Source: Ignavibacteria bacterium
GTDB lineage: Bacteria; Bacteroidota; Ignavibacteria; Kapaibacteriales; UBA4661
Length of the DNA: 48,182 bases
Reading direction: 5' to 3'
NCBI GenBank assembly: GCA_014654705.1
Contig: JACVZY010000046.1
Span: 1 to 48,182 of the forward strand
The notes below the pieces were generated by a model. It had not been told where the DNA came from and did no database searches. It was given only the letters and a program-made list of their open reading frames with translations. This document shows positions 1 through 48,182 of the stretch, one piece after another. The position numbers and the translations under genes are program-made. Each line of letters starts with the position of its first letter. Within the stretch, counting starts at the first letter, position 1.

Positions 1-3000
1 CGAACTTCACGCGCGTAGCACCCGTGAGGTTGGTTCCGGTGATGACGACGGATGCTCCTTCAGCAGCACGATTGGGTGTGAACGAGGTGATACGCGGTGC
101 GGGTGGGAGCGGGATGAACGTGAAGCCGTTCATATTGGACGTACCGCCCTGCGTAATCACATTCACTGAGCCTGATACCGCAGAAGCGGAAATGTAAGCG
201 CGGATGACGCTATCGGAAACAACCGTATAGAGCATCGACACGCCGCCAAAGCTCACGGTAGAAGCACTCAGAAAGTTTACACCACGAATAACGACTGTAT
301 CGCCCGGACGAGCGGACATTGGGCTAAAGCTGCCAGCAACCGGAGCCGGAGGAACATTGTACAAGAAACCCGCGAGCGAAGCCGTTCCTAGAGGCGTGGT
401 AACGCTCACCGCACCCGAAGCACCCGTGCCGACACGCGCCGTAATAACGGTATCGGACGCAACCACGAAACTCAGAGCCGCCGTGCCACCGAAACGCACA
501 ACCGATGCACCCGTGAAGCCTGTACCGCGAATGGTCACAGTATTGCCGACCGTAGCCGAGGCGGGAGCAAAGCTACTGATGGTGGTAGTAGGCTGAGTAA
601 CGGTAATTGTTATCGAAGCACTATTAACGTTACCCGCACTGTTGATTGCTTGCACGGTGAAGGTGTACGAACCTGCTGCCGTCGGCGTTCCTGACAATAC
701 ACCTGCCGACGAGAGCGTTAAACCTGTTGGCAATGTGCCGCTTGCGACGCTGTACGTTGGTGCGGGGCTGCCGTTAGCGACAAATACATAGGAAGCGAAT
801 GCCGTGCCCACAGCACCACTTGTAGCAGGCGTTTGAGCACTGAAGGCGCTTGGGGCTTGAGTAACGGTAATTGTAGCAGGTAAACTATTGATGTTACCCG
901 CGCTGTTACTTGCTTGCACGGTGAACGTGTACGAACCCGCTGCCGTCGGTGTGCCTGAAAGAACACCCGCAGACGAAAGCGTTAAGCCAGTCGGCAAAGT
1001 TCCGCTTGCGACGCTGTATGTCGGTACGGGTGTGCCGTTGGCGACAAACGTGTAGGAAGCGTATGCTGTGTCAACAATGCCGCTTGTGGCGGGCGTTTGA
1101 GCACTGAAGACGCTGGGGGCTTGAGTAACCGTGATTGTGACCGAAGCACTATTGACACTACCAGCACTATTGCTTGCTTGCACGGTGAACGTGTACGAAC
1201 CCGCTGCCGTCGGTATGCCTGAAAGAACACCCGCAGACGAAAGCGTTAAGCCAGTCGGCAATGTTCCACTTGCCACGCTGTACGTCGGCGCAGGTGTACC
1301 ATCGGCGACAAACGTGTAGGATGCGAATGCCGTACCGACTACACCGCTTGTGGCAGGCGTTTGAGCACTGAAGGCGCTTGGGGCTTGAGTAACGATAATT
1401 GTGATAGGCGAACTATTCACGTTACCAGCACTGTTGCTTGCTTGCACAGTAAAAGTGTACGAACCTGCTGCCGTTGGTGTTCCTGAAAGAACACCCGCAG
1501 AGGAGAGTGTCAGACCTGTTGGCAATGTACCGCTTGCAAGACTATACATTGGTGCTGGTGTGCCGTTGGCTACAAACGAGTAGGAAGTGTATGTCGTGCC
1601 GACTGCGCCGCTTGTGGCGGGAGTTTGGGCGGTGAATGCGCTTGGGGCAATGTTAGGATTGGTTACTGTGATTGTTATTGGGCTACTATTCACAGTACCC
1701 TCACTATTGCTTGCTTGCAAGGTGAAGGTGTACGAACCTGCTGATGTCGGTGTGCCCGAAAGAACACCCGCAGAGATAAGCGTCAAACCTGTTGGCAACG
1801 TGCCGCTTGCGACACTGTACGTCGGTGCGGGGCTGCCATTTGCAGCAAACACATAATAATACCATGTCCCAACTATCATGGAACTTATTGGGCTTTGTGC
1901 TGTAAATGTAGTTGGAGCACTAACAGAATTAAGATAGGTAAACCCAGTTTTTTCAGCAACGCACGAAGCAGAGTTTTGAACCTTCAAATTACCTGTTCCT
2001 CCACCACCGACAATAGCCTTTATGAGCGTATCATTTACGACCGTAAAGGATTGAGCAGATGTTGTTCCAAACAAAACGGAACTTGCATTTGTAAGCCCAC
2101 TCCCGATAATCCTAACAGTATCACCAGCAGTAGCAGATGAAGGGGCAAACTGTGTTAAACGAATGGGAGAATTTGAGGCGATTGACAATGGTTCGATTGG
2201 CAATTCACCATTGACCGCAATTTTCTGGATTGAACCGCTACTGAAGCCGTTTGCAACTATCAGATTACCATCTTGGCTCAAAAGAAGCCCTGTCGGAGTA
2301 GATGTTCTTGCCAAAATTGATCCAGTTCCATTCGGTAGAACTTTTATGATATTTTGAGAAGAAGAACCAGCAACAAAAATATTACCAGATTGACTAACTT
2401 CAATACCCCATAAAGGAGAATATGAATATTGCGGTGTATATGAGTTAAAAAGAAATGTTGAAGCGCCACAAGATGTAATCTTTGTGATTCCCGGGCTATC
2501 TGCCGCATTCGCTATGTATATATTGCCCATTGTGTCAAAAGCAATATCCATTGCCCATGTAATATTATTGATGTGTGAATATGGAGAAGTGGTAGTTCCG
2601 AACTTATCAATTTTTACAACAGCACTTCCAGCAGCTACCCATACATTATCATTATTATCACATTCTAAACCTAGTGCAGATTGTAAAGTAGAAGTTTCTG
2701 CTAGGACATTCATTGTTCCGCCATTCGCAGAAATTTTCAGCACCTTCCCCATACCCCCAGAACCTTGAGCCGTAAGATAGAAATCACCTTGTTTATCACG
2801 AGCAATTCCGCCTTTGAATGATACGGTGGCATTACTATAGAAAGTTGTTACTGAATTGTCAGGAGCAATTTTTTTGATTGTACCTGTACCAACAATAGGA
2901 GCATAAATATTGCCCGCATTATCTCTGCTAATATGCCGCATATCTCCCAAGCCTGTAGCGACGGTAGTAGCTTCAGGCAAAACAATAAATATGTAAGGAG

Positions 3001-6000
3001 CAGATACTACTGAACCAGCAACATTGCTTGCACGAAGTGTGAAGGTATAAGTACCTACTACTGTAGGTGTGCCTATTATCCGCCCATCTGCAGTAAGAGT
3101 AAGCCCTACAGGCAGAACGCCACTTTCAATACTAAATGTTGGCCAAGGATTAGCGTTGACACCTAAAACAATATCTTGGATTGTATTAGCAGTTAAAAAC
3201 CATGTTCCCAAATAATTAGGAAAAGTAGTTGCCATCCATGCTGAATCAATAATAATAGTTACTGGAAGAGAAGAGAGACTTCCCATGCTATTACTTGCAC
3301 GTACAGTAAAAGAGTAACTACCAGTTATTGTAGGTATCCCTGAAAGTACACCCGTAGATGAAAGTGTTAAGCCGAATGGCAAGGAGCCACTAACAATACT
3401 GTATGTCGGCGAAGGTGTGCCATTGGCAACAAAAGTGTACGTGGGGTATGGAGCACCAGCATAATGCCGCCATAAAGGATTTTGCGCAAAAAATATTGTT
3501 GGTGCTTGCGAACCGAAATTATTAATTACAATTGTAACAAGCGATGATAATACGGCACCTTGATTATTACTAGCTTGAACCGTGAAGGAATATGCTCCAA
3601 CTGCTGTCGGTGTGCCCGAAAGAACACCTGCAGTTGTGAGTGTCAAACCAGAAGGCAACGCACCGCTTGCAATGCTGAATGTAGGTGCGGGTGTACCATT
3701 GGCAACAAACGTATAAGAAGCGTATGCAGTGCCTATAACACCACTTGTAGGAGGTGTTTGTGCGCTAAAGACGCTTGGTGCATAATTAGCAGGGGCAATG
3801 GTAATTGTTACGGGTGCGGATGAAACCGAACCGTCACTATTAGTAGCTTGAACGGTGAAGGTAAATGTACCGACGGACATTGGCGTACCCGACAATACAC
3901 CGACAGAGGACAACGCTAAACCAGAAGGTAATGCGCCGCTTGCAATGCTGTAGGTAGGCGCTGGCGTACCATTAGCGATAAAGGTATAAGAAGTATATAC
4001 ACTACCGATTACACCGTTTGTAGCAGGTGTTTGGGCGCTAAATGCGCTTGGCGCTTGGTAGGCAGGAAAAATAGTAATTGATACAGGAGAAGAAGAAATC
4101 GCCCCGCCGCTATTGGTTGCTCGGACGGAGAAGATGTACGATCCTACTACTGTTGGAGTGCCAGACAATACACCAGCAGACGACAGTGATAAACCAGGAG
4201 GTAACGTACCGCTTGCAATACTATATGTTGGTACTGGCACACCATTCGCAACAAAAGTATATCCGACATATGATGTTCCCACTGCACCATTTGGTGGTGG
4301 ACTTTGAGCAGAAAATTGAGTTGGTGCTCCTGTGATAGTAATTGTTATTGAGTTAGAAGTCGTTGAGCCGTAAACTATCCCTCCACTAGCGCTACGAGCC
4401 TGCACAGCAAAAGTATAAGCTCCCGCAGCAGTCGGTGTTCCCGAAAGGATGCCATCATACGTAAGTGTCAAACCAGGTGGTAATGTTCCACTAATAATGC
4501 TATACCATGGAGTTGGAGTGCCATTGGCTACAAAGGTATAAGAGCTATATGGGCTACCAACACTTCCAGATATGGAGGGGCTTTGAGCGCTAAAGGCACT
4601 TGGCGCTTCTGTAATGTTGATTGGTATTGAGTAGGAGTCAAAAAATCCAGCACTATTACTGGCTCGTACAATAAACGAATAGCTTCCTGCAGCTGTTGGT
4701 GTTCCGGAAAGGATACCTCCCGATGTAAGCGTTAATCCCGGAGGGAGCGCACCACTTGCGACACTATATGTCGGTGCAGGCGATCCATTGGCAACAAAGG
4801 TGTATTGAGGATATGCAGTGCCGATTCCTGCAAAGGCTGCCGGACTTTGGGCGTAATCAAATAGGTTTGGAGCTTGATGAATAGTGATGGAAACAGAATC
4901 ACTATATGCATCCCCGCCTGCGTTCTGTGCCCTCACTCTAAATGTGTATGTTCCAGCAGCAGTTGGTGTGCCAGACAATACACCAGCACCAGAAAACCTC
5001 AAACCGGGCGGGAATGTTCCGTCAGATACGTAGTATGTAGGCGCAGGTGTACCGTTTGCAACAAATGTATATGGAGCATATTCAGAGCCAACGACACCAA
5101 TAGCTAAAGGACCTTGAGAAGTGAAAACACTCGGACCCTGGTTAATAAATATATTAAAGGGAGCAGATTCAACAGAACCAGCAATGTTACTTGCACGGAC
5201 GGTATAGGTGTGTCCACCAGCCACAGTTGGCGTTCCTGTGATAAAACCGTCCTCTGATAAGGTTAGCCCTGCGGGTAAGGTACCTGATGCGAGACTAAAG
5301 GTTGGTGTTGGACTACCAGATGAAATAAATCTAGAGGTAACCACCGGATATCCAACTGTGCCAGATTGAGTTGGAGGGAAATAGAATGTAATTGCAGACG
5401 GTGCTTGGTATATGGTAATTACTATAGGAGATGATATTATTGAGCCGACATTATTACTTGCCCGAACCCAAATAACAAAAATACCTGCTGTTGTTGGAGT
5501 TCCGGATAATACCCCAGAAGAGGATAATGTTAATCCCGATGGTAATGCACCATTAGCAATAGTATAGGTTGGAGTCGGCATCCCATCAGCAACAAATGTG
5601 TACTCAGGATAAGAAACACCAACAATACCTGTTGTGGAAGGAGTTTGTACGCTAAAAGTGTTAGGTGCCTGAGGGCTTAAAATAATAGTAATAGTAGTGG
5701 ATGTTCCCGTAATAGCGCCTGCAACGTTACTAGCTCGTACCGTAAAGGTAAAGGCTCCCGTTGCTGTTGGCGTACCTGACAACGTACCCGATACTGGGTC
5801 TAAAGACAGCCCCGTTGGCAATGTACCACTTGCAAGACTATATCTTGGTGTCGGTGTGCCGTTTGCAACAAAAGTGTATGGTGTATAAGCAGTATTAATC
5901 ACAGTGTATGTAGGCGGAGTTTGTGCACTAAAAACACTTGGCGCTTGGTTCACGGTGATCGTCAAAGGTGACGATATAATAAAGCCCTCACTATTATTTG

Positions 6001-7978
6001 CCCGCACCGTAAAGGAATAAGAACCTGTTGCAGTTGGTGTACCGGAAATGATACCCGTTACTGAATCAAGCGAAACACCCGAAGGCAGTGTGCCGCTTTC
6101 AAGACTATAGGTTGGCGTAGGCGAACCGACAGCGATAAATGTATAGCTGTAGCCAATACCAACAGTCCCAGTTGTAGGAGGAGTTTGTGCTACCCAAAGT
6201 GGAGCCGGAGTCACTAAAGAAACTACTATCGTGAAAGGAGTGCTCGTAATAGAACCCGTACCATTCGTTGCACCGACAACAATTGGTCCATAGCTATTTG
6301 GTACACTTGGTATGCCCGACAACTTGCCCGTAACTGTATTTAACGTTAGTCCAGCGGGAAGTGTACCACTGACCACACTGTATGTTGGTCGTGGATTACC
6401 ACTAGCACCAAAGGTGAAATTATATGCCGAGCCTGCATCGGCAATTAATGGCGGCGTTTGCGAAACCCATGACGGCGCTTGATAAGGGCTAATAAAATTG
6501 ATAGCAAGATTCCGTCCGTTCAATCCCACCACCGTGCCGACATTGTTATTTTCTAGTGAGGCGTTCAAAAAGGTAATTTGAACATTGGTAACACTATTCG
6601 TCGAAGCGTGTACGCTTGCGTTTCCTGTGAAACTAATAGCAACGACAGAATCGGAGAGTTTCGTCAATACTGCTGTTAAACCGGAAGGAACATTCGCAAT
6701 GCTGTAGTGAACGCCCAGATTTAAGGCGCTATTGTTAGTAATGGAAGTTGACCACTTCGTGATACTTGGCGGAACTGTTATCGTCCGCACGCTACTGATA
6801 GCACCATCATTGAGAGCAGTTTCAGCAAACACCGTATCACTATATCGTGCAGGAATTGGCGTACACGTTGGAATATTTGATAATTTAATGATTCGCTGAA
6901 GATAATTGGTTGTTGCAACAATTTCCCCTGCCGAATTTCTTGCCATACCCAAAAACATAGTGGCAAAGGGATAGGAAGTACAACCCGAAGGGCAGTAGGT
7001 AAAGGTTGCATTATCAGGCGTTATTCTATATGAGCCTTGAGAAGTTAATTTAGAAATTCCGCCCTCAATGGCGATGTATAAATTACCAGAAGAATCAGGA
7101 AGTAATGAGAGTACACTATTTTGTATCTGAATGCCCTGAAATAGGTCGCCTGCATAACCATCTAGGTACGAAAGATTATATATGTCAAAGAGATATTTGA
7201 AAGTACCATCGGGTGAAATACGAAATATACCATTCTGGATAGTTACATAAAGATTATTATTAGCATCTATAGCAATTGATCGAGGATACCCTAAATTTGC
7301 ACTTGTTCCTGCTCCCGAACCATACCAACCAGATGCTCCTCCACTACCAACAACCGTTGAAACAGCTCCGTTTGGAGTTATTTTACGAATGCGATGATTA
7401 AGATAATCAGCAACATAGATATTACCAGAAGCATCAATTGCAAGACCTTGAGGATTATTAAATGATGCGTTTGTACCAACACCATCAGCAAATGCTGGAT
7501 TACCACTCCCGGCTAATGTACTAACAATCCCACTTGGTGTAATTTTCCGAATACGATTGTTTCCTGCGTCTGCTACATATAGATTACCAGCCGTATCTCT
7601 TACGATTCCCGTAGGCTGGTCAAATCTTGCCTCGGAACCTATACCGTCAGCATAGCCCGGCGAATCATTACCTGCAATTGTTACAACAAATCCATCAGGA
7701 GCAATTTTACGAACACCGTGAACATCAGTCACGTATACAAATCCGCTTGTATCAATCGTTATTCCGACAGCCTGTTTGTAATGGGCACTTGTGGCATTTC
7801 CATCCACCATTTGGAGTACTGATCCTGGGGCTCCTGTTCCAGAGAATACCGAGTACTGACCAACACATTGTCCCTGCACAATACTTTGGGAAAATAATAC
7901 TCCACAGACAATCGCGAGCAATACCAAAATACTCCTGCGGTAAAGATCATCTTTCTTTTGATGTAATTGAGTTCTCAT
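1..7978 (-). CDS. giant exported NHL-propeller / Ig-like / IPT-TIG repeat protein, 3' end outside window
   Basis: The frame opens at ATG 7978 and I followed it to the window edge (at least 2,659 codons); repeat motifs at 5506, 3343, 2923, 694 and 49 are all in this frame, so I see no frameshift. Order: signal peptide (about 1-35); NHL-type propeller repeats of the form GYADGxGxxAxFxxPxGI (about 37-365); one 105-residue module like those of the neighbouring giant gene (about 370-500); 13 putative Ig (He_PIG-like) repeats with SGTPT and YTFTVxAxNSAG motifs (about 500-1667); a second, more divergent propeller (about 1675-1940); one IPT/TIG; five near-identical 88-residue Ig repeats (about 2030-2461); then IPT/TIG domains, the third cut by the edge. 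By analogy with the neighbour, a T9SS sorting domain is expected beyond the window. Likely a cell-surface or extracellular adhesin-like protein; ligand unknown. No clear Shine-Dalgarno precedes the ATG. Confidence 0.88.
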   Translation of the reverse strand, partial: MRTQLHQKKDDLYRRSILVLLAIVCGVLFSQSIVQGQCVGQYSVFSGTGAPGSVLQMVDGNATSAHYKQAVGITIDTSGFVYVTDVHGVRKIAPDGFVVTIAGNDSPGYADGIGSEARFDQPTGIVRDTAGNLYVADAGNNRIRKITPSGIVSTLAGSGNPAFADGVGTNASFNNPQGLAIDASGNIYVADYLNHRIRKITPNGAVSTVVGSGGASGWYGSGAGTSANLGYPRSIAIDANNNLYVTIQNGIFRISPDGTFKYLFDIYNLSYLDGYAGDLFQGIQIQNSVLSLLPDSSGNLYIAIEGGISKLTSQGSYRITPDNATFTYCPSGCTSYPFATMFLGMARNSAGEIVATTNYLQRIIKLSNIPTCTPIPARYSDTVFAETALNDGAISSVRTITVPPSITKWSTSITNNSALNLGVHYSIANVPSGLTAVLTKLSDSVVAISFTGNASVHASTNSVTNVQITFLNASLENNNVGTVVGLNGRNLAINFISPYQAPSWVSQTPPLIADAGSAYNFTFGASGNPRPTYSVVSGTLPAGLTLNTVTGKLSGIPSVPNSYGPIVVGATNGTGSITSTPFTIVVSLVTPAPLWVAQTPPTTGTVGIGYSYTFIAVGSPTPTYSLESGTLPSGVSLDSVTGIISGTPTATGSYSFTVRANNSEGFIISSPLTITVNQAPSVFSAQTPPTYTVINTAYTPYTFVANGTPTPRYSLASGTLPTGLSLDPVSGTLSGTPTATGAFTFTVRASNVAGAITGTSTTITIILSPQAPNTFSVQTPSTTGIVGVSYPEYTFVADGMPTPTYTIANGALPSGLTLSSSGVLSGTPTTAGIFVIWVRASNNVGSIISSPIVITIYQAPSAITFYFPPTQSGTVGYPVVTSRFISSGSPTPTFSLASGTLPAGLTLSEDGFITGTPTVAGGHTYTVRASNIAGSVESAPFNIFINQGPSVFTSQGPLAIGVVGSEYAPYTFVANGTPAPTYYVSDGTFPPGLRFSGAGVLSGTPTAAGTYTFRVRAQNAGGDAYSDSVSITIHQAPNLFDYAQSPAAFAGIGTAYPQYTFVANGSPAPTYSVASGALPPGLTLTSGGILSGTPTAAGSYSFIVRASNSAGFFDSYSIPINITEAPSAFSAQSPSISGSVGSPYSSYTFVANGTPTPWYSIISGTLPPGLTLTYDGILSGTPTAAGAYTFAVQARSASGGIVYGSTTSNSITITITGAPTQFSAQSPPPNGAVGTSYVGYTFVANGVPVPTYSIASGTLPPGLSLSSAGVLSGTPTVVGSYIFSVRATNSGGAISSSPVSITIFPAYQAPSAFSAQTPATNGVIGSVYTSYTFIANGTPAPTYSIASGALPSGLALSSVGVLSGTPMSVGTFTFTVQATNSDGSVSSAPVTITIAPANYAPSVFSAQTPPTSGVIGTAYASYTFVANGTPAPTFSIASGALPSGLTLTTAGVLSGTPTAVGAYSFTVQASNNQGAVLSSLVTIVINNFGSQAPTIFFAQNPLWRHYAGAPYPTYTFVANGTPSPTYSIVSGSLPFGLTLSSTGVLSGIPTITGSYSFTVRASNSMGSLSSLPVTIIIDSAWMATTFPNYLGTWFLTANTIQDIVLGVNANPWPTFSIESGVLPVGLTLTADGRIIGTPTVVGTYTFTLRASNVAGSVVSAPYIFIVLPEATTVATGLGDMRHISRDNAGNIYAPIVGTGTIKKIAPDNSVTTFYSNATVSFKGGIARDKQGDFYLTAQGSGGMGKVLKISANGGTMNVLAETSTLQSALGLECDNNDNVWVAAGSAVVKIDKFGTTTSPYSHINNITWAMDIAFDTMGNIYIANAADSPGITKITSCGASTFLFNSYTPQYSYSPLWGIEVSQSGNIFVAGSSSQNIIKVLPNGTGSILARTSTPTGLLLSQDGNLIVANGFSSGSIQKIAVNGELPIEPLSIASNSPIRLTQFAPSSATAGDTVRIIGSGLTNASSVLFGTTSAQSFTVVNDTLIKAIVGGGGTGNLKVQNSASCVAEKTGFTYLNSVSAPTTFTAQSPISSMIVGTWYYYVFAANGSPAPTYSVASGTLPTGLTLISAGVLSGTPTSAGSYTFTLQASNSEGTVNSSPITITVTNPNIAPSAFTAQTPATSGAVGTTYTSYSFVANGTPAPMYSLASGTLPTGLTLSSAGVLSGTPTAAGSYTFTVQASNSAGNVNSSPITIIVTQAPSAFSAQTPATSGVVGTAFASYTFVADGTPAPTYSVASGTLPTGLTLSSAGVLSGIPTAAGSYTFTVQASNSAGSVNSASVTITVTQAPSVFSAQTPATSGIVDTAYASYTFVANGTPVPTYSVASGTLPTGLTLSSAGVLSGTPTAAGSYTFTVQASNSAGNINSLPATITVTQAPSAFSAQTPATSGAVGTAFASYVFVANGSPAPTYSVASGTLPTGLTLSSAGVLSGTPTAAGSYTFTVQAINSAGNVNSASITITVTQPTTTISSFAPASATVGNTVTIRGTGFTGASVVRFGGTAALSFVVASDTVITARVGTGASGAVSVTTPLGTASLAGFLYNVPPAPVAGSFSPMSARPGDTVVIRGVNFLSASTVSFGGVSMLYTVVSDSVIRAYISASAVSGSVNVITQGGTSNMNGFTFIPLPPAPRITSFTPNRAAEGASVVITGTNLTGATRVKF
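597..1890 (-). repeat. five tandem 264-bp coding repeats (88-aa Ig-like units)
   Basis: Unit boundaries, marked by the GTAACsGTrATTGT-like word on the plus strand, fall at 597, 861, 1125, 1389 and about 1662. The first three steps are exactly 264 bp and the fourth is 273 bp. Units are highly similar at the DNA level, which suggests recent expansion or continuing recombination inside the giant gene. Each encodes one putative Ig domain. Confidence 0.85.
2980..6480 (-). repeat. 13 diverged tandem Ig-like coding repeats (about 265-280 bp each)
   Basis: The SGTPT-type motif recurs near 3065, 3331, 3606, 3880, 4150, 4431, 4699, 4966, 5231, 5497, 5768, 6036 and 6300. These are the same Ig-like domain as the 264-bp array but clearly older, since codons and residues have diverged between units. 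The array is translated in one frame with no interruption that I could find. Confidence 0.8.
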
Positions 7979-8028
7979 GAATAAAAAAATAGTATTGAAA
8001 AAAATATAGTTGTGTTTTTTAACTAGCA

Positions 8029-8140
8029 CAAACATACAAGTACAACCTCGAAAAAAATAATTTCCGAAGGCAAAAAGCGCTGAGCGGGACATTTAAAACG
8101 CTGAGCGGGACATGACTCTCACTTTTGAGAGGAAAAAGTG
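8029..8140 (-). promoter_or_regulatory. promoter and paired-repeat operator of the left giant gene
   Basis: On the coding strand a TATGTTTG element (8036-8029) fits the Bacteroidota -7 consensus TAnnTTTG. Upstream lie two direct repeats, GCGCTGAGCGGGACAT at 8077-8092 and the same word with one change at 8098-8113 (plus-strand reading), 21 bp apart start to start. A dyad follows (CTCTCA 8116-8121 / TGAGAG 8126-8131, overlapping CACTTTT 8120-8126 / AAAAGTG 8134-8140). The same block, with the same distance from first repeat to -7 element, stands before the gene starting at 18796. A -33 element is only weakly visible as a T-rich run. Confidence 0.7.
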
Positions 8141-8226
8141 CCCTTTTTGCCATTTTTTTGCGTGCCCATTATTTCAATTTTTTCTTCTACCATTACCCCT
8201 TTTTTGCACCAATCCTCTCCCCAATA

Positions 8227-8272
8227 ACCAACAACGCCTGCCCGAACTTTTGTTCAGACAGGCGTTGCTGGT
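8227..8272 (-). terminator. hairpin terminator after the 3,498-aa giant gene
   Basis: CAACGCCTG (8232-8240) pairs perfectly with CAGGCGTTG (8259-8267). An inner GAAC/GTTC pair closes a TTTT loop, and an outer ACCA/TGGT pair (8227-8230 / 8269-8272) extends the stem. It lies 28 bp beyond the stop codon at 8300. No strong T-run follows directly, so termination efficiency is uncertain. Confidence 0.65.
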
Positions 8273-8299
8273 CATCATAAGCATTACCAAGAAAGGCAC

Positions 8300-11200
8300 T
8301 TACCTTTTGACAAAGCGCACCACGTGGCGCACCACGCCATCGGACAATACCGCCGTGTATGCACCACTCGCCATGTCCCGCACATCCACTCGCGTCTGGA
8401 GATTGCCCCCAATGGACTCTTTGTTGAGTGTGTATATGGTTTGACCCAATGTGTTCAGAAGCGTGATGCTTACCATGCGACCATCGCCAAAACCTGTCGC
8501 CGTGAGCGTTACCACATCAGTCGCAGGATTCGGATACACACCCAACGATACCGATTCCGCAGTCTCACTCCGTCCCGCAAGAATGAGAGGCTCGGACGGC
8601 GGCGCTGAGGTGAAATGTGCACCACCGAAGCTGTCCAGCATCGCCACGAGCGGAATAAACGTGAAGCCCGAACGCAGTGCCACACCATCTGGTGTTACCA
8701 CTCGTATCACGCCCGATGCCGCATTCGTTGGCACTTCGACCGTAATTTTGCCCGAATGAATAACCGTGAACGGTACCGATGCACTTCCCATAAACACCTG
8801 AGTTGCACCCGTGAAGTACGTGCCGAGTATCGTGACCATCTGCCCAGGTGATGCCGATGCAGGCGCAAACGACGTTATCGTCGGTAATGGTCTTGGCAAA
8901 TACGTAAAGCCTGTTTTGCTTGCCGAGCCGCTTGGCGTTGTTACCGCCACACTACCCGATGCTCCGCCTCCGACAACAGCCGTGATGCGGCTTGCATTCA
9001 CTACCGTAAACGATTGTGCCGGAGTGCCACCAAAGGTCACTTGCGTTGCGCCCGTGAAGTTTGTTCCGTTAATCGTAATCACCGTTCCCGTTGTTGCTAT
9101 CGCAGGCGAGAACGTTGTTACCGTCGGCACTGGCGGCGGCGTTGGGAGCGTGAAGTTCATCGCTGAGGTTGCCGTACCGCCCGAAGCAACTACCTGTATT
9201 TTACCCGTGTTACCGGAGCCGATAGCAGCAGTAATTTGCGTTGGCGAGTCCACCGTGTAAGATGCTGCGTTAACACCACCAAATTTCACCGATGTTACAC
9301 CCGTAAACTCTGTGCCCAATATCGTGACCGTCGTACCCGCAGCACCCGTCGTAGGCGTGAAGGCGCTGATGGTTGGCGGTGGGAAGTAGGTGAAGCTCAT
9401 CGTGGAGGTCGTTACACCGGCTGGGGTATAGACGGTAATTCTACCGGTGTTTCCACCATTCACTTTCACTTTGAGCTGCGTCGGGGTCATGGACTGTATA
9501 ATACTCGTCACTGGCGGTGCATCGCCGATACGGACTGCTGTGGTGTACCAATCTGCGCCTTGGAAATTCAAACCATTGATGGTAATAACCGTACCGTCCG
9601 GTCCTTCGGTTGGCGTAAACGATGTGATAATTGGCGGATTGGGTCTGCCTGCTCCCGGAGCATAGTAAATAAACTTCGAGCGCGAGCCAACGCCACCCGG
9701 ACCGATGACCGTGACGGCACCAGTGTTTCCGGAACCGACGACTGCTTGTATGCGTGTGGGCGAGACGACGGTGTAGGAAGCAGCAATCATATCGCCAAAT
9801 TTTACACCGCTTGCGCCCGTGAAGTTGATACCATCAATCGTAATCACATCACCATCGGTTCCGCCCGAAAGCCAGAAGCCGTAGATAATCGGTGCCGGAA
9901 TAAACGTGAAGGTTGCCAAATCATCCGTGCATTGTGGCGTGGTAACGCTGATGCTGCCTGTTAATGGCGTTCCCGTTGCCGGAAATGCTGTAATCTCAGT
10001 ATCGGACACCACTACAAACGACGCGGCTGCTTTACCGTTAAACTTCACTGCCGTTGCGCCCGTAAAGTTGCTACCCCTGATAACGACTTGCGTTCCCGTG
10101 CTGGCACTCGTGGGAGCAAATGCCGTGATAAGAGGAGCCATATAGCAGAAGCCGTTGCGTACACCGACGTTCCCCGGAAGCGTCTCCACACGCACCGCGC
10201 CCGTCGCGCCTGCGCCAACCGTAGCTTGGATTTGCGTCGGGGAAAGTACCGTAAAGGATGTTGCCGGAGTACCACCGAAATACAAGCTTGTCGTTGTCCA
10301 CGACGTTCCGTTCAATGCCGTGCCTTGGAAATTCGAGCCAGTAATAGTTACCACTGCGCCCGCGTTACCCGTTGTCGGCGTAAAGGAACTAATGACCGGA
10401 CGTGGAACGTAGGTGAAGCCGGGCAGAATGGCAAAGCCCTGTGCATTAACCACCGTCACATCACCCGTTGAACCGTAATCCACTACCGCCGTTATCGTCG
10501 AATCTGACTGAACGGTAAAGGATTTTGCCGGAGCACCACCGAAGAGAACGTTTTGCGTTCCGGTGAAGCCAAAGCCGCTAATCGTCACCACTGTTCCCGT
10601 CGTGCCGACTTGCGGCGTGAAGCCAAGGATATTCGGGCTGGACGGCGGCGTAACATCGGGGTCGCGGAAATCTATCATCAGCGTTGCAGGCGTAAGCCCA
10701 ATAACAGCCGAAGGATTACCACTTGCCAGCGCTTCGGGCGTGAAGGTAATGGAAACACTCGCGTCGTTCACGTTTGCATGATTTGTTGCCGTGCCCGTGA
10801 ACGAAATTTGCGCTGTGGTCGAAGACGTGCGGGTCATCACCATTGTCAAGCCCGACGGAACACCTGTTGCTGTGAAGTGTGCGCCTTGCAAGAGTGTTGC
10901 GGGCAAGAATGAATCACCACCAAAGAGCGTGAGCGTGCGAACAGTCGGAACCGTGCCGTCATTTGCCGGACCTTCCACGAAGTTCTTCGCAGAATAGGTT
11001 GCCGTGTATGGTGCGATAAAGTCAATCGAGAGTTTTTTCGGTGTCAGTCCCGTTACTGCAGCTGCCGTGCCGCTTCCACTTTCCAATGCCGCGTTCAGGA
11101 AGGAAAGTGTGATGTTGTTCACATCAACCACGTGAGCCGCTGCTGCGCCCGAAAAGGCTATCTGCGCAACATTTGAGGAAGTCTTTGTAACGGTTAGGGT

Positions 11201-14200
11201 CAAGCCCGATGGAACACCCGAAACGTTAAAGTGTGTTCCCTGCACGAGCGTTGAAGCGGTCGTCGTAAAGTTCACACCGACAAGCGTCAGCGTACGAAGG
11301 GTTGGAACTGTGCCATCATTCGCAATGGACTCGGCAAAGGTTGTATCGGAATACGAAGCCGTGTAAGGGTCAAGGAAGTTGACGCGGAGCGTTTTAGGCG
11401 TTAAGCCGACCACACTCGCGACATTACCACCGGTCAGCACCGCAGGCAAGAACGTCAAGCTAACATCCGCGCTATTTGCTAGAGCATGAGCCGCAGCCGT
11501 GCCAGTGAAGGCGAGACGGGCTTGGGTAGCCGAAAGGCGTGTAACGACAAGCGTCAATCCATCGGGAACACCACTCGCAGTAAAGTGCGTCCCGTTCACA
11601 AATGCGCCACTGGCAAAGCTGGCATTAGTGAGGGTAACGGTACGGGCTGTGGTTATTTGACCGTTATTGGCTTGGATTTCCGAGAAGACAACATCGGAGT
11701 AGGCTGCCGAAGAACCTATCGGTGGATCGTTGAAATCAATCGTTAGTGTTTTCGGCGTTAAGCCTGTAACGGCAGAAACAGAGCCATTCGCAAGAGCCGC
11801 ATTGAGGAAGGTTAGGGTGAATGATGTGTCGTTGATATTAGCATGGGCTGCAGCCCTACCGCTAAAAACAAGTTGTGCCCTAGTGGGTGAATCTCGGACG
11901 ATACTGAATGTCATACCATCTGGAATGGCTGTCGTATTGTAATGTGTACCCGGAGTAAATGTACCACCATCAGGAACAGCCGAAGACCATGTTGTTCCCG
12001 CAAGTGTAATTGTTTGGGTTGTGGTAATTGTACCGTTATTGGCAATGGCTTCCGGGAACACAGTGCCTGAGTATGTTGCCATAAGCGGAAACTGCCCCGA
12101 TGCACCACAGACATAGACCGAGCGGATACGTTGGTTAAAGCGGTCGGCAATAAACAGATTGCCAGAAGCGTCGAGCGCTAATCCAATAGGATAATTAAAA
12201 GCTGCACTTGTTCCAACACCATCAAGATAACCCGATGTTCCTTTTCCAGCTATGGTACTAACCACACCAGTCGGTGTTATTTTACGAATTAAGCTATAAG
12301 GATAATAATCTGCAACATACAGATTTCCCTGAGTGTCTATTGTTAGACCAGTTGTTTGTCCAAATGAAGCGGACAAGCCCGTCCCGTTTACATTACCAAG
12401 CACACCGCTACCCGCCAAGACACTGACAGTACCATTTGTGGACACTTTGAAAACCTTGTTTATAGCATACCCGGCAACATAGAGATTTCCTGATAATGCA
12501 TCAACCGCAATGCTGTGGGGTCCATTATTTGGGAATGTACTTTTACTATACGTGGAAACAACTCCTCCGCTGATTTTACGAATAACTTTGTTTCCGTAAT
12601 CTGCCACATAAATATCACCCTTTGCATCAACTGCTACATCATGTGGTTGACCAAAACCTGCAGTTGCGAGCGGTCCATCTTTGTACGATTCATACCCATT
12701 GGGTCTAAATATAGAGGAAACTACCCCTGTTGGTGAAACGATACAAATACGGCCATTTAGAGCATCGGCTACATAAATATTGCCGGCAGCGTCAATTCCA
12801 ATCCCTTGAATATCTGCAAATCCAGCATTTTCACCAATGCCATCTTGCCATCCGAGTACAGCATTCTTCCCAGCAAGTGTAGTCACCATACCAGATGGGG
12901 TAATTTTACGAATGCAGTATTGCTCTGCAACATAGACATTTCCTGCGGCATCTGTAACAATATCCCTAGGATCAGCAAATGAAGCCATTATTCCAACACC
13001 ATTTACCACATTTGCATTTGCATTACCCGCAAACGTTGTGACAGCACCACAGGTTGGGTCGGCAAAATCAACAAACAATCGTTTCGCTGTCAACCCTATG
13101 ATGCCCGTAGCATTACCGCTTACGAGAGCCGCGTTCAAAAATGTCAACGTCACAACGGCATCATTAGCGTTGTTGTGCGCAAGGGCAGCACCACCTAATG
13201 ATAGTTCTACCACAGTAGGCGATGTGCGTCTAAGATTCAGCGTCAGACCCGCTGGAACACCTGTTGCCGTAAAGTGTGTTCCCAGCACTAAATTATTCAC
13301 CGCGACAAAAGAATCGCCATTCAGTGTCAATGTGCGAACAGTGTTCACGGAGCCATTATTATTTGCCGATTCAACAAACGTCGAATCGGAATAGACAGCC
13401 ACACCACTCTGGGGCGCATCAGCAAAATCAATTGTGAGAGTTTTAGGGGTTAAGCCCATTACGGCTGCGGCATTGCCACTAACAACGGCAGCGTTCGAGA
13501 ACGACAATCCAATAGTAGCATCGTTGAGGCTTTCATGTGCCGCTGCGCTGCCCGTAAAGGCAAGTTGTGCGACCGTCTGAGATGTACGCGTCACGCTTAG
13601 TGTCAATCCCGCCGGAACACCTGTTGCGATAAAGTGTACTCCCGGCGTGAATGCGCCCGTTGGAACAAACGTATCGAAGGCGAGCGTAATGGTTCGTGTG
13701 GTCAAAACTGTACCATTGTTGACAGCCGACTCCACAAACGACGTACCCGAATAAAATGCCGAAGGATTATCTTGGAAGTCAACTGTTATCGTTCTATTCA
13801 AGCCAGCTATTTGTTCCGTTGGTGTTAGACTCGCAAGAGCCTGCGGCAGAAATGTAAGCGTTATGGTCGAATCATGTGCATTCTGATGCGCTAGAGCAGT
13901 ACCCGTGAAACTCAGCGTAGCCACTGTCGCCGATGTTTTAGTGAGACGCAATTGCAATCCGGCGGGCACACCTAAAGCGATGTAATGCGAACCCGCAACA
14001 AACGTTGAGTTCACGCCTACGGCAGAAGTCCATTGCGCATCGGTCAACGTGATAGTGCGCGTGGTGGTCACTGTGCCTGTGTTGGCTGCCGCCTCAGGAA
14101 AGACGGAACCAGAATAGATAGCAACAGGAGAGTTCAAGAATGTGATACCAAGACGCACTAGTGGCAGCTGAGAGCCGCTGCCACTGGTGATAGCAGGATT

Positions 14201-17200
14201 CAAAAACTGGATAGTTGCGGTGGTATTATTACCTGATTCGTGAGCAAGTGCTGCCCCGGCAAAACTTATTTGTATCTTCCCATTGGCAGTACGCTTCAGA
14301 ACAAGTGTTAATCCTTGCGGTACATTCGTAACGTTGTAATGAACGCCGCGCTGTAAGGTATCAACACTTGAGAATGTGGAACAGCTAATACCGAGTGTAT
14401 CTTTTTTGGTAATCGTACCATTATTGACAGCTGCCTCTGGGAAGGCAAATTGTGTTGCCGATAATGTTCCGACGGCAAGTTGCGCCGGTGAACCAAGAGG
14501 AATCGGCAATTCTCCGGAATTAGACACTCTGGAGATTCTACCTACGTTTTCAGTCACAAACATATTACCCACAGCATCAAGACCAAGGTGAACGGGCTGA
14601 TTGAACGAACCGGGGAATGTTTGTAGCTGCCCAAGTCCGCTGGTCGCAGCAAGCACTTGAGGTTCGGCATATTGAAGAATACCGCTTGGAATGGCGTTCG
14701 TGATAAATATCCGACCCGCCTGTGTGCGCGTCAGACCATTCGGCACATTCAGCCCCGTAGCAATAATGCGCGGAGCAAGCGAAGAACAGAGATAAATTTT
14801 GATAAGTTGACCTGTTCCCAATCCCGATGCGTTTGTACCAAAATCTGCTACAACAATATGCCCGTCGCTATCCAAGATAGCATGGATAGGATGCTGCAGA
14901 GGAGCACCTTGATAAAGGACATTTGCCACAGTTGGGGATTGAACTTGTACAATCGAGGCATTACCATAGGAGGCGACATACAGATTACCTTGTTTGTCCA
15001 CATCCAACCCATATGGCGTACTCAATAAATTTGATGAGTAGTAGGTTGTAGAAATACTTGCACCAGGTGCCAGTTTTTCGATGGAGTTTGCAAGCGTTGT
15101 CACATAGATATTGCCGATGCTGTCAATAGCAATACCGCCCGTCAACAAGGCAGTGGAAGTGAAACCCGTTAGAACTTGAACTGGTCCGCTTGATTGAGAA
15201 GCAAACTTATAGACTGTTCGAGTTCCCTGCTGCGGCACATAGAAATTACCCTGAGCATCGCGGGCGATGTGATACGGCGCATATCCAACATTAGCAACGA
15301 CCCCAGTAGTTGGATTTTGGAACGTAATAGAAAGCGTTTTGGGTGTCAGTCCTGTTACAGCAAGCGCATTACCGCTTGCGACTGCAGCATTGAGAAAGGT
15401 TAATGTTGCGTTCGTATTATTAGCAAGTGCGTGAGCAAGAGCCGCACCAGTGAAAGAAACGCTGGCTTGCGTTGCCGAAAGACGGGTAATGGTTAATGTT
15501 AGTCCCGTCGGCACACCAGTTGCCGTGAAGTGCGTTCCGGCAACAAAAGCCGCTCCATCAGGAACAGTTGAAGACCACGTTGTTCCGGCGAGGGTAATGG
15601 TTTGGGTTGTGGTAATCGTACCATTATTGGCAATGGCTTCCGGAAAGACAGTGCCGGAGTATGTTGCCACAAGCGGAAACTGCCCTGATGCACCACAGAC
15701 AAAGACCGATCGGATGCGCTGATTAAAGCGATCACTGATAAAAAGATTGCCGAAAGCGTCCAGTGCAAGGCTCACCGGATAGTTAAATGTTGCGCTAGTT
15801 CCCAAACCATCAGCATAGCCTTGTAAGCCGTTTCCGGCAATAGTTGTCACAACACCAGCAGGGGTAATTTTACGAATCAAACTGTAGGGGTAATAGTCTG
15901 CAATGTAGAGATTGCCCTGTGTATCAATCGTTACGCCAAAGGGTCCCCCAAAAGATGCCGATGTACCGACACCATCTGCTTTCCCTGTACCACCACTTCC
16001 TGCCACAACACTCACAGCACCTGTTGAAGATACTTTATAGATTTTATTAGAATTAGTACCTGGAACATAAAGAGTTCCGGATGCGTCAATAACAAGGTTA
16101 GCGGGACCATTTGTAATTGGAGTTGTATTAAATGTAGAGACCACACCATTACTGATTTTCCGAATTGCGTTATTATGAAAATCAGCAACAAAGATGTCGC
16201 CAGCAGCATTAATAGCAACATCCTGCGGGGCGTAAAATGTTGCCGAAGCAACAGATCCATCTTTGTATCCATTACCATTACCACCCGCTATAGTTGTAAC
16301 GGTACCATCCGGTGAAATCTTTCTGATTGCGGCATTGCTTTCATCAGCTGCATAAATATTTCCGAAGGCATCTAAAGTAAGCCCCCACACTGAACCAAAT
16401 CGTGCGGCTGTTCCTTTACCATTTACAAAACCAGAAACGGTAGCACTACCGGCTAGTATTGTGACGACTCCTGCGGGTGTAATTTTACGAATACAGTATT
16501 TGTCAGCTACATAGACATTACCCGCTGCATCGGTTACCACATCACGCGGGTCAGCAAACGATGCCATAATTCCTGTTCCATCTATCACATTTGCATTACC
16601 ATTGCCAGCAAACGTTGTGACAGCACCACAAGTCGGGTCAGCAAAATCAACAAACAATCGCTTCGGTGTCAAACCGATATTCCCCGAAACATTACCACTA
16701 AGAAACGCTGCATTCAAGAAGGTCAGTGTTACCACAGCGTCGTTCGCATTTGCGTGTGCCAGAGCCGAACCGCTAAAGGAAAGTTGCGCGGTTGAGGGCG
16801 ACGTGCGAGTAATGGTGAGTGTTAGACCTGATGGTACGCCACTAGAAGTGAAGTGCGTTCCTTGTACTAATGTGCTAATTCCGACAAATGAGTCACCGTT
16901 TAGCGTGAGTGTGCGGACGGTATTGACCGAGCCATTATTACTTGCTGACTCAATAAACGTCGAATCGGAATAGACAGCCGTACCCAAGGCTTGGGTATCA
17001 GTAAAATCAATGGTGAGAACTTTTGGTGTCAGCCCCGCCACCGCTGCTGCATTACCACTCACAACAGCTGCATTCAAGAAGGTTACAGTCACCGTAGCAT
17101 CGTTCACATTCTCATGTGCCAGCGCTACGCCCGTAAAACTAAGCTGTGCTACCTCGGACGAAGTACGAGTAATAGAGAGTGTTAGCCCTGCCGGAACACC

Positions 17201-18796
17201 AGTTGCAGTAAAGTGGACACCTTGAGTAAAAGTACCAGTTGGCACAAAAGTATCGAATGCGAGGGTAACCGTGCGCACGGTAGGAATAGTACCATTATTA
17301 GCCGTGGCTTCGCTAAAGGTCGTTCCGGTATAAAAAGCAGTACTAGGATTGAAGTACGAAATACTTAGGTTAACACCATTCAAACCTTGTACCGAAGAAG
17401 CAGCCGCTCCATTAAGAGCAGCATCGGTGAAGGTAAGCTGAACATTATTAACATTGTTCGTACTGAGGTGATTCGCTGCATTGCCCGTAAAACTTATTGT
17501 TGCTTGCGAGGCAGATATTTTCGTTACTACTGCCGTCAAGCCTGCGGGAACATTTGAAGCTGAAAAATGGATACCCTGTGTAAGGGTTGTACCACTAGGA
17601 ATCGTGTTTGACCATGTAGTATTGGCTAGTGTTATGTTATAGGTTGTTAAGACAGAACCATTATTAGTGACCGCTTCACTGAAGATTGTACCACCAAATA
17701 CAGCGCTCGGCGGGAATGTTGGTATTTCAGTAATTTTTCTAATTCGATTATTACCTAAATCAGCAACATAGATATTCCCTGCCATATCTACCGAGACTCC
17801 ATATGGATTATTGAATCTTGCTTCTGTACCTAATCCATCTACAGAACCCGCGTCTGCTCCGGCAATCGTAGACACTAAACCAATAGAATTAATTTTGCGA
17901 ACACGATTGTTATACATATCACCAACATAAAAATTTCCGTTATTGCTATCATAAGCAATTCCATGAGGGTAAAAAAAGCGCGCTGTTGTACCAATTCCAT
18001 CTTGGAAACCAGCAATGTTCTTTCCTGCAAATGTCGAAACAATGCCATCTGTACTGATTTTTCTTATACAATTATTAAAAGCATCGGCAACATAAATATT
18101 CCCCTGATTATCAATGGTAAGTGCCGCAGGGTTATTAAACCTAGCAATACCAACTGCTCCATTAACATAGCCAATAATACCGTTCCCGGCTATTGTGGAA
18201 ACCAATCCTGAGGGAGTAATCTTACGAATTCGTTGGTTCTCATAGTCCGCAACGTAAAGGTTGCCAGATTTATCAAGTGCGATACCACTCGGACGATTTA
18301 ATTGTGCAGTGGTTCCCATTCCATCTGCGTAACCCGGTGTACCATTTCCCGCAAAAGTAGTTACTACTCCTGCTGGCGATATTTTACGAATATAATGACT
18401 CATTCTGTCCGAAACGTATATCGTTCCGTCAGCAGCTATCGCGATCGAATTGGGATACGTAAACTGAGCATTTGTACCAACACCGTCTCTATACCCTATA
18501 CTACCACTACCTGCAAATGTAGTAACATTACCAGTCGGAGAAATTTTCCGAATGTAATTATTAAGCCAATCGACAACATATACATTGCCATTAGCATCAA
18601 ATTGAACATTTGTGGGTGAATTGAATTTTGCATTTACTCCAACGCCATCAAGATATCCTTGCGTACTTCCGGCAAGGGTACTCACATTATACACTTGTGA
18701 TACAGCAACTTGTGTAGAGGAAGGCACTCCAACACATAGACATATCACGAACACTATGTAATTCATGAGACCTGCTATTGTCCTGCTACGTTTCAT
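8300..18796 (-). CDS. giant T9SS-secreted NHL-propeller / IPT-TIG surface protein (3,498 aa)
   Basis: The start at 18796 is supported by a good Shine-Dalgarno (AAGGAG, 18809-18804, 7-nt spacer). Order: signal peptide (about 1-34); six NHL repeats (about 38-355) with GYxDGxGTxAxF and GNxYVADxxNxxIRKI motifs; then 12 copies of a 105-residue module (FxEAxxNNGT...GVPAGLTLxxTRTS...GLTPKTLxIDF) interrupted by three further propeller blocks; eight IPT/TIG domains; and a C-terminal type A T9SS sorting domain (VYPNPATD ... GAYTAVLSDG ... FVKR). Modules 2-4 with their NHL block are duplicated as modules 7-9, about 3.58 kb away. The sorting domain predicts outer-membrane passage by T9SS and surface attachment or release. 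Ligand unknown; an adhesin or matrix role is inferred. The gene lies directly downstream of a LytTR regulator gene but behind its own promoter. Confidence 0.93.
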   Translation of the reverse strand: MKRSRTIAGLMNYIVFVICLCVGVPSSTQVAVSQVYNVSTLAGSTQGYLDGVGVNAKFNSPTNVQFDANGNVYVVDWLNNYIRKISPTGNVTTFAGSGSIGYRDGVGTNAQFTYPNSIAIAADGTIYVSDRMSHYIRKISPAGVVTTFAGNGTPGYADGMGTTAQLNRPSGIALDKSGNLYVADYENQRIRKITPSGLVSTIAGNGIIGYVNGAVGIARFNNPAALTIDNQGNIYVADAFNNCIRKISTDGIVSTFAGKNIAGFQDGIGTTARFFYPHGIAYDSNNGNFYVGDMYNNRVRKINSIGLVSTIAGADAGSVDGLGTEARFNNPYGVSVDMAGNIYVADLGNNRIRKITEIPTFPPSAVFGGTIFSEAVTNNGSVLTTYNITLANTTWSNTIPSGTTLTQGIHFSASNVPAGLTAVVTKISASQATISFTGNAANHLSTNNVNNVQLTFTDAALNGAAASSVQGLNGVNLSISYFNPSTAFYTGTTFSEATANNGTIPTVRTVTLAFDTFVPTGTFTQGVHFTATGVPAGLTLSITRTSSEVAQLSFTGVALAHENVNDATVTVTFLNAAVVSGNAAAVAGLTPKVLTIDFTDTQALGTAVYSDSTFIESASNNGSVNTVRTLTLNGDSFVGISTLVQGTHFTSSGVPSGLTLTITRTSPSTAQLSFSGSALAHANANDAVVTLTFLNAAFLSGNVSGNIGLTPKRLFVDFADPTCGAVTTFAGNGNANVIDGTGIMASFADPRDVVTDAAGNVYVADKYCIRKITPAGVVTILAGSATVSGFVNGKGTAARFGSVWGLTLDAFGNIYAADESNAAIRKISPDGTVTTIAGGNGNGYKDGSVASATFYAPQDVAINAAGDIFVADFHNNAIRKISNGVVSTFNTTPITNGPANLVIDASGTLYVPGTNSNKIYKVSSTGAVSVVAGSGGTGKADGVGTSASFGGPFGVTIDTQGNLYIADYYPYSLIRKITPAGVVTTIAGNGLQGYADGLGTSATFNYPVSLALDAFGNLFISDRFNQRIRSVFVCGASGQFPLVATYSGTVFPEAIANNGTITTTQTITLAGTTWSSTVPDGAAFVAGTHFTATGVPTGLTLTITRLSATQASVSFTGAALAHALANNTNATLTFLNAAVASGNALAVTGLTPKTLSITFQNPTTGVVANVGYAPYHIARDAQGNFYVPQQGTRTVYKFASQSSGPVQVLTGFTSTALLTGGIAIDSIGNIYVTTLANSIEKLAPGASISTTYYSSNLLSTPYGLDVDKQGNLYVASYGNASIVQVQSPTVANVLYQGAPLQHPIHAILDSDGHIVVADFGTNASGLGTGQLIKIYLCSSLAPRIIATGLNVPNGLTRTQAGRIFITNAIPSGILQYAEPQVLAATSGLGQLQTFPGSFNQPVHLGLDAVGNMFVTENVGRISRVSNSGELPIPLGSPAQLAVGTLSATQFAFPEAAVNNGTITKKDTLGISCSTFSSVDTLQRGVHYNVTNVPQGLTLVLKRTANGKIQISFAGAALAHESGNNTTATIQFLNPAITSGSGSQLPLVRLGITFLNSPVAIYSGSVFPEAAANTGTVTTTRTITLTDAQWTSAVGVNSTFVAGSHYIALGVPAGLQLRLTKTSATVATLSFTGTALAHQNAHDSTITLTFLPQALASLTPTEQIAGLNRTITVDFQDNPSAFYSGTSFVESAVNNGTVLTTRTITLAFDTFVPTGAFTPGVHFIATGVPAGLTLSVTRTSQTVAQLAFTGSAAAHESLNDATIGLSFSNAAVVSGNAAAVMGLTPKTLTIDFADAPQSGVAVYSDSTFVESANNNGSVNTVRTLTLNGDSFVAVNNLVLGTHFTATGVPAGLTLNLRRTSPTVVELSLGGAALAHNNANDAVVTLTFLNAALVSGNATGIIGLTAKRLFVDFADPTCGAVTTFAGNANANVVNGVGIMASFADPRDIVTDAAGNVYVAEQYCIRKITPSGMVTTLAGKNAVLGWQDGIGENAGFADIQGIGIDAAGNIYVADALNGRICIVSPTGVVSSIFRPNGYESYKDGPLATAGFGQPHDVAVDAKGDIYVADYGNKVIRKISGGVVSTYSKSTFPNNGPHSIAVDALSGNLYVAGYAINKVFKVSTNGTVSVLAGSGVLGNVNGTGLSASFGQTTGLTIDTQGNLYVADYYPYSLIRKITPTGVVSTIAGKGTSGYLDGVGTSAAFNYPIGLALDASGNLFIADRFNQRIRSVYVCGASGQFPLMATYSGTVFPEAIANNGTITTTQTITLAGTTWSSAVPDGGTFTPGTHYNTTAIPDGMTFSIVRDSPTRAQLVFSGRAAAHANINDTSFTLTFLNAALANGSVSAVTGLTPKTLTIDFNDPPIGSSAAYSDVVFSEIQANNGQITTARTVTLTNASFASGAFVNGTHFTASGVPDGLTLVVTRLSATQARLAFTGTAAAHALANSADVSLTFLPAVLTGGNVASVVGLTPKTLRVNFLDPYTASYSDTTFAESIANDGTVPTLRTLTLVGVNFTTTASTLVQGTHFNVSGVPSGLTLTVTKTSSNVAQIAFSGAAAAHVVDVNNITLSFLNAALESGSGTAAAVTGLTPKKLSIDFIAPYTATYSAKNFVEGPANDGTVPTVRTLTLFGGDSFLPATLLQGAHFTATGVPSGLTMVMTRTSSTTAQISFTGTATNHANVNDASVSITFTPEALASGNPSAVIGLTPATLMIDFRDPDVTPPSSPNILGFTPQVGTTGTVVTISGFGFTGTQNVLFGGAPAKSFTVQSDSTITAVVDYGSTGDVTVVNAQGFAILPGFTYVPRPVISSFTPTTGNAGAVVTITGSNFQGTALNGTSWTTTSLYFGGTPATSFTVLSPTQIQATVGAGATGAVRVETLPGNVGVRNGFCYMAPLITAFAPTSASTGTQVVIRGSNFTGATAVKFNGKAAASFVVVSDTEITAFPATGTPLTGSISVTTPQCTDDLATFTFIPAPIIYGFWLSGGTDGDVITIDGINFTGASGVKFGDMIAASYTVVSPTRIQAVVGSGNTGAVTVIGPGGVGSRSKFIYYAPGAGRPNPPIITSFTPTEGPDGTVITINGLNFQGADWYTTAVRIGDAPPVTSIIQSMTPTQLKVKVNGGNTGRITVYTPAGVTTSTMSFTYFPPPTISAFTPTTGAAGTTVTILGTEFTGVTSVKFGGVNAASYTVDSPTQITAAIGSGNTGKIQVVASGGTATSAMNFTLPTPPPVPTVTTFSPAIATTGTVITINGTNFTGATQVTFGGTPAQSFTVVNASRITAVVGGGASGSVAVTTPSGSASKTGFTYLPRPLPTITSFAPASASPGQMVTILGTYFTGATQVFMGSASVPFTVIHSGKITVEVPTNAASGVIRVVTPDGVALRSGFTFIPLVAMLDSFGGAHFTSAPPSEPLILAGRSETAESVSLGVYPNPATDVVTLTATGFGDGRMVSITLLNTLGQTIYTLNKESIGGNLQTRVDVRDMASGAYTAVLSDGVVRHVVRFVKR
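11965..13770 (-). repeat. second copy of an internal duplication in the giant gene
   Basis: This segment encodes modules 7-8, an NHL propeller and the start of module 9. It matches 15550-17350 in order and in long stretches of DNA, at an offset of about 3.58 kb. Examples are the stretches at 13046-13095 vs 16626-16680 and 12050-12140 vs 15635-15730. The centre of the propeller has diverged more than its ends. Confidence 0.75.
15550..17350 (-). repeat. first copy of an internal duplication in the giant gene
   Basis: This segment encodes modules 2-3, an NHL propeller and the start of module 4. It is the partner of 11965-13770. It is coding in one frame throughout, so the duplication enlarged the protein rather than breaking it. 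Confidence 0.75.
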
Positions 18797-18865
18797 TTAA
18801 AGACTCCTTAAGAATTAGAAAAATTAGAACTTAGAAGACGAGAACACATTTTTTGACGAACAGCA

Positions 18866-18976
18866 CAAAAATAGAGAGCAAACTGCAAAAAAAATAATTT
18901 TGGAAGGCAAAAAGCGCTGAGCGGGACATATAAAGCGCTGAGCGGGACATAACTCTCATTTTTGAGAGGAAAAATG
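18866..18976 (-). promoter_or_regulatory. promoter and paired-repeat operator of the 3,498-aa giant gene
   Basis: The coding strand has TATTTTTG (18873-18866) followed by TGCT, as in the left giant gene. Perfect copies of GCGCTGAGCGGGACAT lie at 18914-18929 and 18935-18950 (plus-strand reading), period 21 bp. A dyad follows at 18953-18976 (CTCTCA/TGAGAG, and CATTTTT 18957-18963 / AAAAATG 18970-18976). From first repeat to -7 element is 41 bp here and at the other promoter. The repeats would lie roughly 50-90 bp upstream of transcription start, a usual place for an activator. Confidence 0.7.
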
Positions 18977-19242
18977 CCGTTTTTTGTTGTCCTCTGTTTT
19001 GGCAAATGAGGAGACAGCGCTGTTTGTTTTATACGTTTTTCTTGCAAAGCACAAGGCTCAATTCACACGATTATTTGCACCTCTCTACAAAAGTACAGAA
19101 GTATTCTGCCCAGTATTGTTTGCACAGTGGCAATTTAGCACAATGTCTGACCGCACACGATACCCCAAAAGTCATTATTTCCTCTACCTAAAAGTCATAG
19201 TCAAAACCTACGCTGTTAGCCTCACTTCCCGCGTTTCATTTC
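18977..19242. other. intergenic stretch without recognised gene
   Basis: Between the operator block of the giant gene and the terminator of the LytTR gene I see no coding sequence worth calling. Short open frames on both strands lack start signals and protein-like composition, and no RNA gene was recognised. Confidence 0.5.
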
Positions 19243-19290
19243 CCCCAAAAACAACGCTCGCCCCATAGAAATTTTCACTGGGCGAGCGCT
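19243..19290 (-). terminator. rho-independent terminator of the Kelch-LytS-LytTR operon
   Basis: GGGCGAGCG (19280-19288, plus reading) pairs with CGCTCGCCC (19255-19263) around an A/T-rich loop. On the minus strand the stem is followed by a TTGTTTTT run. It lies about 33 bp past the response-regulator stop codon, so the operon and the giant gene are probably separate transcripts. Confidence 0.8.
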
Positions 19291-19322
19291 GGTAAAAAAC
19301 AAGAAAAGCGACTAGGGGACAG

Positions 19323-20057
19323 TCAGGTGCCAAGCCGCTGACTCATAATCGAAATGAAAACAGGCTTCATTCGTTTGGATACGTTAAGGCGTACTCCATT
19401 AGCCATAATAGCCACAGCACCACGTCCACTTGGCTCCCAGCCTGTACAGTACGTGCAGTTAATCAGCGTCCCCCGCTCAATCTCTACTCCACCCACTTCA
19501 GCAAGACTTTCAGCACATTCGGTGAGCGTGTTGAGTAAGTAATAAGAAGAACCATCTTCAAGTGCCACTTTCACATAACCACTAAATGCCTCGCAATAAA
19601 CGATGCTTTGCACCGGCATTGCCAGCACACCGCCATCACGCAAGCGAGCGGACAAGAACGAAGTGGTTAATTCCGCCGGTGTAACTTTCGTTCGTGGTCG
19701 GGCGTTCAGCACACGTTTTACCGCCTCACGGAGTTCATCGGGGTCAATGGGCTTCAAAATATAGTCAATAGCTTGATACCGAAAGGCGCGGGCACCAAAT
19801 TCGGGATAGCTCGTTACAAAAACGACTTCAAATGTCAGTGCAGGAAAAGCATCCAGCACATCAAAGCCCGTGCCCCCGATTAAATCAATATCTAAAAAGA
19901 CAATATCCGGCTCAAGATTACGGATGGCGAAGATAGCGGTATCCACAGAAAATGCCTCACCAATAATAGTAACGGTACCCGAAAAAGCCGCCTCCAACTT
20001 GCGTTGGAGCGTGAAGCGTTGTGCTTTTTCATCGTCAACAATAATTGCTCGCAGCAT
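19323..20057 (-). CDS. LytTR-family response regulator
   Basis: A 244-residue REC plus LytTR DNA-binding protein of the LytR/AlgR/AgrA class. In the receiver domain (about 1-120) I see the acidic pair D8-D9, the phosphoacceptor D56 (FLDIDL), T82 and K102. The LytTR domain (about 133-240) carries the typical GYVKV...YYLLNTL segment. I chose ATG 20057, which gives a TGATG stop-start overlap with the kinase; a TTG one codon earlier (20060) is possible. It is the last gene of the operon and almost certainly the partner of the upstream kinase. Candidate targets are the two giant genes, whose promoters carry paired direct repeats at 21-bp period; this link is inference. Confidence 0.93.
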   Translation of the reverse strand: MLRAIIVDDEKAQRFTLQRKLEAAFSGTVTIIGEAFSVDTAIFAIRNLEPDIVFLDIDLIGGTGFDVLDAFPALTFEVVFVTSYPEFGARAFRYQAIDYILKPIDPDELREAVKRVLNARPRTKVTPAELTTSFLSARLRDGGVLAMPVQSIVYCEAFSGYVKVALEDGSSYYLLNTLTECAESLAEVGGVEIERGTLINCTYCTGWEPSGRGAVAIMANGVRLNVSKRMKPVFISIMSQRLGT

Positions 20058-22165
20058 CAAACAACTTCTCCCAGATGAGGTTGTGAAAGAATGGGAATGT
20101 GTAACGCAACTCGTGTTCCTATCGCAGAACCATCGGCATCAGCTAAATCGTCATATTGAACGCTCCGTACCTGCATTTGTAAATCCGAAAGCAATGTCAG
20201 GCGTTGCTCGTTGATACGTGTAGAGCGCGAAAGACCTTGATGATGAGCGCCACGCGAAGCATAGATTTCTTGTGCTTTGGCGCGCCCCACGCCATTGTCC
20301 TCCACGACGCACAGAATATACTCTTTTTCCTGCTGTTTGAGATGAGAGATCACGACTGATAAATGCCCCATACGCTTCAGGGCGGGGTGCGTAAAATTAA
20401 AATCTTGCAGCAACCCCAGCCCGTACTTAATGGCGTTTTCCACATATGGTTGAATAAGCATACTTGGTATGGGCATTGCGAGTTGCTCCGGCGTGAGCGT
20501 GTGCTCCACCACGTAGTCGAATGTGTAATCCATCCGTAATTGCTCAAGTGCAATATACACGTTCAGGAAATCAATTGCTCGCTGAACTGACACCGTACTG
20601 TTATCACTGTGTTCAAGCACCATGCGGAAAAGTTTTGCCAATATCCGAATGTAATGGGAAGCCATTTCGGTTTTCTTTTCGAGTACCAACGACTCCACCG
20701 CCGCCAGAGAATTATAGACAAAATGGGGTTTCATTTGAAGATGAAGTGTTTGCAGTTGCAGCGTGGTGATTTGAAGACGTAAATACTCTTGTTCGTGCTG
20801 AACACGTAAATGCTCCTGCTCGACCTGAAGCTGCCTGCGCAATGCTCGCACCAAATATAGCAATGCCATCACCAAGCACCCAATAAAACCAACGCAGGCT
20901 AAGAGAATGGACGGCGAGGTTAAAATCGTCGGCATGAATCGTAGAATGTTGCTACCATCTTCACTGGCAAATACTGTTGGCTTTTCGATGCGTTCAAGCA
21001 TTTCGACAGACGAAACAGGTTCACCACGCAGGTTGACTCCGCCGATAACAAGAGCACGAGATTCATTCTGATAGCCAAACGTATCAAAGCCCTGAAGTCC
21101 GATAACCGAACAGCCAGAGCGGGCTTCATTTAGCAGAGGGCTTGACGACAGAGAGCATTGCCCGGTCAGCAAATCAACCCACTCGGTTTGTTGCAATACC
21201 GTCCCGTGCGCATCGCGTCCCCCCAGCACCAGTAAGGAATCGTTATTCCACTGCACAACGCCGTGTGCTTGGCGGGCTATTTTCATCGTTGCTGCTTTTC
21301 TGAAACCATTATACGTTTCAATACCAATGCGGTCTGATACCGAATGTGGAGCAATCATCGTATTTACACCACCGGAAAGAACTAAGCGGTCGTCGTACAG
21401 CCGCAAGAGATGAGGCGAAAACACAGAATCAATATAATTGCCGTTCGGCTCCCATTGCCGTTTTTTCTCATTGTATCGGTGAAGAGCATTTTGGGGTGTA
21501 CCATCCGTACTTTTGCCGGCAATCACCACAGCGTTACCATACGAAAAGCCGACGGAAACAGCACACGCACCTGCTGCAATGGGATAAGGAAAGTGCGTCA
21601 CAATGCGACTGCGTCCAGTCTTGACGTTGAAGATTTCTGTTTCCGCTATGGGTACTCCCGCTTGAGTCATACCGCCCACGACGAGAATTTCGTCATTGCT
21701 GATAAAGGTTGCCATCGGACGACGGCGTGCTATGAGGAGAGAACCGAGAACGCGCCATGATTTGTAAAGACGGTCGTAGAACTCACACACCTTCGTTAAA
21801 GCACGATTCGTGCTGACACCGCTCAGGATAACAAGACTGGAATCGCCGTTCTGTACTAATGCTGCTTCAGCGTGGGGAACATTCATCGGCAGTGCCTCGG
21901 CAATATGGCGATTGCGTGTATCTATCTCTTCACAAAAACTGAGTGGAATTTTTTGGTTTGTTGCCCTATCCCACTCATACCCGCCGATAACAAGAATGCG
22001 ATACGGCTGAATAGCAGCAATGCTACTTTCCAGATGTGGCTTGGCGAGAGTACCCAGTATGCGCCACTGAAGCGCTTGCTGCTGTGCCGATAGGTATTCG
22101 CCCCGCATCACGAATAGCAGTAAGGTATGTATTATGACCGTAAGAAAGCATCTCTGTTTTCTCAT
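20057..22165 (-). CDS. Kelch-propeller LytS-type sensor histidine kinase
   Basis: 702 residues: signal peptide (about 1-28), periplasmic Kelch-type propeller (about 30-395, blades ending in ILVVGG, LVLSGG, LLVLGG and ALVIGG), a membrane helix (about 412-440), a coiled linker rich in Q/L/E (about 441-475), then a His_kinase (LytS/YehU family) domain with phosphoacceptor H481 in QMKPHFVYNSL. The ATPase domain has N577 in PYVENAIKYG and a G1 box VEDNGVGR (about 621-628). It autophosphorylates on ATP binding in this family and passes phosphate to a LytTR regulator, here encoded next. Its ectodomain is homologous to the five upstream proteins, sharing for example WRVLGSLLI and a LTSP motif just before the helix, but it is the most divergent of them. 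It overlaps the preceding gene by ATGA. Confidence 0.93.
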   Translation of the reverse strand: MRKQRCFLTVIIHTLLLFVMRGEYLSAQQQALQWRILGTLAKPHLESSIAAIQPYRILVIGGYEWDRATNQKIPLSFCEEIDTRNRHIAEALPMNVPHAEAALVQNGDSSLVILSGVSTNRALTKVCEFYDRLYKSWRVLGSLLIARRRPMATFISNDEILVVGGMTQAGVPIAETEIFNVKTGRSRIVTHFPYPIAAGACAVSVGFSYGNAVVIAGKSTDGTPQNALHRYNEKKRQWEPNGNYIDSVFSPHLLRLYDDRLVLSGGVNTMIAPHSVSDRIGIETYNGFRKAATMKIARQAHGVVQWNNDSLLVLGGRDAHGTVLQQTEWVDLLTGQCSLSSSPLLNEARSGCSVIGLQGFDTFGYQNESRALVIGGVNLRGEPVSSVEMLERIEKPTVFASEDGSNILRFMPTILTSPSILLACVGFIGCLVMALLYLVRALRRQLQVEQEHLRVQHEQEYLRLQITTLQLQTLHLQMKPHFVYNSLAAVESLVLEKKTEMASHYIRILAKLFRMVLEHSDNSTVSVQRAIDFLNVYIALEQLRMDYTFDYVVEHTLTPEQLAMPIPSMLIQPYVENAIKYGLGLLQDFNFTHPALKRMGHLSVVISHLKQQEKEYILCVVEDNGVGRAKAQEIYASRGAHHQGLSRSTRINEQRLTLLSDLQMQVRSVQYDDLADADGSAIGTRVALHIPILSQPHLGEVV

Positions 22166-23577
22166 TGTTTCACCTCTAGCGGCTCATTGTCCCAAACGGG
22201 TAGTGTTGCTTTTTGCTTAATGATAAGCACCTGAACTAAAAGATACAAAAGAGCGAGTATTAACACAAGTATAAATACCGTTAGTGTGATAATGACCGCA
22301 GGCGAAGTGAGTAATTGTTGCCGCCTGCGAGAAGCTATTTCGGTGCTGGGCAGTTCGATAAGTTGGGGATTGGTTGTTTCGAGTATTTCCACACTGGAGA
22401 GAGATTTATTTTCTATATTTACCCCACCAATAGCAATCAAGCAAGATTTTTGATGCCTTCCTTGATTGTCAAAGAGTAAAAATGATGCAGAAGCAAAAGA
22501 TGTTCGTGCCTCATTCATAGGTGGTCCCTCAAAACTTTGCTTCGTACGCAGATCGAACCATTCTGTCTGACTAAGAGCGGGTTGGCTGGGGCCGCCACCG
22601 CCCATAATGAGAATTACTTCTTTATTCCATTGCTCTACGCGGCACATTAGGCGAGGTTGTATCATTGCACCAGCAATGACAAATCCAATTGATTCCTCTA
22701 TTCTGATATATGGGCTGAGTGTGTGAGATATCCTAGACTCTCTCTTTACTCCACCAACAAGGATTAGCCTACCATCAACCAATCTATTGCTAGCCAACGT
22801 GTGTACTGCATCAGGTAAATATCCAACACAAACCCAACGGCAAGTCAATGTGTCAAAGCAATATATGTTTGACGTTCGATAGCTCAACCCTCCTTCGCTC
22901 CGACCGCTAATGAATATTGGAAACCGTGGTGAAAGAATATCTGATCTACAACTAAATCCCTCACTCCCTTTACAAGGAAAATCAGCGACAATACGACTTC
23001 TTCCTGTCCGGATATTGAATATCTCCGCTTCTGCAATGGTTGCAGCATAATTATAGTTTGCTCGTCCACCTACAACCATTATTTCTTCCTGATTGATGAA
23101 TGTTGCTATATGATTATGCCTACCAATAAGCAATGAACCAAGTACGCGCCACTCATTTTTATGGCGGTCAAACATTTCACATATCGGGGTTGTTGTACTG
23201 TCGGTATTCAGACCACTTACAACGACTAGGTTTGAATCCACCGTTTGTAAAACGACAGCATGAGCGTGAGGAGAATTCATAGATGACACGGAATCTATTG
23301 TGTGAGAGATAACATCAATCACCTCGCACGTAGCCGTTACCTGTCCACGCATTCGTTCTTTCTGGACTCCTAGATGCTCTGAAAAACCTCCTATCACTAG
23401 CACCCGTTCCCTGCCAATCGCAGCAACAGCAAATTCTGTCCGCGGCTGTTCCAGATGCCCCAGCACTTTCCACTGAAGCTCTTGGGAAAATAATGAAGTA
23501 GCACACAAACTCAAGAGCAAAAGGCAAGCTACCTTAAGCATTAACTGATGAGAATATTGATGTACAGTCCATTTCAT
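22162..23577 (-). CDS. Kelch-propeller single-pass membrane protein (kinase-less receptor paralogue 5)
   Basis: 471 residues: signal peptide (about 1-31), Kelch propeller with repeated VxGG/VSGL strands (about 33-400), conserved juxtamembrane motif EIASRRRQQLLTSP, helix about 427-447, and a short cytoplasmic tail (IIKQKATLPVWDNEPLEVKQ) that differs from its sisters. It has no catalytic domain. It shares the NTDSTTTPICEMFDRxKNEWRV region and the MVVGGRANYNYA blade with its neighbours. Overlaps of 4 bp with the genes on both sides imply translational coupling to the histidine kinase that follows. A sensory or co-receptor role is inferred from this context; ligand unknown. The differing tail could mean different contact with the kinase. 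Confidence 0.88.
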   Translation of the reverse strand: MKWTVHQYSHQLMLKVACLLLLSLCATSLFSQELQWKVLGHLEQPRTEFAVAAIGRERVLVIGGFSEHLGVQKERMRGQVTATCEVIDVISHTIDSVSSMNSPHAHAVVLQTVDSNLVVVSGLNTDSTTTPICEMFDRHKNEWRVLGSLLIGRHNHIATFINQEEIMVVGGRANYNYAATIAEAEIFNIRTGRSRIVADFPCKGSEGFSCRSDILSPRFPIFISGRSEGGLSYRTSNIYCFDTLTCRWVCVGYLPDAVHTLASNRLVDGRLILVGGVKRESRISHTLSPYIRIEESIGFVIAGAMIQPRLMCRVEQWNKEVILIMGGGGPSQPALSQTEWFDLRTKQSFEGPPMNEARTSFASASFLLFDNQGRHQKSCLIAIGGVNIENKSLSSVEILETTNPQLIELPSTEIASRRRQQLLTSPAVIITLTVFILVLILALLYLLVQVLIIKQKATLPVWDNEPLEVKQ

Positions 23578-24980
23578 ATTTTCTGTCCCTCCGATGCACC
23601 ATCTATCAACGAAAACTTCGTTTGCTTGCGTATGATAAAGACTTGATAGAGGAGGTACAGCAAAGCGGCTATCAACACAAGAATAAATGCCGTCAGTGTG
23701 ATAATGACCGCAGGTGAAGTGAGTAATTGTTGCCGCCTACGGGAAGCTATTTCAGTGCTGGGCAGTTCGATAAGTTGGGGATTGGTTGTTTCGAGTATTT
23801 CGACGCTGGATAGAGATTTATTTTCAATATTTATTCCCCCGACAACGATGACACAAGCCCTTTGTTGTTTTCCTTGACTATCAAAAATAGGGAAGGACGC
23901 AGAAGCAGAATGAAGGCGTGGTTCTTTCATAGGCGGTCCTTCAAAACTCTGCTTAGTGCGGAGGTCAAACCATTCTGTATGGTTAAGAGCAGAACCAGCA
24001 GTACCAACCCCTCCCATATTAATAATTATCTCGCTATTCCATTGTTCAAGTAAGGAAGCCCAACGAGGCTGGATCATTTCACCAACGACCACAAACCCAG
24101 TCTGATTCCCTATTCTTATGTAAGGGCTTATAGTTTTCTGTACCCTAGACTCCCCTTTTAGTCCACCAGCAAAGATGAGCCTAGCATCGAATAATATTTT
24201 GCCCACAGACTCGTGTACTGCATCTGGTAAATATGCTATACAAACCCAGCAACCACGCAATGAGTCGTAACTATAGACATTCGATGTTCGATAGCTGCTT
24301 GCGCCGTTACTCCGACCAATAAAGAATAGTGTGTGTCGGGACTCCGATACAAAGCTAATTCCTCCATCCACTTTGCATGGAAAATCAGAAACCATTCGAC
24401 TCTTCCCAGTGCGGATGTTAAATATTTCCGCTTCGGCGATAGTTCCTGCATAATTGTAGTTTGCCCGCCCTCCGACGACCATAATTTCCTCCTGATTGAT
24501 GAATGATGCCATATGACAATGCCGCCCAATAAGCAAGGAACCAAGTACACGCCATACATTTTTTTTGTGGTCAAACATTTCACATATCGGCGTTGTCGTG
24601 CTGTCGGTATTTAGTCCACTTATCGCAACAATATTAGAATCTACCGTTTGCAATACGATACTCCGAGCATGGGGAACATTCATAGATGGAGCAGAAATAA
24701 TGGAGCGAGACTTAACATCAATGATTTCACATTCGGCTGTAACCGCACCGCGAAGCATTTCTTTTTGTACTCCGCGCTGCTTAACAAAGCCTCCCACCAC
24801 AATCACTTTACCATTACCAATCATTGCAATACCAAATTCTGTTCGTGGCTGTTCCAGATGTCCCAGCACTTTCCACTGAAGTTCTTGGGAAAATAATGGT
24901 GTGGGTGCAAGTACAAAACGTAGTATGGAAAACATACCCAGCGCCAATACAGCGTAATTACTGCATAGATTCCACATCAT
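23574..24980 (-). CDS. Kelch-propeller single-pass membrane protein (paralogue 4)
   Basis: 468 residues with signal peptide, Kelch propeller (about 35-400), EIASRRRQQLLTSP motif, helix about 424-444, and tail FIIRKQTKFSLIDGASEGQKI. The C-terminal 90 or so codons are nearly identical in DNA to those of the next gene upstream (24977-25250), while the propeller centre differs more. That points to recent duplication or gene conversion of the membrane end. Start at the first of two ATGs, overlapping the upstream stop as ATGA; the second ATG would also serve. Function as proposed for the array: ligand-binding partner of the LytS-type kinase. Confidence 0.88.
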   Translation of the reverse strand: MMWNLCSNYAVLALGMFSILRFVLAPTPLFSQELQWKVLGHLEQPRTEFGIAMIGNGKVIVVGGFVKQRGVQKEMLRGAVTAECEIIDVKSRSIISAPSMNVPHARSIVLQTVDSNIVAISGLNTDSTTTPICEMFDHKKNVWRVLGSLLIGRHCHMASFINQEEIMVVGGRANYNYAGTIAEAEIFNIRTGKSRMVSDFPCKVDGGISFVSESRHTLFFIGRSNGASSYRTSNVYSYDSLRGCWVCIAYLPDAVHESVGKILFDARLIFAGGLKGESRVQKTISPYIRIGNQTGFVVVGEMIQPRWASLLEQWNSEIIINMGGVGTAGSALNHTEWFDLRTKQSFEGPPMKEPRLHSASASFPIFDSQGKQQRACVIVVGGINIENKSLSSVEILETTNPQLIELPSTEIASRRRQQLLTSPAVIITLTAFILVLIAALLYLLYQVFIIRKQTKFSLIDGASEGQKI

Positions 24981-26389
24981 AGCTTCTGTCCCTCCGACGC
25001 ACCATCTATCAATGAAAACTTCGTTTGCTTGCGTATGATAAAGACTTGATACAGAAGATATAGCAAAGCGGCTATCAACACAAGAATAAATGCCGTTAGT
25101 GTGATGATGACTACAGGTGAAGTGAGTAATTGTTGCCGCCTACGGGAAGCTATTTCAGTGCTGGGCAGTTCGATAAGTTGGGGATTGGTTGTTTCGAGTA
25201 TTTCGACGCTGGATAGAGATTTATTTTCAATATTTATTCCCCCAACAACGATGATGCAAGACCTTTGCTGTTTTCCTTGACTATCAAAAATAGGGAAGGA
25301 CGCAGAAGCAGGATATGATCGCGGCTCATTCATCAGAGGTCCTTCAAAACTCTGCTTGGTACGGAGATCAAACCATTCTGTGTGGTTAAGAGCAGAACCG
25401 ATAGTACCAACCCCTCCCATGCTGATAATTATTTCTTTATTCCACTGTTCAAGTAAGGAAGCCCAGCGAGGCTGTATCATTTCGCCAGCAATTACAAATC
25501 CAGTTTGATCTTCTATTCTAATGGACGGACTTATAGCATAGTGTATCCTGGGTTCACGTCTAAGTCCTCCTGTAATAACAAGCCTGCCATCGAATAATCG
25601 TTTATGGGCAGACAAATAAGCCCCATCCGGTAAATATGCAACACAAACCCAACGGTGAGATAGAGTGTCATATGAGTACACATTCGGTGTTCGATGGCTT
25701 CCTTCTCCCCCACTCCGCCCATTCACGAATATTGAGCGCTGAGAAAATAAATCCGATTTGCTTCCCATACCTTCACACGCTTTGCATGGAAAATCAGCAA
25801 CCATACGACTCTTTCCAGTGCGGATATTAAATATCTCTGCTTCGGCAATGGTTCCTGCATAATTGTAGTTTGCCCGCCCTCCGACAACCATTATTTCCTC
25901 CTGATTGATAAATGCTGCCATATGATAATGCCGCCCAATAAGCAAGGAACCAAGCACACGCCACTCATTTTTTTTGCGGTCAAACATTTCACATATCGGC
26001 GTTGTCGTACTATCGGTATTGAGTCCACTTATCACAACAACATTGGAATCCGCCGTTTGCAAAACGACACTCTGGGCATGGGGAACATTCATGGGTGGAG
26101 CAGAAGTAATCGAATGTGATTCAACATCGATAATTTCACATTCAGCAGTCATAGCACCACGTAATCGTTCACTCCGAATCCCTTGCACTCCGGCAAAACC
26201 TCCCACCACAAGTACCCGTCCCTCACCAATCACCGCCATACCAAATTGCATCCGTGGATGCTTCAGATGCCCCAGCACTTTCCACTGAAACTCTTGGGGA
26301 AATAGTGGTGCGGCACACACACTAAACATGAGCAGACAAGTTACGTTGAGCATTGACTGAGGAAAAAATTGACATGTAATACATTTCAT
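24977..26389 (-). CDS. Kelch-propeller single-pass membrane protein (paralogue 3)
   Basis: 470 residues: signal peptide (about 1-30), Kelch propeller, juxtamembrane EIASRRRQQLLTSP, helix about 426-446, tail ending GASEGQKL. It is closest to paralogue 4: the MVVGGRANYNYAGTIAEAEI blade and the last quarter are almost the same, whereas the segment around 190-300 (GSKSDLFSQRSIFVNGRSGG and onward) is distinct. Variation is thus concentrated in particular blades, as expected if those face a variable ligand. Coupled by ATGA to both neighbours. Confidence 0.88.
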   Translation of the reverse strand: MKCITCQFFPQSMLNVTCLLMFSVCAAPLFPQEFQWKVLGHLKHPRMQFGMAVIGEGRVLVVGGFAGVQGIRSERLRGAMTAECEIIDVESHSITSAPPMNVPHAQSVVLQTADSNVVVISGLNTDSTTTPICEMFDRKKNEWRVLGSLLIGRHYHMAAFINQEEIMVVGGRANYNYAGTIAEAEIFNIRTGKSRMVADFPCKACEGMGSKSDLFSQRSIFVNGRSGGEGSHRTPNVYSYDTLSHRWVCVAYLPDGAYLSAHKRLFDGRLVITGGLRREPRIHYAISPSIRIEDQTGFVIAGEMIQPRWASLLEQWNKEIIISMGGVGTIGSALNHTEWFDLRTKQSFEGPLMNEPRSYPASASFPIFDSQGKQQRSCIIVVGGINIENKSLSSVEILETTNPQLIELPSTEIASRRRQQLLTSPVVIITLTAFILVLIAALLYLLYQVFIIRKQTKFSLIDGASEGQKL

Positions 26390-27810
26390 ATTTTCGATTC
26401 CTCCAAAGCACCGTTTATCGACGAAAACTTTGTTTGCTTGCGTATGATAAAGACTTGAAAAAGGAGGTACAACAAAGCAGCTATCAACACCAGTATAAAT
26501 ACCGTTAGTGTGATAATGACCGCAGGTGAAGTAAGGAGTTGTTGCCGCCTTCGGGAAGCTATTTCGGCATTGGGGAGGTCAATAAGTTGGGGATTCATTG
26601 TTTCGAGTATTTCGATGCTGGATAGAGACCGATTTTGCGCATCTACTCCTCCAATGGCAAGAATACATCCTTTTTGTTGATTGCCTTGCTTATCAAATGT
26701 GGGCAGAGAAACCGAACAAAAAAACGCACGAGCATCATTCATCGGAGGTCCGACACAACTCAGTCCAGTTCTACTATCGAACCATTCCGTATAGTTTGTG
26801 TTTACCCTTTTTTCATCATGCCCTCCTAAAAACAGCACTATTTCACTATTCCATTGACCAACCAAGTTGACTATAAGAGGTTTTATTTTTGTCCCTACAA
26901 GAGAAAATCCTTTTGTGGTTTCAATACAGATGTTGTGATTAGGGATGGCAATCATCTCCGCTTGCCGCCAACTAACTGTACCACCGGAAAGAAGTAATCT
27001 GCCGTCAAATAGCCTCATGGCGCTCATACGAGCTGGGCTATGAAGAGGCTTCACACATGACCAATGCCGAGAAATGGTATCATATAAATATATGTCTGCT
27101 GTTTGGTAGCTTCCTCCGCCACCACTTCGCCCTCCAAGAAAAAATGGCGACGCGATATTGAGAACCTGCGATTCAACGCCAACAGCAGTTTCACTTTTAC
27201 AGGGGAAATCATCAATTCGATAGCTACTCCCCGTACGAATATTGAATATTTCTGCTTCTGCGATAGACGGAGCATAATTGAATTGGGCTCGACCACCAAC
27301 GACAATAATTTCTTCATCATTGAGGAATGCGGCGGAATGTTGGTGGCGACCGATAAGCAATGAACCCAAAACACGCCACTCGTTTTTCTTGCGGTCATAC
27401 ATCTCACAGACTGGTGTGGCTGTGCTGTCGGTGTTCAGACCACTGATTATCACGACATTCGAGTCTCGCGTTTGAAGCATATATACATCAGCATGAGGAC
27501 TGTGCATCGAAGGAGCAGATGTGATTCGACGATAGTTAATATCAATCATCTCACATGAGTTCGTTACCGAACCTCGTATCCGATGATTTTGGCTACCTCG
27601 TTGTTCGCGGAAACCACCCATCACGAGCACCTTACCATACCCGACGGCTGCTGCACAGAAGTCAGTACGGCTTTCCTGCAAATGCCCAAACACCTTCCAC
27701 TGGGGCTCTTGGGCGTATATTGCCGGAATGACAGCAAAACTACCATGAACCACAAAAAGTATAACCATAACAAACCGGCAGTAATATCGGTGAGGAAAAT
27801 GCTTCATCAT
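26386..27810 (-). CDS. Kelch-propeller single-pass membrane protein (paralogue 2)
   Basis: 474 residues: signal peptide with cleavage near AIYAQ (about 33), Kelch propeller, EIASRRRQQLLTSP motif, helix about 430-450, tail FIIRKQTKFSSINGALEESKI. The propeller is more divergent than in paralogues 3 and 4 (for example IIVVGGRAQFNYAPSIAEAE), but helix and tail remain almost invariant. Start is the first of two ATGs and overlaps the upstream stop by ATGA. Confidence 0.88.
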   Translation of the reverse strand: MMKHFPHRYYCRFVMVILFVVHGSFAVIPAIYAQEPQWKVFGHLQESRTDFCAAAVGYGKVLVMGGFREQRGSQNHRIRGSVTNSCEMIDINYRRITSAPSMHSPHADVYMLQTRDSNVVIISGLNTDSTATPVCEMYDRKKNEWRVLGSLLIGRHQHSAAFLNDEEIIVVGGRAQFNYAPSIAEAEIFNIRTGSSYRIDDFPCKSETAVGVESQVLNIASPFFLGGRSGGGGSYQTADIYLYDTISRHWSCVKPLHSPARMSAMRLFDGRLLLSGGTVSWRQAEMIAIPNHNICIETTKGFSLVGTKIKPLIVNLVGQWNSEIVLFLGGHDEKRVNTNYTEWFDSRTGLSCVGPPMNDARAFFCSVSLPTFDKQGNQQKGCILAIGGVDAQNRSLSSIEILETMNPQLIDLPNAEIASRRRQQLLTSPAVIITLTVFILVLIAALLYLLFQVFIIRKQTKFSSINGALEESKI

Positions 27811-29192
27811 TTTTGCCCCTCTACGGCATTACCCTGATAAGAAAATTTGGATTGCCGTCTGATAGCTAATACCTGATATAAGAGATACACCAACCCAGCA
27901 ATCAAGACGAGGATAAATATTGAGAGCACAATCACAACAATAGGCGAGGTCAGAATTTTCTTCTGCCGTAATGAGGCTATCTCACTATTGGGCAATGCCA
28001 AAAGTTGCGGGCTATTTGTTTCCAAGATCTCAATTTCTGATACAACAAAAACTTCTGAATTGACTCCTCCAATAGCCAAGATTCGAGCTGCACTTTGTTG
28101 GTTCTGCTCATTAAATACTGGCAAAGAAAGGGAAACAAAACTACCACGTCCTTGATTAAGTCTGGGACCCTCAATAGATTCTTTGCTTCGCATATCAAAC
28201 CATTCAGTACGGTTAGAAGCAGTACCATCATCAAAACCACCGATAATCAGGATTACTTCGCTATTCCACTGACTAGCAGCATTATGTGCCAATGGTTTTA
28301 ACATACCACCGACAACAACAAACCCATTTTCTGTTTCAATGCAGATATATGGGCTTATTACTGCATTAGGTATATCTCGCATAAAGCCACCGACAATCAA
28401 ATTTCGACCATCAACTAAACACAGGTTGGTTGCGGCACGGATACTGACAGGATATTTATTGATCAGTGACCATCGAACACTATCTTTTCCGTATGTGTAC
28501 AGAGAGGGTGCGCGATGGGAGTTCCCTCCCTGGCTTCGCCCTCCCATAAATACAGGGTTACCGGGCGATAAGACCTGTGATGTAAAGCTAATACCATTAG
28601 CATTTTTATACGGAAAATCTTCTACGATACGGCTTTTACCAGTGTAAATATTAAATACCTCTGCCTCAGCAACAGCCGCGGCGTAGTTGAAATTTGCGTG
28701 CCCACCCACCACAAGCACTTCATCCTTGCTAATAAATACTGCTGAATGAGAATATCGACCAAGAAGTAGCGAGCCAAGAATTCGCCATCTATGTGTTTTT
28801 CGTTCATATATTTCGCAGATGGGTGTTGTAATGCTATCATTTGTTAAACCGCTGATCACGACCACATTGGAGTCTGGAGTCTGGAGAGTAACTGCCTCAG
28901 CATGAGGAATATTCATGGGATTACTATACTGTATTTTATGAGTTGAGACATCTATAATTTCAGTGGAAGCGCTTACATTTCCTCGCATTCTTTCTCGTTG
29001 AATCCCTCTAAGGTTAGTCCAACCACCCGCTACGAGTACTTTCCCTTCTCCAATTATAGCACTACTGAAACCTGTACGCCCCTCCTGCAAGTGCCCAAAC
29101 ACCTTCCACTGTGGCTCTTGTCCAGACACCAACGACAGGCTTTCACACATCATAGCCACGAAGACGCATATCCAAAAGCATCGCTCTATCAT
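27807..29192 (-). CDS. Kelch-propeller single-pass membrane protein (paralogue 1, operon leader)
   Basis: 461 residues: signal peptide (about 1-24), Kelch propeller, a variant juxtamembrane motif EIASLRQKKILTSP, helix about 417-438, tail AIRRQSKFSYQGNAVEGQK. It is the most divergent of the five kinase-less paralogues and the first gene of the seven-gene operon. No clear Shine-Dalgarno is visible before ATG 29192, which is common in Bacteroidota. Its ATGA overlap with the next gene begins the chain of coupled genes that ends in the kinase and regulator. Confidence 0.87.
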   Translation of the reverse strand: MIERCFWICVFVAMMCESLSLVSGQEPQWKVFGHLQEGRTGFSSAIIGEGKVLVAGGWTNLRGIQRERMRGNVSASTEIIDVSTHKIQYSNPMNIPHAEAVTLQTPDSNVVVISGLTNDSITTPICEIYERKTHRWRILGSLLLGRYSHSAVFISKDEVLVVGGHANFNYAAAVAEAEVFNIYTGKSRIVEDFPYKNANGISFTSQVLSPGNPVFMGGRSQGGNSHRAPSLYTYGKDSVRWSLINKYPVSIRAATNLCLVDGRNLIVGGFMRDIPNAVISPYICIETENGFVVVGGMLKPLAHNAASQWNSEVILIIGGFDDGTASNRTEWFDMRSKESIEGPRLNQGRGSFVSLSLPVFNEQNQQSAARILAIGGVNSEVFVVSEIEILETNSPQLLALPNSEIASLRQKKILTSPIVVIVLSIFILVLIAGLVYLLYQVLAIRRQSKFSYQGNAVEGQK

Positions 29193-29305
29193 AACATTGT
29201 ACTTGCTTGTGCTTTGTTTGCTTCGTTCTTGAATTTAAGAGTTGTTATAGCTTGAAAACCATTTCTTACGCTGCTTGTAAGGGAATTGAAGGTACGATAA
29301 GTACT

Positions 29306-29313
29306 CAAAACTA
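29306..29313 (-). promoter_or_regulatory. possible -7 element of the Kelch operon
   Basis: TAGTTTTG on the minus strand matches TAnnTTTG and overlaps the stop codon of the upstream gene. It would give a leader of about 105 nt before the Kelch operon. A TTG at 29338-29336 is a poorly spaced -33 candidate. The 21-bp repeats of the giant genes are absent here, so I see no sign of autoregulation through them. Confidence 0.3.
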
Positions 29314-29976
29314 TCGTTTCTTCCCCATAATAAACCAACCGTTTTGTTTGTTCCAAAGAAGTTCTATCATTTTGAACTTACATTCTTTGTAGAGTTTTAG
29401 ATATTCGGGCGTAACATCATTTTCACATCGATAGGCGAGCGACGCCTGAATAGTCGTGCCAATTTGAGGAAGCGTATAATCAATGCCAAGACCTATTCCA
29501 CGCTGGTTGTCGTCGGGAGTATAGCTGATAATACCCTTTACATCTATCAAATTTGGCGTGCTTTTCTGCCCGTAAAACTCGCTAATCCGTACGCTCGGAA
29601 GAAGCTGAGACGTGACATCGCGCCATTCTCCGGCATCCAGCAAATACATCTTGAGTGTGCTACGCTTACAGCCGTCGCCACCTCCGGGGTCGTTGATTTC
29701 TTGGTGAGCATAATATTTCGTTCCATCATCGGCAAGAAACAACACAAAAACCGTCTGCTCCGATGATTGGGTATCAGGATTTGTCGTCGTTTTGATGGAT
29801 AAATACCCGTTGGCGGCATCATAGACGACCTTATTCGTCCGCGAGGGAGTCATCGAGACTTCGGGACGTTTTAAGGGAAAGCGTTGAAATACCTCACGCA
29901 GACTTTGCGCAAAGACAGGTACATTCCACAAGGCAATAAAGACGCTACAAAGTAAGATTTGGGAAATTCGTTTCAT
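29311..29976 (-). CDS. exported protein of unknown function
   Basis: 221 residues from ATG 29976, chosen because a standard signal peptide starts there (MKRISQILLCSVFIALWNVPVFAQS); the open frame extends 24 codons upstream to 30048 without sense as a leader. I recognise no family. The mature part is soluble-looking, with a segment rich in G/D (INDPGGGDG) and two cysteines that could pair (near CKRS and YRCEND). It sits 118 bp before the Kelch operon on the same strand and could be co-transcribed, though a promoter-like element lies at its stop codon. Confidence 0.75.
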   Translation of the reverse strand: MKRISQILLCSVFIALWNVPVFAQSLREVFQRFPLKRPEVSMTPSRTNKVVYDAANGYLSIKTTTNPDTQSSEQTVFVLFLADDGTKYYAHQEINDPGGGDGCKRSTLKMYLLDAGEWRDVTSQLLPSVRISEFYGQKSTPNLIDVKGIISYTPDDNQRGIGLGIDYTLPQIGTTIQASLAYRCENDVTPEYLKLYKECKFKMIELLWNKQNGWFIMGKKR

Positions 29977-30039
29977 GGTATAACAAAGAAGAATGGACAA
30001 TGGTGATGGTGACAAGCCAAATTGCAAAAACAAATGATG

Positions 30040-30064
30040 AAAAAACAAGCCGCGAATTAGGCTT
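30040..30064 (-). terminator. weak terminator after the 302-aa exported protein
   Basis: AAGCC (30047-30051) and GGCTT (30060-30064) form a 5-bp stem with an 8-nt loop, followed on the minus strand by six Ts (30045-30040). The short stem makes it a weak candidate. Confidence 0.4.
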
Positions 30065-30100
30065 TGCTTAATGATTCAACAAATGAGAACACAAGTTCTC

Positions 30101-31009
30101 CTAAAACAAAAGTTCTATCGGAACAAGTACCGTTTCCTCAGCTGTCGCCGAGCGCATTGCACGACGATTGAGCAGTCTAACATTCAGCCTGATGCCGATA
30201 GTACCACGCAAGGTTTTGCCCTTGAGCACACCTTTGGGCAAATTCTTGATTCCAATGGTTACGAGAAATACTCCTGCATCAAAAAAGCCCGCAATGCTCA
30301 TAGATTCAGCCTTAAGAGCACTATTCAATTTCTCGTCGGTCTTATTGCCCGTAAAGAACTGAATCTGTGTTCGCGAAGAATCCAGCGCAGGCTCGGCAAC
30401 CTCTAAATCGTTCACAAGTGCCGTAACGACACGGTTTTTCTCAGTATCAACAGGCTTGGCAAAATCAACGCGCAGCCCTTTTATTACAAAAGCACATTCG
30501 CCTGACTTTGCGGCTTTCCCTTTGCCGGAAGTCTCTTCTATGCTTATTTGTGAGGTATTGAAGGTCGGTGGAATCTGCTGCGTTTCATAAATATTCGACC
30601 ATAAAAGCTGTTTCTCCGTACCGGATGCAGTTCGGTACAATTCCACTTCGACTTTTCGCGCATACCCCGGAATACGTTCCCCCACAAATGGTGCTTGATA
30701 CGGCGCTTCTATGCGCTCGTCGCCACTGAATTTGTAGGTCAGAAAAAATTCACGCGCAGGGATATTTGCCTCAGAGGCAATATCCGAAGAAAATCGCACA
30801 TTTTCACCAAAATACAATATTGTAGAACGAAGCACTGAAGCGGCTTTTGGGGCAATCTTTTCCAGTTCTTTTACCTGTCCGTACAAATTCCCACAGAGTG
30901 CCAACGACGAGGATAAAATGAACAAAACACCAATAGTATGAAGGGTTGATGCAGGTCTTGATGCGCTCCAAACTCTAATTTTTCGCATAACGTTGTGCGA
31001 CAATATCAT
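30101..31009 (-). CDS. exported protein of unknown function
   Basis: 302 residues if started at ATG 31009, or 295 from ATG 30988 (MRKIRVWSAS), which gives a more usual signal-peptide n-region; I cannot decide between them. A hydrophobic segment (about 25-42) ends at NLYGQ. The mature part looks beta-rich and has no motif I recognise. One stretch (GVLKGKTLRGTIGIRLNVRL) near the C-terminus is strongly amphipathic. It lies on the same strand as the gene at 29311-29976; a weak hairpin separates them. Confidence 0.75.
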   Translation of the reverse strand: MILSHNVMRKIRVWSASRPASTLHTIGVLFILSSSLALCGNLYGQVKELEKIAPKAASVLRSTILYFGENVRFSSDIASEANIPAREFFLTYKFSGDERIEAPYQAPFVGERIPGYARKVEVELYRTASGTEKQLLWSNIYETQQIPPTFNTSQISIEETSGKGKAAKSGECAFVIKGLRVDFAKPVDTEKNRVVTALVNDLEVAEPALDSSRTQIQFFTGNKTDEKLNSALKAESMSIAGFFDAGVFLVTIGIKNLPKGVLKGKTLRGTIGIRLNVRLLNRRAMRSATAEETVLVPIELLF

Positions 31010-31043
31010 GGAAAGTCTATAAATTCAAGCGCAATATAGCCAC

Positions 31044-31084
31044 AAAAAAAGTGCAGCCCAACGCTTTTTCGCGCCCGACTGCAC
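31044..31084 (-). terminator. terminator of crtI
   Basis: GTGCAG (31051-31056) pairs with CTGCAC (31079-31084), with a further inner GCG/CGC pair. On the minus strand the stem is followed directly by seven Ts (31050-31044). It lies 54 bp after the crtI stop codon. Confidence 0.75.
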
Positions 31085-31138
31085 TATGACAGACAAATAT
31101 ACAAACAGCTACTTACTAACAAGAACATTCACAAAAAT

Positions 31139-32662
31139 TTACCGTAGAATCGGTTCATTCGCTGGCTTCTCCGTAAATGGTAGCCCGAAGTCTTGACAAA
31201 CTAATTTGTGCGTGGTCTCGGCTGTCATCAGTACGCCCGGTACGCCGGCACCCGGATGGGTGCTTGTGCCAACAATGTACAAATTCGGCACATCTTCACT
31301 GCGGTTATGCGGGCGGAAATACGCCGTTTGCTGAATGGAAGGCTCTACACCCCATGCGCTACCCAAGTGGCTATTGCGGTCGCGCTTGAAATCTTCGGGC
31401 GTAAAGAGTTCCAGCACGTCCAGATTTGCCCGCAAATCCTTCATGCCGAAATCTTCTTCGAGAAATTGAAGCACCTTATCAGCATACTTCTGCTTAATAT
31501 CCTCCCATTTCAAGCCCGAAGCGAGATTGGCGACGGGAATGAGTACATACATACTCTCGCAGCCTTCGGGAGCCATGTCGCTATCGGTGCGCGTCGGCAC
31601 GTGGAGATACATGGAGAAATCTTCCGGTAGAATTTTTTTGTCGAAAATATCTTTCACGAGTTCTTTGTAGCGCTCCGAAAGAATCAAGGTGTGATGCAAA
31701 AGTTCGGGATATTTTTTCTTGGTGCCGATGTACATCAGAAAAGCGCTCATCGAATAATCCAACTTCAGCACTTTCTTATCGGTCCATTTCTTGCGGTGTT
31801 CGGGCTTGAGTAGTTTCGTCTGAGTATGAGCAAAGTCTGCGTTGGAAATGACGGCATCCGCACCAAACACCTCGCCGTGCGTGCGAACACCGACTGCACG
31901 ACCATGTTCAACGATAATTTCTTCAATGGGAGAATTTGTTTTTATCGTACCACCTAGTTCCAAAAACACTTTCTCTAATGCCTCCACAAACGCATACATA
32001 CCGCCTTTAGCGAACCACACGCCGCCATTTTTCTCCAAGTACGGAATCATCAAGTAAATCGCCGGAGCACGAAAGGGGCTTGCACCAATGAAGAGGGGGT
32101 GAAATGAGAACGTGAAGCGGGTACGAAAGTCCTTGAAATAACGCTTGACAAAAGTATATGCCGGAAACAATGCGTTCAGCTTGAGCGCCTTCGGTACAAA
32201 ACCGAAATACGTTCTCAAGTCCATAAAGGGCGTTGTGCCTAGTCCGTCGGTGATAACAGCATCATAAAGTTTGCGCGAATCTTCAATAAAACGGTCATAA
32301 TTTGCCGCATCATCCTTGTTGAATTTGGCAAATTCCTGACGCATTTTGGCACTATCGCCCGTGTAGTCGATATAGGTTTTATCGTGGAAATAGATGCGAT
32401 AAAAAGGGTCGAGATAGGTCAAGTCTAAGTAATCACTCATCCTTCTGCCCGCAGCAGCAAAGACTTTTTCAATCACATCCGGCGCAGTAATAAGCGAGGG
32501 TCCCATGTCGAAGGTGTAACCCTTTTTTTTCATTTGATACGCATGACCGCCCATGCGCTCGTTTTTTTCAAATATCGTTACATCAAACCCCTGCGCCTGC
32601 AAACGCACGGCAGCAGAAAGCCCGCCAAAGCCGGAACCGATAACAGCAATTTTTTTGCGCAT
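31139..32662 (-). CDS. crtI: phytoene desaturase (CrtI family)
   Basis: 507 residues, the usual length for CrtI. An N-terminal Rossmann FAD-binding motif (IAVIGSGFGGLSAA, G9-x-G11-x-x-G14) is followed by FEKNERMGGHA and FDMGPSLITAPDV. The C-terminal CrtI signature reads IVGTSTHPGAGVPGVLMTAE. Family members desaturate carotenoid precursors, using FAD, at the cytoplasmic membrane. Substrate specificity (phytoene, diapophytoene or hydroxy-carotenoid as in CrtD) cannot be read from the sequence. No crtB or other carotenoid gene is next to it, so the rest of the pathway must be elsewhere. It has its own terminator and is probably monocistronic. Confidence 0.88.
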   Translation of the reverse strand: MRKKIAVIGSGFGGLSAAVRLQAQGFDVTIFEKNERMGGHAYQMKKKGYTFDMGPSLITAPDVIEKVFAAAGRRMSDYLDLTYLDPFYRIYFHDKTYIDYTGDSAKMRQEFAKFNKDDAANYDRFIEDSRKLYDAVITDGLGTTPFMDLRTYFGFVPKALKLNALFPAYTFVKRYFKDFRTRFTFSFHPLFIGASPFRAPAIYLMIPYLEKNGGVWFAKGGMYAFVEALEKVFLELGGTIKTNSPIEEIIVEHGRAVGVRTHGEVFGADAVISNADFAHTQTKLLKPEHRKKWTDKKVLKLDYSMSAFLMYIGTKKKYPELLHHTLILSERYKELVKDIFDKKILPEDFSMYLHVPTRTDSDMAPEGCESMYVLIPVANLASGLKWEDIKQKYADKVLQFLEEDFGMKDLRANLDVLELFTPEDFKRDRNSHLGSAWGVEPSIQQTAYFRPHNRSEDVPNLYIVGTSTHPGAGVPGVLMTAETTHKLVCQDFGLPFTEKPANEPILR

Positions 32663-32872
32663 ACTCTCTATGATGACTTGGTAAAAAATAAATGTTGAGA
32701 AATGAAGCGTTTTGTACGATAGGTGTGCGTGGTGGGTAAATACCTCTTTTTTGCTTACCTTCTTGTGCTCGCTTTCTTTTGCTCAACGGTGGTGGTTGTA
32801 GCGTTGAAGACGAAGACACGCCAATTTTCCTGTACATTTTCTTGCTTCGTATTTTTTGCAGCCATTATGATT

Positions 32873-33400
32873 TCAATACGGCTTTTCACCCATCATATTC
32901 CCTCTTGGGTCGTAGTTGGCAACAATTATCGTTGCGCCATTTTTACAAACCGCTTTGCCCACGCCAATTTTCGTCGTTGCCGCCCACACCATTTGTGTAT
33001 AATGACCACTTTTCGACCAGTTTCGATTACTTAATTTGCCACCTTTCCAGAACTTTTTCTCGCCGTACCACGACTGAGCGGCATCAATAACCGTGTAGGC
33101 TTTGCCAGCGCCCCAGAAAACGTTTTCACCATACTTCTGTGCCCATTTGCCACTATTAGGGCGGTGCTGCATCGCACACCCGTTCGCAGCGATATAATTT
33201 GCCCATTCCTGCGCAAAAGCTGCCAGTTCCGGCGACCACTCTACAGGCGGCGCACCGACTTCTTTACGCACGGTGTTATGATAGTCCACGATTTGTTGGG
33301 CTTCATCGGCGGAAACGGTTTGAGCGGAGAGGTTTTGAGGAAGTAATATCCCCATGAACGCCAGAACGGATACTGAAAGGAGAGAGAGAACGTATTTCAT
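32873..33400 (-). CDS. secreted CAP/SCP-domain protein
   Basis: 175 residues from ATG 33400, where a signal peptide begins (MKYVLSLLSVSVLAFMG...LSAQ); the frame runs open to 33535, but that part overlaps a terminator hairpin and is rejected. The CAP (SCP/PR-1) cavity residues are all present: H79 (MQHRPN), E92 (YGENVFWG), E114 (SWYGE) and H133 (SGHYTQMVW), plus the C-terminal CNYxPxGN-like IVANYDPRGNMMG. Such proteins act outside the cytoplasm; bacterial roles are poorly defined. Two cysteines (75, 152) could form a disulfide. Confidence 0.92.
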   Translation of the reverse strand: MKYVLSLLSVSVLAFMGILLPQNLSAQTVSADEAQQIVDYHNTVRKEVGAPPVEWSPELAAFAQEWANYIAANGCAMQHRPNSGKWAQKYGENVFWGAGKAYTVIDAAQSWYGEKKFWKGGKLSNRNWSKSGHYTQMVWAATTKIGVGKAVCKNGATIIVANYDPRGNMMGEKPY

Positions 33401-33471
33401 TGGAGAAGAAGGAATAAGTACTCGGACATTTGAATTGTAGGAGCAATATACGGATTTTTCTACAGCAAGAA

Positions 33472-33507
33472 AAACGCCCGATACTTTGGGGAAAGTATCG
33501 GGCGTTT
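33472..33507 (-). terminator. perfect 16-bp hairpin terminator after the small lipoprotein
   Basis: AAACGCCCGATACTTT (33472-33487) and AAAGTATCGGGCGTTT (33492-33507) pair over 16 bp around a GGGG loop (CCCC in the minus-strand transcript), with T residues after it on the minus strand. It ends the SusC-SusD-lipoprotein stretch 36 bp past the lipoprotein stop. Confidence 0.85.
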
Positions 33508-33542
33508 GTGTATATCTATCTAAACATTTATTCATCGCTAAC

Positions 33543-33680
33543 TTATTCCTGCTGGACAGGCTGCGGTTGTGATTGTGGCGGGGGCGTACCGCGGCTACTT
33601 GTGCCTAAACAGCCTGTAAAAGCAATTGCACTTAAGGCTACTACACAAAAGCCAAGAATATATTTTTTCAGAGTTTTCAT
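33543..33680 (-). CDS. small proline/glutamine-rich lipoprotein (45 aa)
   Basis: ATG 33680 to TAA 33543. A lysine-rich start (MKTLKKYILGF), a hydrophobic stretch and a lipobox AFTGC with the acylated cysteine at residue 24 give a typical lipoprotein signal. The mature part is only 22 residues, rich in P and Q (GTPPPQSQPQPVQQE). An AAAGG ribosome-binding site (33694-33690) stands 9 nt before the ATG. It lies between the SusD terminator and its own terminator, so it is probably expressed by read-through from the SusCD transcript. Such very short lipoproteins resemble entericidin-type or small outer-membrane lipoproteins; no specific function can be given. Confidence 0.8.
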   Translation of the reverse strand: MKTLKKYILGFCVVALSAIAFTGCLGTSSRGTPPPQSQPQPVQQE

Positions 33681-33703
33681 TACTTTAAGCCTTTCACACA
33701 GTG

Positions 33704-33750
33704 AAAAAATTGCGATAGTCACAATAAAAACTTTATCGTGACCATCGCAA
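33704..33750 (-). terminator. terminator after susD-like gene (possible attenuator)
   Basis: TTGCGAT-A-GTCAC (33710-33722) pairs with GTGAC-C-ATCGCAA (33738-33750), 12 bp with one mismatch. On the minus strand it is followed by TTTTTT (33709-33704). The lipoprotein ribosome-binding site starts 10 nt further on. Confidence 0.85.
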
Positions 33751-33755
33751 AATAA

Positions 33756-35132
33756 TTATTTTCCACCATCCCACCAAACGGGTGTTGTAAGGTCGCCAGC
33801 ATCGCGAACACCTTGACGGGTGAGAGCTGCTTGACGATTAGCATTATTGTAGAACCGCTCTTCTTGTGGATACGGGAAACGACGAGGGATTGCCGTCTGA
33901 CCCGGATTAGGAGTAAGAGCAGGCTGTCCGGTACGGCGCCATTCATTATATCCTTCAGCACTCGGGTAGAGTGCGAGATATTTTTGAGTAGCAATACGAA
34001 CTAATGCCTCTTGCGCACTAACACCTGTAAGAGACACAGCATCCTGAGCAGAGTAAGTGTCAGCTTGCGCAGCCGTTAAGCCAACTTTTGTAAAGGATGC
34101 ACGAATACCTTCACGATACGCATCAGAAGCGGCTTGGGTTTGTCCCGCACGCTGTTGTGCTTCAGCCTCAATAAATTTGGTCTCAGCATATGACAAGAAA
34201 ATGACCGGTGCATTTGTCTGAACATGGTAGGAGTTTGGATTGGTGGTCAAAAGCCCGTACCGCGTAATCCGAGGGTCATTCAACCGCCGCAGCATACTGG
34301 AAAAATTGCGATTCGTATCAATGTTTCCTGCACGTTGATTTTGGAATTGGTTCATTGGGCTTGGTGCTGCACTTCCCGGGAATAACAATTGAAAATCATC
34401 GTCGTTTGCAGTCATCGGATTTACTCGCAAGTGCTGCAATGCTGTCGCAGCGGCAGAAGCACCATTTACTTTTGTCAATCGAAGTGCATATCGAGCTTTG
34501 AGAGCGCTTGCTGCACGTCTCCAACGAAGAAGATTACCACGATAAATTTGGTCATCTGTACCCATTGTTAAGGGTGAGGTTGTCGCAAAATTTGTCAGTG
34601 CGGAGTCAAGCAGTGCTTGAATTTGCTGGTAAACCTCCTGCTGGGTATCATATTTAGGGCGAAGATTAGCGGCACCAGCACCGGCTTGAGTTGAAGGGAT
34701 ATCGCCAAAAACATCGGTCAGATGCGCAAGTGTCATCGCACGAAGCATTTGGGAAGCACCTACATAGTTTGCACCGTTTCTTGCGCGAGCAGCATCGGCG
34801 AGCAGCAACAACTCGTTATAGCTACTCGTATATAAGTTCGCCCAATAGTTTGCAATATCTGCTTCGGAAAGTTGATAGTTATCATTTATGGTCAAAAATT
34901 GACGATCAAGTCCAACATAGTACTGAGCAAGTACGCCTGAGAATCTACTGCCGTCACCGCCAATAGCATATCCAAGATTTACTTGTGCAGGTGTCAACAG
35001 CAATCCAGGTACACCGATAGCTGTGGGATTATTAGGGTCAACATTGATAGATGCGGGAATGATTGTATCGCAGCTTGACAAAGTAGCTACCACAAAACCA
35101 AGCACCACAGCGCGAGAAAAGAATTTTTTCAT
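33756..35132 (-). CDS. SusD/RagB-like outer-membrane nutrient-binding lipoprotein
   Basis: 458 residues from ATG 35132 (MKKFFSRAVVLGF), chosen because it starts a lipoprotein signal with lipobox TLSSC and acylated C21; an in-frame ATG eight codons earlier is less likely. The sequence fits the SusD-like_2 type: INVDPNNPTA near the N-terminus, TPR-like helices with WANLYTSSYNELLLLADAA, LAHLTDVFGDIPST, and SYAETKFIEAEAQQRAG in the second half. SusD proteins cap the SusC pore on the cell surface and capture substrate. Gene spacing to susC is 33 bp. With no glycan hydrolase or peptidase beside it, the substrate is unknown. Confidence 0.92.
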   Translation of the reverse strand: MKKFFSRAVVLGFVVATLSSCDTIIPASINVDPNNPTAIGVPGLLLTPAQVNLGYAIGGDGSRFSGVLAQYYVGLDRQFLTINDNYQLSEADIANYWANLYTSSYNELLLLADAARARNGANYVGASQMLRAMTLAHLTDVFGDIPSTQAGAGAANLRPKYDTQQEVYQQIQALLDSALTNFATTSPLTMGTDDQIYRGNLLRWRRAASALKARYALRLTKVNGASAAATALQHLRVNPMTANDDDFQLLFPGSAAPSPMNQFQNQRAGNIDTNRNFSSMLRRLNDPRITRYGLLTTNPNSYHVQTNAPVIFLSYAETKFIEAEAQQRAGQTQAASDAYREGIRASFTKVGLTAAQADTYSAQDAVSLTGVSAQEALVRIATQKYLALYPSAEGYNEWRRTGQPALTPNPGQTAIPRRFPYPQEERFYNNANRQAALTRQGVRDAGDLTTPVWWDGGK

Positions 35133-35165
35133 AGTAAGAATCCTTGAAATTGTCATGGTAAATGG

Positions 35166-38100
35166 TTAGAAGTTTACTTGTATGCCAAAGAGCCAGCTAC
35201 GGGTATTCGGCATATTATAGTACTCCAAACCCTGAGCATTGTTTGCGCCAAGCAAGTTTGTTTCTGGGTCAATACCACTGTATTTTGTGCTAAGCCAGAT
35301 ATTGCGTCCCGTCACGTTCACCGTCAGACCGCGTACGATAGAGCCTTCTAACAAAGAAGAAGGTAAGGAATACGATACACTGAGTTCACGCAGACGCAAC
35401 CAGCTCATATCTTCCATAAATGGCTCACCGATATTGGAGAACGTGTTAAAGAAGTTGACGTAGTAGTCTTGCACACGTGCATATGCGCGGGGATCGCTTG
35501 GGGAAGCAAGGGGAATATTATTCACTTGGTCGGTTGCACGCCATCCGCCGGGAGCAGTAGCATCAGCAACGGTCAAAACGCCCGGCAATGCAGGACGGTC
35601 GGTACGGTTTTCTGTTTCTTTCGGCATACCATAGTTTACCTGTGCCGCACGTGTACCATTCCACATTTGCCCACCTTGACGAATATCCAAAAGCGCCGTT
35701 ACACGAATACCTTTGTAGGAAATCGTAGGACGAACGCCACCTGTCCACGTCGGATATGGATCGCCAAGATATTTCTGTGTTGGGTCTTGACCAACTGGCA
35801 AGCCCGCACGCGGGTTAGGCATACCATTAGCAAGTGTCGCTCCTTGAATAAGTGTACGACCTTGCGCATCCTGACGGAAACCGAAACCAAAGGTAGCGCT
35901 GTAAGGTTTGCCAGCAATAGCAAAAGCTGCTGCACTAGTAAAACCACCAAGACCAACTTGTTCAACTCCATCGGCAAGACGGTCAACATTGTTCTTAATT
36001 GAAGTAAAATTAAGTGCAAGATCAATGCGAAGGTCGTTATCACGGTAGAAGTTAAAGTTTGCTACAGCTTCTACGCCAACGTTGCTAATTTGGCCTGCAT
36101 TCAAACGAATTGTTTGATAACCGGTCGAAGTAGCGATAGGAACAGGAAGAATAAGGTCGGAAGAAATCTTATTAAAATAGCTAAGGTCGAGACTCAAAAA
36201 GCCGTTCATAAAGCGTAATTCTGTACCGAACTCAATTTCTTTAACCGATTCGGGGCGCAAGTCTGGATTACCAATATTAACAGACTGCAAGAAACCACCA
36301 CGACCGTTAAAGGGGAACGGGGTTGCATTAAAACTGGTCCAACCGTCACCAATGCCTGGAGTAACAAACAGCGTATTGAGTACATATGCCGGAGCGGAGT
36401 TCCCTACGACACCATATGAAGCACGTACTTTGCCAAACCCAAGAAACCCGTCTTCTGCCATACCAAGCATTTCGGTAAATACAAGACTAGCACTTGCACC
36501 TCCATAGAGGAATGACCGCGTACTTAATGGCAAAGTAGAAGCCCACTCATTACGGATGCTACCGTTAATAAACGCCCAGTTCTTGTAGCTGAGTTGTGCT
36601 TCTCCATACGCAGCAGCAGTACGTCGTATGGTTTGAAATTCACGGGTAATCTGTGTGGTGGTTGCAGCAACGTTATAGAATTCAGGTAAGGACAAGCCTG
36701 TACCTTGTTGATACTGATTTTGATTGTAGAACTGATAGAAGTTTTGACCAAGTTTCGCCACCAAGCTCAGTCCATCAGCTAGTTCAAACGTACCTGTGGC
36801 AATAAGCTCTGAATTCAGATCTTGATTAAAATAGTTGTCCTCCGCTACGGCACCTGTTGTGCCAACGATAGCATACGTCGAGGCATTGTGAAATATCTGC
36901 TTGCGGCGTTCTGAGAAGAAATCTGTACCTGCGCGGTACATAATGTTCAGCCATGTTGTAGGCTTATATTTCAACTCGACTACCGCCTGCATGCGGTCAA
37001 CGCGGTCGCGGAAAGGATTTTCATATGCAGTAAAGTATGGGTTATCAAAGCTACCGAAGCCAATAAACGTCCGCTGACGACCATCAGGGAACAAATAGGA
37101 ACTACGGTCAGAACGGGAAGTTCCATATCCGCTATAATCAAATGAAACAGGTGTACGAGCCAAACCTAACATCACACCCGATGTATTAGAACCGCGCTGA
37201 ATACGTGTACCACCGGAGTTTGTATAACGGACAATGCCCGTTGCGGAAAATTCTTGAGTGAAATTTGCCGTACCATTAAAACTAAGCGTCGTGCGGTCAA
37301 AGGAGTTATTGGGTACAATACCCGTTTGATCCATACGCGAAAGCGAAAAATAGTATGTTCCAAACGTACCACCACCAGTAAGTGAAAGCGAGTGGTTCAA
37401 TGTTTGACCGGTCTGGAAGAATTGCTCCAAATGATTGATTGGCACAACACGCTCACCGTTCGGAGCAGCACTTTGTCCAACAATCGTACCACGGCGATCC
37501 CAGAAAGGAGCAGCGAGAGTCCATGTTTGCGGAGCGTTACCACTCCAGCGCAATGTATCAATTCGTGCGCCCCATGAGCGCAAAGCACCACTATTTGGTC
37601 CACCATACCGTGCCACAGGAGAAACAGCTTCATTCAGCGGATTACCCTGTCCCTGTGACCACATTGTTTGTACTTCTGGAAGTTTATTAACATTATCAAA
37701 ACCGATATTGAATGAATAGGAAACATTCATATTGCTTCCTTCTTTTCCACGCTTGGTTGTGACCAAAATCACACCATTAGCAGCGCGAATACCATAAAGC
37801 GTAGCAGCAGCAGCACCTTTGAGAACATTAATATCCTCAATGTCATCAGGATTAATATCAATTGCTCGGTTTGATTGGTCAACACCACGGGTACCACCCT
37901 CAGTTTGTGAAGAGGAGTTATCAATCGGAATACCGTCCACAACCCAAAGAGGCTCGTTATTACCAGTAATAGAACTTACGCCACGAATACGAACCGAAGC
38001 GGAAGCGCCTGCGGAACCGGATGATTGAATCACCTGCACGCCGGCAACTTTACCTGCCAAGCCTTGAGTTACATTTACCTCGCGTGAGCCAGCAACTTCT

Positions 38101-38492
38101 GAACCTTTGATTTCTTGCACACTATATCCAAGTGCTTTTTTCTCTTGTTTGATGCCAAGAGCCGTAACAACAAGTTCTTCCGTTTGAAGAATATCTTCTG
38201 TTAATGCGACATCAATGTTCTCACCACTGATAACGACTTCTTTTTTCTTGAAGCCGACATATTCAAAGACCAACTTGGTAGCGTCCGATGGCACAACCAA
38301 TGAAAACGAACCGTCTTGGCGGGTAAATGCACCACGTACGGTACCCTTTGCGGTGATTTTTACACCACCCATAGTTTTTTTGGTAGCGGCATCCGTTACC
38401 TTACCGGTAATAGTCCGTACCTGTGCTGAAGCGAAGGCAAAGGAGCAAAGCACCATTACCACCGCCAAAGAAATGCGTAGCATATTTTTCAT
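35166..38492 (-). CDS. SusC/RagA-like TonB-dependent outer-membrane transporter
   Basis: 1,108 residues, the normal length. Signal peptide 1-23 (ASA/Q), carboxypeptidase-regulatory-like domain (about 26-105, starting TITGKVTDAATKKTMGGV), TonB-dependent plug (about 120-240: GLAGKVAGVQVIQSSGSAGASASVRIRG and LWVVDGIPID), then the beta-barrel ending in a terminal phenylalanine (GIQVNF). It imports a substrate across the outer membrane using TonB energy, together with the SusD partner encoded 33 bp downstream. No anti-sigma or sigma gene adjoins, so the control is not evident from context. Confidence 0.95.
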   Translation of the reverse strand: MKNMLRISLAVVMVLCSFAFASAQVRTITGKVTDAATKKTMGGVKITAKGTVRGAFTRQDGSFSLVVPSDATKLVFEYVGFKKKEVVISGENIDVALTEDILQTEELVVTALGIKQEKKALGYSVQEIKGSEVAGSREVNVTQGLAGKVAGVQVIQSSGSAGASASVRIRGVSSITGNNEPLWVVDGIPIDNSSSQTEGGTRGVDQSNRAIDINPDDIEDINVLKGAAAATLYGIRAANGVILVTTKRGKEGSNMNVSYSFNIGFDNVNKLPEVQTMWSQGQGNPLNEAVSPVARYGGPNSGALRSWGARIDTLRWSGNAPQTWTLAAPFWDRRGTIVGQSAAPNGERVVPINHLEQFFQTGQTLNHSLSLTGGGTFGTYYFSLSRMDQTGIVPNNSFDRTTLSFNGTANFTQEFSATGIVRYTNSGGTRIQRGSNTSGVMLGLARTPVSFDYSGYGTSRSDRSSYLFPDGRQRTFIGFGSFDNPYFTAYENPFRDRVDRMQAVVELKYKPTTWLNIMYRAGTDFFSERRKQIFHNASTYAIVGTTGAVAEDNYFNQDLNSELIATGTFELADGLSLVAKLGQNFYQFYNQNQYQQGTGLSLPEFYNVAATTTQITREFQTIRRTAAAYGEAQLSYKNWAFINGSIRNEWASTLPLSTRSFLYGGASASLVFTEMLGMAEDGFLGFGKVRASYGVVGNSAPAYVLNTLFVTPGIGDGWTSFNATPFPFNGRGGFLQSVNIGNPDLRPESVKEIEFGTELRFMNGFLSLDLSYFNKISSDLILPVPIATSTGYQTIRLNAGQISNVGVEAVANFNFYRDNDLRIDLALNFTSIKNNVDRLADGVEQVGLGGFTSAAAFAIAGKPYSATFGFGFRQDAQGRTLIQGATLANGMPNPRAGLPVGQDPTQKYLGDPYPTWTGGVRPTISYKGIRVTALLDIRQGGQMWNGTRAAQVNYGMPKETENRTDRPALPGVLTVADATAPGGWRATDQVNNIPLASPSDPRAYARVQDYYVNFFNTFSNIGEPFMEDMSWLRLRELSVSYSLPSSLLEGSIVRGLTVNVTGRNIWLSTKYSGIDPETNLLGANNAQGLEYYNMPNTRSWLFGIQVNF

Positions 38493-39046
38493 AACTACAA
38501 AATGAATTGAGGGTGAAACATAATGTGACAGAATTGAACCGTTCCGTCACAAAGGTTTGGGGATCGGAGAAAGAAAAAAACTCAAAACAACGCCGAAGCA
38601 TCCATTTATCAGGCATTTGCAACAATATATTGGCAGCGTTTAACACTAATTAACATCAAGAATTGACAGAAAGCCGAAACTTTTTTAGGAACAAGCCGTA
38701 ATATTGCATTTTTTTTATCTTTTGACCAAAAAATTTCGCGCCAAGCGTACATTTCTAAATGTTAATTTGTATTCCACACATCCTGTGAAAGATTTTAAAT
38801 ATCGCTCTATGATGAAACAAATGCTGAACTACCAAAATGTTTGACAAAAACGGTACTTGACAAACAATAGATTTGTTCAGAAGCGAAAGGCTTTTTTTAC
38901 GCTCATCTCCATTTTTTTTGCTAGTTTTGTAGGCTGTGTGTGTTTGTACAACTTTTTGGCAGCAAAACAAACATCCATATATTCTTTTCCAAAGCACACA
39001 CGCTACGAATTCAATTCTTTTACCCAAATCTCTTGGTAGGCACACG
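38493..39046. other. divergent intergenic region between susC and the CBS-like gene
   Basis: 554 bp without a credible gene. The plus strand holds a likely -7 element for the CBS-like gene (38922-38929). On the minus strand, the leader of susC holds a dyad TGTGAC (38524-38529) / GTCACA (38546-38551) with a 16-base centre; a TATTGTTG word near 38625 is one base off TAnnTTTG and could be the susC -7 element. The rest is A/T-rich with no further structure that I recognise. Confidence 0.5.
38922..38929 (+). promoter_or_regulatory. candidate -7 element of the CBS-like gene
   Basis: TAGTTTTG matches the Bacteroidota -7 consensus TAnnTTTG and would start a leader of roughly 110 nt. The -33 region is only T-rich. 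Since in-frame codons extend upstream from the true ATG to 38936, the element also argues that this extension is untranslated. Confidence 0.4.
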
Positions 39047-40411
39047 ATGCAATATTTCGCAACGATTCTCGATATGATAGGCTCTACGCCCCTTCTGCGT
39101 CTTAATCGCGTGACAGAAGGTATTCAAGCAACAGTACTTGTGAAGATGGAAAGCCGCAATCCCGGCGGTTCGGTCAAAGACCGCATCGGCGTTGCGATGA
39201 TAGAAGCCGCCGAAAAAGATGGGCGATTGAAACCGGGAGGCGTGATTATTGAACCGACGAGCGGCAATACCGGCATCGGGCTTGCACTGGCAGCGCGTCT
39301 CAAGGGGTATAGTTGCCTTTTTGTCATGACCGAAAAAGCCTCGGTTGAGCGTGTGCGCTACCTCAAAGCCATGGGTGCCGATGTGATGATTGTGCCTTCA
39401 GCAGCAAAATCCAGTTCGCCGGAATACTATTTCAACACCGCAAAGCGTCTCGCAAGTGAAATCCCGAATGCGGTCATGCTCAACCAATACGACAATCCTG
39501 CAAACCCCGATGTCCACTACCGCACAACGGGACCCGAAATTTGGAAGGATACCGATGGCAAAGTAACACATTTTATCGCCGGAATGGGCACGGGCGGTAC
39601 CATCACCGGAACGGCACGCTATCTCAAAGAGCAAAACCCGAATATCAAAGTTATCGCCGCCGACCCACTCGGCTCATCCATTAAGTCCTTTAAGGACACC
39701 GGTCGCTTGGTTGAGTCCCTGCCCTACCTCGTCGAAGGCGTAGGACAAGAGCGCATTCCGGGCAATCTTGGTCTCAATTTAGTGGATGAGGTGATGAACA
39801 TTACCGATAAAGATTCCTTCACGATGGCACGGCGCTTGGTGCGCGAAGAGGGCTTGTTTTGTGGTGGCTCCTCCGGCATGAATATCGTGGCTGCACTGCG
39901 CGTGGCAAAACTTCTTCCGAAAGAGGCAGTTGTTGTAGCCATTGTTTGCGACACCGGTGAGCGATATCTATCGAAGCACCATTCCGACGAATGGCTAAAA
40001 CAAAACAAGATGCTTGACGTTGACCGCATGACGCTCAAAATGCTTCTGGAAGAAAAACACTCATCCAAAACTCTGCCGCCGCTTGTTTCGGTCAAGCCCA
40101 CAGCTCTTCTTAAAGATGCGCTTGACCAAATGAATAAATACGAACTCTCCTCTCTGCCGGTACTGGATGATGCGGGCAAGCCCGTGGGAAGCGTCCGCGA
40201 TAACCGCCTCATGGCGCGAGTGCTGGAAGACCGCAACGCGCTGGATGCAACCATTACCGATGTGATGGAAGAACCAATGCCCGTCTTGGATGCAAACACA
40301 GATGTCAAAGAAGGAATTGAGCGTTTACGCCAGCATCCCGCAGTCCTCGTGGGTGATTTTGGTCGTATTATCGGACTTGTCTCACGGCACGATGTACTTC
40401 GCTATGCGTAA
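39047..40411 (+). CDS. cbs: PLP-dependent cystathionine beta-synthase-like enzyme with CBS domain pair
   Basis: 454 residues from ATG 39047; the frame is open 37 codons upstream but homologous enzymes start at IGSTPLLRL-type sequence, here residue 11. Fold-type II PLP enzyme: Schiff-base lysine K44 in NPGGSVKDRIG, phosphate/substrate loops SGNTGIGLA and GTGGTITGTARYLK, and EGVGQERIPGNL. Two C-terminal CBS domains (about 343-395 and 400-454) are the hallmark of full-length cystathionine beta-synthase; they often bind adenosyl ligands. The expected reaction joins serine (or an activated form) with homocysteine to make cystathionine, or sulfide to make cysteine; the sequence alone does not separate these. 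No partner cystathionine lyase gene is adjacent. Confidence 0.9.
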   Translation: MQYFATILDMIGSTPLLRLNRVTEGIQATVLVKMESRNPGGSVKDRIGVAMIEAAEKDGRLKPGGVIIEPTSGNTGIGLALAARLKGYSCLFVMTEKASVERVRYLKAMGADVMIVPSAAKSSSPEYYFNTAKRLASEIPNAVMLNQYDNPANPDVHYRTTGPEIWKDTDGKVTHFIAGMGTGGTITGTARYLKEQNPNIKVIAADPLGSSIKSFKDTGRLVESLPYLVEGVGQERIPGNLGLNLVDEVMNITDKDSFTMARRLVREEGLFCGGSSGMNIVAALRVAKLLPKEAVVVAIVCDTGERYLSKHHSDEWLKQNKMLDVDRMTLKMLLEEKHSSKTLPPLVSVKPTALLKDALDQMNKYELSSLPVLDDAGKPVGSVRDNRLMARVLEDRNALDATITDVMEEPMPVLDANTDVKEGIERLRQHPAVLVGDFGRIIGLVSRHDVLRYA

Positions 40412-41195
40412 TTATCAATCCGGCGATAAAACTAATTGTAGTTGTAGTCCACGTTGCGAGTGGACTACAACCGCTTTGCAGTCTGTCACAATCACTTTCT
40501 TTACCTGCATGGTGTTGGTTTCATGCGCTTCTCAGCCCACCGCCATTGCGACGGATGCACTTCAATCCGATGCGCAAATAGACGTTGAGATTGCACCGAC
40601 ATTTATCGGATTTCGTCCAAAAAATATCGGCACAGCAATTCGCACAGGGTATCTCTTTTACCCGGGCGGTTTGGTGGATGAGCGTGCGTACGCTCCGCTA
40701 TGCCGCGCTATTGCGGCACAAGGATTTTTTGTGGCAATCGTTCCTGTCCCCTTCAAACTTGCGGTTTTCGACCCGTTTGTTGCCAATCCCGTCATCAGCG
40801 AAAATCGTTATATCCGCTCGTGGGCTATCGGCGGACACTCGCTTGGCGGCGCTATGGCTGCACGATTCGTTTATCAAGATTCAACCGCTTGCAAAGGTCT
40901 TATTTTGTACGCCGCATACCCGGATGCTTCCAATGATGTATCGAAGCGTGTAATACCAGTGCTTTCTATCTCCGGTAGTCTGGATGGCTTGGCAACTCCG
41001 GCGACGATTGAAAACAACAAAAAATACTTGCCCGCTCCGCCTCAAACGCGCTATGTCGTACTGGAAGGCGCGAATCATGCTCAGTTTGGCAGTTACGGCA
41101 AACAAAACCGTGACAATGACGCAACGATGAGCTATGAAGAACAGCAACGGCGCACAGTCGAAGAAACAGTACGCTTTTTGAAGACGCTCAAATAA
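40404..41195 (+). CDS. alpha/beta-hydrolase lipoprotein
   Basis: 263 residues from ATG 40404, which overlaps the end of the CBS-like gene by 8 bp; the frame opens further upstream but inside that gene. The hydrophobic segment VTITFFTCMVLVSC ends in a lipobox with C41, so the enzyme is probably membrane-anchored outside the cytoplasm, though the n-region is unusually long. Fold and triad: FYPGGLVDERAY oxyanion region, nucleophile S146 in GGHSLGG, D194 in GSLDGLATP, H225 in GANHAQFG, resembling the Abhydrolase_5 / dienelactone-hydrolase-like group. Substrate unknown. A 12-bp perfect hairpin falls inside its first 25 codons, so translation may depend on how that hairpin behaves. Confidence 0.85.
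   Translation: MRNYQSGDKTNCSCSPRCEWTTTALQSVTITFFTCMVLVSCASQPTAIATDALQSDAQIDVEIAPTFIGFRPKNIGTAIRTGYLFYPGGLVDERAYAPLCRAIAAQGFFVAIVPVPFKLAVFDPFVANPVISENRYIRSWAIGGHSLGGAMAARFVYQDSTACKGLILYAAYPDASNDVSKRVIPVLSISGSLDGLATPATIENNKKYLPAPPQTRYVVLEGANHAQFGSYGKQNRDNDATMSYEEQQRRTVEETVRFLKTLK
40441..40471 (+). terminator. perfect 12-bp hairpin at the CBS/hydrolase junction
   Basis: GTTGTAGTCCAC (40441-40452) and GTGGACTACAAC (40460-40471) pair fully around a 7-nt loop, 30 nt after the CBS-like stop. No T-run follows, so it may be a transcript-end stabiliser or a translational control structure rather than a terminator. It overlaps the coding frame of the hydrolase. Confidence 0.45.
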
Positions 41196-41221
41196 TTTTT
41201 TGCACCCCGAAAAAAAGCGCT

Positions 41222-42487
41222 ATGACACAAGGACAGGTGAACGAAGTAGAACCCGCCGATGCCTCACCGCGATTTGGTATAGTTTTTTTAGTTGTTCTGC
41301 TTGATATTGTTAGTTTCTCACTGCTTTTGCCGGTGCTACCATATTATGCCGCCACATTTGGCGCAACACCGACTCAAATAGGCTTTCTTACAGGGCTGTA
41401 CGCGCTGTGTCAGTTTTTCGGCGCACCTATTATCGGTCGCCTCTCCGATAAAGTTGGCAGAAAGCCCATGTTTCTCGTTGATATTGGTGGTAATTTTATC
41501 GGCTTTCTTGTTCTGGCAAGCGCTTCGTCGCTGTGGATGCTGTTTCTTGCACGCTTTATTGCGGGCTGTGTGGCAGCAAATATCCCCGTGGCACAAGCAT
41601 ATATCAGCGATGTAACAACAAAAGACCAGCGTTCATCTGCGCTTGGGCTTATCGGTGCAGCTTTCGGCGTAGGATTTACCATCGGTCCGGCGTTGGGTGG
41701 TATCTTGAGTAAAAATGGCTACGTTGTGCCGGCGCTTCTTTCAGCGGGGCTGTGTGCGGTCAACTTCATTGTTATTGCGCTCTTCCTTCCGGAATCCCTG
41801 CGCATGGCAAAAAAAGGCGCTGCAAACGAACAACCCAGCCCAAAAGCCCAATCCGTCGAACCAGAGCCACTGTTTGATATTGCCTTGCTCCGCCGATTAT
41901 TGACAAGCTCACACACCGCACCGTTGCTAATATTGTGGGCGGGATTCAGTTTTGCTTTCGCAATGTTTCAGCAAAATATAGCACTCTTCAATAAATACCA
42001 TCTGAACCTTACAGCCCGCGAAACAGGATATGTTTTTGCGTGGATTGGCATTCTGGTATCGCTCATGCAGGGTGTTTTTCTGCGGATTCTGACGCGAACT
42101 TGGTCAGATGAGGCACTGCTCAAAATTTCCGCCCCCCTCATGGTGCTCTCGCTGGTAGCGTGGGCTTTTACGCCCAATGTTGTAGTGCTACTCATTATCC
42201 TTGTTCCTTTGTCCTTTGCAGCCAGCACCCTCATCACCGTCATCAATAGCCTTCTGACCAAAGCCTCAGCACACGATGAAATTGGCGGCGCAATGGGTAT
42301 CGCCGGAGCAATTGACAACAGCACCCGCTTCGGGACTGCTTTTGTGGGCGGATTGCTCATTCAGCGCGTTGGCACCTTTGCCCCCGGCGCGGCTGCGGCA
42401 GTCATTATGTTTGCTATGCTTCTGTGGCGGAGTTTGGGTTCAACCAGAAGTAAAGAAGCTCAACCACGAGATGAAGAAACTCATTAA
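41222..42487 (+). CDS. MFS transporter (TetA-like drug/proton antiporter family)
   Basis: 421 residues with about 12 predicted helices. The first half has LLDIVSFSLLLPVLPYY and motif A GRLSDKVGRKP in the loop between helices 2 and 3. Motif C-like GLIGAAFGVGFTIGPALGG follows in helix 5, typical of antiporters of the DHA1 group. A hydrophilic central loop (about 195-220) separates the halves. It would expel a small molecule from the cytoplasm in exchange for protons; the substrate is not predictable. It begins 26 bp after the hydrolase gene and may be read from the same transcript. Confidence 0.9.
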   Translation: MTQGQVNEVEPADASPRFGIVFLVVLLDIVSFSLLLPVLPYYAATFGATPTQIGFLTGLYALCQFFGAPIIGRLSDKVGRKPMFLVDIGGNFIGFLVLASASSLWMLFLARFIAGCVAANIPVAQAYISDVTTKDQRSSALGLIGAAFGVGFTIGPALGGILSKNGYVVPALLSAGLCAVNFIVIALFLPESLRMAKKGAANEQPSPKAQSVEPEPLFDIALLRRLLTSSHTAPLLILWAGFSFAFAMFQQNIALFNKYHLNLTARETGYVFAWIGILVSLMQGVFLRILTRTWSDEALLKISAPLMVLSLVAWAFTPNVVVLLIILVPLSFAASTLITVINSLLTKASAHDEIGGAMGIAGAIDNSTRFGTAFVGGLLIQRVGTFAPGAAAAVIMFAMLLWRSLGSTRSKEAQPRDEETH

Positions 42488-42585
42488 ACCTAGCCACAAG
42501 CAATACTACTCAATATAGCATTAAATCATAGCACCAGACCACGATAAATACTTTTGTTCTTACCATTTATTCATGCAGACAAACT

Positions 42586-43845
42586 ATGCAGACAGATATG
42601 CAATCCTTACTCCAATACCGCAGAAGCGCTCAACACCTTTGGCGGTACATTCTTTGCCTCGTGCTTGCTTTTGCGAGCAATACAAGCGGACTTTTTGCCC
42701 AAGGGGCGTTGCTTACCGAAGAAGAGCTTGCAGGAAAAGAGACCTACGAATCTCTTGCTCGTGCGCTTTCCGAGCCGGAGAAAGTCTATAAACTTGACGT
42801 GAGCAAAAATTACATCAAAAAACTTCCAGCCAAATTTTTTGAGTTAAAGAATTTGCAAGTCTTGATTTTGAGCGTGAATCCGCTCACGGAATTGCCGGAA
42901 AATATCGGCTCGCTCAAAAACCTCCAAGTATTATCCCTTTCGACAGGCTTACTCAAAAAAATACCGCCAAGCATCGGCAAATTGGAAAACCTTGTAGCAC
43001 TGTCTCTTGCCAAAAACCCTCTCACGGGCTTGCCCAAGGAATTAGGCAATCTCAAGAATCTGCGCGTTCTCGACCTTTCCGGTACACGCATCAAGGGTGA
43101 AATGCCGCAAGTGGTCTGCAAGCTGACCAATCTGACGGGACTTTCTTTGGCAGATAACCAAATCACAAAACTGCCCAACGAGATTAGCAAACTTAAATTC
43201 CTCGTGCAGCTCGACCTTTCGCGCAACCAGCTCAGTACGCTTCCTGCAGAATTAAAAGATTTGACTTACTTGTCCGATATTGACTTGGCGCTCAACGGCA
43301 TCAAAACATTCCCCGAAGCACTGACAACAATGCCAGGACTTCGCCGCTTGATATTGGACGAAAACCCCATTCAAAAATGGTCGCAGAACATGGGCGCACT
43401 CAAAAACCTTCGCGTTCTTTCGATTGCGAATAACAAACTAACGACCTTCCCGAAAGAACTGTGCTTGCTCGACACGCTCATTGTGCTCAATGCAGCCAAT
43501 AACCGCTTTACAGAATTGCCAAAAGAAATTGCACACCTCAAGACACTGCGAACACTTGATTTGGCATATAGCGAAATAGCGGTGCTCCCCGTTGAAATTG
43601 GCGAGTTGAAAGACTTACGAACGCTCAATCTGATGTTTAACCAGTTACAAGAACTCCCTAAAGAATTTTGCGAACTGACCAATCTGACGAATTTGAATGT
43701 TTCGAGCAATCGTCTCAGCGCTTTGCCCAAAGACATCATCAACCTGACCAAACTCACCGATGCACGTATTGCAGGTGGCAATCGTATTCCACAAGAAGAA
43801 ATTGACCGCTTGAAGAAAGTAATACCCACGGCGTTTGTGGAGTAA
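42586..43845 (+). CDS. exported leucine-rich-repeat protein
   Basis: 419 residues from ATG 42586 (an ATG at 42598 is also possible). Signal peptide (about 1-38, ending SGLFAQG), a short helical cap, then about 14 tandem 23-residue LRRs of the form LxxLxLxxNxLxxLPxxIxxLKN (about 67-395). One repeat is 24 residues long (RIKGEMPQVVCKLTN). No catalytic, GTPase or sorting domain follows, so it is likely a periplasmic or surface binding protein. It is convergent with the prolyl oligopeptidase gene and shares a bidirectional terminator with it. Confidence 0.9.
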   Translation: MQTDMQSLLQYRRSAQHLWRYILCLVLAFASNTSGLFAQGALLTEEELAGKETYESLARALSEPEKVYKLDVSKNYIKKLPAKFFELKNLQVLILSVNPLTELPENIGSLKNLQVLSLSTGLLKKIPPSIGKLENLVALSLAKNPLTGLPKELGNLKNLRVLDLSGTRIKGEMPQVVCKLTNLTGLSLADNQITKLPNEISKLKFLVQLDLSRNQLSTLPAELKDLTYLSDIDLALNGIKTFPEALTTMPGLRRLILDENPIQKWSQNMGALKNLRVLSIANNKLTTFPKELCLLDTLIVLNAANNRFTELPKEIAHLKTLRTLDLAYSEIAVLPVEIGELKDLRTLNLMFNQLQELPKEFCELTNLTNLNVSSNRLSALPKDIINLTKLTDARIAGGNRIPQEEIDRLKKVIPTAFVE

Positions 43846-43871
43846 CAGCATCACGCTACACTCAAAAACAT

Positions 43872-43909
43872 CAAAGGGACAAGCAGCGCAAGCACTGTTT
43901 GTCCCTTTG
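43872..43909. terminator. bidirectional terminator between convergent genes
   Basis: CAAAGGGACAA (43872-43882) and TTGTCCCTTTG (43899-43909) form an 11-bp perfect stem between the LRR gene (stop 43845) and the prolyl oligopeptidase gene (stop 43931). T-rich sequence follows on both strands (CTTTTAT on plus; ATGTTTTTG on minus). Confidence 0.85.
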
Positions 43910-43930
43910 CTTTTATGAATCAATTTCTGC

Positions 43931-46060
43931 CTAGAATTTCGGCTTCATGCCCAAATTCCACATCGTGAAGGCATACACATCTGCCGTTTCTTCGATTGCT
44001 TTTTTCGTGTTGCTTGCGCCGTGTCCCGATTTCGTAGCAATGCGAATCAGCACCGGATTCTCGCCCTTGTGCTTTTCCTGCAAGGTCGCGGCAAACTTGA
44101 AACTGTGCGCCGGCACGACGCGGTCGTCGTGGTCGGCGGTCGTTACCATTGTAGCGGGATACTGAACGCCCGCCTTCAAGTTGTGAAGCGGCGAATAGCC
44201 AGAAATATACTTGAACTCCGCTTCACTGCTTTCGGATGAACCGTAATCCGCAATCCAGTTCCAGCCAATCGTGAACTTGTGGAAGCGCAGCATATCCATC
44301 ACGCCCACCGCCGGAAGTGCTACTTTGAAAAGTTCAGGACGCTGGCACATCACCGCACCAACAAGCAAACCACCATTGGAGCCGCCCTGCATGGCGAGTT
44401 TTGCCGATGAGGTATATTTTTCTTTGATGAGCCATTCGGCTGCACCAATGAAGTCATCAAAAACGTTTTGCTTTTTCAGTTTCATGCCCTGTTCGTGCCA
44501 CTTTTCACCATACTCGCCACCACCGCGCAAATTCACCTGCACGAAGATTCCACCCTGCTCCAGCCAGCCAATGCGCAAGGGACTAAATCCTGGGAAAAGC
44601 GAGATATTGAAGCCGCCATAACCATAGACCAGCGTCGGGTTCTGCCCGTCCAGCGTAATGCCCTTCTTATGTACGATGAACATTGGAACCTTTGTGCCGT
44701 CTTTGCTCGTGAAAAAGACCTGTTTTGTTTCGTAATCTTCCGGCTTAAATGACACCTCAGAAGCACGGAAAAGACTTGATTTTTTGCTGGCAAGGTCGTA
44801 GCGATAAATCGTCGGCGGGAACGTGAAAGAGGTGAACGTAAAAAACACTTCTTTGTCGTCGCGCTCTCCACCGAAACCAGATACCGTGCCGATTGCGGGC
44901 AGTTGCACTTCGTTTTCCAGTTTGCCAGCGAGGTCATAGACATACACACGATGCGAGACATCTTTGGAATAGGTCGCAAAGAGCTTACCGCCTGCCGTGC
45001 CAGCACCAATGAGCGGTTCCGGCTTTTCGGGTAAAATTTCTTTCCATGCACTTTCGGCAGGATTTGCAGGGTCAATAAGCACCACGCGCTGATTAGGCGC
45101 TTTGTAGTTGGTCTGCACAAGCAATTTGTCGCCAACATTATCCAGCAACGAAAAATCAAAGTCAAAATCGCCGACAATGCGCGTGAAGTCTTTCTGCCCT
45201 TTTGCCAAATTCCTCACATAGAGCGCATTTCCGTCTTTGCCCTTGCCTCGGTCGGAAACGGATAACACCAAGAAACTCTCGTCATCCGTCACGCCCACCG
45301 TGTGAAAACGTTGGAGATTTTTGGTATCTTCAAAAACAAGTTCGTCTTTGCTCTGGTCGGTACCAAGTTTGTGATAGAAAACTTGGTGATTTTCATTTTT
45401 TGCCGAGAGCAACTTGGTCGTGTCCGGTGGTGCGGGATAGCGGCTGTAAAAGAAGCCGTCCTTGTACCACGAAATGCCGGAAATTTTCACCCAGCGTAAA
45501 CGGTCGCTCAGTTTTTTTCGGGTAGCAATCTCCATTACGTTGATTTCAAGCCAGTCCGAGCCGCCTGATGACAAACCATACGCCCAATACTTCACGTCGT
45601 TGGAAATGGAGGATGCGCCCAGACGCACCGTTCCATCTGCCGAAAGCGCGTTAGGGTCGAAAAAGACTTCGGGCTTGCCTTCTATGCCTTTTTGGATGTA
45701 CAGCACCGATTGATTTTGCAAACCATCATTTTTCGAGAAGAAGTAGTACTCGCCTTTGCGCGAGGGAGTGGAATATTTCGGGTAGTTGTAAATTTTTTCC
45801 AAACGCGACTGCAAGTCTTTGCGGTAGGGAATCTGCTCTAAATAGCCGAAGGTTATTTTATTTTCTGCTTCCACCCACTTTGCCGTTGCGCTGGAGGTAT
45901 CGTCCTCAAGCCATCTGTAAGGGTCAGCGACCTTTGTGCCGAAGTACGTGTCTGTGTGGTCAATCTTGAGTGCTTGCGGGTATTGAAGCGGTTTCTGCTG
46001 TGCTGTTGCCATAGCCGTTACGGTTATTAAAAGTGCAATGGTGAAAAAAATACGGTGCAT
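43931..46060 (-). CDS. prolyl oligopeptidase family serine protease (S9A)
   Basis: 709 residues from ATG 46060, where a clean signal peptide begins (MHRIFFTIALLITVTAMATAQ); the 85 codons open upstream to 46315 are low-quality sequence over an intergenic repeat and are rejected. The N-terminal part begins DPYRWLEDDTSSA, typical of S9A enzymes, then a seven-bladed propeller and the alpha/beta-hydrolase domain. Triad: S561 in GGSNGGLLVGA, D645 in ADHDDRVVP, H680 in SGHGASNT, spaced as in classical prolyl oligopeptidase. It cleaves short peptides after proline, here probably in the periplasm. Confidence 0.93.
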   Translation of the reverse strand: MHRIFFTIALLITVTAMATAQQKPLQYPQALKIDHTDTYFGTKVADPYRWLEDDTSSATAKWVEAENKITFGYLEQIPYRKDLQSRLEKIYNYPKYSTPSRKGEYYFFSKNDGLQNQSVLYIQKGIEGKPEVFFDPNALSADGTVRLGASSISNDVKYWAYGLSSGGSDWLEINVMEIATRKKLSDRLRWVKISGISWYKDGFFYSRYPAPPDTTKLLSAKNENHQVFYHKLGTDQSKDELVFEDTKNLQRFHTVGVTDDESFLVLSVSDRGKGKDGNALYVRNLAKGQKDFTRIVGDFDFDFSLLDNVGDKLLVQTNYKAPNQRVVLIDPANPAESAWKEILPEKPEPLIGAGTAGGKLFATYSKDVSHRVYVYDLAGKLENEVQLPAIGTVSGFGGERDDKEVFFTFTSFTFPPTIYRYDLASKKSSLFRASEVSFKPEDYETKQVFFTSKDGTKVPMFIVHKKGITLDGQNPTLVYGYGGFNISLFPGFSPLRIGWLEQGGIFVQVNLRGGGEYGEKWHEQGMKLKKQNVFDDFIGAAEWLIKEKYTSSAKLAMQGGSNGGLLVGAVMCQRPELFKVALPAVGVMDMLRFHKFTIGWNWIADYGSSESSEAEFKYISGYSPLHNLKAGVQYPATMVTTADHDDRVVPAHSFKFAATLQEKHKGENPVLIRIATKSGHGASNTKKAIEETADVYAFTMWNLGMKPKF

Positions 46061-46139
46061 AGTGCTGCTGGGGAAAAATGAAAAAATAAGGATTGAGTGG
46101 GCAATTATGGAATTGAGAAAAAATACAGGCTTCAGCACC

Positions 46140-46440
46140 GCATTCACGCAAAGAAGCGCAAAGGAATCCAACGCAAAGTCCGCTACGAAACACCGTAGTA
46201 TTTCAGATTTTTCGTAAGAGAACGCTGAAGAAGCGGATTGAGCGGATAACGAGGGATTTTTTGCGGATGGGAGAATGGATAAAAAAGCATCCGTTGTTAT
46301 CGTTTTCTTCAACAATCAGTGCATATCCGCCAAACCCGCACTGTCCGCATTCAGCCTATGGCTATAACCTAACCACATACGGTGAAAACAATGCTGATGG
46401 TGTACCTTTGCGTTCTTCCTTTGTGTTCTTTGCTTACAAT
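46140..46440. repeat. nested imperfect inverted repeats in an intergenic region
   Basis: Outer arms: CGCAAAGAAGCGCAAAGGAA and a following CGCAAAG (about 46147-46177) against CTTTGCGTTCTTCCTTTGTG and TTCTTTGC (about 46404-46434). Inner arms: GCTGAA plus three GCGGAT words (about 46224-46268) against ATATCCGC, CCCGC, GTCCGC and TTCAGC (about 46323-46357). No open frame here looks genuine. It lies between the prolyl oligopeptidase and bestrophin genes and is the only content of that gap (46061-46453). It may be a non-autonomous repeat element. Confidence 0.5.
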
Positions 46441-46453
46441 GCTAGAACAAGCA

Positions 46454-47326
46454 TTACACCTCAAGAATCTCAAACACATTTGCGCGAATAGTGCCGGAAA
46501 TGGAGTCAAGCGGAAGGTCATTGGAATCAAGCCCGAAAGGCTCTTCAATTTCTTCGGCTATCATTTCCAAACCCATCAGAATATAGCCTGCGAACATTTC
46601 AGCCGGAATGGTGTAGAGTTCGTATTTCTCGATGAGCAAAAATGGTAGAATAACCAGATACACAAAAATAAACACCCGAATATACGTGCCATAGCTGGGC
46701 GGAATGGGGGTAAATTTGATGCGCTCGCACACGCCGGTTGTGTCGAGCAGCACGTCATATTGAGGTTTCATATTCCGCATATCTTCACCACGAAATATAC
46801 CGCTCCGAAACAGCGTTTGCATCCGCTCAAAAATCGCCTTGCCTATGGCGTTCGGAACGTGCTTCACCAATTGTAATCGCTCCAGTGATGGTGGGTCGAG
46901 GTCGGAAAGTTCTTCGGGCAGGAAGGTATCGCGGAGGTGGTTCTTGGTGGCAAAAGTATAGGCACTGATGTGTTTGGCAAAGAATGCGCGGTTGTCTTTG
47001 TCGGCGCGGGGCAGCATGGCGTGTAGCATCGTTGCAAAAATGCGCGTGTGAATCACCAGACTTCCCCACGCCTTGCGACCTTCCCAAAAGCGGTCATAGG
47101 CAGTATTCGTGCGAAAAACCAGAAGCAAACTGAGCATTGTGCCCATCAGCGACGCAAAAATGATGTCGCTGCGCAGCGGTATCCAATGGTATTTTGCTTC
47201 CACAATCAGCAATACCAGCGTGTATAAACCAAACCACGCAATACGCTTCAGCAAAAGCGCCATCGTGCCACGTGTATGAAAATCTAACAAGGTACTGAAA
47301 AATTTGGTTGCTCGCTCGTCGCTCAT
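46454..47326 (-). CDS. bestrophin-family membrane protein (putative anion channel)
   Basis: 290 residues, the usual length of bacterial bestrophins. Features: HTRGTMALLLKRIAWFGLYTLVLL near the N-terminus, the neck helix region SLLLVFRTNTAYDRFWEGRKAWG (conserved RTNxAYDRWWEGRKxWG family motif), two C-terminal helices (FIFVYLVILPFLL and the AEMFAGYILMGLEMIAEEIEEPFG segment) and NDLPLD. Family members form pentameric channels in the cytoplasmic membrane, anion- or cation-selective; selectivity is not clear from the sequence. It is transcribed alone as far as I can see. Confidence 0.92.
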   Translation of the reverse strand: MSDERATKFFSTLLDFHTRGTMALLLKRIAWFGLYTLVLLIVEAKYHWIPLRSDIIFASLMGTMLSLLLVFRTNTAYDRFWEGRKAWGSLVIHTRIFATMLHAMLPRADKDNRAFFAKHISAYTFATKNHLRDTFLPEELSDLDPPSLERLQLVKHVPNAIGKAIFERMQTLFRSGIFRGEDMRNMKPQYDVLLDTTGVCERIKFTPIPPSYGTYIRVFIFVYLVILPFLLIEKYELYTIPAEMFAGYILMGLEMIAEEIEEPFGLDSNDLPLDSISGTIRANVFEILEV

Positions 47327-47540
47327 ATCGGTTTTCCTAACGCTTGAGAGGATGAAAGAAAAATGGCAAGAAATACCGACCGCATCTTGCCTGCACTACT
47401 TGCCTAGCGAATGACAGTGCCGAGCGAAATTAACCAATCCGTGTGCAATTCGCAAGCGGAACGACTTTTTTCTTGCACAGAGACACGTATTTTTCTAGCT
47501 TCGTAGCAGTATCTCTCACTTGCATGAGCATAAATTGCAA

Positions 47541-47783
47541 ATGTCAACAGATTTTTTCTCATACTATCCAAATAAATTTATGAAACGCATGAGCAGACGA
47601 GACACAGCACTTTTAGTGATTGGTGCTTTTGTAATGAGTTTAAGTTTTATCCTTCAACGCTTTATTGTTGTAACAGACGCTCTCGACGGGCTTCTAAAAG
47701 GGGCAGCAGTAGGGTTCATGATGTTAAGTTTACTGCGTACATATCAAGACCAAAAAGCAAAGCAGAGTATTTACAAAGGATAA
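47541..47783 (+). CDS. small two-helix membrane protein
   Basis: 80 residues from ATG 47541; a TTG start at 47520 or an ATG at 47580 (MKRMSRRDTALLVIG) are alternatives. Two hydrophobic helices (TALLVIGAFVMSLSFILQRFIVV and LLKGAAVGFMMLSLL) with a basic N-terminal side and a polar C-terminal tail. No family recognised. It is 39 bp upstream of the DoxX-like gene on the same strand, so the two may be co-transcribed. Confidence 0.6.
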   Translation: MSTDFFSYYPNKFMKRMSRRDTALLVIGAFVMSLSFILQRFIVVTDALDGLLKGAAVGFMMLSLLRTYQDQKAKQSIYKG

Positions 47784-47822
47784 GCTGGCAGTTAATTCTC
47801 CATTACTTTTTCTCCCACGACA

Positions 47823-48182
47823 GTGAACTTCTTCAATAGTACTTTTTTGCTACGTTTTGCCGTAGCAGTCATTTTGCTTATTCATGGCGTTGGCGGTATG
47901 TTCAACGGCGGCGTGAATGCGTTTGGAACATTATATCTCGACCAAGTAGGATTTTCGCCATTTGGTATCTACCTTGCTTGGGCGATTAAGTTGTCGCACG
48001 TTGTGTGCGTTGTGGCTTTGCTGATGGACAAATACATTTTGTATCCAGCGCTTGTTACTATTGCTATTTTAGTAGCGGGTATCATTATGATTCATGGTAA
48101 GGAAGGTTGGTTCGTGGTTGGCGGCGGGCGAAATGGGGTGGAGTTTAATTTTCTGCTGATTTTTGCTTTGCTTTCGATTATT
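47823..48182 (+). CDS. DoxX-like membrane protein, 3' end outside window
   Basis: 120 codons from GTG 47823 to the right edge, open to the end. Four hydrophobic segments are visible (LLRFAVAVILLIHGV, FGIYLAWAIKLSHVVCVVALL, YPALVTIAILVAGIIMI, FNFLLIFALLSII). The sequence GWFVVGGGRNGVEFNFLL before the last helix is characteristic of DoxX-family proteins in Bacteroidota. An internal ATG at about 47898 is an alternative but would cut the first helix. Function in this family is mostly unclear; links to respiratory or oxidative-stress complexes are known for some members. Confidence 0.8.
   Translation, partial: MNFFNSTFLLRFAVAVILLIHGVGGMFNGGVNAFGTLYLDQVGFSPFGIYLAWAIKLSHVVCVVALLMDKYILYPALVTIAILVAGIIMIHGKEGWFVVGGGRNGVEFNFLLIFALLSII

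Follow-up and report, generated by a model that had tools for sequence, protein, structure and literature searches.

A candidate LytTR-type operator upstream of giant, probably type IX-secreted proteins in an uncultured Ignavibacteria lineage

Published LytTR operators and the repeat element of the window

According to two earlier studies, LytTR sites are made up of two repeats of 9–11 nt lying 11–13 nt apart (PMC4847170), and the repeats are mostly spaced by 12 bp and situated slightly upstream of the −35 element (PMC6193735). For AgrA, a further report places the proximal repeats near −60 (PMC4227749). The operators of AgrA, YpdB, and HdrR/BrsR have in common with the element described here two direct repeats of that length and spacing just upstream of a promoter. 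ComE/BlpR and VirR also belong to the LytTR-type operator systems, and a LytS-type kinase and a LytTR regulator encoded nearby are a further point of likeness to such systems at one orthologous locus, which accounts for 2 of the 10 copies described below.

We analysed 48,182 nucleotides of contig JACVZY010000046.1 from an Ignavibacteria bacterium (hereafter, the window), in which two giant genes on the minus strand were characterised by domain searches. Giant gene 1 (8300..18796) encodes 3498 aa with NHL repeats, TIG, and Por_Secre_tail; giant gene 2 (2..7978) runs off the contig end and encodes at least 2659 aa with NHL repeats and many Ig-like domains. The proteins share 43% identity over 199 aa at the N-terminus, in keeping with the divergence ascribed to them in the preliminary description of this DNA. 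Since both are transcribed from the minus strand, the element preceding each giant gene is best read in that orientation, in which both promoters contain, in order, the inverted repeat CTCTCA-N4-TGAGAG, two copies of ATGTCCCGCTCAGCGC, an AT-rich stretch, and a −7 box of the form TAnnTTTG.

The whole element before giant gene 1, delimited by ungapped alignment with four other copies, spans 117 bp (18858..18974, minus strand). It comprises the inverted repeat (18953..18968), a promoter-distal direct repeat (18935..18950, no mismatches) with the 9-mer CCCGCTCAG at 18938–18946, a promoter-proximal direct repeat (18914..18929, no mismatches) with the 9-mer at 18917–18925, and the −7 box TATTTTTG (18866..18873). 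The counterpart before giant gene 2, delimited by ungapped alignment of the copies, lies at 8021..8137 on the same strand, with the inverted repeat at 8116..8131, the distal repeat at 8098..8113 (one mismatch; 9-mer at 8101–8109), the proximal repeat at 8077..8092 (no mismatches; 9-mer at 8080–8088), and the −7 box TATGTTTG at 8029..8036. The preliminary description had reported the 16-mer GCGCTGAGCGGGACAT at 18914, 18935, and 8077 and, with one base changed, at 8098; the coordinates bear out these occurrences and the 21-bp period in both promoters. When up to three mismatches were allowed, the window held four matches to the 16-mer, against 0.35 expected from shuffles, and none of 100 shuffles reached four. 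The conserved block of the two promoters is larger than the 16-mer pairs alone, extending over 125 bp at 83% identity. The distance from the first repeat to TAnnTTTG, which had been described as fixed, is 41 bp in both window promoters (18914 − 18873 = 8077 − 8036), but it is exact in only 6 of the 10 copies described below.

Folded as RNA, the 117-nt block was modestly more stable than its shuffles (z −2.35; 5 of 200 shuffles as good), and the reading as an RNA element was dropped because the gain is modest and the block lies upstream of the presumed promoter. Folding as DNA gave z −3.48, owing to the inverted repeats. GC-rich hairpins seen by eye at 19240–19295 and 8220–8265 (minus strand), after the regulator gene and giant gene 1, respectively, look like intrinsic terminators, and each element would therefore open a new transcription unit.

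The 9-mers of the window, CCCGCTCAG, stand 12 bp apart, within the spacing given for LytTR sites in the two studies (PMC4847170, PMC6193735). If TAnnTTTG occupies −12 to −5, the position assigned to the −7 box in another report (PMC9723704), the centre of the proximal 9-mer falls at −60 and that of the distal one near −81 relative to predicted start sites. Compared with known LytTR operators, the locus is new in its box (CCCGCTCAG, replaced by ACCGTTCAG in the congener G003), in its Bacteroidota-type TAnnTTTG promoter, in an extra inverted repeat 21 bp further upstream, in wider conservation of each repeat (about 16 of 21 bp, which exceeds what a LytTR site of 9–11 bp requires and counts against the LytTR reading), and in having giant secreted proteins as targets. 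The general LytTR consensus reportedly formulated by Nikolskaya and Galperin in 2002 is fitted by the G003 form and, at 7 of 9 positions, by the window form, a likeness that we treat as a lead. The suggestion in the preliminary description that paired sites two helical turns apart suit a dimeric activator agrees with two head-to-tail half-sites, with binding and activation being the predicted part of that proposal. We consider with good confidence that the operator belongs to the LytTR class; it would be of a kind already known, showing LytTR-type geometry, with binding predicted from that geometry. The surprise is moderate because this kind of system is already known. On the weak evidence of literature searches, the regulon itself appears to be undescribed in work on LytTR regulators, type IX secretion, or Kapabacteria.

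Copies of the element and their target genes

The source genome (G000) comprises 5,724,991 bases in 118 contigs, and searches covered sets of 10 family genomes (G000–G009), 8 genus genomes, and 391 class genomes. The genome-wide scan proposed in the preliminary description, with up to three mismatches allowed, yielded four pairs in G000, namely, the two of the window (18k and 8k) and those on contigs C83 and C109. All four lie upstream of a large secreted-looking open reading frame (ORF), and the anticipated downstream TAnnTTTG occurs at the same offset in three, with none within 330 nt at C83. The single 16-mer occurred 64 times in G000 with up to three mismatches and 28 times in the reversed control; single sites are therefore mostly noise, and it is the pair that counts as the unit. 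A sequence-only model (R1), built from five copies over 69 positions with the −7 box left out, recovered the same four copies in G000 at E values up to 10. Across the 10 family genomes it returned 12 rows, of which 10 were strong: four in G000, three in G007, one in G006, and two in G003. Two weak rows were dropped, one being the opposite strand of the known G007:C54 copy and the other G003:C643 (E 0.09). The model did not find the element in G001, G002, G004, G005, G008, or G009.

The element is thus counted in four species, G000 and the congeners G003, G006, and G007, that is, in 4 of 8 genus genomes, with 10 copies: 18k, 8k, C83, and C109 in G000; G006:C166; G003:C399 and C511; G007:C54 and C118; and C88. 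A direct pattern search gave the same 10 pairs and none in the reversed control. Beyond the genus, the 391 class genomes gave nothing above noise, the weak matches in seven genomes (best E 0.003) being left uncounted. A scan of genome contigs with a single 15-mer hit at least 117 stretches; among the matches listed, only the Candidatus Kapaibacterium Prado071 record, which corresponds to G007:C118, has two hits 21 bp apart.

All 10 copies lie upstream of, and point at, a same-strand ORF of secreted-protein appearance, and not within genes, at gene ends, or as dispersed repeats unrelated to promoters. The longest frame begins 133–331 nt past the first repeat in seven copies; for 8k, C109, and the G006 copy it begins before or inside the block, and a later start was chosen by eye. 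To the eye, the predicted N-termini look like signal peptides. The six complete target ORFs measure 3498, 1435, 2274, 1519, approximately 2250, and 1412 aa, all above 1400 aa, and the four that run off contigs measure at least 2659, approximately 1690, at least 332, and at least 575 aa. Their domains are either NHL, TIG, He_PIG, and DUF5122 propellers or BNR/Sortilin with CUB, cohesin, and dockerin. Por_Secre_tail exceeded its cut-off of 27 in four of the six targets with a complete C-terminus (18k, C54, C88, and C399) and scored below it in C83 (21.8) and the G006 target (25.4), the four further targets running off contigs. The target proteins are probably type IX-secreted.

The direct-repeat pair is kept in all 10 copies by selection in the search, with three mismatches in one copy, and the copies are not independent events because several are visibly related promoters. 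TAnnTTTG, whose intergenic background is 0.0009 per position, stands at an offset of 75 (counted from the G in the first TGT) in six copies (18k, 8k, C109, C88, C118, and C511), at 76 in C54, and at 63 in the G006 copy, and is absent from C83 and G003:C399; where present, it places the repeats just upstream of a predicted promoter. The 9-mer form ACCGTTCAG occurs in both repeats of G003:C399 and in one repeat of C511.

Eight of the 10 copies have an intact inverted repeat; C88 lacks it, and in C399 it has decayed. Exact CTCTCA-N4-TGAGAG sites numbered 15 in six genomes, eight inside elements and seven elsewhere, one of the latter within a gene. Sites standing alone in intergenic regions were seen at G000:C51:281297, G002:C53:34214, and G003:C215:548. 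Because it is also found without direct repeats, the inverted repeat may, and probably does, belong to a separate regulator.

The adjacent LytTR regulator and the kelch kinase encoded with it

Directly upstream of the element that precedes giant gene 1, the gene at 19323..20060 (minus strand) encodes a candidate binder, a response regulator of 245 aa with a receiver domain (Response_reg PF00072, 53.9 bits) and a C-terminal LytTR domain (PF04397, 33.6 bits; cut-off 22.6), both above their cut-offs. Its gene is overlapped by that of a 702-aa sensor kinase (20057..22165, minus strand) in which a domain search found kelch repeats and His_kinase. A search of solved structures with the regulator gave 63 matches; the 60 listed fall wholly or mostly within the receiver domain and for that reason say nothing of LytTR. 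The locus resembles PorX/PorY in that it would connect two-component control with probable type IX cargo; unlike PorX, the regulator of the window has a LytTR output domain, and it scored 21.7 bits on the PorX model, whose cut-off is 300. Upstream of the kelch kinase, five tandem kelch-protein genes (22162–29192, minus strand; 461–474 aa) have overlapping start and stop codons; their products are 35–39% identical to the kelch half of the kinase, and parts of their DNA are up to 93% identical to one another.

The gene order is the same in G007, where a regulator (67% identity) and a kinase (48%) precede the element and a related giant gene, which shares 57% identity with that of the window over 2325 aligned positions. 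A LytTR gene adjoins only 2 of the 10 copies, which represent one orthologous locus (G000 and G007). The product of 19323–20060 is the best candidate for the cognate regulator, a pairing that we judge somewhat likelier to be right than wrong.

We propose that the kelch sensor kinase presumably phosphorylates the LytTR regulator encoded with it, and that two regulator monomers would then bind the two 9-bp direct repeats on one helix face. From sites lying approximately 60 and 81 bp ahead of the predicted start, the regulator would help RNA polymerase start at TAnnTTTG, and a shared operator would make a regulon of several dispersed genes for giant, probably type IX-secreted proteins. Inferred here are the binding itself, a role as activator and not as repressor, the cognate pairing, and the signal. 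Taken as a whole, the explanation of the element as an operator used by a LytTR-type response regulator appears probable to us, and it offers a candidate regulator–operator pair through which an uncultured lineage would control giant secreted proteins.

The pairing, though not the operator class, would be different if another LytTR protein acted in trans and the adjacent regulator controlled something else, which we hold to be possible but on the unlikely side. G003 and G006 both carry the element, but searches there found no close copy of the regulator (best-scoring matches of 36% and 32%, no reciprocal best hit) and no copy of the adjacent kinase at E 1e-60, and G000 has many LytTR genes (at least 36 matches). 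Against this stand the neighbourhood conserved in G000 and G007 and the single G006 copy, which is altered as expected after regulator loss: its second repeat reads CGCTCACCG and its −7 box lies 12 bp nearer. The changed but regular repeats of G003 would be explained if the regulator itself had changed, or if it were absent from an assembly that is 91% complete. The regulator of locus L242, considered as a trans partner, was rejected; at E 1e-45 it is present in 7 of the 10 family genomes, including G001, G002, and G005, all of them without the element. With respect to gene numbers, the four element-bearing genomes ranked highest among the eight genus genomes, with at least 36, 31, 25, and 24 LytTR matches, and the others had at least 20, 12, 7, and 2.

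Repeats of 21-bp period near other LytTR genes

Were the geometry proper to LytTR systems, one would expect repeats of 21-bp period, though differing in sequence, close to further LytTR genes. We examined 120 LytTR loci drawn from the matches listed (32 from G000, 71 from G003, G006, and G007, and 17 from G004; the element's own loci left out), mostly with about 4 kb on each side and less at contig ends. Direct repeats of 13-mers with at most one mismatch and periods of 13–34 were scored on one strand in crude intergenic parts (no ORF of at least 120 aa). Period 21 accounted for 19 repeats in 16 of the 120 loci, whereas periods outside 20–22 averaged 3.5, with a maximum of 11 at period 30. At the G000 loci, 13 of 17 repeats had periods of 20–22 bp (7 of 32 loci), compared with none of 12 in twenty 20-kb control stretches of G000 hand-picked away from listed LytTR genes (Fisher test by locus, P = 0.025; a Poisson value is naive because some loci contain several repeats). 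The corresponding figures were 18 of 66 for G003, G006, and G007 (14 of 71 loci; 48 repeats at other periods) and 1 of 15 for G004 (1 of 17 loci). An OmpR control of 10 loci with 7.9 kb of intergenic sequence gave one repeat, at 22 bp, a sample too small to decide.

The repeat boxes differ between LytTR loci, and TAnnTTTG lies within 80 nt in 10 of 27 box groups, against 3.4 expected (P = 0.001). Such repeats near LytTR genes provide a simple handle for assigning operators to many paralogous regulators. One box is common to G000:C99 and G006:C338, where it is flanked by a LytTR gene on one side and a large ORF on the other. At this pair of loci, the regulators are 92% identical, the divergent ORF exceeds 1000 aa and is cut by the stretch, and the repeat, which differs from that of the element and has a 20-bp period, has TAnnTTTG 24 nt away.

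The association of the period with LytTR loci also weighs against an operator for some other family of activator, such as an OmpR-like protein or a dimer on the palindrome CGCTCAGCG inside each repeat, although the OmpR control is too small to settle the former case. The odd palindrome and the conservation of about 16 bp per repeat would suit such an activator; the palindrome is broken by uncompensated changes (CGTTCAGCG in G003, G006, and G007:C54) while the rest of the copy is kept, and the dimer is accordingly not favoured. Overall, we regard an activator of another family as unlikely.

Promoters copied along with paralogous genes could be alike merely by descent and have no special function. 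The 8k, C109, and G006:C166 copies do share sequence outside the block, and several target proteins are mutually related; in other copies the flanks differ, and the likeness is limited to the repeats, the inverted repeat, and the −7 box. Moreover, the targets of C83 and G003:C399 are of an unrelated protein kind (BNR, CUB, and dockerin; 53% identical) and are still preceded by near-identical paired repeats, and the same two changes appear in both repeats of G003:C399. Descent alone is quite unlikely as an explanation. A dispersed mobile or recombination element, such as a transposon end or an invertible-promoter site, would account for multiple copies with inverted and direct repeats but is highly improbable, given that every copy points at a downstream secreted-looking ORF, so that position is not independent of genes, that orthologous targets retain their copy across species, and that nothing above noise turned up outside the genus in 391 class genomes.

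Returning to the LytTR operator, many LytTR systems of the genus may own private 21-bp-period operators, the kelch system switching a giant type IX surface-protein regulon and its closest paralog pinensin-like lanthipeptides, as insulated duplicated pairs for contact and competition around bloom-forming cyanobacteria; we offer this wider picture tentatively, as one that may well prove wrong. The closest G000 paralog of the regulator is encoded on contig C44 (48% identity overall, but only 29% in the LytTR domain) and adjoins tandem 21-bp repeats with the core CGYTCA, the same core as in the element. Streptococcal LytTR bacteriocin regulons (Blp/Com and HdrRM/BrsRM) are alike in that the repeats adjoining the C44 paralog precede lanthipeptide-like genes, and differ in that the system of the window is a paralogous one with giant secreted proteins as targets. 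At G000:C44:30400–39600 (1–4100, minus strand), approximately nine small peptides with leaders of the KKxxLDELxVxSFVT type are encoded beside the paralog, a 415-aa LytTR protein with two receivers. Two of the five peptides scanned scored below the pinensin-leader cut-off and three above it. Tandem 21-bp repeats of CGYTCACTCC and TAGTTTTG precede some of the small-peptide genes, and the locus is likely to be a LytTR-controlled lanthipeptide cluster.
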